This document shows, in pieces, positions 1 to 64,000 of a stretch of 64,000 bases of DNA. This DNA is from Costus lasius. Its lineage: Eukaryota; Streptophyta; Magnoliopsida; Zingiberales; Costaceae. The notes beneath the pieces are model-generated. The model did not search any database. It had not been told where the DNA came from and worked only from the letters and a program-made list of their open reading frames with translations. The position numbers were made by a program, and so were the translations under genes. Position 1 is the stretch's first letter. The number at the start of each line of letters is the position of its first letter. Location: the NCBI GenBank assembly GCA_027563935.2, contig CM050449.1:57801949-57865948 (forward strand), in the 5' to 3' direction.

Positions 1-413
1 AACCCTAACCTTTCAACGATGCCTCTAGACTTTCATCATGTGCCCAACACATATGAACTTCTAGTCAAGTCCATTCCTAACCGTTATGCCTAGGGCCAAC
101 GAGTTTCCTTGCGAAGGCACGCCCCATTAAAACGGACTGGGGAAACCATTGCCACCATGCACTTTCTAATGATAAGTGGGTGTGTCCCACAAGGGTAGGA
201 AACAGTTCACAACACCACTGATCGATAGCTTAGTGAGGGCTACGCGTTAGAAGGCTACTAGACTTGATATTTTGAATGAGGGTTTTTGAGGTCTCAATTA
301 GTTTTATCTTATGTCTAGCATTACAGGCATGCATTCCTATAGTGATAACATAACGATAAAACAATACAGGCATGCTTTAGCAGATAAGATAAGCAGTAAA
401 AGAATGATGTGAT
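1..413. other. Unidentified flanking DNA left of the copia complex
   Basis: No convincing reading frame, RNA gene or recognised repeat is seen here. The 10-mer ACAGGCATGC occurs twice, near 323 and 365, within an A/T-rich stretch. The final five bases, GTGAT (409-413), precede the first LTR and are the expected left target-site duplication of the whole A/C complex; the right copy would lie beyond the window. It could be original host DNA or part of an older element. Confidence 0.4.
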
Positions 414-1802
414 TATTAGGGTATGCCCTTAACGCCAATGTTTGAGGCTTTGGGTTATTTTCAGTATCATGTATAAACAATATAAAGGCAATTGTTGTTA
501 TTCAGATTGTTACATTATCTGCTGTTGTATATATAACTTCTGAGTAATGTCTCAATGATGGTCAGCTTAGCTGACATTCAGTATTGTCCTTAGTCGAGAT
601 ATCTCGGTGAACATGAGACAGCCTTGGTATGATTGAGACTAATATGTGTTCTAATCTTATAGGATGCTTCGAGCATGGAATAAAATTTAGACACATAGGT
701 GCATTGGATGTACTGGACTGACCCTACTTAGGATATTCAATTGTTTGTCACAATGTGAATAATCCTTGTATGCAAGCAAGTGGCATATTCCCTCTGACTT
801 GAGATCACTTGTGTTTCTAAGTGATGATTGGCATTATCTTGAGATAGTTCAATATCATTTGAAATATAATGGTTAAGGATTATCTTGGATAGTGGGCATG
901 AGTCATGTTAGGGTACTTGTGATAGATAAAGGATTGCCTCTCCTAGTTGGGGTGTGATGTTCTAATGGGGCCCCCTGGATGAAATGGTTGAGAATGTGTA
1001 TGGCCATACCCAGACGACTATGTTCGTCTGACCTAACCATTTTCATCATGTTGGAATCACAGGCTTGACACGCTTGTCCAACGAGAACATCCAGTGGTAA
1101 AGGGAAACATGTATGCCAAGTGAATTAGATTCACTCTTGTGCTATGGTTTGGGAGTAGTCTTGGAAGACTTTTTTCTTCATATCGGGAGACAGTGATGTG
1201 TTGCTAGATATCCCTCTCTGGTTGTGATAACGTAAGTTATCGTTACCGACATTGAAGGAAACCCTTAGGGTCGCACAATTTGGTGATATGGCTTACTTAT
1301 GTCAGATCGTGTGGACTGGAAATATTCTAGTTCATTTTAAAGGAATTTAAGCTCTGATTAAAAGTGAGATCTAGTCTAATCATGTTTGATTGATTAGGAC
1401 ATGTGATCGGTAAGCTTTGATCGGAGAATTGATGCTTGATCGTAAAGATCAGGGGTTCAATGTGATGTGTGGTTAGATCTTCTAAGAAGATTATAACCAG
1501 GGCTGGTTTGATTTGGTGCTTAAACCAAATTAAGATTGAACCGGTTCACTTGTGAACGCATGGTTCAATTTAAGAGGAGTTAGTGATCGCTTAAAGGGAG
1601 TTATGGAGGGAGTTACATTTTCGGTTCTTACCATATGTGGTGGCCGAATTTTCCCTTTGTGCGCACCCCACGGTTTTCGCTTCTTGCTCTCGCTTTTCTC
1701 CTCTCTTCGTTCTCGTGTGTGAACCATCTTCACGCAAGGAAGAGAAATTCAACCAGCCAAGGGCGCACATCATCCTTTGAAGAAACGATCAGGACTCCTT
1801 GG
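414..1802 (+). repeat. LTR1, 5' LTR of remnant A, truncated at its 3' end
   Basis: The sequence from TTAGGGTATGCCC onward matches LTR2 and LTR3 nearly base for base up to about 1802. There LTR sequence (matching 18612-18682) passes directly into gag sequence (matching 21718 onward). The last ~230 bp of the LTR, the primer binding site, the leader and the 5' half of gag are missing. The first LTR dinucleotide seems to read TA instead of TG. Confidence 0.85.
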
Positions 1803-4727
1803 AAACGGGGCACGAGTTGCTGCTGTTGCTGTAGGAGAATATCACATCTCTTTACCATCTCGAGTTGTATTAGAACTTGACAAATGTTATTTTGTACCAA
1901 GCATAACAAAGAATATTATCTCTATTCCTGCTCTTGTCAGGAAAGGTTTTTCATTTGAATGCAAAACTTCACAGTGCTGTATTTCATATGATAATATTGT
2001 TTATGCAACTGGGTCGATTAACAATGGGTTATACATGTTGGACATGGAATGTTCTGTACAACAAATTGATAATAAGAAAGCCAAGTATGCTGATGACAGC
2101 ACCTTGTTATGGCATAGTCGTCTAGGCCATATTAACAAGAAGCGCATTAAGCGGTTGCATGACTATGGACTGCTGGGATCATTCTCCTATGAGGAGTTTG
2201 ACACATGCAAAGCTTGTTTAATGGGTAAGATGACGAAGACTCCTTTTACTAATAAAGGTGAAAGAGCTTCAGGTTTACTTGACCTTATTCACACTGATGT
2301 GTGTGGGCCATTTAGTAAACATGCCAGAGGTGGCTATTCATACTTCATTACTTTTACTGATGATTTCTGTAGGTATGGTTATGTCTATTTAATGAGGCAT
2401 AAGAGTGAATCTTTTGACAAGTTCAAAGAATTCAAAAATGAAGTACAGAATCAGTTAGGCCGAAATATCAAAGCACTTCGATCAGATCGAGGTGGAGAAT
2501 ACTTGAGTCGTGAGTTTACTGACTATATGAAGGAGTGTGGGATCATCTCACAGCTCACTCCGCCAGGGACACCGCAATGGAATGGTGTATCCGAAAGGAG
2601 GAATCGAACCTTATTAGATATGGTTCGTTCTATGATGAGTCAGGCTACTCTACCTTACTCCTTTTGGGGATTTGCACTGGAAACAGCTGCAAAGGTGCTA
2701 AACCGAGTGCCATCCAAGGCCGTTTCAAAGACGCCATATGAGTTGTGGTATGGGAAACAGCCGAGCTTGACATTTATCAAAATCTGGGGTTGCGAGGCTT
2801 ATGTCAAAAAGCTCGCCTCTAGGAAACTGGAGAGCAGATCTGATAAATGTATATTTGTCGGATACCCTAAAGAAACTAAGGGTTATTATTTCTACGATCC
2901 CAAAGAGAATAAAGTATTTGTTGCTCGAATGGCAATTTTTCTTGAGAAGGAATTTCTTCTGCAAGACGCCAGTGGGAGAGAAATAAAGCTGGATGAAATT
3001 ACAGAAGAGGGACAAAGTAGTCAAGCACAGTTGGATGAGCCTGAGCCAATAGATCAGGTTAATATTCAACCTGAGGCTCAGACATCACGGGAACCGCGTA
3101 GATCGGGAAGGATTCGTCGTCAGCCTGTGCGCTATGACGGAGTCTACATCATTAATGATGAACCCCTCACTTATGCGGATGCGGTCAGTGGACCGGAGTC
3201 AGCAAGATGGCTTGAAGCTATGCGAGCCGAGATGGACTCCATGTCAGATAACCAAGTCTGGGATTTGGTTGATCCGCCTCCGGGAGTAATCCCTATAGGC
3301 TGTAATTGGATCTTCAAAAAGAAGACAGACATGGATGGTAACATGCTTACCTATAAGGGCAGGCTAGTTGCGAAAGGTTTCAAACAAATCTATGGGATAG
3401 ATTATGATGAAACTTTCTCTCCTGTAGCCATGTTCAAGTCCATTCGAATTATTCTCGCGATAGCAGCATATTATGATTATGAGATCTGGCAAATGGATGT
3501 GAAAACCGCTTTCCATAACGGAAAATTAGAAGAGGATGTGTATATGACACAACCTGAAGGTTTCATTAATCCGTCAGAACGTCATAAAATATGCAAATTA
3601 AAGAAGTCCATTTATGGACTAAAACAAGCATCGCGAAGCTGGAATATTCGATTTGATGAATCAGTTTCTGAATTTGGTTTCATCAAAAATGAAGATGACC
3701 CGTGTGTATATAAAAGGTTTAGTGGGAGCGTGATTACTTTCCTAGTCCTCTACGTCGATGATATTTTAATCATTGGAAACGATATTCCTGAACTACATGC
3801 AGTCAAAGCATGGTTAAGAAAATGTTTCCAGATGAAAGATTTAGGAGAAGCGACCTATATACTAGGTGTGAAGATCTTTAGAGATAGATCTAATAGGATA
3901 TCTTCCAGAGTACTTACATCGATAAGGTCCTGGAGAGATTCCATTTAGAAAATTCTAAAAGAGGATATCTTCCAGTCATACATGGTCTGAATCTTTCAAA
4001 GTGCCAGTGTCCTCAAACACAGTCTGAAAAAGATGAGATGGACAATACGCCTTATGCTTCGGCTATTGGGTCTATCATGTATGCGATGTTATGTACTCGC
4101 CTAGACGTCGCTTACGGGTTAAGCATAACCAGTCGATTCCAAGGTAATCCAGGGAAGGCACACTGGATTGCAGTCAAGAACATTTTTAAATATCTTCGGA
4201 GAACCAAAGATATGTTCTTCATTTATGGAGGTCAGGGAGAACTCAGTATTGAAGGATATACTGATGCTTCATTCCAATCTGACCAAGACGATTTCCGATC
4301 GCAATCAGGCTATGTCTTTAGCTTGAATGGAGGAGCAATGGTGTGGAAGAGTTTCAAACAATCAATTGTTGCTGATTCCACAACAGAAGCCGAGTATGTT
4401 GCAGCCTCAGAAGCATAAAAGGAGGCAGTATGGATTCGTAAGTTCATTCAGGAACTTGGTGTTGTTCCTTCGAGTGCAAATCCATTGGTTGTCTTCTGTG
4501 ACAACACTGGAGCGATTGCACAAGCGAAGGAACCACGGTCACACCAGAAGTCCAAGCACATACAAAGAAGGTTTCACTTGATCCGTGAAATCATTGATCG
4601 AGGAGATATCAAGATCTGCAAGATTCATACAGATGACAATCTAGCTGACCCGCTTACAAAGCCTCTGGCGCAGCAGAAGCATGAGAAGCACTGTAACAAT
4701 ATGGGTTTGAGATACCTCAACCATTAG
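1803..4727 (+). pseudogene. Degenerate copia gag-pol remnant A
   Basis: The 3' part of a Ty1/copia polyprotein: end of protease, integrase (HHCC zinc region; D and E residues in TDVCGPF, SDRGGEY and WNGVSERRNRT), reverse transcriptase (QMDVKTAF, YVDD near 3751) and RNase H (YTDASFQSD, TEAEYVA, CDNTGAI). The longest open frame runs to 3948. Near 3896 a 16-nt segment present in C is replaced by about 9 nt, shifting the frame; a TAA at 4416-4418 (TCA in relatives) breaks RNase H further. The gag domain and the catalytic part of protease were lost in the LTR-gag deletion, and the frame now runs out of LTR sequence, so it has no native start. It is almost identical to C (20764-24651). It would have acted in cytoplasmic virus-like particles and in integration; it is now dead. 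Confidence 0.9.
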
Positions 4728-4730
4728 ATT

Positions 4731-4747
4731 AAGTGCAAGTGGGAGAT
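4731..4747 (+). other. Polypurine tract of remnant A
   Basis: The purine-rich AAGTGGGAGAT lies between the polyprotein stop (4725-4727) and the TG of LTR2, the standard place for plus-strand priming in reverse transcription. The same tract precedes the 3' LTRs of B (16870-16886) and C (24655-24671), and in reverse complement those of D (26361-26377) and G (58805-58821). Confidence 0.85.
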
Positions 4748-4978
4748 TGTTAGGGTATGCCCTTAACGCCAATGTTTGAGGCTTTGGATTATTTTCAGTA
4801 TCATGTATAAACAATATAAGGGCAATTGTTGTTATTCAGATTGTTACATTATCTGCTGTTGTATATATAACTTCTGAGTAATGTCTCAATGATGGTCAGC
4901 TTAGCTGACATTCAGTATTGTCCTTAGTCGAGATATCTCGGTGAACATGAGACAGCCTTGGTATGATTGAGACTAATA
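4748..4978 (+). repeat. LTR2, segment 1 of 3
   Basis: Starts TGTTAGGGTATGCCC right after the polypurine tract and matches LTR1 (414-645) closely. It is cut at 4978 by a solo LTR and continues at 6688 after the duplicated target TAATA. Confidence 0.9.
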
Positions 4979-6682
4979 TGAAGAAACCCCTTAAACAAGG
5001 GGGGCAAAAAAACCCTAGTCATGGCGCTAATGAAAAATATGCTAGCGGAAGCAAGGGTTTAAGATCATTTGCATGCCATATGTTCAACTATAACCGATTG
5101 AATAGATTGAGAGGGAAATTCATACCAACGCCATATGCTTGGAAGTCGGCTTGGATGAAGAGAACAAATTAGATCTCCTCCACAAGTTCACACACAAGAT
5201 GAAGATGCTTACTCCTTGCGGTCCCTTGTGCTAGCAAGACACCCAACCTTTTCTTTTGTCGAATGGAAAGGGGGTGATGAGATGATTCCCTCTTGGCCGA
5301 GAGCTCCTCTTGCCAAAGCTCCTCTCTTTTTCCGATCGCCCAACCAAAGAGCTAGGCGTTGAAGCAAAGAGCAAAACGCATATGCGTTTTTGGCGTTGGA
5401 GCAAAAACCGGTTTGATTACTTACCATAAATGGAAGACAATCAAGCCATGCGTTTAAGCCAACCCTAAAACGCCTATTGACATTGAACCAAGCGTTCACC
5501 TTTGTGAACCGGTTCAATCCAATAACGTCAAATCGACTTTGGTTCTTCAAACCAAACCGAAATAGCTCAAGCCACTTGGTCTAGACCAAATCGAACCCCA
5601 AGGCTCATGATCTAACCATTCATCTCCTGATGCCCCTGATCTCTTCGATCTAGCATCATCTCTCTCGATCGAAGCTTACCGATCTCAAGTCCTAATCAAT
5701 CAAACATGATCAGACCAGATCTCACTTACAATCAGAGATTAAATCCCTCTAATCTGAACTCAAAGAATTCAGTCCATACGATCTGACTCAAGTAAGCCAT
5801 ATCACCAAATTGTGCGACCCTGAGGGTTTCCTCTAAATGTCGGTAACGATAACTTACGTTATCACGATCAGTGAGGGGTATCTAGCAACACATCACTGTC
5901 TCCCGATATAAAGGAAAGAGTCTTCCAAGACTACTCCCAAACCATAGCACAAGTGTGAATCAAACTCACAAGGCATACATGTATCCTTTGCCACTGGACG
6001 TTCTTATTGGACAAGCATGTCAAGCCTGTAACTCCAATACGATGAGCATGATTAGATCAGATGAACATAGTCATCTGGGTATGGCCATACACTTCCTCAA
6101 TCATCTCATATAGGGGGGGCCCCTTAGAACATCACACTCCTTGAACAAGGAGACGGCAATCCTTTATCTATCACAAGTGCCCTAACCTGACTCAAGCTCA
6201 CCATCCAAGATAGTCTATAATCATTATGTTTCAAATGATATTGAACTACCTCAAGACAATGACAATCATCATTTAGAAACACAAGTGATCTCAAGTCAGA
6301 GGACATGTGCCACTTGCTGCTTACAGGGATCATTCACATCGTGACAAGCAATGGAATATCCCAGTAGGGTCTGTCCAGTACATCCAATGTACCTATGAGT
6401 CTACATCTTATTCCATGCTCGAAGCATCCTATAAGATTAGCACTCATATTAGTCTCAATCATATCAAGGCTGTCTCAGTTCACCAAGATATCTCGACTAA
6501 GGACTTATAGCCTGTCAGCCTAGCTGAACAGCTTTGAGACATTATTCAGAAGTACACTTATTACAGCAGACAAGGTAACAATCTGAATAACAACCATGCC
6601 TTTATAAACACAAGAGTTTATTACATGATACAGTTTATAATCCCAAGGCCTCAAACATTAGCCTTAAGGGCATACCCCAACA
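4979..6682 (-). mobile_element. Solo LTR (copia family 2), minus strand
   Basis: Reads TGAAGAAACC at the left and GGGCATACCCCAACA at the right, the reverse complement of a family-2 LTR. Length 1704 bp equals one LTR with no internal region. It is flanked by TAATA on both sides (4974-4978 and 6683-6687). The host LTR2 sequence is continuous when the insert and one TAATA are removed. Its U5 carries the conserved exon-like triplets at 5126-5134 and the palindrome at 5848-5863. It most likely formed by recombination between the two LTRs of a former full element. Confidence 0.92.
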
Positions 6683-7775
6683 TAATATGTGTTCTAATCT
6701 TATAGGATGCTTCGAGCATGGAATAAGATTTAGACACATAGGTGCATTGGATGTACTGGACTGACCCTACTTAGGATATTCAATTGTTTGTCACAATGTG
6801 AATAATCCTTGTATGCAAGCAAGTGGCATATTCCCTCTGACTTGAGATCACTTGTGTTTCTAAGTGATGATTGGCATTATCTTGAGATAGTTCAATATCA
6901 TTTGAAATATAATGGTTAAGGATTATCTTGGATAGTGGGCATGAGTCATGTTAGGGTACTTGTGATAGATAAAGGATTGCCTCTCCTGGTTGGGGTGTGA
7001 TGTTCTAATGGGGCCCCCTAGATGAAATGGTTGAGAATGTGTATGGCCATACCCAGACAACTATGTTCGTCTGACCTAACCATTTTCATCATGTTGGAAT
7101 CACAGGCTTGACACGCTTATCCAACGAGAACATCCAGTGGCAAAGGGAAACATGTATGCCAAGTGAATTAGATTCACTCTTGTGCTATGGTTTGGGAGTA
7201 GTCTTGGAAGACTTTTTCCTTCATATCGGGAGACAGTGATGTGTTGCTAGATACCCCTCTCTGGTCGTGATAACGTAAGTTATCGTTACCGACATTGAAG
7301 GAAACCATTAGGGTCGCACAATTTGGTGATATGGCTTACTTATGTCAGATCGTGTGGACTGGAATTATTCTAGTTCATTTTAAAGGAATTTAAGCTCTGA
7401 TTAAAAGTGAAATCTAGTCTAATCATGTTTGATTGATTAGGACATGTGATCGGTAAGCTTTGATCGGAGAATTGATGCTTGATCGTAAAGATCAGGGGTT
7501 CAATGTGATGTGTGGTTAGATCTTCTAAGAAGATTATAACCAGGGCTGGTTTGATTTGGTGCTTAAACCAAATTAAGATTGAACCAGTTCACTTGTGAAC
7601 GCATGGTTCAATTTAAGAGGAGTTAGTGATCCCTTAAAGGGAGTTATGGAGGGAGTTATATTTTCGGTTCTTACCATATGTGGTGGCCGAATTTTCCCTT
7701 TGTGCGCACCCCACGGTTTTCGCTTCTTGCTCTCGCTTTTCTCCTCTCTTCGTTCTCGTGTGTGAACCATCTTCA
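6683..7775 (+). repeat. LTR2, segment 2 of 3
   Basis: Continues LTR2 (TAATATGTGTTC...) and matches LTR1 640-1734. The palindrome GATAACGTAAGTTATC lies at 7269-7284 and a TATATTTT core-promoter-like string near 7656. It is cut at 7775 by element B with target duplication CTTCA (7771-7775). Confidence 0.9.
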
Positions 7776-9017
7776 TGTTGGGGTATGCCCTTAAGGCTAA
7801 TGTTTGAGGCCTTGGGATTGTATAAGTATCATGTAATAAACTCTTATGTTTATAAAGGCATGGTTATTATTCAGGTTGCTACCTTGTCTGCTGTAATAAG
7901 TGTACTTCTGAATAATGTCTCAAAGCTGTTCAGCTAGGCTGACATGCATATGTCCTTAGTCGAGATATCTTGGTGAACATGAGACAGCCTTGATATGATT
8001 GAGACTAATATGTGTTCTAATCTTATAGGATGCTTCGAGCATGGAATAAGATGTAGACTCATGGGTACATTGGATGTACTGGACAAACCCTACTAGGATA
8101 TTCAATTACTTGTCACAATGTGAATGATCCTTGTAAGCACCAAGTGGCACATGTCCTCTGACTTGAGATCACTTGTGTTTCTAAATGATGATTATCATTG
8201 TCTTGAGGTAGTTCAATATCATTTGAAACATAATGATTATAGACTATCTTGGATGGTGAGCTTGAATCAGGTTAGGGCACTAGTGATAGACATAGGATTG
8301 CCGTCTCCTTGTTTAAGGAGTGTGATGTTCTAAAGGGGCCCCCCTATATGAGATGATTGAGATAGTGTATGGCCATACCCAGATGACTATGTTCATCTGA
8401 TCTAATCATGCTCATCGTATTGGAGTTACAAGCTTGACCCGCTTGTCCAATAAGAACATCCAGTGGCAAAGGACACATGTATGCCTAGTGAAGTTGATTC
8501 ACACTTGTGCTGTGGTTTGGGTGAAGTCTTGGAAGACTCTTTCCTTTATATCGGGAGACAGTGATGTGTTGCTAGATACCCCTCACTGATCGTGATAACG
8601 AAAGTTATCGTTACCGACATTTAAAGGAAACCCTCAGGGTCGCACAATTTGATGATATGGCTTACTTAAGTCAGATCGTGTGGACTGAATTGTTTGGGTT
8701 CAGTTTAAAGGGATAGAGGCTCTGATTGTAAGTGAGATCTGGTCTGATCATGTTTGATTGATTGGGACTTGAGATCGGTAAGCTTCGATCGAGAGTATTG
8801 ATGCTAGATCGGTGAGATCAAGAGTATCACGAGATCAACGGTTAGATATTGAACCATTGGTTCAATGAGATCTAGACCATGGCTTGGGCTGGTTTAATTT
8901 GGTTCTTGAACCAAATTGAAATGGATTGAAGTGGCTTGAACCGGTTCACAAGGGTGAACGCTTGGTTCAAGGGGTTAGGCGTTTTGGTTCGGTAATGGGC
9001 GCATAGCTTCATCTCTT

Positions 9018-9027
9018 CCATTTATGG
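9018..9027 (+). promoter_or_regulatory. CArG/TATA-like box, candidate core promoter of B
   Basis: CCATTTATGG fits the CC(A/T)6GG MADS-box consensus and may equally be a degenerate TATA element. The same position in other copies reads CCATTTATGG (solo LTRs at 4979 and 12426), CTATTTTTAG (G and the solo LTR in G) or CTATTTTTGG (D). No ATG lies between this box and the ATG at 9310 in B, which suits a start site just downstream. The transcription start is not known. Confidence 0.35.
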
Positions 9028-9309
9028 AAAGTATTGAAGGCGACTTCACCTTAACGCCAAAGCGTTTTGAACGCTCGACTTCACTCCTCTCTTCTCAACG
9101 TTCATCCTTGGAGGTGAGGGCATTCGGACGAGAAGAGGAGGAAGGTTGCTCTCGCCAAGCTTGATCTCCAAATCTCCTTCACGCGACAAGGGATACTTTG
9201 GAGCCTTGCTAGCACAAGGGACGTTCAAGGTGTAGGCCTTCTTCTTCTTGTGTGCGATTCCTTTGGAGAAGTTCTCTTTGAACTTTGCTTCCAAGCCGAC
9301 ATCCGATCT

Positions 9310-9324
9310 ATGGCATTGGTATGA
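9310..9324 (+). other. Candidate LTR-encoded start codon and splice donor (gag exon 1) of B
   Basis: ATG-GCA-TTG is followed at once by GTATGA. All nine LTR copies reaching this point show ATG-GCN-(A/T)TG-GTA(A/T). They lie at 5126-5134, 9310-9318, 12567-12575, 18421-18429, 18794-18802, 24825-24833, 32226-32234, 57260-57268 and 63530-63538. The second codon varies only at its silent third base (A, G or T). The matching acceptor is at 11274 and the join is in frame with gag. Without splicing the frame stops after GTA-TGA. Splicing is inferred, not observed. Confidence 0.55.
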
Positions 9325-9495
9325 TCACATTCTTGATCTAATGAAATATTATAGTTGATCATATGAGCACATAAGCGATTGAATTCTTGAAACCCTAGCA
9401 AAATGCATGCGCCCCCTTTAAGGGTTTTCGGCCCCCCCCCCTCTTGAAAGGGGTTTTTAACCGCTTGCGCTCCCCCTTGAAGGGGACCCTTCAAT

Positions 9496-9507
9496 TGGTA
9501 TCAGAGC
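9496..9507 (+). other. Primer binding site of B
   Basis: TGGTATCAGAGC, two bases after the LTR end, is complementary to the 3' end of initiator-Met tRNA, the usual primer of plant copia elements. Confidence 0.9.
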
Positions 9508-10756
9508 TTAGGATCTTATATGATTCATATGATTGCTATGTATGTTTTGTGATCCATATATGTTTGATGCTTAGATCTATGTTTTCTCTTCATGCGATTA
9601 TACTAGTGGATAGTATGTTCATGTTGCGCATGTATGAGAGTTATGTTGTGTTGGCGCTAGTTGAATGGCGCATGTATGATGATTGCGCTTCTTTCATGTT
9701 GTTGTAGTTGTTTTTCTTAAAAACCCTAAATGACATGCGCGCCTTGCATATTAGATCTAAGCCGCACCTACAATAAACCCTTAGATGGGTTGATGGGGTT
9801 GAAGTCACCTCTAGATTAGATCCAATAGTCTGATCAGACCATCTGACAGCCTAGATGGATCGACCAGATGGCACCTGTGCGCAAGCATGAGGTGGCCATA
9901 GGTCGATCACACCTTAGGCGTGTAGCGAGGTCTGGTTGAGACAACCAGTGAACACACATGAGCTAGGCCCGGGGTCACACCCGCTTGCCAGAACTCATGA
10001 GGGTTGTTCAGCCCTTGGTGCATGCATGGTTGACCATTAGGTCAACACGGGTCAGTTAGGACTCGGTGCATGCAAGGGCAGAGGATCTGATTAGATGGAT
10101 GAGTTGATCCCTATCAATGTACCATTGTAAGGATGTAGGGGCACATAAGGAAATTAAAATTGATGCCATGGGGTTTTCAAAAATTTAATTTCATGATTGG
10201 ATCACATGTTGATTGATGCCATGATGTTTGTTTATTTAATCTTATGTGGGTTGCCCTAATGTGTGCTGTGCTGGGGCCTGCGTGCCTGGAATTAAACTTG
10301 TAAATTAATTTGTGATCTGCGAATCACATTTGTACTTAATTTATAATGTATAATTGACCTGCGAGTCAAACTTGTCTAGATAGATCAAATTGTATTTGAT
10401 TAGACAAGAGCACAAAGGCACACATCCAAGAGGGGCTTTCAGCTGGTGGCGCACCTGAGGTGCTCTTGGCGCTAGGGCCCTGGGTTGGACCAGATGAGAT
10501 GCAAAAGTCCCAAGAAGAGCAAGTGAAGACTTAAGTTTCTTAAGGTCTTACTTAGGCTTTGGGCTTTTACCACATAAGATGCATGCTTTCTTTTTATTGC
10601 TTATATAATTAGAACTGCATGAGTTTATCTTCTGCTATCACCATAGGACTTGCATGATAGTGAAGAAGATAAAAGACCGTTAAAATCCAAACGCTAACAT
10701 ATCAAGCTCGTAAGCCTTCTGACGCGAAACCTCACTGTTCTGATTATCGTTGGAGC

Positions 10757-10784
10757 CGTGTTGTACCCACTCAGTGGGCACGTC
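10757..10784 (+). promoter_or_regulatory. Leader hairpin 1 of B
   Basis: The inner stem-loop CCCAC-TCA-GTGGG is closed by CGTG/CACG with a TTGTA bulge on the 5' side. It is conserved in C (20224-20255) and D (30784-30818, minus strand). A candidate dimerisation or packaging structure in the genomic RNA. Confidence 0.6.
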
Positions 10785-10961
10785 CATCTATCTTCAGACG
10801 GTGCTGGATTTCACCTGCGTGTTACAGAGAAGGGATTTATCACTTCTCGTTGCTCAGCATAGCACGTGGTGGTCCAGGGAGTAGGTCGGGTCAGCTTGAC
10901 CATGTAGACTACATATGTGGCGCATATGGTAGCACATGGAGGCAGCCATCTGAGGGATCAG

Positions 10962-10996
10962 AGACTGTGTTGTACCAACTCAGTTGGCACAGTCTG
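10962..10996 (+). promoter_or_regulatory. Leader hairpin 2 of B
   Basis: The same architecture as hairpin 1 with one covarying pair: inner stem CCAAC-TCA-GTTGG, TTGTA bulge and an 8-bp outer stem AGACTGTG/CACAGTCT. Copies lie at 20432-20466 in C and 30574-30608 in D (minus strand). Confidence 0.65.
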
Positions 10997-11274
10997 CTGG
11001 ATTGCCCAGGTGAAGGGGAATCGCATGGGTTGGCGATTGGCTGGGACAGCCTACCAGAAATTAGTGCTTGTCATCTCTGTGCATCTTATCTCGCCTGAGC
11101 GGGACGCGGAGACCAAGTATGAAATCTGGATCCCATCTCACTAAAAGAGTGTTACTCTTTCGGACTGTTTACTGGATTTTTCAGTCAGATAAAATAGTGA
11201 GAAAAAGAATCTTTCTTAAGTCCTGATTGATTCTTAACATTGATACTGACCTTGCTGTTCTTGCATTGTTGTAG

Positions 11275-12425
11275 ATTCCTGCAGCAACGAACACAATGAG
11301 CTTCAATGTGCGATCCCTACTGGAAAGGGAGAAGTTTGCTGGGCCGAACTTCTCTGACTGGTTCGGACACCTTAAGATCGTTCTTAAGGCAGAGAGGAAA
11401 CTGTATGTCCTCGAGACGGCTGTGCCGCCGCAGCCCGCTCCGAACGCCGCAAGGGCGGTTCGGGATGCCTATGAAAAGCACGTCAATGATAGCATTGATG
11501 TCGCTTGCCTGATGCTAGCGTCTATGACGCCACCGCTGCAGCGTCAGCATGAGGATATGTCGGCTATAGAAATTATAGCGAACCTCAAGATGCTATATGC
11601 TGCACAGGCGAGGACAGAATGCTATAATCTGACGAAGCTCTTCTTTCAGAGCAAACTGGCTGAAGGGAGCCCAGTGGGAGCTCACGTGCTCAAGATGATT
11701 GGGCACAAGGAGGCTCTGGAGAAACTGGGGCATACCATCAACCAGGAGCTTGCTGTAGACATAATTCTACAGTCTCTTCCGCCTTCTTTCGATGCGTTCA
11801 TCATTAACTTTAATATGAACAAAATCGATTGTACTCCGGCAGAGCTGTTGAATATGCTCTTGACTACTGAGGAAACTCTGAAGGGAAAGCCTTCAACCTC
11901 TGTCTTATTGGTTCCCTCAAGGAACAAGAAGAAGGGGAAGAAGGGCAAGGCCCTTGTCAAGAACTATAGTAAGGCTCTGAAACAGAAGGTAAAGCGGTCG
12001 AAGGACAACAGGTGTTTCCACTGTGGCCAGCTGGGTCACTGGAAAAAGGACTGTAAAGCGCTCCAAGGAGATAAGAGGGGAAGCATCGCTTCTGGCTCAG
12101 GTATATATGTGACTGAGGTCATGTTATCTTCTTCTACCATATCATGGGTGTTGGACACTGCATGTGGAGTTCACATTTGTTCAAATGTACAGGAACTCAA
12201 GAGAAGAAGGCAGGTGGGACAGCATGAGGTAGACCTAAGCGTTGGAAACGGGGCACGGGTTGCTGCTGTTGCTGTAGGAGACTATTTCATTTCTTTACCA
12301 TCTGGCATTGTATTGGAATTAAACAATTGTTATTTTGTACCCAGTATTACCAAGAATATTATCTCTATTCCTGCTCTTGTCAGGAAAGGATTTGCCTTTG
12401 AATGCAATATTTCAAAGTGTGTTTT
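11275..12425 (+). pseudogene. Element B gag and protease start (5' part of split gag-pol)
   Basis: Gag-pol opens at ATG 11296, or seven codons upstream at 11275 if spliced from the LTR. It encodes a copia Gag followed by a basic Lys-rich stretch, one CCHC zinc knuckle (CFHCGQLGHWKKDC, about 12012-12053) that binds RNA, and the start of protease with LDTACG in place of the usual D-S/T-G. The reading frame breaks at 12425 where a minus-strand solo LTR is inserted after GTTTT; its continuation is at 14112. Apart from the insert, the frame is continuous and has no stop, about 1294 codons in total. Gag would form the virus-like particle in the cytoplasm. Confidence 0.88.
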
Positions 12426-14106
12426 TGTAGGAACCCCTAATAAGGGGGGGGGGGGGAAACCCTATACATGCGCATCTAGCATGCAATGCGGAAAAAGGGC
12501 TTCTAAAGATCGCATATGAACTATATAATCAACTTAAACCAACTTAAGATCATGATATGATCTTACCATTGCCATGGATGGAAGGCGGCTTGGAAGAAGA
12601 AAACAAGGTTGATCTCCTCCAAAAGGTGCGCACACAAGAAGACAAAGACTACTCCCTTCTCAACTTTGTGCTAGCAAAAGCTTCAAGGGGTCTTATCGCA
12701 TGAAGGAGATGATGAACTCTTGGCCGATCTTTCTTCTCGTCACTTTCACCACACAAGAAAGTGTGTGTCGTCGAGAGCAAGATGATGGAGAGGAGCGTTA
12801 GCCAAACTTGTGATCGAATGTGGAGACATTCATCACAATTGTCAAACCGAAATGCCATAAATGGCAAGTCATCAAAGCTTGCGTTATGCGTTCACATGAA
12901 GTGAACCAAACGCATAGCTCTCCTCTCACATGAACCAAGCGCTCACATGTGAGCCGGTTCAATTCAATTGGTCCAATGACCAAACCAAATCAGCCCAATA
13001 ATCGGTTCAGACCAAATTAAACCCTAAGGTTCAAAATCTGACCGTTCATCCTTTTAATGCTCTTGATCTCTTCGATCTAGCATCCACACTCTCGATCTAA
13101 GCTTACCGATCTCAAGCCCTAATCAATCAAACATGATCAGACTGGATCTCACTTACAATCAGAGTTTAATCTCCTTTAAACTGAACTCGAACAATTCAGT
13201 CCACACGATCTGACTTAAGTAGCCATATCATCAAATTGTGCGACCCTAAGGGTTTCCTTTAAATGTCGGTAACGATAACTTACGTTATCACGATCAGCGA
13301 GGGGTATCTAGCAACACATCACTGTCTCCCGATATAAAGGAAAGAGTCTTCCAAGACTCCACCCAACCACAGCATAAGTGTGAATCAACTCACTAGGCAT
13401 GCATGATTCCTTTGCCACTGGATGTTCTTATTGGACAAGCATGTCAAGCCTGTAACTCCAATACGATGAGCATGATTAGATCAGATGCACATAGTCATCT
13501 GGGTATGGCCATACACTTCTTCAATCATCTCATATAGGGGGGGCCCTTTAGAACATCACACTCCTTAAACAAGGAGACGGCAATCCTTTATCTATCACAA
13601 GTGCCCTAACCTGACTCAAGCTCACCATCCAAGATAGTCTATAATCATTATGTTTCAAATGATATTGAACTACCTCAAAACAATGACAATCATCATTTAG
13701 AAACATAAGTGATCTCAAGTCAAAGGACATGTGCCACTTAGTGCTTACAAGGATCATTCACATTGTGACAAGCAATGGAATATCCGAGTAGGGTCTGTCC
13801 AGTACATCCAATGTACCCATGAGTCTACATCTTATTCCATGCTCGAAGCATCCTATAAGATTAGCACTCATATCAGTCTCAATCATATCAAGGCTGTCTC
13901 ATGTTCACCAAGATATCTCGACTAAGGACATATAGCCTGTCAGCCTAGCTGAACAGCTTTGAGACATTATTCAGAAGTACACTTATTACAGCAGACAAGG
14001 TAACAACCTGAATAATAACCATGCCTTTATAAACTTAAGAGTTTATTACATGATACTTATACAATCCCAAGGCCTCAAACATTAGCCTTAAGGGCATACC
14101 CCAACA
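12426..14106 (-). mobile_element. Solo LTR (copia family 2) inside gag-pol of B, minus strand
   Basis: The left end TGTAGGAACCCC and right end CATACCCCAACA give the reverse complement of a family-2 LTR, 1681 bp. It is flanked by GTTTT (12421-12425 and 14107-14111). Removing the insert and one GTTTT restores the protease-integrase linker frame seen in the relatives. A G-homopolymer sits near its left end. The exon-like triplets are at 12567-12575, followed by GTAAGA, and the palindrome at 13274-13289. Confidence 0.93.
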
Positions 14107-14111
14107 GTTTT

Positions 14112-16866
14112 ATCTTGTGATAATATTGTGTATGCAACTGGTTCAATTAACAATGGGTTGTTCATGTTGGACATGGAAAATTCTATACAAAACATTGATA
14201 ATAAGAAAGCCAAGTATGCTGATGACAGCACCTTGCTATGGCATAGTCGTTTAGGCCATATTAACGAGAAGCGCATTAAGCGGTTGCATGATCATGGACT
14301 GCTGGGATCATTCTCCTATGAGGAGATTGATACATGCAAAGCTTGTTTAATGGGTAAAATGACGAAGTCACCTTTTTCTAATAAAGGTCAAAGGGCTTCA
14401 GGTTTACTTGACCTTATACACAGTGATGTGTGTGGGCCATTTAGTAAACATGCCAGAGGTGGCTATCAGTACTTCATTACCTTTACTGATGATTTCAGTA
14501 GGTATGGGTATGTCTATTTGATGAGACATAAGAGTGAATCTTTTGACAAGTTCAAAGAGTTCAAAAATGAAGTACAGAATCAGCTAGGCCGAAATATCAA
14601 GGCACTTTGCTCAGATCGAGGTGGAGAATACTTGAGTCATGCGTTTACTGACTATCTAAAGGAGTGTGGGATTATCTCACAGCTCACTCCGCCAGGAACA
14701 CCGCAATGGAATGGTGTGTCCGAGAGGAGAAATAGAACGTTACTTGATATGGTTCGTTCTATGATGAGTCAGGCTACTCTTCCATACTCCTTTTGGGGTT
14801 TTGCACTGGAAACAGCTGCAAAGGTACTAAACCGAGTGCCATCCAAGGCAGTTTCAAAGACGCCATATGAGTTATGGTATGGGAAACAGCCGAGCTTGAC
14901 ATTTATCAGGATCTGGGGTTGCGAGGCTTATGTCAAAAAGCTCGCCTCTGGGAAACTGGAGAGCAGATCTGAGAAATGTATCTTTGTCGGTTACCCTAAG
15001 GAAACTAAGGGTTATTATTTCTACGATCCCAAAGAGAACAAAGTTTTTGTTGCTCGGACGGCCATATTTCTTGAGAAGGAATTTCTTTTGCAAGAGGCCA
15101 GTGGGAGAGAAATAAAGCTGGATGAGATTCCAGAGGAAGGACAAAGTAGTCAAGCACAGTTGGATGTGCCTGAGCCGGTAGATCAGGTTATTGAACAACC
15201 TGAGGCTCAAATAACACGGGAACCGCGAAGATCGGGAAGGATCCGTCGTCAGCCTGAGCGCTATGACGGAGTCTACATCATTGATAATGATGAACCCCTC
15301 ACTTATGCGGATGCGGTCAGTGGACCGGAGTCAGCTAGATGGCTTGAAGCTATGCGAGCCGAGATGGACTCCATGTCAGATAACCAGGTCTGGGATTTGG
15401 TTGATCCGCCTCCGGGAGTAATCCCTATAGGCTGTAAATGGATCTTCAAGAAGAAGATTGACATGGATGGTAACGTTGTTACCTATAAAGGCAGGCTAGT
15501 TGCGAAAGGTTTCAAACAAATCTACGGGTTAGATTATGATGAAACTTTCTCTCCTGTAGCCATGTTTAAGTCTATTCGGATTCTTTTCGCGATAGCAGCA
15601 TATTATGATTATGAGATCTGGCAGATGGATGTGAAGACAGCTTTCCTTAATGGAAATCTGGATGAGGATGTGTATATGACACAACCTGAAGGTTTCACTA
15701 ATCCATCAGATCGTCATAAAATATGCAAGTTAAAGAAGTCCATTTATGGACTTAAGCAAGCATCAAGAAGCTGGAATATTCGTTTTGATGAATCAATCTC
15801 TGAGTTTGGCTTCATCAAGAACGAAGATGACCCGTGTGTATATAAGAGGTTTAGTGGGAGCGTAATTACATTCCTAATCCTCTACGTCGATGATATCTTA
15901 ATCATTGGAAATGATATTCCTGAACTGCATGCTGTTAAAGCATGGTTAGGAAAATGTTTCCAGATGAAAGATTTAGGAGAAGCAGCCTATGTGTTAGGTG
16001 TGAAGATCTACTGGGATAGATCCAAGAGGCTTCTTGGGCTGTGCCAGAGTACTTACATCGATAAAGTCCTGGAGAGATTCCATTTAGAGAATTCTAAACG
16101 TGGATATCTTCCAGTCAGACATGGTCTGAATCTTTCGAAGAGTCAGTGTCCACAAACACGGACTGAGAAAGATGAAATGGACAATACGCCTTATGCTTCG
16201 GCTATTGGGTCCATTATGTATGCGATGTTGTGTACTCGCCCAGACGTCGCTTACGGGTTAAGCGTGACCAGTCGATTCCAAAGTAATCCAGGTTTGGCGC
16301 ACTGGATTGCAGTCAAGAACATTATAAAATATCTGCAGAGGACCAAAGATATGTTCTTGATATATGGTGGTCAGGAAGAACTCAGTATTGAAGGATATAC
16401 TGACGCTTCGTTCCAATCGGACCAGGATGATTTCCGATCGCAATCAGGCTATGTTTTTAGCTTGAATGGTGGAGCAGTGGTGTGGAAGAGTTTCAAACAG
16501 TCAACTGTTGCTGATTCCACAACAGAAGCCGAGTATGTTGCAGCCTCGGAAGCATCCAAGGAGGCAGTGTGGATTCGTAAGTTCGTGAGAGAACTTGGTG
16601 TTGTTCCTTCGAGTGCAGATCCTTTGGTTATCTTCTGTGATAACACTGGAGCAATTGCACAAGCAAAGGAACCACGGTCGCACCAGAAGTCCAAGCACAT
16701 ACAGAGACGGTTTCACTTGATCCGGGAGATCATTGATCGTGGCGAGATCAAAATATGCAAGGTTCATACAGATGACAATCTGGCAGACCCGCTTACCAAG
16801 CCTCTGGCGCAGCAGAAGTATGAGAAGCACTGTAATAATATGGGTTTGAGATTTCTCAACCATTAG
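14112..16866 (+). pseudogene. Element B integrase, reverse transcriptase and RNase H (3' part of split gag-pol)
   Basis: A continuous open frame of about 912 codons covering the copia order integrase-RT-RNase H. Integrase shows a HHCC zinc region (WHSRLGH, CKACLMGK) and catalytic residues in SDVCGPF, SDRGGEY and WNGVSERRNRT. RT shows QMDVKTAFLNG and YVDDIL. RNase H shows YTDASFQSD, TEAEYVA and CDNTGAI, and the protein ends at 16866 shortly before the polypurine tract. The domains look undamaged; the gene is a pseudogene only because the solo LTR separates it from its start and Gag. With a separate promoter this part could still make enzyme, but none is evident. Confidence 0.9.
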
Positions 16867-16886
16867 ATTAAGTGCAAGTGGGAGAT

Positions 16887-18606
16887 TGTTGGGGTATGCC
16901 CTTAAGGCTAATGTTTGAGGCCTTGGGATTGTATAAGTATCATGTAATAAACTCTTATGTTTATAAAGGCATGGTTATTATTCAGGTTGCTACCTTGTCT
17001 GCTGTAATAAGTGTACTTCTGAATAATGTCTCAAAGCTGTTCAGCTAGGCTGACATGCATATGTCCTTAGTCGAGATATCTTGGTGAACATGAGACAGCC
17101 TTGATATGATTGAGACTAATATGTGTTCTAATCTTATAGGATGCTTCGAGCATGGAATAAGATGTAGACTCATGGGTACATTGGATGTACTGGACAGACC
17201 CTACTAGGATATTCAATTACTTGTCACAATGTGAATGATCCTTGTAAGCACCAAGTGGCACATGTCCTCTGACTTGAGATCACTTGTGTTTCTAAATGAT
17301 GATTGTCATTGTCTTGAGGTAGTTCAATATCATTTGAAACATAATGATTATAGACTATCTTGGATGGTGAGCTTGAATCAGGTTAGGGCACTAGTGATAG
17401 ACATAGGATTGCCGTCTCCTTGTTTAAGGAGTGTGATGTTCTAAAGGGGCCCCCCTATATGAGATGATTGAGATAGTGTATGGCCATACCCAGATGACTA
17501 TGTTCATCTGATCTAATCATGCTCATCGTATTGGAGTTACAAGCTTGACCCGCTTGTCCAATAAGAACATCCAGTGGCAAAGGACACATGTATGCCTAGT
17601 GAAGTTGATTCACACTTGTGCTGTGGTTTGGGTGAAGTCTTGGAAGACTCTTTCCTTTATATCGGGAGACAGTGATGTGTTGCTAGATACCCCTCACTGA
17701 TTGTGATAACGAAAGTTATCGTTACCGACATTTAAAGGAAACCCTCAGGGTCGCACAATTTGATGATATGGCTTACTTAAGTCAGATCGTGTGGACTGAA
17801 TTGTTTGGGTTCAGTTTAAAGGGATAGAGGCTCTGATTGTAAGTGAGATCTGGTCTGATCATGTTTGATTGATTGGGACTTGAGATCGGTAAGCTTCGAT
17901 CGAGAGTATTGATGCTAGATCGGTGAGATCAAGAGTATCACGAGATCAACGGTTAGATATTGAACCATTGGTTCAATGAGATCTAGACCATGGCTTGGGC
18001 TGGTTTAATTTGGTTCTTGAACCAAATTGAAATGGATTGAAGTGGCTTGAACCGGTTCACAAGGGTGAACGCTTGGTTCAAGGGGTTAGGCGTTTTGGTT
18101 CGGTAATGGGCGCATAGCTTCATCTCTTCCATTTATGGAAAGTATTGAAGGCGACTTCACCTTAACGCCAAAGCGTTTTGAACGCTCGACTTCACTCCTC
18201 TCTTCTCAACGTTCATCCTTGGAGGTGAGGGCATTCGGACGAGAAGAGGAGGAAGGTTGCTCTCGCCAAGCTTGATCTCCAAATCTCCTTCACGCGACAA
18301 GGGATACTTTGGAGCCTTGCTAGCACAAGGGACGTTCAAGGTGTAGGCCTTCTTCTTCTTGTGTGCGATTCCTTTGGAGAAGTTCTCTTTGAACTTTGCT
18401 TCCAAGCCGACATCCGATCTATGGCATTGGTATGATCACATTCTTGATCTAATGAAATATTATAGTTGATCATATGAGCACATAAGCGATTGAATTCTTG
18501 AAACCCTAGCAAAATGCATGCGCCCCCTTTAAGGGTTTTCGCCCCCCCCCCCCCTCTTGAAAGGGGTTTTTAACCGCTTGCGCTCCCCCTTGAAGGGGAC
18601 CCTTCA
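16887..18606 (+). repeat. 3' LTR of element B
   Basis: 1720 bp, starting TGTTGGGG after the polypurine tract and ending CCCTTCA before the CTTCA target duplication. Differences from the 5' LTR that I found: GACAGACC vs GACAAACC, GATTGTCA vs GATTATCA, GATTGTG vs GATCGTG, and one base plus length in the C-tract. Confidence 0.93.
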
Positions 18607-18918
18607 CTTCACGCAAGGAAGAGAAATTCAACCAGCCAAGGGCGCACATCATCCTTTGAAGAAACGATCAGGACTCCTTGGTGTCTTTGCTAGCACAAGG
18701 AACACAAAGGAAGAAAGTCTTTCTCATCTTGTGTGTGACTTCTTTAGAGAAGAGGCGCTCGCCCCTTACATCTTCCAAGCCGCCTCTTACATCATGGCAA
18801 TGGTAATACTCTAACTTGCTCTATACAAGGTTGATCATGTGCTCATGTCATGCGATTGTTTAGAATCCTATTCTTCATGCGGCTTGTTGTAGTCGATTGC
18901 ATACTAGAATATCTCTCA
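18607..18918 (+). repeat. LTR2, segment 3 of 3 (end of the 5' LTR of element C)
   Basis: Continues LTR2 after B and its CTTCA duplication and ends ATCTCTCA before the primer site. It holds TTGCTAGCACAAGG (18687-18700) and the triplets ATG-GCA-ATG at 18794-18802 followed by GTAATA. The three LTR2 segments sum to about 1.63 kb. Confidence 0.9.
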
Positions 18919-20742
18919 GTGGTATCAGAGCCAGGTTGTTTGACTTGATGCATATGATTGCCTTCTTGTGATCCATGCTTAAGTTATTGGGTAGATCTTG
19001 TTTATGTTCACATGCGACTACATGATGCACATGTTTACATACTTGCTTGCGCATGTGATGTTAGATGAATCTTAACATACATAATTTGCGCGTATGTTGT
19101 TTTTCAAGCAAAATTATCTTCATGCGTGACTCCACTAGATCTATTAGTGCGCCTACTTCTAACACTTAGACGGGTTAACAGTTTTGAAGTCGTTAGTCAA
19201 GTATGGACCCAACAGCCTAATCGGACTATCTGACAGCCTGGATGGGTGGCTGGATAGCACCTGTGCGCAAACTGTACAGGTGGCTATAAGCCGACTGCAG
19301 AAGGGCGTGTAGCGATGTCTGTTTGAGGCGCCTAGTGAACGATCATGATTATGGCCCGGGGTCACACCCGCTTGCCGGAGATCATGTGGGACGTTCAGCT
19401 CTTAAGGCATGCATAGTCGACCATTGGGTCGACGCAAGTCAGTTATGACTGGGTGCGTGCAAGGGCAGTGGGTCTGACTTGGTCTGACGAGTGGATATCT
19501 GTTAATGGACCGTTCTAAGGTAGTGGGGCACATAAGGAAATAAAATTCATGCCATGGGCTTTTCTAAAATTTTATTTCTGTTTGGATCACATGTAGTACA
19601 TGTTTAACATGTTGCATTGAGTATATTGAGTGTTTATTTAATCTTATGTGGGTTGCCCTATTTTGTATGCTGTGCTGGGGCCTGCGAGCCTGGAAATTAA
19701 TATATTTGATGTGATCTGCGAGTCACATTTGAAATTATATCAATGTATAATTGACCTGCGAGTCAATCCATGTCTAGATAGTTTTTAAAATGTAATTTTG
19801 AACTGACATGAGAACACAGCACAAATGGCAGAAGCGTTTGCAGCTATTGGCGTCACTAGGTGGGAGGTCTAGAGTTCGACTCTAGAACAGGTGCATTCTG
19901 TCTGGTGGGCGCATTTGAGCTACAGATGGCGTTTGGGGCCGGGCTAGGCCCCATGAAGTACAAGGATGCCATAAAGAGCTCAAATGAAGATTTAAGTCAA
20001 ACTAGGGTTTCACTTATATTTTTTATGGGCGTTTACCACATAAGATAATTGTGCTTTCTATTTACTGTTTTAAGTAATATTAGCACATGTATGTTTTATT
20101 CTTCTGCTATCACTATAGAATTTGCATGATAGTAAGAAGATAAAAGACCGATAAAATCCAACGTCAATATCAAGCTTTCGATTGCCTTCTGACGCGAAAC
20201 CTCACTGTTCTGACTATCGTTGGGGCCGTGTTGTACCCACTCAGTGGGCACGCCTAGCTATCCTCAGACGGTGCGTGATTACACCTACATGCTACAGAGA
20301 AGGGATTTATCGCTTCTCGTTGCTCAGCATAGCACGTGGTGGTCTAGGAAGTAGGTCAGGTCAGCTTGACCATATAGGCTACATGTTGGGCATATGATAG
20401 CTATATGGAGGCAGCCATCTGAGGAATCAGAGATTCTGTTGTACCAACTCAGTTGGCACAGTCTTCTGGATTGCCTAGATGAAGGGGAATCGCACGGGTT
20501 GGCGATTGGTATGGATTGCCTACCAGTGATTAGTGCTTGGGCTCTCTGTGCACCTTATCTCGCCTGAGCGGGATGCGGAGATCAAGTATGAAATCTTGAT
20601 CCCATCTCACTAAAAGAGTTTAACTCTTTCGGGCTGTTTTATTGGATTTTCAGTCAGATAAAATAGTGAGAAGAGAATCACTCTTAAGTCCTGGAATGAT
20701 TCTAACATGGATATTGACCTTGTTGTTCTTGCTATGTTGTAG
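18803..20742 (+). other. Leader of element C, proposed intron upstream of gag
   Basis: About 1.94 kb with no credible protein. It contains the primer site, the paired hairpins (20224-20255 and 20432-20466), a CTAAC branch-point-like site near 20702 and the acceptor-like TTGTAG ending at 20742. Near 19868 a tRNA T-arm-like string with GTTCGACTC (Pol III B-box-like) occurs; D has a diverged equivalent. Confidence 0.5.
18920..18937 (+). other. Primer binding site of element C
   Basis: TGGTATCAGAGCCAGGTT matches the complement of the initiator-Met tRNA 3' end over 18 bases, the longest match of the elements here. It lies one base after the LTR end. Confidence 0.92.
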
Positions 20743-20763
20743 ATTCCTGCAGCAACGAACACC

Positions 20764-23700
20764 ACGGGGCTCAACTTGCGATCCATATTGGAAAAGGAGA
20801 AGTTTGCTGGGCCAAACTTCTCAGACTGGTACAGACAGCTGAATATTGTCCTCAAAGCTGAGTGGAAGCTGTACGTCCTTGAGTCGGCAATGCCGGCTCA
20901 ACCCGCTGTGAACGCCGCAAGGGCGGTTCGAGATGCTTATGAGAAGCACGTCAGTGATAGTACTGATGTCGCTTGCCTTATGCTTGCGTCAATGACGCCC
21001 GAGCTACAGCGTCAGCATGAGGATTTGTCTGCTATTGATATCATAGCAAATCTGAAAATGCTGTATGCTGCACAGGCAAGGACAGAACGCTATAACTTGA
21101 CGAAACTTTTCTTTCATAGCAAACTGACTGAAGGAAGTCCAGTGGGAGCTCACGTACTCAAGATGATTGGGTACAAAGAAGCTCTAGAGAAACTGGGTCA
21201 TACCATCAATCAAGAACTTGTTGTAGACATTATCTTGCAGTCTCTTCCGGCTTCTTTCGATGCGTTCATCATTAATTTTAATATGAACAAAATCGACTGT
21301 ACTCCGGCAGAATTACTGAATATGCTCTCCACAACAGAGCAGACTCTTGAGAAGGGAAAGCCTTCATCCTCTGTCTTGATGGTTCCTTCAAGGAATAAGA
21401 AGAAGGGGAAGAAGGGCAAAGCCCCTATCAAGAGCTACAACAAGGCTTTGAAACAAAAGATAAAGCGGTCAAAGGACAACAGATGTTTCCATTGTGGCCA
21501 ACCAGGTCACTGGAAGAAGGACTGTAGAGCGCTCCAAGGAGAGAAGAAGGGAAGCAAGCCCTTCACTTCTGGCTCAGGTATTTTTGTGATTGAAGTCATG
21601 GTTGCTTCTTCTATTTCATGGGTGTTGGACACTGCATGTGGAGTTCACATTTGTTCAAATGTGCAGGAACTTAAGAGAAGGAGACAGGTGGGACAGCATG
21701 AGGTGGACCTACGAGTTGGAAACGGGGCACGAGTTGCTGCTGTTGCTGTAGGAGAATATCACATCTCTTTACCATCTGGAGTTGTATTAGAACTTGACAA
21801 TTGTTATTTTGTACCAAGCATAACAAAGAATATTATTTCTATTCCTGCTCTTGTCAGGAAAGGTTTTTCATTTGAATGCAAAACTTCACAGTGCTGTATT
21901 TCATATGATAATATTATTTATGCAACTGGGTCGATTAACAATGGGTTATACATGTTGGACATGGAATGTTCTGTACAACAAATTGATAATAAGAAAGCCA
22001 AGTATGCTGATGACAGCACCTTGTTATTGCATAGTCGTCTAGGCCATATTAACAAGAAGCGCATTAAGCGGTTGCATGACTATGGACTGCTGGGATCATT
22101 CTCCTATGAGGAGTTTGACACATGCAAAGCTTGTTTAATGGGTAAGATGACGAAGACTCCTTTTACTAATAAAGGTGAAAGAGCTTCAGGTTTACTTGAC
22201 CTTATTCACACTGATGTGTGTGGGCCATTTAGTAAACATGCCAGAGGTGGCTATTCATACTTCATTACTTTTACTGATGATTTCAGTAGGTATGGTTATG
22301 TCTATTTAATGAGACATAAGAGTGAATCTTTTGACAAGTTCAAAGAATTCAAAAATGAAGTACAGAATCAGTTAGGCCGAAATATCAAAGCACTTCGATC
22401 AGATCGAGGTGGAGAATACTTGGGTCGTGAGTTTACTGACTATCTGAAGGAGTGTGGGATCATCTCACAGCTCACTCCGCCAGGGACACCGCAATGGAAT
22501 GGTGTATCCGAAAGGAGGAATCGAACCTTATTAGATATGGTTCGTTATATGATGAGTCAGGCTACTCTACCTTACTCCTTTTGGGGATTTGCACTGGAAA
22601 CAGCTGCAAAGGTGCTAAACCGAGTGCCATCCAAGGCCGTTTCAAAGACGCCATATGAGTTGTGGTATGGGAAATAGCCGAGCTTGACATTTATCAAAAT
22701 CTGGGGTTGCGAGGCTTATGTCAAAAAGCTCGCTTCTAGGAAACTGGAGAGCAGATCTGATAAATGTATATTTGTCGGATACCCTAAAGAAACTAAGGGT
22801 TATTATTTCTATGATCCCAAAGAGAATAAAGTATTTGTTGCTTGAACGGCAATTTTTCTTGAGAAGGAATTTCTTCTGCAAGACGCCAGTGGGAGAGAAA
22901 TAAAGCTGGATGAAATTCCAGAAGAGGGACAAAGTAGTCAAGCATAGTTGGATGAGCCTGAGCCAATAGATCAGGTTAATGTTCAACCTGAGGCTCAGAC
23001 ATCACGGGAACCGCGTAGATCGGGAAGGATTCGTCGTCAGCCTGAGCGCTATGACGGAGTCTACATCATTAATGATGAACCCCTCACTTATGCGGATGCG
23101 GTTAGTGGACCGGAGTCAGCAAGATGGCTTGAAGCTATGCGAGCCGAGATGGACTCCATGTCAGATAACCAAGTCTGGGATTTGGTTGATCCGCCTCCGG
23201 GAGTAATCCCTATAGGCTGTAAGTGGATCTTCAAAAAGAAGACAAACATGGATGGTAACATGCTTACCTATAAGGGCAGGCTAGTTGCGAAAGGTTTCAA
23301 ACAAATCTACGGGATAGATTATGATGAAACTTTCTCTCCTGTAGCCATGTTCAAGTCCATTCGAATTATTCTCGCGATAGCAGCATATTATGATTATGAG
23401 ATATGGCAAATGGATGTGAAAACCGCTTTCCTTAACGGCAAATTAGAAGAGGATGTGTATATGACACAACCTGAAGGTTTCATTAATCCGTCAGAACGTC
23501 ATAAAATATGCAAATTAAAGAAGTCCATTTATGGACTAAAACAAGCATCGCGAAGCTGGAATATTCGTTTTGATGAATCAGTTTCTGAATTTGGTTTCAT
23601 CAAAAATGAAGATGACCCGTGTGTATATAAAAGGTTTAGTGGGAGCGTGATTACTTTCCTAGTCCTCTACTTCGATGATATTTTAATCATTGGAAACGAT

Positions 23701-24651
23701 ATTCCTGAACTGCATGCAGTCAAAGCATGGTTAAGAAAATGTTTCCAGATGAAAGATTTAGGAGAAGCGACCTATATACTAGGTGTGAAGATCTTTAGAG
23801 ATAGATCTAATAGGCTTCTCGGGCTGTGCTAGAGTACTTACATCGATAAGGTCCTGGAGAGATTCCATTTAGAAAATTCTAAAAGTGGATATCTTCCAGT
23901 CAGACATGGTCTGAATCTTTCAAAGAGCCAGTGTCCTCAAACACAGTCTGAAAAAGATGAGATGGACAATACGCCTTATGCTTCGGCTATTGGGTCTATC
24001 ATGTATGCGATGTTATGTACTCGCCCAGACGTCGCTTACGGGTTAAGCGTAACCAGTCGGTTCCAAGGTAATCCAGGGAAGGCACACTGGATTGCAGTCA
24101 AGAACATTTTAAAATATCTTCGGAGAACCAAAGATATGTTCTTGATTTATGGAGGTCAGGGAGAACTCAGTATTGAAGGATATACTGATGCTTCATTCCA
24201 ATCTGACCAAGACGATTTCCGATCGCAATCAGGCTATGTCTTTAGCTTGAATGGAGGAGCAGTGGTGTGGAAGAGTTTCAAACAATCAATTGTTTCTGAT
24301 TCCACAACAGAAGCCGAGTATGTTGCAGCCTCAGAAGCATCAAAGGAGGCAGTATGGATTTGTAAGTTCATTCAGGAACTTGGTGTTGTTCCTTCGAGTG
24401 CAGATCCATTGGTTGTCTTCTGTGACAACACTGGAGCGATTGCACAAGCGAAGGAACCACGGTCACACCAGAAGTCCAAGCACATACAAAGAAGGTTTCA
24501 CTTGATCCGTGAAATCATTGATCGAGGAGATATCAAGATCTGCAAGATTCATACAGATGACAATCTAGCTGACCCGCTTACAAAGCCTCTGGCACAGCAG
24601 AAGCATGAGAAGCACTGTAACAATATGGGTTTGAGATACCTCAACCATTAG
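20764..24651 (+). pseudogene. Element C gag-pol with four nonsense codons
   Basis: A full-length copia polyprotein in a single frame: Gag, zinc knuckle (CFHCGQPGHWKKDC, about codons 241-254), protease (LDTACG, codon 289), integrase, RT and RNase H. The position of the ATG in B reads ACG here (20764), so the gag start is absent unless supplied by splicing from the LTR. Stops: TAG 22675, TGA 22843, TAG 22945 and TAG 23830; each is a C-to-T change from CAG or CGA in the relatives. The RT catalytic motif reads YFDD (23668-23679) instead of YVDD. No frameshift is seen. Remnant A is almost identical. Confidence 0.92.
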
Positions 24652-24671
24652 ATTAAGTGCAAGTGGGAGAT

Positions 24672-24683
24672 TGTTAGGGTATG
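24672..24683 (+). repeat. LTR3, segment 1 (first 12 bp)
   Basis: TGTTAGGGTATG follows the polypurine tract of C. It is cut after 12 bp by element D, with GTATG (24679-24683) as the target duplication. The LTR resumes at 33767. Confidence 0.9.
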
Positions 24684-26360
24684 TGAAAGTTCCCTAAAGG
24701 GGGCGAAACCCTAAAGCATGCGCATATAAAAAACTTGCATGGGCGGAATCTAGGGTTTCCTAGGATCGCATGTATGAACATAGATCAACTTTAATAACAA
24801 GTATTGATCGAGAAGGGATCATACCATAGCCATTGCTTTGGATGGTGACTTGGAAGAAGAGGGCGAGCGGCTCTCCTCCAAAGATGATGCACACAAGGTG
24901 AAGATGACTACTCCCTTGGCGTTCCTTGTGCTAGCAAAGCTCCAAGGTCTCCTGATCGCGTGAAGGAGATTGAGATGATCTCTTGGCTTTGTCAAGTCCT
25001 CTTCTCCTTTGCGTGAAGTCTCACCACATGAGAGAGAGGCGTCGAGACGTGAAGACGAGAATAGGGGCGATCCCTCGAACGTGAGGCGTGCTCCCCATTT
25101 TGGAAAACCAATTTCCAAAAATAGCAAGCCACTACTTCAACGCAAGATGCGTTTACCCCAATCGCAACTTCCTCCCTTGACTTGAACCATGCGCTCACAC
25201 TAAGTGAACCGGTTCAATTACATTTGGTTCAAAGACCAAATTAAACCAAGCCTTGGTCTAGATCAAATTAAACCATAAGGCTTAAGATCTAACCATTCAT
25301 CTCTTGATGCTCTTGATCTCACCGATCTAGCATCAATTCTCTCGATCGAAGCTTACCGATCTCAAGCCCTAATCAATCAAACATGATCAGACCAGATCTC
25401 ACTTACAATAAGAGTTTAAACTCCTTTAAACTGAACCAAAACAATTCAGTCCACACGATCTGACATAAGTAAGCCATATCATCAAATTGTGCGACCCTAA
25501 GGGTTTCCTTTAAATGTCGGTAACGATAACTTACGTTATCACGATCAGTGAGGGGTATCTAGCAACACATCACTGTCTCCCGATATAAAGGAAAGAGTCT
25601 TCCAAGACTACACCCAAACCACAGCACAAGTGTGAACCCAAGTCACTTGACATATGTGTTTCCTTTGCCACTGGATGTTCTTATTGGACAAGCGTGTCAA
25701 GCCTGTAATTCCAATATGATGAGAGTGGTTAGATCAGATGAACATAGTCATCTGGGTATGGCCATACACTTTCTCAACCATCTCATCCAGGGGGCCCCTA
25801 TAGAACATCACACTCCAATCAAGGAGACGGCAATCCTATATCTATCACTAGTGCCCAAACATGACTCATGTTCATTATCCAAGATAGTCTATAACCATTA
25901 TGTTTCAAATGATATTGAACTACCTCAAAACAATGCCAATCATCATTTAGAAACACAAGTGATCTCAAGTCAGAGGAAATATGCCACTTGTTTGCATGTA
26001 AGGATTATTCACATTGTGACAAGCAATTGAATATCCTAAGTAGGGTCTGTCCAATACATCCAATGTACCCATGAGTCTACATCTTATTCCATGCTCGAAG
26101 CATCCTATAAGATTAGAACACATATTAGTCTCAATCATATCAAGGCTGTCTCATGTTCACCAAGATATCTCGACTAAGGACAATACTGCATGTCAGCCAA
26201 GCTGCACAGCATTGAGACATTATTCAGAAGTATACATATTGCAGCAGATGATGTAACAACCTGAATAACAACCATTGCCTTTATAAACATAGAGTTTATA
26301 CACATGAAACTGATATAATCCCAAGGCCTCAAACATTAGCCTTAAGGGCATACCCCAACA
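24684..26360 (-). repeat. 3' LTR of element D
   Basis: The reverse complement starts TGTTGGGGTATG at 26360 and ends GGGAACTTTCA at 24684. Exon-like triplets at 24825-24833, palindrome at 25525-25540. Confidence 0.92.
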
Positions 26361-26380
26361 ATCTCCCACTTGCACTTAAT

Positions 26381-29300
26381 CTAATGGTTGAGAAATCTCA
26401 AACCCATATTATTACAGTGCTTCTCATGCTTCTGCTGCGCCAGAGGTTTTGTAAGCGGGTCAGCTAGATTGTCATCTGTATGAACCTTGCAGACTTTGAT
26501 CTCGCCATGATCAATGATCTCCCGGATCAAGTGAAACCTTCTCTGTATGTGCTTGGACTTCTGGTGCGACCGTGGTTCCTTTGCTTGTGCTATTGCTCCA
26601 GTGTTATCACAGAAGATAACCAAAGGATCTGCACTCGAAGGAACAACACCAAGTTCCTGAACGAACTTACGAATCCACACTGCCTCCTTGGATGCTTCTG
26701 AGGCTGCAACATACTCGGCTTCTGTTGTGGAATCAGCAACAATTGACTGTTTGAAACTTTTCCACACCACTGCTCCTCCATTCAAGCTAAAAACATAGCC
26801 TGATTGCGATCAGAAATCATCCTGGTCAGATTGGAACAAAGCGTCAGTATATCCTTCAATACTGAGTTCTTCCTGACCTCCATATATCAAGAACATATCT
26901 TTGGTCCTCCTAAGATATTTCAAAATGTTCTTGACTGCAATCCAGTGTGCCTTCCCTGGATTACTTTGGAATCGACTGGTCACGCTTAACCCGTAAGCGA
27001 CGTCTGGGCGAGTACACAACATCGCATACATAATGGACCCAGTAGCCGAAGCATAAGGCGTATTGTCCATTTCATCTTTCTCAGTCTGTGTTTGTGGACA
27101 CTGACTCTTTGAAAGATTCAGACCATGTCTGACTGGAAGATATCCTCTTTTAGAATTTTCTAAATGGAATCTCTCCAGGACTTTATCGATGTAAGTACTC
27201 TGGCACAGCCCGAGAAGCCTCTTTGATCTATCTCTGTAGATCTTCACACCTAATACATAGGCTGCTTCTCCTAAATCTTTCATCTGGAAACATTTTCTTA
27301 ACCATGCCTTGACCGCATGTAGTTCAAGAATATCGTTTCCAATGATTAAGATATCATCGACGTAGAGGACTAGGAAAGTAATCACGCTCCCACTAAACCT
27401 CTTATATACACATGGGTCATCTTCATTCTTGATGAAACCAAATTCACATATTGATTCATCAAAACGAATATTCCAGCTTCTTGGTGCTTGTTTAAGTCCA
27501 TAAATGGACTTCTTTAATTTGCATATTTTATGACGATCTGATGGATTAGTGAAACCTCCAGGTTGTGTCATATACACATCCTCCTCTAATTTACCATTAA
27601 GGAAAGCGGTCTTCACATCCATTTGCCAGATCTCATAATCATAATATGCCGCTATCGCAAGAATAATCCGAATAGACTTGAACATGGCTACGGGAGAGAA
27701 AGTTTCATCATAATCTATCCCGTAGATTTGTTTGAAACCTTTCGCAACTAGCCTGCCTTTATAGGTAACCACGTTACCATCCATGTCAATCTTCTTCTTG
27801 AAGATCCACTTACAGCCTATAGGGATTACTCCCGGAGGCGGATCAACCAAATCCCAAACTTGGTTATCTGACATGGAGTCCATCTCGGCTCGCATAGCTT
27901 CAAGCCATCTCGCTGATTCCGGTCCACTGACCGCATCCGCATAAGTGAGGGGTTCATCATCAATGATGTAGACTCCGTCATAGCGCTCAGGCTGTCGACG
28001 GATCCTTCCCGATCTTCGCGGTTCCCGTGATATCTGAGCCTCAGGTTGTTCAATAACCTGATCTACTGGCTCAGGCTCATCCAACTGCGCTTGACTACTT
28101 TGTCCTTCTTCTGGATTCTCATCCAGCTTTATTTCTCTCCCACTGGCTTCTTGCAGAAGAAATTCTTTCTCAAGAAAAATAGCCGTCCGAGCAACAAATA
28201 CTTTGTTCTCTTTGGGATCGTAGAAATAATAACCCTTTGTTTCTTTAGGGTAACTGACAAAGATACATTTCTCAGATCTGCTCTCTAGTTTCCCAGAGGC
28301 GAGCTTTTTGACATAAGCCTCGCAACCCCAGATCTTAATAAATGTCAAGCTCGGCTGTTTCCCATACCATAACTCATATGGAGTCTTTGAAACGGCCTTG
28401 GATGGCACTCAGTTTAGTACCTTTGCAGCTGTTTCCAGTGCAAATCCCCAAAAGGAGTAAGGTAGAGTAGCCTGACTCATCATAGAACGAACCATATCCA
28501 GTAAGGTTCTATTTCTCCTCTCGGACACACCATTCCATTGCGGTGTTCCTGGCGGAGTGAGCTGTGAGATAATCCCACACTCCTTCAGATAGTCAGTAAA
28601 CTCATGACTCAAGTATTCTCCACCTCGATCTGAACGAAGTGCCTTGATATTTCGGCCTAGCTGATTTTGTACTTCATTTTTGAACTCTTTGAACTTGTCA
28701 AAAGATTCACTCTTATGTCTCATTAGATAGACATAACCATACCTACTGAAATCATCAGTAAAGGTAATGAAGTATGAATAGCCACCTCTGGCATGTTTAC
28801 TAAATGGCCCACACACATCACTGTGAATGAGGTCAAGTAAACCTGAAGCCCTTTGACCTTTGTTGGAAAAAGGAGACTTCGTCATTTTGCCCATTAAACA
28901 AGCTTTGCATGTATCAAGCTCCTCATAGGAGAATGATCCCAGTAGTCCATGTTCATGCAACCGCTTAATGCGCTTCTTGTTAATATGGCCTAAACGACTA
29001 TGCCATAACAAGGTGCTATCTTCAGCATACTTGGCTTTCTTAATATCAATTTGCTGTATAGAACATTCCATGTCCAACATGAATAACCCATTGTTAATTG
29101 ACCCAGTAGCATAAACAATATTATCAAAAGAAATATAACACTTTGAAATCTTGCATTCAAAGGAAAACCCTTTCCTGACAAGAGCAGGAATAGAGATAAT
29201 ATTCTTAGTTATGCTCGGTACAAAATAACAATTGTCCAGTTCTAATACAAGACCAGATGGTAAAGAGATGTGATAAACTCCTACAGCAACAGCAGCAACC

Positions 29301-30274
29301 CGTGCCCCGTTTCCTACTCGTAGGTCCACCTCATGCTGTCCCACCTGTCTTCTTCTCTTGAGTTCCTCTACATTTGAACAAATGTGAACTCCACATGCAG
29401 TGTCTAACACCCATGAAATAGAAGAAGATAACATGACTTCAGTCACGTAAATACCTGAGCCAGAAGCGAAAGAGTTGCTTCCCTTCTTATCTCCTTGGAG
29501 CGCTTTACAGTCCTTTTTCCAGTGACCCAGCTGGCCACAATGGAAACATCTGTATTCCTTTGACCGCTTGAGCTTTTGTTTCAGAGCCTTGTTGTAGCTC
29601 TTGACAGGGGCTTTGCCCTTCTTCCCCTTCTTCTTGTTCCTAGAAGGAAACATTAGGACAGAGGATGAAGGTGTTCCCTTCTCACGAGACTGAGTCTGCT
29701 CTGTAGTCAAGAGCATGTTCAGTAACTCTGCCGGGGTACAGTCGATCTTGTTCATATTAAAATTAATGATGAACGGATCGAAAGAGGCTGGGAGAGACTG
29801 CAAGATGATATCTACAACAAGCTCCTGATTGATGGTGTGTCCCAGTTTCTCTAGAGCCTCCTTGTACCCAATCATCTTGAGTACGTGAGCTCCCACTGGA
29901 CTCCCTTCAGTCAGTTTGCTCTGAAAGAAAAGTTTCGTCAAGTTATAGCGTTCAGTCCTTGCCTGTGCAGCATACAGCATCTTGAGGTTTGCTATAATAT
30001 CTATAGCTGATAAATCCTCATGCTGACGCTGCAGCTATGGCGTCATAGATGCTAGCATAAGGCAAGCGACATCAATGCTATCATTGACATGCTTTTCATA
30101 AGCTTCCCGAACCGCCCTTGCGGCGTTCGCAGCGGGTTGAGGTGGTATAGCCGTCTCGAGGACATACAGTTTCCTCTCAGCCTTAAGAACAATCTTAAGG
30201 TGTCCGTACCAGTCTGAGAAGTTTGGCCCAGCAAACTTCTCCCCTTCCAGTAGGGATCGCACATTTAACGCTGT
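26381..30274 (-). pseudogene. Element D gag-pol with three nonsense codons
   Basis: A complete copia polyprotein in one frame on the minus strand: Gag, zinc knuckle (CFHCGQLGHWKKDC), protease (LDTACG), integrase, RT (YVDDIL) and RNase H. In-frame stops: TAG at 30035-30037 (gag), TGA at 28409-28411 (integrase, CGA in relatives) and TGA at 26810-26812 (RNase H, CGA in relatives). The codon aligned with the ATG of B reads ACA. The domains are otherwise well kept, and no frameshift was found. It cannot make a full product now. Confidence 0.9.
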
Positions 30275-30295
30275 GGTGTTCGTTGCTGCAGTAAT

Positions 30296-32225
30296 CTACA
30301 ACATTGCAAGAACAGCAAGGTCAGTATCAATGTTAGAATCAATTCAGGACTTAAGAATGATTCTTTTCTCACTATTTTATCTGGCTGAAAAATCCAGCAA
30401 AACAGCCCGAAAGAGTAACACTCTTTTAGTGAGATGGGATCCAGATTTCATACTTGGTCTCCGCGTCCCGCTCAGGCGAGATAAGATGCACAGAGAGTAC
30501 AAGCACTAATTTCTGGTAGGCAATCCCTGCCAATCGCCAACCCGTGCGATTCCCCTTCATCTGGGCAATCCAGCAGACTGTGCCAACTGAGTTGGTACAA
30601 CACAGTCTCTGATCCCACAGATGGCTGCCTCCATATAGCTACCATATGCTCAATATGTAGCCTACATGGTCAAGCTGACCCGACCTACTCCCTGGACCAC
30701 CACGTGCTATGCTGAGCAACGAGAAGCGATAAATCCCTTCTCTGTAACACGCAGGTGTAATCACACACCGTCTGAAGATAGATTGGCGTGCCCACTGAGT
30801 GGGTACAACACGGCCCCAACGATAGTCAGAACAGTGAGGTTTCGCGTCAGAAGGCTATCGTGCTTGATATTTAACGTTGGATTTTAACGGTCCTTTTATC
30901 TTCTTACTATCATTCAAATCCTATGGTGATAGCAGAAGAATAAATCATGCAGTTACTAAATTACTTAAACAGTAAATTAAAAGCATGATGATCTTATGTG
31001 GTAAAAGCCCATTAAGCCTAAGTAAGACCTTATTTAACTTAAGTCTTCACTTGAGCTCTTCATGGGTCTTTAGCATTTCCTCTGGCCCAACCCGGGCCCA
31101 AGCGCCCACTGCAGCTCATGTGCGCCCACCAGGTAAAATGCGCCTGTCCTAGAGTTGAACCCTAGACCTCCCACTGGTGAAGCCACTTGCTGCATGCGCC
31201 TCTGCCAAGTGTGCTCTGTGCTCATGTCTGATTAAATTACAATTTAATCTATCTAGACATGATTGACACGCAGGTCAATTACACTTTATAAATTAATTAA
31301 AATGTGATGCGCAGATCACAATAATAATTTACAATAATTCATCCAGGCACGCAGGCCCCAGCACAGCACACATTAAATTTAGGCAGCCCACATAAGATTA
31401 AATAGACAATCATTAATGTTATACAAACATCATGTGATCCAATCAAGAAAATAAAATTTTTTGAAAAACCGATTGGCTTCATTTTATTTCCTTATGTGCC
31501 CTACTACCTTACAACGGTCCATTAATAGGGATCCACTCATCAGACCTAGTCAGACCCACTGCCCTTGCATGCACCAAGTCATAACCGACTTGAGTCGACC
31601 TCATGGTCAACAATGCATGCGTGAAGGGCTGAACGTCCCTCATGAGTTCTGGCAAGCGGGTGTGACCCCGGGCCTTAATCATGAGCGTTCACTGGTTGTC
31701 TCAATCAGACATCGCTACACGCCTTTCAGTAGTCGACCAATAGCCACCTCATGCTTGCGCATAGGTGTCATCTGGTCGACCCATCTAGGCTGTCAGATGG
31801 TCTGATCAGACAGTCGGGTTTAGACTGGACGATGACTTCAACCCTAATAACCCGTCTAAGCTTTTGAAGTAGGCGCTTAGATCTAATGAGGGGCGCGCAA
31901 GTAATGTTTTGAGAAAAAACTACAACAAGCGCCAACTACATACATGCGCCAATGTACATCTAATTTCGAAAATAAGCATGTAGTTTCGCATGAAGATAAC
32001 CATTAGATCTACTCTTAAGCGCAAATAAGGATCACTATAAGCAATCATAAGAATCATACAATGAACTATGCCTCTGATACCAATTGAAAGTTCCCTAAAG
32101 GGGGCGAAACCCTAAAGCATGCGCATATAAAAAACTTGCATGGGAGGAATCTAGGGTTTCCTAGGATCGCATGTATGAACATAGATCAACTTTAATAACA
32201 AGTATTGATCGAGAAGGGATCATAC
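30296..32225 (-). other. Leader of element D, proposed intron upstream of gag
   Basis: About 1.93 kb between the donor-like GTATGA in U5 (32220-32225) and the acceptor-like TTGTAG before gag. A TTCTAAC branch-point-like string lies some 45 nt upstream of the acceptor. It contains hairpin 2 (30574-30608), hairpin 1 (30784-30818), a tRNA T-arm-like segment near 31141-31200 and the primer site. No coding sequence is supported. Confidence 0.5.
32072..32082 (-). other. Primer binding site of element D
   Basis: TGGTATCAGAG on the minus strand, two bases inside the 5' LTR end; the match to initiator-Met tRNA weakens after 11 bases. Confidence 0.85.
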
Positions 32226-33761
32226 CATAGCCATTGCTTTGGATGGCGACTTGGAAGAAGAGGGCGAGCGGCTCTCCTCCAAAGGTGACGCACACAAGGT
32301 GAAGATGACTACTCCCTTGGCGTTCCTTGTGCTAGCAAAGCTCCAAGGTCTCCTGATCGCGTGAAGGAGATTGAGATGATCTCTTGGCTTTGTCAAGTCC
32401 TCTTCTCCTTTGCGTGAAGTCTCACCACATGAGAGAGAGGCGTCGAGACGTGAAGACGAGAATAGGGGCGATCCCTCGAACGTGAGGCGTGCTCCCCATT
32501 TTGGAAAACCAATTTCCAAAAATAGCAAGCCACTACTTCAACGCAAGATGCGTTTACCCCAATCGCAACTTCCTCCCTTGACTTGAACCAAGCGCTCACA
32601 CTAAGTGAACCGGTTCAATTACATTTGGTTCAAAGACCAAATTAAACCAAGCCTTGGTCTAGATCAAATTAAACCATAAGGCTCAAGATCTAACCATTCA
32701 TCTCTTGATGCTCTTGATCTCACCGATCTAGCATCAATTCTCTCGATCGAAGCTTACCGATCTCAAGCCCTAATCAATCAAACATGATCAGACTAGATCT
32801 CACTTACAATCAGAGTTTAAACTCCTTTAAACTGAACCAAAACAATTCAGTCCACACGATCTGACATAAGTAAGCCATATCATCAAATTGTGCGACCCTA
32901 AGGGTTTCCTTTAAATGTCGGTAACGATAACTTACGTTATCACGATCAGTGAGGGGTATCTAGCAACACATCACTGTCTCCCGATATAAAGGAAAGAGTC
33001 TTCCAAGACTACACCCAAACCACAGCACAAGTGTGAACCCAAGTCACTTGACATATGTGTTTCCTTTGCCACTGGATGTTCTTATTGGACAAGCGTGTCA
33101 AGCCTGTAATTCCAATATGATGAGAGTGGTTAGATCAGATGAACATAGTCATCTGGGTATGGCCATACACTTTCTCAACCATCTCATCCAGGGGGCCCCT
33201 ATAGAACATCACACTCCAATCAAGGAGACGGCAATCCTATATCTATCACTAGTGCCCTAACATGACTCATGTTCATTATCCAAGATAGTCTATAACCATT
33301 ATGTTTCAATTGATATTGAACTACCTCAAAACAATGCCAATCATCATTTAGAAACACAAGTGATCTCAAGTCAGAGGAAATATGCCACTTCTTTGCATAT
33401 AAGGATTATTCACATTGTGACAAGCAATTGAATATCCTAAGTAGGGTCTGTCCAGTACATCCAATGTACCCATGAGTCTACATCTTATTCCATGCTCGAA
33501 GCATCCTATAAGATTAGAACACATATTAGTCTCAATCATATCAAGGCTGTCTCATGTTCACCAAGATATCTCGACTACGGACAATACTGCATGTCAGCCA
33601 AGCTGAACAGCATTGAGACATTATTCAGAAGTATACATATTGCAGCAGATGATGTAACAACCTGAATAACAACCATTGCCTTTATAAACATAGAGTTTAT
33701 ACACATGAAACTGATATAATCCCAAGGCCTCAAACATTAGCCTTAAGGGCATACCCCAACA
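32085..33761 (-). repeat. 5' LTR of element D
   Basis: 1677 bp, the same length as the 3' LTR. Exon-like triplets ATG-GCT-ATG at 32226-32234, palindrome at 32926-32941. A tiny upstream ATG-TGG-TGA near 32428 is created by a C-to-T change relative to G. Confidence 0.92.
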
Positions 33762-34363
33762 GTATGCCCTTAACGCCAATGTTTGAGGCTTTGGGTTATT
33801 TTCAGTATCATGTATAAACAATATAAAGGCAATTGTTGTTATTCAGATTGTTACATTATCTGCTGTTGTATATATAACTTCTGAGTAATGTCTCAATGAT
33901 GGTCAGCTTAGCTGACATTCAATATTGTCCTTAGTCGAGATATCTCTGTGAACGTGAGACAGCCTTGGTATGATTGAGACTAATATGTGTTCAAATCTTA
34001 TAGGATGCTTCGAGCATGGAATAAGATTTAGACACATAGGTGCATTGGATGTACTGGACTGACCCTACTTAGGATATTCAATTGTTTGTCACAATGTGAA
34101 TAATCCTTGTATGCAAGCAAGTGGCATATTCCCTCTGACTTGAGATCACTTGTGTTTCTAAGTGATGATTGGCATTATCTTGAGATAGTTCAATATCATT
34201 TGAAATATAATGGTTAAGGATTATCTTGGATAGTGGGCATGAGTCATGTTAGGGTACTTGTGATAGATAAAGGATTGCCTCTCCTAGTTGGGGTGTGATG
34301 TTCTAATGGGGCCCCCTGGATGAAATGGTTGAGAATGTGTATGGCCATACCCAGACGACTATG
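33762..34363 (+). repeat. LTR3, segment 2
   Basis: Resumes with GTATGCCCTTAACGCC and matches LTR1 420-1021. It ends at CTATG (34359-34363), the target duplication of gypsy element E. Confidence 0.9.
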
Positions 34364-37300
34364 TGTAACGCCCTTGATTTTCTGAATTATGATTTAAGGT
34401 TAGAAATTCAGTTTCTGTATTTTTATCGGTTAAAATTTTGGGATTTTTGCCTAATTGTAGGACTTTTCCCTACAGGGCAAAAATAATTATTTTTGTTGGG
34501 GCTTCGAACCCTCAACCTTGACTATTTGCTCCTGGAATTCTTCCACCATGGTGGCGCATATTTCTGTGTTATTGGAGTGGCGCATGGTGGTTAAGCCCAG
34601 GGAAGCCCATTAAAGCCGATTTCCACTTAAGTTAATTGGGTTATTGGATCTTGGATCCGTTTGGGGTGAAAAAAAAAAATAAAAAAAAAGGGGGAAAATT
34701 CGTGAGAGCTCCTCTCCCTCACGATTTTTGGTTTGTTTCTTGCCCTAGCCGCCTGTGTTGTCGCCCCTCACTGTGCTTGGCGCTCCTGCAAAATTTCTGA
34801 CGCTAGTGGTGGCAGACTGGTGGTGGACGAACTTTCTGGAGACCCCTGATCCCCTGTTTTGGCGTTTTCTCTGTGGGCGATTTTTCTGGTGAGTAATTCG
34901 ATCCTAAGGAGTCTAATCCGAATTAAAATTCGTTATTTGCCATGATTATTCGTATGGGGTTGAATTCAAATAATTATAGGGTTTTAAAATCCTGTTCTGC
35001 TGAAATCTGCATTCGTTAATCTGACCTTTGTGTACTATAACCCCAATATCTCATGGTCTATAGATCCAAATCGCACGAAATAAATTTTGTATGAAACTAG
35101 ATACATTCGGCTTTAATTTGAATCTGATATCGACCATATCCGAGCTGTATTCGTATTTCAATATGTATTGCAATCTAGCTGTACAAAATCAGTTTTCTGA
35201 AATTCTGGATTTCGACCTTTATGTGTTCGAACCATCATATCTCCCTAGGTATAGCTCGAAATCTTGTCAAATCAGTTTTATTAGACCGTAGGCTCGAAGA
35301 GATTTATTTTGACTCCCATAACGCCTATTTTCGATTAGTTATTGGATCTGAAATAAATGTCGCAAGTCTGATATATGAATCTGTTTTCTTGAAATCTGAA
35401 ATTCTGACCTTCTTATGTTCGAACCCTTATATCTTCCTGTCTAAAATTCGAAATCTTGTGAAACCAGTTTTATTGGAAACTAGATTCAGAGAGCTTCATT
35501 TTGAATACAATATTGACTAGCTTTGGTTCGAAATTGGACTAAAAATATATTTTGCAAACAGACAATATAAATCTGCTATGTTTTGGTTAGACGAATATTC
35601 CTTTGTGAGAAAAATTTACATTGTATGGTTTAACCTCTTAAATTGTGGTCTGTAGTTCTTCTAAAATTTATTTGTTTGATGAGAAATTTTAGAGAAAACA
35701 AAATTGGGGATTTAACTAAGAACTTAGGAATTTTCGAAAATATAGTTCGAGCCAATTTTGGGGCTTTTGTCAATTTTCTTCACGAACGTGTAATTAAAAT
35801 TATCTGTAGTGGGGGACTGAAATTAATTACATGAAATTTGTACATTCTGTTAAGGTTCTGAAAGTGGCGCCCCTTACAGTAATTTTATAGCTCACGGTTT
35901 TAGGAATTTTGAGGAGATTATTTCATGAATAATTTCTGTTCTGTATTTAAATGTTTGTTATATGAATAATTTCTGTTCTGTATTTAATTGTTTGTTATGT
36001 GGATATTTCCTATTCTGTTTATATGTTGTGAAGTTTCTGAAAACCTTGAATGTGTTAAAACATTTGTGAGAACATAGAATGGTTTGACATGAATTAAGGT
36101 TAGTTGTAAGGAATTCACTCATATAATTTCTGTTCTGTGTTTAAGGACTGGATATTGGGGTGTGTCATTTTCTGGTTTGTTAGACTTTGGGCATAATGTA
36201 AGAATTAAGTAGTGGTTGATCCTACTTCTCTGTTTCAGTATAATCTGTTCTGTAAAATTATGCCCTAGTGTAGCACTCTTCCGTGTCCTTACCCTCCTTC
36301 TGTGGCGCTGTAATGGTGCTGATAGTCTACTACGACCCTTGAGACACTATTTCTGTTCTGGGTATTGGAGGCCAGAGTGCCACGTCCTAACAAGACGGGG
36401 GCCACCCACTGATACCTCCTCTACCATTCAGTTCTGGGTTTTGGAGGCCAGAGTGCCACGTCCTAACAAGACGGGGGCCACCCACTGATACCTCCTCTAC
36501 CATTCAGTTCTGGGTTTTGGAGGCCAGAGTGCCACGTCCTAACAAGACGGGGGCCACCCACTGATACCTCCTCTACCATTCAGTTCTGGGTTTTGGAGGC
36601 CAGAGTGCCACGTCCTAACAAGACGGGGGCCACCCACTGATACCTCCTCTACCATTCAGTTCTGGGTTTTGGAGGCCAGAGTGCCACGTCCTAACAAGAC
36701 GGGGGCCACCCACTGATACCTCCTCTACCATTCTGTTCTGGGTATTGGAGACCAGAGTGCCACGTCCTGACAAGACGGGGGCCACCCACTGATATCTCCT
36801 TTACCATTCTGTTTCTGATATGCATGCATTGTCTCGTCCTCGGCAGAGGTGGGGTCAGACCTTCTGTGGTCATCAGGCCTTCTGTGGCCTTTCTGTTTCC
36901 GATGTAGACTATCCGTTTGGACTCTGAAAATTCTGATTTTCTGTCTGTCAGTTCTGATTTCTGTAGTTCTGTTTCGATCTGTATTTAGATGTATTAGGCG
37001 GTGTGGTTAGTTGGTATGGGTTGGTATATTCATATCCTACCTGTTTGATGCCTATTGTTACAAGTATCTGTATTTGATTGTGTTTGTTTCTGATATGAGC
37101 ATGCATGTTAAGTTGATTTATCTTATCTGTTAAATAAAAAAAGAATTTCAACTTAAGTATGATATTTTTGATGTGTACTATGGATGACTTTTAGTGTCTT
37201 TTACTCACTGAGCTTTTTAGCTCACCTCCGTTGTTTAAATGTTTTCAGGTGAGACCTCAAGATAGTAATTGCTACAGCTAATATGACGCTAATGTTTGAT

Positions 37301-37840
37301 GTCATTTCTAAGAATAGTCTTCTAAAGATTTATCAGGCCTGCGTGCCTAATTTATTATGACCTATATGACATGTTTTATCTCCTGAGGGCTTATGCCTGT
37401 TTTCAGGATATTATATTATAGTTGTTTCGTTTAAATTATTGGATACAAGTCTTGGATTCTTTTATTGAATTGGTTCTTATTTTGAAATGTCCGATTTGAG
37501 ATGTGTAACCGAATTTGTGTTGTTTATTTTAGTATCTGAATAATCAGTTCTGTATATTTCTGAAATTCCACATATGTGTAGTGTGGACGTTTGTTGTTGT
37601 TACAAGATATGTGTGTCTGTGCAGCAGTAGTTTAGAATACTTGCTGCCGGATTTTTTTTCTGGATTTCCGGATTTCTATTTCCTAGTAATCGATCCTATT
37701 CAGTTCTGTGCGGTTTTCTGTTCCGTAGTAATGTCCTTCGATGCCGCTTTCTTCTTGTGTTTTAATGGAAGAGTAAAAAACTTTTGAAACCCCGTATTTT
37801 ACTTGTATGCGTGTGGGGTGTGTTTCTGAGGGATGTTACA
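34364..37840 (+). repeat. 5' LTR of element E
   Basis: Contains an A-tract near 34670, six 76-bp tandem repeats (36350-36808) and a hairpin module (ACTCACTGAGC ... AGCTCACC) near 37204. Short frames inside it are not conserved as proteins. Near 34498-34560 a reverse-strand GGTTCGAA-like string resembles a tRNA B-box. Confidence 0.9.
36350..36808 (+). repeat. Six-copy 76-bp tandem repeat in the 5' LTR of E
   Basis: The units begin (G/A)CCAGAGTGCCACGTCC at 36371, 36447, 36523, 36599, 36675 and 36751, an exact 76-bp period. The first and last units differ slightly and the middle four are nearly identical. Each unit carries a CCACGTC core. The same six-unit array is in the 3' LTR (43842-44300). 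Confidence 0.92.
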
Positions 37841-37842
37841 GA

Positions 37843-37854
37843 TGGTATCAGAGC
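37843..37854 (+). other. Primer binding site of element E
   Basis: TGGTATCAGAGC two bases after the LTR end, complementary to initiator-Met tRNA. Confidence 0.88.
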
Positions 37855-37986
37855 AATTTTACTAGCAATTAGAAACTCCGGGGAAGGAAAACTCTGTTTG
37901 TGTATTGCTAGAAACCAAGTTAGGATCTGATTTGTGATTGAACATTGGTTGTTATTCTACCGTGTTATGTGATGCAGGTAAAAAAA

Positions 37987-39060
37987 ATGGTGCGACCAAG
38001 AGCTAGCAGTAGCAACGGTGATCAACAGTCTGATCTGAGGCAGGCCATGGAGGCTATGACTGCTATGATGAAACAACAGAACGCATTCATCCAGCAGCAA
38101 ACTCAGATGATGCAGCAGCAGCAGGCGCAACACATGGAGGTTCAGCAACAGTTATTGCAGTGGCTGACGCAGACACCGTCTCAGACACAGTCACAACCGG
38201 CTGGTTCTCCTCTGGGTGATGGCGCGCATCAACGATATGCTCGGTTGGTTCGAGAGTTTCAGCACCTGAACCCGACTGCATTTTATGGTAGTCCGGGGCC
38301 CAGAGCGGCCGAGGATTGGCTTTTGACACTGGAAAAGATTTTCCAGGTTTTGCGCTGTGATGATGCAGACAAGCTATGTTTGTCTGTCTTCATGTTGCGT
38401 GGAGATGCCGAAGACTGGTGGAAGGGAGTCGTCAGACTGGCGGCAACTGAATCCGGAGTTGTTGATTGGCAGTACTTCATGATGAAGTTCAATGTCAAGT
38501 TTTTACCCTCTAGCTTATCTGAGGAGCGCGAGGTGGACTTTATTCATCTTGAGCAGGGTGACAAGACGGTGGATCAGTATGAGGCCGTATCTACAGATAT
38601 AACATACCCTGACTGTTTGATTAAGGTAGAAGGATATGATTTACCTATTGATTTGATTAGTCTTCCTATGAAAGACTATGACATCATTCTGGGCATGGAT
38701 TGGCTGTCTGCCTATCATGCTACTTTAGATTGTTTTGAAAAGCTAATTACTCTGCATCTAAGTGATGGACAGCAATTGGTTATCCAAGGCCGGATTTCAG
38801 AACAAGGGCCTTTGGTGATATCTCATCTGCAGGCCAGGAAGCTTTTAGCCCAGGGCTGCAAGGGGTATCTGGCGCATGTCAAGGTGCAGACTGAGCCTGA
38901 TTTGGATCTGGCTAAAATTCCTGTGGTAAGAGAGTTGCTGACGTCTTCTCAGATTTATCTGGGTTACCACCTAGCAGAGAAGTTGAGTTTGGTATCGAGT
39001 TGTTGCCGGGCACAGCACCGATATCTAAAGCTCCTTACAGGATGGCAACTTCAGAACTGA
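37987..39060 (+). pseudogene. Element E gag, internally deleted and frameshifted
   Basis: Starts ATGGTGCGACC at 37987, as in F. The N-terminal part has a Gln-rich coiled-coil-like segment and the gypsy Gag domain ([18 protein letters not shown]). After VDQYE (about 38583) the sequence jumps to the end of protease ([19 protein letters not shown]). Compared with F, about residues 201-454 are missing, including the rest of Gag, both zinc knuckles and the protease Asp. Near 38944 one base is missing, so the frame leaves the polyprotein and ends at 39060. The shifted continuation is the pol frame from 39000. Confidence 0.88.
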
Positions 39061-41828
39061 CAGAGCTGAAGAAGCAACTGGAAGAACTATTAGAGAAGGG
39101 GTATATTCGGCCCAGTGTTTCTCCATGGGGAGCACCTGTGTTATTTGTGAAGAAGAAGGATGGTACTTTGCGCATGTGCATCGATTACCGTCAACTCAAT
39201 CAAGTGACTGCTAAGAATAAGTACCCATTACCCCGTATTGATGATCTCTTTGATCAGTTGCAGGGTGCTACTGTATTCTCTAAAATTGACCTGAGGTCTG
39301 GCTATTATCAGATGAGTGTTCGGGAGGAGGATGTACCTAAAACTGCATTCAGGACCAGGTATGGGCACTATGAATTTCTTGTTATGCCCTTTGGACTGAC
39401 AAATGCTCCTGCGGTGTTTATGGATCTGATGAACAGGGTATTTCATGAACTCCTGGACAAATGTGTGGTCGTCTTCATTGATGATATTCTGATCTACTCC
39501 AAGAATGCGCAAGACCACTCTCAGGATTTGCGCAAGGTGCTGGAGATTCTACGGCTGAAGCGGCTATATGCTAAGGCCAGCAAATGTGAGTTCTGGCTAG
39601 ATCAGATTGGTTTTCTGGGGCACATTATTTCTAGCCAGGGTGTGTCTGTGGATCCAGTGAAGGTGGAGGCCATTCTTCACTGGGGAAGACCAACTACAGC
39701 GACTGAGGTCAGAAGTTTTCTGGGCTTAGCTGGATACTACCGCCGCTTTGTGGAGGGTTTTTCCAAGCTGGCAGGTCCTCTGACTAAGTTAACTAGAAAG
39801 AATCTGAAGTTTGAGTGGTCTGATGATTGTGAGTCTAGTTTTCAGGAACTGAAAAAGAGACTGACCAGTGCTCCTATCCTCATTATTCCCTGTGATGGAG
39901 AGAAGTTCATTGTTTACACTGATGCCTCTGGTAAGGGTCTGGGTGCTGTACTGATGCAGCAAGGAAAAATAGTCGCTTATGCTTCAAGGCAACTCAAAGA
40001 TTACGAAGTAAACTACCCCACTCATGATCTGGAGTTGGCAGCTGTAGTTTTTGCCTTGAAAATCTGGAGGCACTATCTGTTTGGACAGACATTTGAATTG
40101 TTTACAGATCACCAGAGCTTGAAGTATATCTTCACTCAGAAAGAGCTGAATATGAGACAGAGGCGATGGCTTGAATTGATAAAGGATTATGACTTCACCA
40201 TCCAATATCAGTCTGGTAAAGCCAATGTGGTGGCTGATGCGCTTAGTCGGTATCCTGTGACTCAGATAGCTGCACTGCGAGTCCAGGAGTGGCGACTATT
40301 GCAGGAGTTCAGTGACATGCATCTGAGTGTGACTCCGGGTGAGAGAGGCGGTCTTCTGGCTTCTCTCAGGGTTCAGTCAGACTTACTGCAGAGACTGAGA
40401 TCAGGGCAGCAGTCAGATCAGGATATTCTACGGTGGAAAGAGAGGTCTGAGCAAGGCTGGGATGAGAATTTCAGTATGTCGGATGATGGTCTCCTCAGAT
40501 TTCGTGGAAGGGTCTGTGTCCCTGAGGACCCTGAGTTGAGAAATGACATTCTTAAGGAAAGTCATTGCACTAAGTATACCGTTCATCCTGGTAGTACCAA
40601 GATGTATCAGGATCTGAAAAAGACTTTCTGGTGGCATGGTATGAAGAAGGATGTGCATTTGTTTGTGTCCAGATGTTTGACTTGCCAAACCGTGAAGGCT
40701 GAGCATCAGAGGCCGGGCGGTTTGATGCAGTCTCTCCCTATTCCTCAGTGGAAGTGGGAGCATATCAGTATGGACTTTGTGTGTGGACTGCCCAATACCA
40801 GAAGGAGTCATGATGCCGTATGGGTGATTGTGGACAGACTCACGAAGTCAACTCACTTCTTACCGATTAAAATGACTTACAGTTTGGATCGGTTAGCAAA
40901 ACTGTACATCGATGAGATAGTCAGATTACATGGAGTTCCTTTGGACATTGTCTCTGATCGTGATCCTCGATTTCTGTCCAGGTTTTGGAAGAAATTACAG
41001 GAAGATTTGGGAACTAATCTGAGTTTTAGCACTGCATATCATCCTCAATCTGATGGTCAGACAGAGAGAACTATTCAGACACTTGAGGATCTTCTGAGAT
41101 CTTATGTGATTGACTGGTCTGTTGAGTGGGATATGGACTTATCACTGATAGAGTTCACCTACAACAATAGCTTCCACTCTAGCATACAGATGGCTCCGTA
41201 TGAGGCCCTATATGGGAGGAAATGCAGAACACCTATATGCTGGGAGGAAACTGGGGACAGAACAGTGCTAAAGTCTGATGCTGTTCAGGAAGCCACTGAG
41301 AAGATCAGAGAAATTCAGAAAAAGATGAAGATTGCTCAGGATAGACAGAAGAGTTATGCTGATGTGAGGCGGCGTCCTCTTGAGTTTTTGGTGGGAGAGC
41401 ATGTTTTCCTAAAGGTCTCGCCTATGAAAGGGGTGATGAGATTTGGGAAGAGAGGAAAATTGAGTCCCAGGTACATTGGTCCCTTTGATATCATTGAGAG
41501 GATTGGACCTGTGGCATATCGACTTGCTCTGCCCCCATCACTGGAACACCTCCATAATGTGTTCCATGTTTCTGCACTCAGAAAATATTGTTCTGATCCT
41601 TCTCATGTTCTGGAGTTGGAACCTCTCCAGCTTGAAGAGAACATGACTTTTGTGGTGAAACCTCTCAGAATTGAAGATAGAAAAGAGAAAGTGCTGAGGA
41701 ATAAGGTTATTCCACTTGTGAAAGTCATCTGGGGAAATCAGTCTGTTGAAGAAGCCTCTTGGGAGGTTGAAGCAGAGATGAGAAAGGAGCATCCTCACCT
41801 GTTCAGTGACGGGCTTGGTCAGCTTTAG
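39000..41828 (+). CDS. Element E pol: RT, RNase H, integrase, chromodomain-like tail
   Basis: A 942-codon open frame aligning without gaps to residues 593-1534 of the F polyprotein. RT carries FIDDIL (about 159-164). RNase H carries [10 protein letters not shown] with Asp 308. Integrase has H522, H529, C559 and C562 and a D592-D653-E689 triad with 35 residues between the last two. A GPF motif and a chromodomain-like C-terminus ([17 protein letters not shown]) follow, typical of chromoviruses that favour heterochromatin. The enzymes look complete, but the frameshift at 38944 uncouples them from gag and no proper ATG is present, so normal expression is unlikely. Confidence 0.88.
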
Positions 41829-41857
41829 AGGACTAAAGCTCTATAAGGGGGGGAGGA

Positions 41858-44800
41858 TGTAACGCCCTTGATTTTCTGAATTATGATTTAAGGTTAGAAA
41901 TTCAGTTTCTGTATTTTTATCGGTTAAAATTTTGGGATTTTTGCCTAATTGTAGGACTTTTCCCTACAGGGCAAAAATAATTATTTTTGTTGGGGCTTCG
42001 AACCCTCAACCTTGACTATTTGCTCCTGGAATTCTTCCACCATGGTGGCGCATATTTCTGTGTTATTGGAGTGGCGCATGGTGGTTATGGTCATCAAGCC
42101 CATTAAAGCCGATTTCCACTTAAGTTAATTGGGTTATTGGATCTTGGATCCGTTTGGGGTGAAAAAAAAAAAAATAAAAAAAAAGGGGGAAAATTCGTGA
42201 GAGCTCCTCTCCCTCACGATTTTTGGTTTGTTTCTTGCCCTAGCTGCCTGTGTTGTCGCCCCTCACTGTGCTTGGCGCTCCTGCAAAATTTCTGACGCTA
42301 GTGGTGGCAGACTGGTGGTGGACGAACTTTCTGGAGACCCCTGATCCCCTGTTTTGGCGTTTTCTCTGTGGGCGATTTTTCTGGTGAGTAATTCGATCCT
42401 AAGGAGTCTAATCCGAATTAACGTTATTTGCCATGATTATTCGTATGGGGTTGAATTCAAATAATTATAGGGTTTTAAAATCCTGTTCTGCTGAAATCTG
42501 CATTCGTTAATCTGACCTTTGTGTACTATAACCCCAATATCTCATGGTCTATAGATCCAAATCGCACGAAATAAATTTTGTATGAAACTAGATACATTCG
42601 GCTTTAATTTGAATCTGATATCGACCATATCCGAGCTGTATTCGTATTTCAATATGTATTGCAATCTAGCTGTACAAAATCAGTTTTCTGAAATTCTGGA
42701 TTTCGACCTTTATGTGTTCGAACCATCATATCTCCCTAGGTATAGCTCGAAATCTTGTCAAATCAGTTTTATTAGACCGTAGGCTCGAAGAGCTTTATTT
42801 TGACTCCCATAACGCCTATTTTCGATTAGTTATTGGATCTGAAATAAATGTCGCAAGTCTGATATATGAATCTGTTTTCTTGAAATCTGAAATTCTGACC
42901 TTCTTATGTTCGAACCCTTATATCTTCCTGTCTAAAATTCGAAATCTTGTGAAACCAGTTTTATTGGAAACTAGATTCAGAGAGCTTCATTTTGAATACA
43001 ATATTGACTAGCTTTGGTTCGAAATTGGACTAAAAATATATTTTGCAAACGGACAATATAAATCTGCTATGTTTTGGTTAGACGAATATTCCTTTGTGAG
43101 AAAAATTTACATTGTATGGTTTAACCTCTTAAATTGTGGTCTGTAGTTCTTCTAAAATTTATTTGTTTGATGAGAAATTTTAGAGAAAACAAAATTGGGG
43201 ATTTAACTAAGAACTTAGGAATTTTCGAAAATATAGTTCGAGCCAATTTTGGGGCTTTTGTCAATTTTCTTCACGAACGTGTAATTAAAATTATCTGTAG
43301 TGGGGGACTGAAATTAATTACATGAAATTTGTACATTCTGTTAAGGTTCTGAAAGTGGCGCCCCTTACAGTAATTTTATAGCTCACGGTTTTAGGAATTT
43401 TGAGGAGATTATTTCATGAATAATTTCTGTTCTGTATTTAAATGTTTGTTATATGAATAATTTCTGTTCTGTATTTAATTGTTTGTTATGTGGATATTTC
43501 CTATTCTGTTTATATGTTGTGAAGTTTCTGAAAACCTTGAATGTGTTAAAACATTTGTGAGAACATAGAATGGTTTGACATGAATTAAGGTTAGTTGTAA
43601 GGAATTCACTCATATAATTTCTGTTCTGTGTTTAAGGACTGGATATTGGGGTGTGTCATTTTCTGGTTTGTTAGACTTTGGGCATAATGTAAGAATTAAG
43701 TAGTGGTTGATCCTACTTCTCTGTTTCAGTATAATCTGTTCTGTAAAATTATGCCCTAGTGTAGCACTCTTCCGTGTCCTTACCCTCCTTCTGTGGCGCT
43801 GTAATGGTGCTGATAGTCTACTACGACCCTTGAGACACTATTTCTGTTCTGGGTATTGGAGACCAGAGTGCCACGTCCTAACAAGACGGGGGCCACCCAC
43901 TGATACCTCCTCTACCATTCAGTTCTGGGTTTTGGAGGCCAGAGTGCCACGTCCTAACAAGACGGGGGCCACCCACTGATACCTCCTCTACCATTCAGTT
44001 CTGGGTTTTGGAGGCCAGAGTGCCACGTCCTAACAAGACGGGGGCCACCCACTGATACCTCCTCTACCATTCAGTTCTGGGTTTTGGAGGCCAGAGTGCC
44101 ACGTCCTAACAAGACGGGGGCCACCCACTGATACCTCCTCTACCATTCAGTTCTGGGTTTTGGAGGCCAGAGTGCCACGTCCTAACAAGACGGGGGCCAC
44201 CCACTGATACCTCCTCTACCATTCTGTTCTGGGTATTGGAGACCAGAGTGCCACGTCCTGACAAGACGGGGGCCACCCACTGATATCTCCTTTACCATTC
44301 TGTTTCTGATATGCATGCATTGTCTCGTCCTCGGCAGAGGTGGGGTCAGACCTTCTGTGGTCATCAAGCCTTCTGTGGCCTTTCTGTTTCCGATGTAGAC
44401 TATCCGTTTGGACTCTGAAAATTCTGATTTTCTGTCTGTCAGTTCTGATTTCTGTAGTTCTGTTTCGATCTGTATTTAGATGTATTAGGCGGTGTGGTTA
44501 GTTGGTATGGGTTGGTATATTCATATCCTACCTGTTTGATGCCTATTGTTACAAGTATCTGTATTTGATTGTGTTTGTTTCTGATATGAGCATGCATGTT
44601 AAGTTGATTTATCTTATCTGTTAAATAAAAAAAGAATTTCAACTTAAGTATGATATTTTTGATGTGTACTATGGATGACTTTTAGTGTCTTTTACTCACT
44701 GAGCTTTTTAGCTCACCTCCGTTGTTTAAATGTTTTCAGGTGAGACCTCAAGACAGTAATTGCTACAGCTAATATGACGCTAATGTTTGATGTCATTTCT

Positions 44801-45331
44801 AAGAATAGTCTTCTAAAGATTTATCAGGCCTGCGTGCCTAATTTATTATGACCTATATGACATGTTTTATCTCCTGAGGGCTTATGCCTGTTTTCAGGAT
44901 ATTATATTATAGTTGTTTCGTTTAAATTATTGGATACAAGTCTTGGATTCTTTTATTGAATTGGTTCTTATTTTGAAATGTCCGATTTGAGATGTGTAAC
45001 CGAATTTGTGTTGTTTATTTTAGTATCTGAATAATCAGTTCTGTATATTTCTGAAATTCCACATATGTGTAGTGTGGACGTTTGTTGTTGTTACAAGATA
45101 TGTGTGTCTGTGCAGCAGTAGTTTAGAATACTTGCTGCCGGATTTTTTTTCTGGATTTCCGGATTTCTATTTCCTAGTAATCGATCCTATTCAGTTCTGT
45201 GCGGTTTTCTGTTCCGTAGTAATGTCCTTCGATGCCGCTTTCTTCTTGTGTTTTAATGGAAGAGTAAAAAATTTTTGAAACCCCGTATTTTACTTGTATG
45301 CGTGTGGGGTGTGTTTCTGAGGGATGTTACA
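41858..45331 (+). repeat. 3' LTR of element E
   Basis: 3474 bp, starting TGTAACGCCC after the purine tract AAGGGGGGGAGGA. It differs from the 5' LTR by about eight single bases and has a cluster at about 42083 where about 11 nt replace a different ~12 nt. Tandem array at 43842-44300, six units. Confidence 0.92.
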
Positions 45332-45406
45332 CTATGTTCGTCTGACCTAACCATTTTCATCATGTTGGAATCACAGGCTTGACACGCTTGTCCAACGAGA
45401 ACATCC
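45332..45406 (+). repeat. LTR3, segment 3
   Basis: After the CTATG duplication, 70 bp of LTR3 follow (TTCGTCTGACC ... ACATCC), matching LTR1 near 1022-1092. It ends in CATCC (45402-45406), the target duplication of element F. Confidence 0.9.
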
Positions 45407-48400
45407 TGTAACATCCCACATTCTTAACCCCAAACAAAGGGCACAATTCACAATTGATACAGGATGTTTCATATAAGATCGATCATATGCTAGGTAAAAC
45501 CGAGTTCAAGAAAACACGATCTGAAAAATTTCATAAATCCATACACACAAATTCACAAAACTCAAATCTCATAAATCTCGTAAGGGTACCTGCCACCACG
45601 CAATACTTGCACTAGACATATGCAAGTTACAGTTATATCAAAACCGATTACAATTCATAAAATCCATAAAGGTACCTGCCACCAGGCAATACTTGCACTA
45701 GACATATGCAAGTTACAGTTGTATCAAAACCGATTGCAAAAATACACATCAACTTCAATCTCAAAACAAATCCACAAAAATCGATTTTATAAACTGACTC
45801 CAAACACCGAAACCAGGCTGATGCCCGCGGTGCCACAAAAATCAAATTCATAAGACTGCCATAACTGGCAACATACTTCACATAGTTCACATGGTTCACA
45901 AAGTTCATATAACTCGTAGGGTTTAGCCACAACCGGCATCATAAGCATAAACACATTAAGGCCACAACCGGCATCATAAATTCAATAAGCATAATTCACA
46001 GCATCCATATAATGCTAACTGCGCCCCTGCTCTACACCTGAAAATAGTGAGGGGTGAGCTACACAGCCCAGTGAGTGGATAGTCTAATTGACCATCCATA
46101 ACATACTCTCAAAAACATATGCAGATTATTTTAAAAATCTTTAACAGGATATCATGTCAACACATAATAACAAATTCAATGCAAAAGTCATATAAGCAGT
46201 CAAATATACACACCAACATATAATAACCTCAAGTTCTGGAATTATACTCTAAACCAACCGAACACACATATTCTAAACCAACTAAACATACCAACACATT
46301 TTTAACCTAGTTGTCCAGCATATTCACAAAGTGACCAATATGGTCTAACCCGGCTTGGCCAAAGCACTGGGAGCTGCAAATCACATGCAACACAAACATG
46401 GACAGTGAATAGAATCAAGAGGTGGCCCCCGCCTGGTCAAGACGTGGCACGTTGGTCTATCACGCCATAACATAAAACGAGAATGAAGACATCAAGAGGT
46501 GGCCCCTGTCTGATCAGGACATGGCACTTTGGGTCTTATATCATTCCCAACACATAAAACGAGAATGATGACATCAAGAGGTGGCCCCTGTCTGATCAAG
46601 ACATGGCACTTTGGGTCTTATATCATTCCCAACACATAAGAGAGTAATGACATCAAGAGGTGGCCCCTGTCTGACCAAGACATGGCACTTTGGGTCAAAA
46701 CCCGTTCTCCCAAAAGGTTACTACTGGACAACAGACATATCTTATTTCATATTTCACAAAGGTGGACATATTTCACAAAGGTGGACTCCTAAGTGTAAAC
46801 TAGACTCTAGGATAGTCATCACACAAATCATATCGGGCAGGCTGAACATCAACCCCCATCACAATAATCATAATAGGCAGGCTGATCATCAACCCCCTCA
46901 CATATCACAATACAGGGTTGAAATTCAAACCCTTAACATATCACATAAGGACTATCCCCTTGAGTTCATAGTTACACCTAGCCTTAGTCCTAACCATCAC
47001 ATAACCACCTAATTTTCCAAATTCACATAATCCATAATTTTCCAAATTCACAAAACCCATCACATAACATAGAAAATCACATAACATAGTGTAGTCCTTA
47101 AATTTCAGGCTGGTCAGTTCAGTGTAGTTTTGCTAAATTATCACCCAATGTTCTCAAACATGAATACATGGTCTTAATTAAATAAACATGAGTTTTATAA
47201 CATAACATTGCATTCATAAAATTAAATCATCACCCAATGTCCTCAAGCATTCATAAAATTACATAAAACTAAACCATATGTCCATATAATTTTACACATT
47301 ATTCCATGTAACTACAAACATCAAAATTCAGTTTTCACAAACAATTAACATAAATTTCATACTAATAAAGCACTGATTTAATATTACCAAAATCACATAC
47401 AATAAGTACCCTAAATTCGGTTTTCATGGAAACATGCCTCACATTCGGTTTTCATGAAAAATCCCCTAAACTATGTTTTCATGGAGAATTATCAAGATTC
47501 AATTCACATGTAAACATGTTAACCACAATATCAAAATTAAAATCAAGTTTCGGTTTTTCAGAAATAAATAGCACAAATTCGCTTCTTAGCATGATAAAAC
47601 TTTCCAACTTAAATTAAACCCCTAGTTAACAAAAATCTCATGAAGACATATCCTTAAATTCGATTTTCCATAACAAACATACCATTGTAACTTTCGGTTT
47701 ATAACAAAAATAAGACTTGAATTTTCGGTTTTTACATTACAAATTTCTAATCCATCTAAAGCATCAAATAACACAACCCAATTGATAGGAATCAAAAAGA
47801 CACACCACTCACCTTGAAACTTAGGTTAAAATCCCCTCAACAAAATCGTTCAAAGCCTTTGAAATTCTTCTAGGAAGACGCCAAAGAAACTCCACCACCC
47901 ACTCAAGAACTTCGGCCAAGGGAAGAAGATGAAGGAAGAACACCAAAAATCGTCTCCAAGCTTTCCAAGAGTCGCCAATTTCTTCCAAGCCGCCACCTTA
48001 ATTTTCTCAAGACTCCAAAATCGCCAATAATCTCACCCTAGTCGAATTTACCACTTAAACTTTGGGTTTCTAAATTTTAAACCCTTCAACCCATTAATTC
48101 CAATAGGTTTAACCCACTTAACTAATAATTTCGAATTTTCAAACCCAATTAGCTAATTCGAATTTTTATTCCAATATCCCATAGTTAACCAATTAATTTA
48201 ATTAACTTATCCAATAACCAATTACTTAACCGAAAATCCAATAAGGATTTAAGTTAACATCCAATAAGGATTAAATTAATTAACCAATAAGGTCTAATTA
48301 ATTAACCAATAAGTTCTAATTAATTAACTCACAATTTACAACCATAAATCCTAATTAATTTAACATGAACAACCAATAATAATTTATCATAAAATATCAG

Positions 48401-48633
48401 CCAACAAACAAATAAATACTCTTTAATTAATTTACAATAAATTAACAACCAAATAACCTCAAATCAATTAATTACAAATTAACAATCAATAAGCCAATTA
48501 ATTAGCACCCAACAATTTTATTTAAATCATAATACAATATCACAGCTAATGATTTTATTTAAATCCAAATAATTTATCATAATTTATCATAGAAAATAAT
48601 GCTTACCAGAACTTAAGATCCTTGGATCTTACA
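45407..48633 (-). repeat. 3' LTR of element F
   Basis: The reverse complement runs TGTAAGATCC ... GGATGTTACA. Four imperfect 77-82-bp tandem units beginning AAGAGGTGGCCC at 46417, 46494, 46576 and 46655 (plus-strand reading) are related to the 76-bp units of E. The right half (48000-48600) is very A/T rich with many AATTAATT-type words. Confidence 0.93.
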
Positions 48634-48652
48634 TTCCTCCCTCCTTATAAAG
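48634..48652 (-). other. Polypurine tract of element F
   Basis: On the minus strand AAGGAGGGAGGAA sits between the gag-pol stop and the 3' LTR. Confidence 0.85.
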
Positions 48653-48662
48653 CTTTAGTCCT

Positions 48663-51600
48663 CTAAAGCTCAGCATCCATATCATCAAAAAGGTAAGCAT
48701 AATTTTTCCTCATATCAGCTTCAGTCTCCCAAGTCGCTTCTTCAACTGATTGATTTCCCCAGATAACCTTTACCAAAGGTATAGTCTTGTTCCTCAGAAC
48801 TTTATCCTTTCTATCCACAATCCGGAGAGGTCTTTCCTCAAAAGTCAAGTCACTCTGAATCTGAAGAGGTTCCAACTCCAACACATGAGATGGATCAGGA
48901 TGATATTTCCTCAAAGCAGAGACATGGAATACATTATGCACATGATCCATAGCAGGAGGTAAAGCTAAACGGTAAGCTACTGGACCAACTCTCTCAATAA
49001 TATCAAAAGGGCCTACAAACCTAGGGCTCAACTTTCCCTTTTTGCCAAATCTCATAACACCCTTAGTAGGCGACACCTTCAAGAACACATGGTCTCCTAC
49101 CATAAACTCCAAAGGACGACGACGGTCATCAGCATAACTCTTCTGTCTGTCCCGAGCAATCTTCAGCTTATCCTGAATTTCTCTGACCTTATCAGTAGTC
49201 TCCTGTACTGCATCAGATCTCAAAATTATCCTGTCCCCAGTTTCCTCCCAACACAAGGGAGTCCTACACCTTCTTCCATACAAAGCCTCATAAGGAGCCA
49301 TCTGAATACTGGAGTGGAAACTATTATTATAAGTGAACTCTATCAAAGATAGATCCCGGTTCCACTCAGAACTCCAATCAACCACATAAGCTCTCAACAA
49401 ATCCTCTAGAGTCTGTATAGTACGCTCCGTCTGGCCATCAGACTGAGGATGGTATGCTGTACTAAAACTCAACTTAGTACCCAAACCTTCCTGTAAGCTC
49501 TTCCAAAATCTGGACAAAAACCGAGAGTCCCTATCAGACACAATATCAACTGGCACTCCATGCAGTCTGACTACCTCATCAATATACAATCTAGCCAGTC
49601 TCTCTAAAGAATAAGTCATCTTGATTGGAAGAAAATGGGCTGATTTAGTGAGTCTATCAACAATCACCCAAATAGCATCATGACCCAATCTGGTTCTAGG
49701 CAAACCACACACAAAATCCATACTGATGCATTCCCACTTCCACTCAGGAATAGGAAGGGGCTGCAACAAACCACCAGGCTTTTGATGTTCAGCCTTTATA
49801 GTCTGACAGGTCAAACACCTAGAGACAAAATCAAGCACTTCTTTCTTCATACCCGGCCACCAAAAATTTTTCTTGAGGTCCTGATACATCTTAGTCACGC
49901 CAGGATGTAGAGAATATTTGGAGTTATGGCTGTCCTCCAATATTTCTTTCCTCAAGCTTGGTTCCTCAGGGACACATACCCTTCCACGAAACCGCAGAAT
50001 ACCATCATCAGACAGGCTAAAATCCTGAACTGCGCCATCAACCAGATTATCCCTGATCTGAACTAATTTTGGATCTACAGACTGTTGATCTCTGATCTTC
50101 TGCAACAAAGCAGACTGTACTCTGAGAAAAGCCACATAACCAGTCTGAACTCTAGGAGAAATGCTGATCCTGAGATCTCTGAACTCCTGCAGTAACTGCC
50201 ACTCACTGACCCGCAGTGCAGCTACTGAAGTAACTGGATGTCTGCTCAGTGCATCCGCTACTACATTGGCCTTTCCAGCCTGATACTGAATAGAGAAGTT
50301 ATAATCTTTGATCAACTCCATCCATCTCCTCTGTCTCATGTTCAACTCCTTCTGAGTGAAGATATACTTAAGACTCTGGTGATCAGTAAACAGATCAAAC
50401 TCTTGACCCAACAAATAATGACGCCATATCTTCAAAGCAAAGACTACGGCCGCCAACTCTAAATCATGAGTAGGGTAGTTCAGTTCATATACTTTCAATT
50501 GTCTCGAGGCATAGGCTACCACAGAACCCTTCTGCATCAAGACACAACCCAACCCTTTGCCTGAAGCATCTGTATAAACAGTAAACCTTTCCCCATCACT
50601 AGGAATAATGAGGATCGGTGTACTAGTCAACCTTCTCTTCAGCTCCTGAAAGCTCTCTTCACACTTATCATCCCAAATAAACTTGGCTTCCTTTCTGGTC
50701 AATTTAGTTAAAGGACTCGTCAGCTTGGAGAATCCCTCAACAAATCTCCGGTAATAACCTGCCAAACCCAGAAAACTCCTGATCTCAGTAGCACTAGTCG
50801 GTCTTCCCCAATCAAGAATGGCTTGCACTTTAACTGGATCCACAGACACCCCCTGACCAGAAATCACATGTCCAAGAAAACTGATCTTCTCTAGCCAGAA
50901 CTCACACTTACTAGCCTTGGCATATAACCGATTCTTCCTCAGAATCTCCAGTACTCTGCGCAAATCACTGACATGATCTGAGGTAGTCTGAGAGTACACC
51001 AATATATCGTCTATAAAGACCACCACACAAGAGTCAAGCAACTCATGGAATACCCTGTTCATCAAATCCATGAAGACAGCAGGTGCATTTGTCAGTCCAA
51101 AAGGCATAACTAAAAATTTGAAATGCCCATACCTGGTCCTGAAAGCAGTCTTAAATATATCCTCATCCTTGACTCTAAGTTGATAATACCCTGATCTCAG
51201 ATCAATCTTAGAGAACACTGTAGCTCCCTGTAATTGATCAAATAGATCATCAATTCTGGGAAGAGGATACTTATTCTTGATGGTCACTTGGTTAAGCTGC
51301 CTGTAGTCTATACACATCCTCAGGGTTCCATCTTTCTTCTTTACAAACAACACTGGCGCTCCCCAAGGTGAAGCACTAGGCCGAATATACCCTTTCTCTA
51401 ACAATTCCTCCAGTTGTTTCTTAAGTTCGGCCAACTCTGAAGTAGCCATACGGTAAGGAGCTCTGGAGATAGGTGCCGTACCTGGCGCCAACTCAATGCC
51501 AAACTCCACTTCTCTAACTGGTGGCAAACCTGAAAATTCCTCAGAGAATACATCAGGAAATTCTTTCACCACCGCCATCTGAGTCAAATCAGAAGTAGAA

Positions 51601-53267
51601 TCCTCTTGCACCTTAACATGTGCAAGATACCCCTTGCATCCACTAGCAAGTAACTTCCTGGCCTGCAGGAAAGATATCACATGTGGTCCTTGGTCTGACA
51701 CTAGACCTCTCACAAAAATCCGATTCCCATCAAGCATATTCAAAGTGATCACTTTCTCAAAGCAATCCACAGAGGCATGATGTGAAGACAACCAATCCAT
51801 TCCTAGGATGACATCATAATCTTGCATGTTTAAGAGGATTAGATCTACCAGAAACTCATAACCCTCTACATGTACTACACAGTCAGTACAAATAGTATCT
51901 GTAGATAACGACTTTCCTAAGGGAGTACTCACAGACACAGCATAGTTCATCACCTTAGGTATCACAGGTAAACATGCAGCAAACTTAACAGATACAAAAG
52001 ATAAATTTGCACCAGGGTCAAATAATATGCGAGCTAACTGATCAAATACAAATAATGTACCTTCCACAACGGATCGGGAAGCTCGTGTATCCTTCTCAGC
52101 CACAGCATACACTCGGGTCTGGACTGTAGGCTTATCTGCGCCTCTAGGCTGTATCTCAGGTTCTTTGCAGTCCTTAGCCATATGCCCTGGTTTCTTACAC
52201 CTGAAGCATACACCATTCTTCCTATGACAGTCTTTCACCAGATGTCCCCTGAGCCCACAATAACTGCAAGTCCCGTTCTCAGTGTTACTGTTTCTTACAT
52301 CCCTGGCACCCCTGAACTGTTGCAGTGCATCCCTGGACTGCTGTGGTGCCTTGTAAGAGTAAGGCCTATACCTGCTCTTCTTGTAATCCTTATGCCTAGG
52401 GTACTTCTTACCCTTGCCGCCACTGCCATACTGAGGAACCGCCGCCTCAGCTGCAGGAACCACTGCCTCGGCAACATGAGAATTCCTCTCAGCTATGTAT
52501 CTCTCAATGGTACGTGCTCGCCCAACAGTCTCAACATAGGTCTCCAAATGTTGAGCACCAACCTGCTCTCTAATGTCCCATCTGAGACCTCTGAGAAACT
52601 TAGTAGCTCTCCTCTTTTCAGTGTTTATCAGATGAGGAGCATACTTTCCCAATTTCGTGAACTGTAGCTCATACTGGTCCACTGTCATATCACCCTGCTC
52701 CAGGTGAATAAATGCCACCTCTCGGTCCTCTACCAAGCTATCTGGAAAATACTTCTCATTAAATTGAGATAGGAAGTAAGGCCAATCTACTGTCTCCTGT
52801 CTTTCTGCTGCTAGTCTCACAACTCCTTTCCACCACTCATCTGCGTCGCCACGCATCATATAGGTGGACAGACATAGCTTATCCTCATCTGAGCAGCGCA
52901 TAACTTGGAAAATCTTTTCCAAGACCAACTGCCAGTTCTCAGCAGTGCTGGATTCTGAGCCTCCATAAAATGAGCTAGGACCCAGTTTCTGGAATTCACT
53001 CACAAGTGAAGCATAGCGCCTGTGAGCGCCCTCCTGAGAGTCATCCCCCACTGCCCGAGTAGTAGTCTGGGGTCTCTCTCGAGTCAGCTGCTGCAAAAGC
53101 TGCTGTTGTGCTTCTTGGTGCTGAGTCTGCTGCTGCTGCAGCATCTGAGCTTGTCTCTCTATCATAGCACCTTGTTGCTGAACCATGCCAGTCAGAGCCT
53201 CAATAGTTCTCGTGAGGTTCGGGGTCTGCTCGCCCTCATCACTAGCATTTCCTCTGGTTCGCACCAT
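48663..53267 (-). CDS. Intact gypsy gag-pol polyprotein of element F
   Basis: 1534 aa in one frame, starting ATGGTGCGAACC at 53267. Order: Gln-rich N-terminus (28-65), Gag domain (about 85-260), two CCHC zinc knuckles (334-347 and 354-367), aspartic protease with DPGA at 417, RT (about 600-830; FIDDIL 751-756), RNase H (about 896-1010; D900), integrase (H1114, H1121, C1151, C1154; D1184, D1245, E1281, i.e. D,D35E), GPF motif 1419-1421 and a chromodomain-like tail (about 1480-1527). This order, with RT before integrase, is that of Ty3/gypsy, and the tail marks a chromovirus. All catalytic residues are present and there is no stop. The product would assemble particles, copy its RNA and integrate, probably into heterochromatin. 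Confidence 0.95.
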
Positions 53268-53393
53268 CTTAAATGCCTACACACGCATATCATAGTCACA
53301 CACATATCATAGTCAGGCAAACAATCATAAACCTATTAGGTGTCTAGCAATACACAAACATGTTTTCCCCCAAACTAAGTTTTAGCTAGCCAA

Positions 53394-53407
53394 CTGCTCT
53401 AATACCA
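53394..53407 (-). other. Primer binding site of element F
   Basis: TGGTATTAGAGCAG on the minus strand, three bases from the 5' LTR. It matches initiator-Met tRNA except for one T in place of C and the last bases. Confidence 0.8.
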
Positions 53408-53410
53408 TTC

Positions 53411-56400
53411 TGTAACATCCCACATTCTTAACCCCAAACAAAGGGCACAATTCACAATTGATACAGGATGTTTCATATAAGATCGATCATATGCTAGGTA
53501 AAACCGAGTTCAAGAAAACACGATCTGAAAAATTTCATAAATCCATACACACAAATTCACAAAACTCAAATCTCATAAATCTCGTAAGGGTACCTGCCAC
53601 CACGCAATACTTGCACTAGACATATGCAAGTTACAGTTATATCAAAACCGATTACAATTCATAAAATCCATAAAGGTACCTGCCACCAGGCAATACTTGC
53701 ACTAGACATATGCAAGTTACAGTTGTATCAAAACCGATTGCAAAAATACACATCAACTTCAATCTCAAAACAAATCCACAAAAATCGATTTTATAAACTG
53801 ACTCCAAACACCGAAACCAGGCTGATGCCCGCGGTGCCACAAAAATCAAATTCATAAGACTGCCATAACTGGCAACATACTTCACATAGTTCACATGGTT
53901 CACAAAGTTCATATAACTCGTAGGGTTTAGCCACAACCGGCATCATAAGCATAAACACATTAAGGCCACAACCGGCATCATAAATTCAATAAGCATAATT
54001 CACAGCATCCATATAATGCTAACTGCGCCCCTGCTCTACACCTGAAAATAGTGAGGGGTGAGCTACACAGCCCAGTGAGTGGATAGTCTAATTGACCATC
54101 CATAACATACTCTCAAAAACATATGCAGATTATTTTAAAAATCTTTAACAGGATATCATGTCAACACATAATAACAAATTCAATGCAAAAGTCATATAAG
54201 CAGTCAAATATACACACCAACATATAATAACCTCAAGTTCTGGAATTATACTCTAAACCAACCGAACACACATATTCTAAACCAACTAAACATACCAACA
54301 CATTTTTAACCTAGTTGTCCAGCATATTCACAAAGTGACCAATATGGTCTAACCCGGCTTGGCCAAAGCACTGGGAGCTGCAAATCACATGCAACACAAA
54401 CATGGACAGTGAATAGAATCAAGAGGTGGCCCCCGCCTGGTCAAGACGTGGCACGTTGGTCTATCACGCCATAACATAAAACGAGAATGAAGACATCAAG
54501 AGGTGGCCCCTGTCTGATCAGGACATGGCACTTTGGGTCTTATATCATTCCCAACACATAAAACGAGAATGATGACATCAAGAGGTGGCCCCTGTCTGAT
54601 CAAGACATGGCACTTTGGGTCTTATATCATTCCCAACACATAAGAGAGTAATGACATCAAGAGGTGGCCCCTGTCTGACCAAGACATGGCACTTTGGGTC
54701 AAAACCCGTTCTCCCAAAAGGTTACTACTGGACAACAGACATATCTTATTTCATATTTCACAAAGGTGGACATATTTCACAAAGGTGGACTCCTAAGTGT
54801 AAACTAGACTCTAGGATAGTCATCACACAAATCATATCGGGCAGGCTGAACATCAACCCCCATCACAATAATCATAATAGGCAGGCTGATCATCAACCCC
54901 CTCACATATCACAATACAGGGTTGAAATTCAAACCCTTAACATATCACATAAGGACTATCCCCTTGAGTTCATAGTTACACCTAGCCTTAGTCCTAACCA
55001 TCACATAACCACCTAATTTTCCAAATTCACATAATCCATAATTTTCCAAATTCACAAAACCCATCACATAACATAGAAAATCACATAACATAGTGTAGTC
55101 CTTAAATTTCAGGCTGGTCAGTTCAGTGTAGTTTTGCTAAATTATCACCCAATGTTCTCAAACATGAATACATGGTCTTAATTAAATAAACATGAGTTTT
55201 ATAACATAACATTGCATTCATAAAATTAAATCATCACCCAATGTCCTCAAGCATTCATAAAATTACATAAAACTAAACCATATGTCCATATAATTTTACA
55301 CATTATTCCATGTAACTACAAACATCAAAATTCAGTTTTCACAAACAATTAACATAAATTTCATACTAATAAAGCACTGATTTAATATTACCAAAATCAC
55401 ATACAATAAGTACCCTAAATTCGGTTTTCATGGAAACATGCCTCACATTCGGTTTTCATGAAAAATCCCCTAAACTATGTTTTCATGGAGAATTATCAAG
55501 ATTCAATTCACATGTAAACATGTTAACCACAATATCAAAATTAAAATCAAGTTTCGGTTTTTCAGAAATAAATAGCACAAATTCGCTTCTTAGCATGATA
55601 AAACTTTCCAACTTAAATTAAACCCCTAGTTAACAAAAATCTCATGAAGACATATCCTTAAATTCGATTTTCCATAACAAACATACCATTGTAACTTTCG
55701 GTTTATAACAAAAATAAGACTTGAATTTTCGGTTTTTACATTACAAATTTCTAATCCATCTAAAGCATCAAATAACACAACCCAATTGATAGGATTCAAA
55801 AAGACACACCACTCACCTTGAAACTTAGGTTAAAATCCCCTCAACAAAATCGTTCAAAGCCTTTGAAATTCTTCTAGGAAGACGCCAAAGAAACTCCACC
55901 ACCCACTCAAGAACTTCGGCCAAGGGAAGAAGATGAAGGAAGAACACCAAAAATCGTCTCCAAGCTTTCCAAGAGTCGCCAATTTCTTCCAAGCCGCCAC
56001 CTTAATTTTCTCAAGACTCCAAAATCGCCAATAATCTCACCCTAGTCGAATTTACCACTTAAACTTTGGGTTTCTAAATTTTAAACCCTTCAACCCATTA
56101 ATTCCAATAGGTTTAACCCACTTAACTAATAATTTCGAATTTTCAAACCCAATTAGCTAATTCGAATTTTTATTCCAATATCCCATAGTTAACCAATTAA
56201 TTTAATTAACTTATCCAATAACCAATTACTTAACCGAAAATCCAATAAGGATTTAAGTTAACATCCAATAAGGATTAAATTAATTAACCAATAAGGTCTA
56301 ATTAATTAACCAATAAGTTCTAATTAATTAACTCACAATTTACAACCATAAATCCTAATTAATTTAACATGAACAACCAATAATAATTTATCATAAAATA

Positions 56401-56637
56401 TCAGCCAACAAACAAATAAATACTCTTTAATTAATTTACAATAAATTAACAACCAAATAACCTCAAATCAATTAATTACAAATTAACAATCAATAAGCCA
56501 ATTAATTAGCACCCAACAATTTTATTTAAATCATAATACAATATCACAGCTAATGATTTTATTTAAATCCAAATAATTTATCATAATTTATCATAGAAAA
56601 TAATGCTTACCAGAACTTAAGATCCTTGGATCTTACA
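53411..56637 (-). repeat. 5' LTR of element F
   Basis: 3227 bp and nearly identical to the 3' LTR (offset 8004). Tandem units at about 54421-54704. It ends at CATCC of LTR3. Confidence 0.93.
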
Positions 56638-57131
56638 CATCCAGTGGCAAAGGGAAACATGTATGCCAAGTGAATTAGATTCACTCTTGTGCTATGGTTT
56701 GGGAGTAGTCTTGGAAGACTTTTTCCTTCATATTGGGAGACAGTGATGTGTTGCTAGATACCCCTCTCTGGTCGTGATAACGTAAGTTATCGTTACCGAC
56801 ATTGAAGGAAACCCTTAGGGTCGCAAAATTTGGTGATATGGCTTACTTATGTCAGATCGTGTGGACTAGAATTATTCTAGTTCATTTTAAAGGAATTTAA
56901 GCTCTGATTAAAAGTGAGATCTAGTCTAATCATGTTTGATTGATTAGGACATGTGATCGGTAAGCTTTGATCAGAGAATTGATGCTTGATCGTAAAGATC
57001 AGGGGTTCAATGTGATGTGTGGTTAGATCTTCTAAGAAGATTATAACCAGGGCTGGTTTGATTTGGTGCTTAAACCAAATTAAGATTGAACCGGTTCACT
57101 TGTGAACGCATGGTTCAATTTAAGAGGAGTT
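56638..57131 (+). repeat. LTR3, segment 4
   Basis: Resumes CATCCAGTGGCAAAGG and matches LTR1 1088-1580 and LTR2. Palindrome at 56776-56791. It ends at GAGTT (57127-57131), the left target duplication of element G. The rest of LTR3 lies outside the window. Confidence 0.9.
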
Positions 57132-58804
57132 TGAAAGTCCCCAAGGGGGGGCGAAACCCTTTGCATGCAGATATAAATCTATGCAAGGCGGAATCTAGGG
57201 TTTCCTAGGATCGCTAATATGACATATGATCAACTTGTATAGAATGCAAAACTTCTTACCAATGCCATTTCTTGGATGGCGACTTGGAAGCAGAGAGTCA
57301 TGCCGCTCTCCTCCAAAGTAGACGCACACAAATGAGATCGCTACCTCCTTGGCGTTCCTTGTGCTAGCAAAGATCTCCAAGAGTCCTGATCGCATGGAAG
57401 GGGATGGGATCAATTCCTGCTTGGCGTATCACTTTTCTCCTCCTTGGCGTGAGCCTTCTTCACCACACGAGAGAGCAAGTGGCGACAAGAGAAGAGGAGA
57501 GGCGAGAATAGAGACAAAATCCCTCAAACGTGAGGCGTGGTCTCAACTTGAGATCATGGCTTCTAAAAATAGCAAGCCACTTCTTCATGCGACCATGGGT
57601 TTACCCCAATCGCATTTTCCTCTTCCCTTTGAACCATGCGCTCACATAATGAGCCGGTTCATTTTGGTTTGGTTCAAAGACCAAATAAACCCAAGCATCT
57701 GGTCCAGATCACAATAAACCCTAAAGGTTCAAGATCCAACCGTTCATCTCTTGATGCTCCTGATCTCACCGATCTAGCATCAATTCTCTCGATCGAAGCT
57801 TACCGATCTCAAGCCCTAATCAATCAAACATGATCAGACCAGATCTCACTTACAATCAGAGATTAAATCCCTTTAAACTGAACCAAAACAATTCAGTCCA
57901 CACAATCTGACTTAAGTAAGCCATATCATCAAATTGTGCGACCCTAAGGGTTTCTTTTAAATGTCGGTAACGATAACTTACGTTATCACGATCAGTGAGG
58001 GGTATCTAGCAACACATCACTGTCTCTCGATATAAAGGAAAGAGTCTTCCAAGACTACACCCAAACCACAGCACAAGTGTGAATCCATTTCACTAGACAT
58101 ACAAGTTTCCTTTGCCACTGGATGTTCTTATTGGACAAGCGTGTCAAGCCTGTAGCTCCAATATGATGAGCATGATTAGATCAGATGAACATAGTCATCT
58201 GGGTATGGCCATACACTTTCTCAATCATCTCATCCAGGGGGCCCCATTAGAACATCACACTCCAAACTAGGAGATGGCAATCCTATGTCTATCACCAGCG
58301 CCCTAACATGACTCATGCTCACCATCCAAGATAGTCTATAACCATTATGTTTCAAATGATATCGAACTACCTCAAAACAATGCCAATCATCATTTAGAAA
58401 CACAAGTGATCTTAAGTCAGAGGAAGTATGCCACTTGTTCGCATACAAGGATTATTCACATTGTGACAAGCAATTGAACATCCTAGTAGGGTCTGTCCAG
58501 TACATCCAATGTACCCAAGAGTCTACATCTTATTCCATGCTCGAAGCATCCTATAAGATTAGAACACATATTAGTCTCAATCATATCAAGGTTGTCTCAT
58601 GTTCACCAAGATATCTCGACTAAGGACTATACTGCATGTCAGCATAGCTGAACATCATTGAGACATTATTCAGAAGTATACATATTGTAGCAGATAATGT
58701 AACAACCTGAATAACAACCATTGCCTTTATAAACATGAAGTTTATACATGATACTGATATAATCCCAAGGCCTCAAACATTAGCCTTAAGGGCATACCCC
58801 AACA
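57132..58804 (-). repeat. 3' LTR of element G
   Basis: 1673 bp; the reverse complement starts TGTTGGGGTATG and ends GGGGACTTTCA. Exon-like triplets ATG-GCA-TTG at 57260-57268 are followed by GTAAGA, the best donor match in the set. Palindrome at 57972-57987. Confidence 0.92.
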
Positions 58805-58824
58805 ATCTCCCACTTGCACTTAAT

Positions 58825-61800
58825 CTAATGGTTGAGAAATCTCAAACCCATATTATTACAGTGCTTCTCATGCTTCTGCTGCGCCAGAGGCTTTGTAAGC
58901 GGGTCAGCCAGATTGTCGTCTGTATGAACCTTGCAGACTTTGATCTCGCCACGATCAATGATCTCCCGGATCAAGTGAAACCGTCTCTGTATGTGCTTGG
59001 ACTTCTGGTGCGACCGTGGTTCCTTTGCCTGTGCTATGGCTCTAGTGTTATCACAGAAGATAACCAAAGGATCTGCACTCGAAGGAACAACACCAAGTTC
59101 CTGAATGAACTTACGAATCCACACTGCCTCCTTAGATGCTTCTGAGGCTGCAACATACTCGGCTTCTGTTGTGGAATCAGCAACAATAGATTGTTTGAAA
59201 CTTTTCCACACCACTGCTCCTCCATTCAAGCTAAAAACATAGCCTGATTACGATCGGAAATCATCCTAGTCAGATTGGAACGAAGCGTCAGTATATCCTT
59301 CAATACTGAGTTCTTCCTGACCACCATACACCAAGAACATATCTTTGGTCCTCCGAAGATATTTCAAAATGTTCTTGACTGCAATCCAGTGCGCCTGACC
59401 TGGATTACTTTCGAACCGACTAGTCACGCTTAACCCGTAAGCGACGTCTGGGCGAGTACACAACATCGCATACATAATGGATCCAATAGCCAAAGCATAA
59501 GGCGTATTGTCCATTTCATCTTTCTCAGTCTGTGTTTGTGGACACTGACTCTTCGAAAGATTCAGACCATGTCTGACTGGAAGATATCCTCTTTTAGAAT
59601 TTTCTAAATGAAATCTCTCCAGGACTTTATCGATGTAAGTACTCTGGCACAGCCCGAGAAGCCTCTTAGATCTATCTCTGTAGATCTTCACACCTAATAC
59701 ATAGGCTGCTTCTCCTAAATCTTTCATCTGGAAACATTTTCTTAACCATGCTTTAACCGCATGCAGTTCAGGAATATCGTTTCCAATGATTAAGATATCA
59801 TCGACGTAGAGGACTAGGAAAGTAATTACGCTCCCACTAAACCTCTTATATACACACGGGTCATCTTCATTCTTGATGAAACCAAACTCACAGATTGATT
59901 CATCAAAACGAATATTCCAGCTTCTTGATGCTTGCTTAAGTCCATAAATGGACTTCTTTAACTTGCATATTTTATGACGATCTGATGGATTGGTGAAACC
60001 TTCAGGTTGTGTCATATACACATCCTCATCCAGTTTTCCATTAAGGAAAGCAGTCTTCACATCCATCTGCCAGATCTCATAATCATAATATGCTGCTATC
60101 GCGAGAATAATCCGAATAGACTTGAACATAGCTATAGGAGAGAAAGTTTCATCATAATCTATCCCGTAGATTTGTTTGAAACCTTTCGCAACTAGCCTGC
60201 CTTTATAGGTAACCACGTTACCATCCATGTCAATCTTCTTCTTGAAGATCCATTTACAGCCTATATGGATTACTCCCGGAGGTGGATCAACCAAATCCCA
60301 GACTTGGTTATCTGACATGGAGTCCATCTCGGCTCGCATAGCTTCAAGCCATCTCGCTGATTCCGCTCCACTGACCGCATCCGCATAAGTGAGGGGTTCA
60401 TCATCAATGATGTAGACTCCGTCATAGCGCTCAGGCTGTCGACGGATCCTTCCCGATCTTCGCGGTTCCCGTGATATCTGAGCCTCAAGTTGTTCAGTAA
60501 CCTGATCTACTGGCTCAGGCTCATCCAACTGTGCTTGACTACTTTGTCCTTCTTCTGGATTCTCATCCAGCTTTATTTCTCTCCCACTGGCCTCTTGCAG
60601 AAGAAATTCCTTCTCAAGAAAAATAGCCGTCCGAGCAACAAACACCTTGTTCTCTTTGGGATCGAAGAAATAATAACCCTTAGTTTCCTTAGGGTAACCG
60701 ACAAAGATGCATTTCTCAGATCTGCTCTCTAGTTTCCCAGAGGCGAGCTTTTTGACATAAGCCTCGCAACCCCAGATCTTGATAAATGTCAAGCTCGGCT
60801 GTTTCCCATACCATAACTCATATGGCGTCTTTGAAACTGCCTTGGATGGCACTCGGTTTAGTACCTTTGCAGCTGTTTCCACTGCAAATCCCCAAAAGGA
60901 GTAAGGTAGAGTAGCCTGACTCATCATAGAACGAACCATATCCAGTAAGGTTCTGTTCCTCCTTTCGGACACACCATTCCATTGCGGTGTTCCTGGCGGA
61001 GTGAGCTGTGAGATAATCCCACACTCCTTCAGATAGTCAGTAAACTCTCGACTCAAGTATTCACCACCTCGATCTGAATGAAGTGCCTTGATATTTCGGC
61101 CTAGCTGATTCTGTACTTCATTCTTGAACTCTTTGAACTTGTCAAAAGATTCACTTTTATGTCTGATTAGATAGACATACCCATATCTACTGAAATCATC
61201 AGTAAAGGTAATGAAGTATAGATAGCCACCTCTGGCATGTTTACTGAAAGGCCCACACACATCACTGTGTATAAGGTCAAGTAAACCTGAAGCCCTTTGA
61301 CCTTTCTTAGGAAAAGGAGACTTCGTCATTTTACCCATTAAACAAGCTTTACATGTATCAATCTCCTCATAGGAGAATGATCCCAGCAGTCCATGATCAT
61401 GCAACCGCTTAATGCGCTTCTTGTTAATATGGCCTAAACGACTATGCCATAGCAAGGTGCTATTATCATCATACTTGGCTTTCTTAATATCAATTTGTTG
61501 TATAGAACATTCCATGTCCAACATGAATAATCCATTGTTAATCGACCCAGTAGCATAAACAATATTATCAAAAGAAATAATACACTTTGAAATATTGCAT
61601 TCAAAGGAAAACCCTTTCCTGACAAGAGCAGGAATAGAGATAATATTTTTCGTAATGCTTGGTACAAAGTAACAATTGTCCAGTTCCTATACAAGTCCAG
61701 ATGGTAAAGAGATGTAATAAACGCCTACAGCAACAGCAGCAACCCGTGCCCCATTTCCAACTCGTAGGTCCACCTCATGCTGTCCCACCTGTCTTCTTCT

Positions 61801-62018
61801 CTTGAGTTCCTGTACATTTGAACAAATGTGAACTCCACATGCAGTGTCCAACACCCATGATATGGAAGAAGAAACCATGACCTCAGTCACAAAAATACCT
61901 GAGCCAGAAGCGAAACTTCCCTTCTTATCTCCTTGGAGCGCTTTATAGTCCTTTTTCCAGTGACCCAGCTGGCCACAGTGGAAACATCTATATTCCTTCG
62001 ACCGCTTAACCTTTTGTT
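58825..62018 (-). pseudogene. Element G gag (zinc knuckle) to RNase H, with three nonsense codons
   Basis: A copia polyprotein in a single frame from the zinc knuckle to the C-terminus. Stops: TAG 61687-61689 (protease region, TTG in relatives), TAG 59266-59268 (CAG in relatives) and TAA 59248-59250 (CAA in relatives), both of the latter in RNase H. The zinc knuckle reads CFHCGQLGHWKKDY: its last Cys is Tyr. Protease has LDTACG. Integrase and RT (YVDDIL) look complete across about 750 open codons (59266-61524). Upstream, gag is cut at 62018 by a solo LTR and resumes at 63708. Confidence 0.9.
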
Positions 62019-63702
62019 TGTTGGGGTATGCCCTTAAGGCTAATGTTTGAGGCCTATGGGAATGTAACAAGTATCATGTAATAAACTCTATGTGTTTATA
62101 AAGGCATGGTTGTTATTCAGTTAGCTACATTGTCTGCTGCAATATATGTTCTTCTGAATAATGTCTCAAAGCTGTTCAGCTGGGCTGACATGCTATTATG
62201 TCCTTAGTCGATATATCTTGGTAAACATGAGACAGCCTCGATATGGTTAAGACTAATATGTGTTCTAATCTTATAGGATGCTTCGAGCATGGAATAAGAT
62301 GTAGACTCATGGGTACATGGGATGTACTGGACAGACCCTACTAGGATGTTCAATTGTTTGTCACAATGTGAATATTCCTTGATTAAGACAAGTGGCACAT
62401 TTCCTCTGACTTGAGATCACTTGTGTTTTCTAAATGATGATTGTCATTGTTTTGAGGTAGTTCAATATCATTTGAAAAATAATGATTATAGACTATCTTG
62501 GATGGTGAGCTTGAATCAGGTTAGAGCACTAGTGATAGACATAGGATTGCCGTCTCCTTGTTTAAGGAGTGTGATGTTCTAAAGGGGCCCCCTGGATGAG
62601 ATGATTGAGAGAGTGTATGGCCATACCCAGGTGACAGTGCTCATCTGTTCTAATCATGCTCATCATATTGGAGTTACGAGCTTGACAGGCTTGTCCAATA
62701 AGAACATCCAGTGGCAAAGGAAATATGTATGCTTTGTGAATTGATTCACACTTGTGCTGTTTTTGGGTGAAGTCTTGGAAGACTCTTTCCTTCATATCGG
62801 GAGACAGTGATGTGTTGCTAGATACTCCTCACTGGTTGTGATAATGTAAATTATCGTTACCGATGTTTTAAGGAAACCCTCAGGGTCGCACAATTGATGA
62901 TATGGCTTACTTAAGTCAGATCGTGTGGACTGAATTGTTTCGGGTTCAGTTTAAAGGGATTTAATCTCTGATTGTGAGTGAGATCTGGTCTGATCATGTT
63001 TGATTGATTAGGGCTTGAGATCGGTAAGCTTCGATCGAGAGAAGAGATGCTAGATCGGTCAGATCAGGAGCATCATAGAGATCAACGGCTAGATCTGGAA
63101 CCTTAGGGTTTTAATATGATCTAGGCCATGTCGTTTGGTTTATTTGGTAATTGAACCAAAATTAAATTAAACAAAAATGGTTCAAGCATTGGCGACAAGT
63201 TCACTTGGCGTGAACATGTTGGGCGGTTAGTGGTGCTATTTTTAGCAACCATGATCTCCACTTGGAGACACTGACGTTCGAAAGAGAGTGCTCTCTCTAT
63301 TCTCGCCACTTGAACGCATTCCTCTTTTTTTTCCGTGGGTGACGACGCCTTGGATTTGGAGGAGAAATCGGCAAAGAAAAGATCTCTTCATCCCTTTCTC
63401 ATTTTCGATCAAAGACTTCTTTGGATCTTGCTAGCACAAGGATCGCAAAGAGGAGTAGGCGACATCAACTGTGTGCGTCACCTCTGGAGAAGATCTGCTT
63501 TGATCTTTGCTTCCTAGGCGCCATTCGAAATGGCTATGGTATGAGTTTTATCTCTTACATGCAATCGTTTCCATTTGGTTGATCATATCACATGAACCGA
63601 TTCTTGAAACCCTAATCCGCTGCCCAAAAATTTTATGCGCCACTGCCTAGGGTTTTCGCTCCCCCTAGAAGGGGACCCCCCTTAGTTTAAGGGGTACTTT
63701 CA
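62019..63702 (+). mobile_element. Solo LTR (copia family 2) in gag of element G, plus strand
   Basis: 1684 bp, TGTTGGGGTATGCCC ... TACTTTCA, flanked by TTGTT (62014-62018 and 63703-63707). The palindrome at 62840-62855 reads GATAATGTAAATTATC, with both arms changed together. Motif TTGCTAGCACAAGG near 63428. Exon-like triplets ATG-GCT-ATG at 63530-63538 followed by GTATGA. No ATG lies between about 63255 and 63530. Confidence 0.93.
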
Positions 63703-64000
63703 TTGTTTCAGAGCCTTGTTGTAGTTCTTGACAGGGGCTTTGCCCTTCTTCCCTTTCTTCTTGTTCCTAGAAGGAACCATCAAGAAAGTGGATGAAGGCT
63801 TTCCCTTTAGAGTCAACTCTGTAGTCAAGAGCATATTCAGCAACTCTGCCGGGGTACAGTCGATCTTGTTCATATTAAAATTAATGATGAACGGATCAAA
63901 AGTAGCCTGAAGAGACTGCAGGATAATGTCTACAGCAAGCTCCTGATTGATGGTATGTCCCAGTTTCTCAAGAGCCTCCTTGTACCCAATCATCTTGAGT
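63703..64000 (-). pseudogene. Element G gag, middle part, running off the window
   Basis: Continues the gag frame of G upstream of the solo LTR. It encodes the Gag region with IINFNMNKIDCTPAELLNML and the Lys-rich KKKGKKGKAPVK stretch before the zinc knuckle. The frame is open to the window end. The inserted LTR plus its duplication is 1689 bp, a multiple of three, but the insert contains stops. Confidence 0.88.

Follow-up and report, generated by a model that had tools for sequence, protein, structure and literature searches.

A very abundant copia family of Costus lasius appears to hold in its LTR a start signal that is spliced to its first protein

In the yeast element Ty1, the Gag frame starts within the LTR and runs straight on with no splicing. 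In avian sarcoma/leukosis viruses, the major donor lies soon after the AUG and gives that AUG and the first codons to a downstream frame, the env mRNA receiving six gag codons. This donor is placed at nt 397, past the packaging signals (PMC7291142, PMC5035971). Barley BARE1, a Ty1/copia element of the Angela lineage (PMC6317226), has an LTR promoter and an untranslated leader, makes a spliced Gag RNA and keeps the RNA for translation in a different pool from the RNA for packaging, and the BARE study describes itself as the first demonstration of distinct RNA pools for a retrotransposon (PMC3735527). For soybean Diaspora (Ty3/gypsy), five LTR donors and two acceptors near the gag start were predicted (PMC1142308), and internal splicing in a different arrangement is described for sunflower elements (PMC7730604). 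In the P4 mRNA of rice tungro bacilliform virus (Caulimoviridae), a leader uORF with an internal donor is spliced onto a distant frame (PMC5902531). The literature searched (titles and abstract openings, with few subscription papers covered) contained no LTR-encoded gag start joined by splicing. A very abundant copia family of Costus lasius appears to have such an arrangement, which would resemble Ty1 in its Gag start within the LTR, and the avian viruses, BARE1, Diaspora and the rice virus in the features just named.

Anatomy and classification of the elements

The window (the whole 64-kb stretch of DNA that was analysed) contains the copia elements B, C and D, whose features are as follows.

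7776..9493, + strand: 5' LTR of element B, TG...CA, 1718 bp, from LTR-pair comparison
9018..9027, + strand: CCATTTATGG box at the TATA-like position of the B LTR
9204..9219, + strand: exon 1 hairpin 1, CCTTG-CTAGCA-CAAGG, loop invariant
9265..9292, + strand: exon 1 hairpin 2, GGAGAAG ... CTTTGCTTCC, span approximate, with paired changes GC/AU
9310..9318, + strand: B, ATG GCA TTG, the start codon in the LTR with the next two codons, proposed end of exon 1
9319..11274, + strand: B, proposed intron GTATGA ... TTGTAG, spanning the LTR end, primer site and leader
9494..9507, + strand: B, spacer ATTGG followed by TATCAGAGC, the primer site for initiator tRNA, within the proposed intron
11275..12519, + strand: B, proposed exon 2, gag frame IPAATNT-MSFNVRS..., with copia gag, a zinc knuckle and Pol_BBD
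16887-18606, + strand: 3' LTR copy of B
18794..18802, + strand: C, ATG GCA ATG, donor GTAATA
18803..20742, + strand: C, proposed intron
20743..22677, + strand: C, proposed exon 2, gag-pol frame, codon 8 ACG, first ATG at codon 50
32226..32234, - strand: D, ATG GCT ATG, donor GTATGA
30296..32225, - strand: D, proposed intron
28409..30295, - strand: D, proposed exon 2, gag frame, codon 8 ACA, first ATG at codon 80, stop at about codon 87

The LTRs of B are 99.6% identical and are flanked by a target-site duplication, CTTCA, at 7771-7775 and 18607-18611; exon 2 of B is interrupted by a reversed LTR insertion. Many other LTRs have a CTATTTTTGGAA-like box at about -300. For hairpin 1, TTGCTAGCACAAGG was counted 45,228 times in the genome. 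A pairing of GCACAAG with CTTGTGT was dropped in favour of the local CCTTG/CAAGG hairpin once sequences were added.

The start-donor motif was found at six further places in the window, each an exact match.

5126..5134, - strand: further LTR
12567..12575, - strand: LTR lying within the B gag, donor GTAAGA
18421..18429, + strand: 3' LTR of B
24825..24833, - strand: 3' LTR of D
57260..57268, - strand: further LTR
63530..63538, + strand: further LTR

The nine exact copies of ATGGCNWTGGTAW agree with the count in the earlier note, and no extra match appeared with one mismatch allowed; shuffled controls at the same threshold gave a mean of 1.39 and at most 5. Because 9310/18421 and 32234/24833 are LTR pairs of single elements, the nine LTRs represent seven insertion units. 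The donor GTAATA that the earlier note had reported does exist, but its carrier is the 5' LTR of C (18794), and the LTR at 12575-12563 has GTAAGA. Likewise, the description of codon 3 as WTG holds within the window, but TCG and CAG also occur outside it.

In B, C and D, as had been claimed, the acceptor TTGTAG has its last base at 11274, 20742 and 30296, respectively, and is accompanied by a branch-like TTAAC or CTAAC. The frames behind them read IPAATNTM in B, IPAATNTT in C (ACG) and ITAATNTT in D (ACA), the last two having no ATG at that codon. The TAG of the acceptor sits in the gag frame, and this is why 11275 and 20743 are the exact first positions of the stop-to-stop frames.

The assignment to Ty1/copia (Pseudoviridae) follows the order of pol, with integrase ahead of reverse transcriptase: in frame 1723-3945 of the window, rve spans 188-284 and RVT_2 spans 510-721. 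The DNA of this frame repeats in B and C (repeat families D10, D12). Copia-type gag with a zinc knuckle was found in B and C (PF14223, PF00098, PF22936), and the primer site TGGTATCAGAGC lies at 9496 and 18920, with one mismatch at 32071; such a site pairs with initiator tRNA (PMC2829016). The Sirevirus 5' LTR junction CA/ATTGG/TATCAGAGC is present in B and C has CTCTCAGTGGTATC there, so that not all members share it. Cytosine runs near the LTR end are roughly 45-60 bp away in B, compared with about 21 bp for the Sirevirus C-rich signal. Sireviruses have an enlarged gag of about 660 aa (PMC2829016); this was not found in the frame of C, with its zinc knuckle at 246-262 and an integrase-side domain already from residue 401. 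The long LTR and long leader are no more than suggestive of an affinity to the Angela lineage (BARE1).

Conservation across the genome and readings of the LTR ATG

The string ATGGCNWTGGTAWGA occurred 42,403 times in the 1.28 Gb source genome, against 98 in the reversed control, confirming the start-donor motif as a family-wide feature beyond chance. All copies analysed outside the window lie within the initial 29 Mb of a single contig. Thirty LTRs (20 elements; the first 30 among the matches listed) were chosen by TTGCTAGCACAAGG and not by the start motif, and ATGGC-NNN-G|GTA was kept in 30/30. Variation was seen at the wobble position of the Ala codon, in codon 3 and at positions +4 to +6 of the donor. 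A second sample was drawn by the primer site, using the first 20 of the places listed outside a set of 34 paired-LTR elements; 10 of them carry the family gag, and ATGGC-NNG|GT(A/G) was found in 10/10, the single GTG being GTGAGA. The start-donor string is kept outside the window in LTRs drawn by independent anchors. In the primer-site sample the acceptor was in phase in 10/10 and a codon-8 ATG was present in 8/10.

The 34 paired-LTR elements were chosen for the motif in both LTRs, and their distance from LTR ATG to exon 2 ranges from 1796 to 2025 nt. Together with the 10 primer-site elements and the three in the window, the acceptor was in phase with gag in 47/47 elements, extending what the earlier note had claimed for three; the acceptors are alike by descent, and the 47 are thus not independent events. 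By a crude pyrimidine score, the acceptor ranked 1 or 2 among 129-143 AGs in 31/34 elements, and the U content was 0.27, 0.31 and 0.23 in exon 1, intron and exon 2, respectively (34 elements). The donor is moderate, with 5-6/9 consensus letters, and 1 to 16 GTs per element score better.

ATGs were strongly depleted upstream of the LTR ATG. In 20 LTRs, 0 were found within 150 nt against 29.4 in shuffles, and 3 within 200 nt against 40.5, while the complement CAT was in excess in the same LTRs. In B there was none from 9310 back to the one within CCATTTATGG (9024-9026), as the earlier note had stated. The 34 elements had 3 upstream ATGs against 64.9 expected, whereas their leaders held 1624 against 1532 expected, about 48 each. 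Two upstream control stretches were also under every shuffle, to a far smaller extent (94 against 126.7 and 79 against 107.8 ATGs); purging to such a degree was found solely before the LTR ATG. Scarcity in exon 1 and abundance in the leader are as expected if ribosomes scan only exon 1. The point from which the depletion begins places the putative transcription start of B near 9050.

If the LTR ATG were instead a short regulatory uORF (M-A-x-V-stop), bypassed in the style of a ribosome shunt, Gag would be made from the codon-8 ATG on unspliced RNA. Pararetrovirus leaders do place short uORFs ahead of a structured leader (PMC5902531), the unspliced frame from the LTR ATG is exactly four codons long in 28/34 elements (maximum 16), and a codon-8 ATG is present in 25/34. 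However, the stop varies, with GTAAGA, GTATGG, GTATGT, GTAATG, GTAAAC, GTAATA and GTGAGA in place of GTATGA, and the GT of the donor is always kept. It is mainly because TGA is lost where the GT donor is retained that we reject the uORF and regard it as highly improbable. In the remaining 9/34 elements, moreover, no gag AUG precedes codon 80, codon 8 being ACA, two letters from ATG, in 7 and ACG in 2; some 48 ATGs would lie within the leader, and the acceptor phase would be meaningless.

The nine ATG-less elements could alternatively be start-less parasites packaged by the Gag of others, like barley BARE2, which lost its gag start and relies on BARE1 Gag (PMC3735527), with the LTR motif a non-coding promoter or reverse-transcription signal. 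Exon 1 does carry conserved hairpins, a stop interrupts gag in both D and L019, the ATG-less elements for which 5' and 3' LTRs were compared, and selection is weaker in this group: pN/pS over codons 10-79 was 0.26, against 0.14 in the other elements (25 silent and 24 changing variant codons against 27 and 12). Constraint nevertheless persists over these codons, the 0.26 being similar to the 0.25 found downstream (11 ATG-less elements), and gag is open over the fetched piece in 8/9. The gag N-terminus thus looks constrained even where the LTR supplies the sole early AUG. Under outgroup rooting, the ATG-less elements stand at the base of the tree and are diverse. A DNA or hairpin signal would predict neither the loss of upstream ATGs with CAT kept nor free variation at precisely the third base of the Ala codon, codon 3 and the donor positions +4 to +6. 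Because of the tree and the constraint, start-less parasitism is unlikely in the extreme.

The coexistence of two starts deserves more weight, although it is still rather improbable: an ancestral spliced LTR start everywhere, and a direct start at the codon-8 ATG in one clade, perhaps by way of a differently spliced or shorter RNA. The 25 sampled elements with this ATG do form one clade in the nucleotide tree, and the codon-8 ATG looks derived. Yet they retain the LTR ATG and donor, on which the 34 elements were selected but the 10 primer-site elements were not, together with the acceptor phase and near-silent codons 1-7 ahead of that ATG (pN/pS 0.05 in 26 elements, on 7 codons; 0.30 over all 37). 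This conservation implies that the long N-terminus is seemingly still used, and the codon-8 Met may be simply internal. Among 47 homologues from other plants, compared over their first 110 residues, most begin at their own ATG near the LRS motif, some N-termini are longer or partial, and IPAATNT was not seen; these N-termini are neither for nor against the LTR start.

Proposed mechanism and comparison with known systems

Anatomy, conservation, phase, depletion and constraint together make it very probable that spliced RNA joins the LTR start codon to gag and yields Gag(-Pol). The tested sequence-level predictions of a start in the LTR were borne out: ATG and donor are kept, the phase holds in 47/47, upstream ATGs are purged and the N-terminus is constrained. 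From the same sequences we infer the cap site, the splicing, the use of the LTR ATG and the role of unspliced RNA.

Transcription would begin about 250 nt upstream of the LTR ATG, and ribosomes would scan exon 1, cleared of other AUGs, and initiate at ATG-GCN. The moderate donor (G|GTA) after codon 3 would be spliced to the strong acceptor adjoining gag (branch, U-rich tract, TTGTAG), removing, in an intron of 1.8-2.0 kb, what remains of the LTR together with the leader and the tRNA primer site. The predicted protein is M-A-x-I-(P/T/S)-A-A-T-N-T-Gag. Unspliced RNA would retain the primer site and serve as genome; on it, the LTR ATG would open a short dead-end frame and the TAG of the acceptor would close the gag frame. 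One LTR promoter would give two RNAs, a transcript being genome or message according to whether splicing leaves or removes the primer site. In the ancestral form of the family, splicing was probably an obligatory switch between message and genome, with no Gag unless the primer site, and with it the capacity for being copied, is cut out, each transcript having to be one or the other, reverse transcription placing the LTR start codon at both ends, and a hairpin of exon 1, with its palindromic GCUAGC, a possible signal for genome-RNA pairing.

A genome search found no exact copy of the spliced junction in genomic DNA. With up to 3 mismatches, 16,751 matches were obtained (control 0), none exact, and all those listed were ordinary unspliced acceptors. 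Spliced DNA copies are expected to be absent because the spliced RNA would have no primer site, and their absence gives no support either.

Removal of one leader intron by splicing would keep message and genome RNA apart in this family, with the start codon carried by the LTR. If this is true, Gag starts would be miscalled or missed by gene finders and annotators, for an LTR motif present in >40,000 copies in the genome, and any LTR of the family could donate a Met-Ala exon with its donor to neighbouring host genes.

No relatives were found in viral contigs. The rice tungro bacilliform virus splice joins ORF IV, not the polyprotein, and has no LTR, whereas in the Costus family the main, first polyprotein would need the join. 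In BARE1, the intron is 104 nt long and lies at the gag end, two promoters set the pools and gag starts after the leader (PMC3735527). The Diaspora sites come from software prediction only, their meaning was left open, and its gag has its own start (PMC1142308). In avian sarcoma/leukosis viruses, the AUG is gag's own, lies 3' of the primer site, and Gag is made from unspliced RNA; in the Costus family, by contrast, Gag itself is proposed to require splicing, with loss of the primer site.

The copia nest and its gag frame

The window contains a nest of Ty1/copia elements whose LTRs measure about 1.7 kb, and a profile search of its frames returned a copia-type domain order and gag type. The primer site was of the TGGTATCAGAGC type. 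The nine copia LTRs said in an earlier note to carry ATG-GCN-WTG followed by GTAW, a proposed gag start codon with a donor directly after codon 3, were all recovered and represent seven insertion units. The gag frames of elements B and C begin exactly after the TAG of the proposed TTGTAG acceptor, so an upstream start codon in the unspliced RNA cannot feed gag. Element B (7776-18606) was apparently inserted into an LTR of C, with the target duplication CTTCA at 7771-7775 and 18607-18611, and a reversed LTR lies inside the gag of B at roughly 12520-14090.

The window also contains two LTR pairs of a 3.2-3.5 kb class:

34364-37840 and 41858-45331, LTR pair, 99.5% alike
45402-48633 and 53406-56637, LTR pair, 99.9% alike

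Tandem repeats of 76, 82 and 86 bp accompany them. The pol of the first pair's element (38916-41828), the one scanned of the two, displayed the Ty3/gypsy order RT, RNase H, integrase; unlike in the window's copia family, its gag frame begins some 90 nt past the primer site.

Conservation and phase of the proposed LTR start codon

Exact matches to ATGGCNWTGGTAWGA numbered 42,403 in the genome, against 98 for the reversed pattern. A set of 34 elements, all from the 8-29 Mb region of contig C1, was chosen for the exact start-donor motif in both LTRs. The surrounding LTR was otherwise poorly conserved (median pairwise identity 63%, range 51-100%, over 470 nt). Since two anchors other than the motif were also used, namely TTGCTAGCACAAGG and the primer site, LTRs could be picked independently of it. 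The anchor TTGCTAGCACAAGG, about 102 nt upstream of the LTR ATG, had 45,228 genome copies against 2 in the control. ATGGC and GGTA were present at the expected place in 30 of the 30 first-listed loci (20 elements once one LTR of each of ten pairs was removed), scored as the best match inside a 70-nt span. All four bases were seen at the third position of GCN, and donor positions +4 to +6 were also free. Within these loci the string was borne out for ATGGC, GGTA and the free alanine wobble, but not for codon 3, which was TTG, ATG, TCG or CAG. A fixed DNA box would not vary in this way; a putative start codon followed by an alanine codon and a splice donor would.

The primer-site pattern CAATTGGTATCAGAGC had 21,995 genome copies, part of which belong to other families or to damaged elements. 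Among the first 20 places listed outside the 34 elements, ten carried the same gag, one had the LTR motif with no gag in the piece, and nine had neither. At these last (contig C1 places 1, 2, 4-7, 9, 14 and 18) this Sirevirus-like junction is thus shared by another family or by broken copies. ATG and donor were present in all ten gag-carrying elements (nine GTA, one GTGAGA).

Exon 2, the gag frame after the acceptor, begins 1796-2025 nt from the LTR ATG in the 34 elements, and the two were in phase in every one, as in all ten primer-site elements. With B, C and D, the predicted constant phase was found in 47 of 47; the acceptor being inherited from one ancestor, this shows maintenance and not independent origin.

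Proposed scanning, putative splice signals and elements without an early gag ATG

Over the 200 nt that directly precede the LTR ATG, the 34 elements together had 3 ATGs, where dinucleotide shuffles gave 64.9 (sd 6.7); the bin from -300 to -250 held 45, and 1730 nt of leader held 1624 against 1532 (sd 24). In the 20 TTGCTAGCACAAGG-picked LTRs, a set sharing some elements with the 34, the last five 50-nt bins held 5, 3, 0, 0 and 0 ATGs, and the other 21 bins to -1300 at least 8 each. Their last 200 nt contained 3 ATGs (40.5 in shuffles) and an excess of CAT (97 against 51.3). Two more distant stretches also fell under all 200 shuffles, by just a quarter (94 against 126.7; 79 against 107.8). Between about -250 and the LTR ATG, AUG has thus been lost almost completely and its complement has not, the signature of a 5' exon that would be scanned. 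The point where the loss begins fits a TATA-like box near -300.

The acceptor has a U-rich tract, and some 25 nt before it stands the branch-like sequence CTGAC (in C, ATTGAC). By a crude score it ranked first or second among 129-143 AGs in 31 of the 34 elements. The donor scored as moderate, which suits the incomplete splicing that the element would need. Two small hairpins in exon 1, the LTR from the presumed transcription start to the donor, are backed by paired changes in 37 sequences (27 cells changed on both sides against 9.9 in shuffles); further pair types were no more numerous than in shuffles.

9204-9219, hairpin 1, CCUUG-CUAGCA-CAAGG, about 102 nt upstream of the proposed LTR start codon; its outer stem pairs show compensatory changes

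Hairpin 1, the site of the TTGCTAGCACAAGG anchor with its many genome copies, has a GCUAGC palindrome in and adjoining its loop and might act in dimerization or packaging.

Codon 8 of exon 2, ATG in B, was ATG in 25 of the 34 elements, ACA in seven and ACG in two; it was ATG in eight of the ten gag-carrying primer-site elements and absent in two. The next in-frame ATG of the nine is codon 80, and gag was open in eight of them across the fetched 221-285 codons. The 11 ATG-less elements (the nine, C and D) gave a pN/pS of 0.26 for codons 10-79 (0 of 55 pairs dropped), matched by 0.25 for codons 81-150 (1 of 55). Constraint was weaker than in the 26 codon-8-ATG elements, at 0.14 (0 of 325) and 0.13 (25 of 325). 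Variant codons in 10-79 were 25 silent and 24 changing in the former, 27 and 12 in the latter. For codons 1-7, pN/pS was 0.05 in the 26 and 0.30 across all 37, because codon 2 varies among P, T and S in ATG-less elements.

The codon-8-ATG elements form one clade in the nucleotide tree. In the protein tree, rooted on nine plant homologues (backbone local supports 0.65-0.97), C is basal, followed by the ATG-less elements, with the ATG group nested. L019, ATG-less and with a stop in gag, fell within the ATG group beside other broken copies, a placement taken as an artefact. The LTR pairs of D and L019 are 99.1-99.2% alike, so the ATG-less form moved recently, though each has a stop in gag and may have relied on outside help. 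It thus seems that the family has lived without any AUG early in the gag exon.

Proposed mechanism and known systems

The simplest reading would be one promoter with two RNA fates, in which splicing would take the primer site out of the translated RNA. No exact copies of the spliced junction were found in the genome, which fits RNAs unable to prime, such absence being weak evidence.

In avian retroviruses splicing supplies env with its start codon, and from HIV-2/SIV leaders a small intron that precedes gag can be removed. A start codon donated by splicing is also described for RTBV P4 (PMC5902531). In BARE the intron lies where gag ends; its authors described it in 2013 as the only demonstrated copia-superfamily case besides copia itself (PMC3735527). 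The 2005 Diaspora paper gives introns upstream of gag as unreported in any LTR retroelement (PMC1142308). As in RTBV P4 and avian env, the AUG would be donated; the copia family would differ in that the AUG lies in the LTR, the target is gag itself and the primer site is removed.
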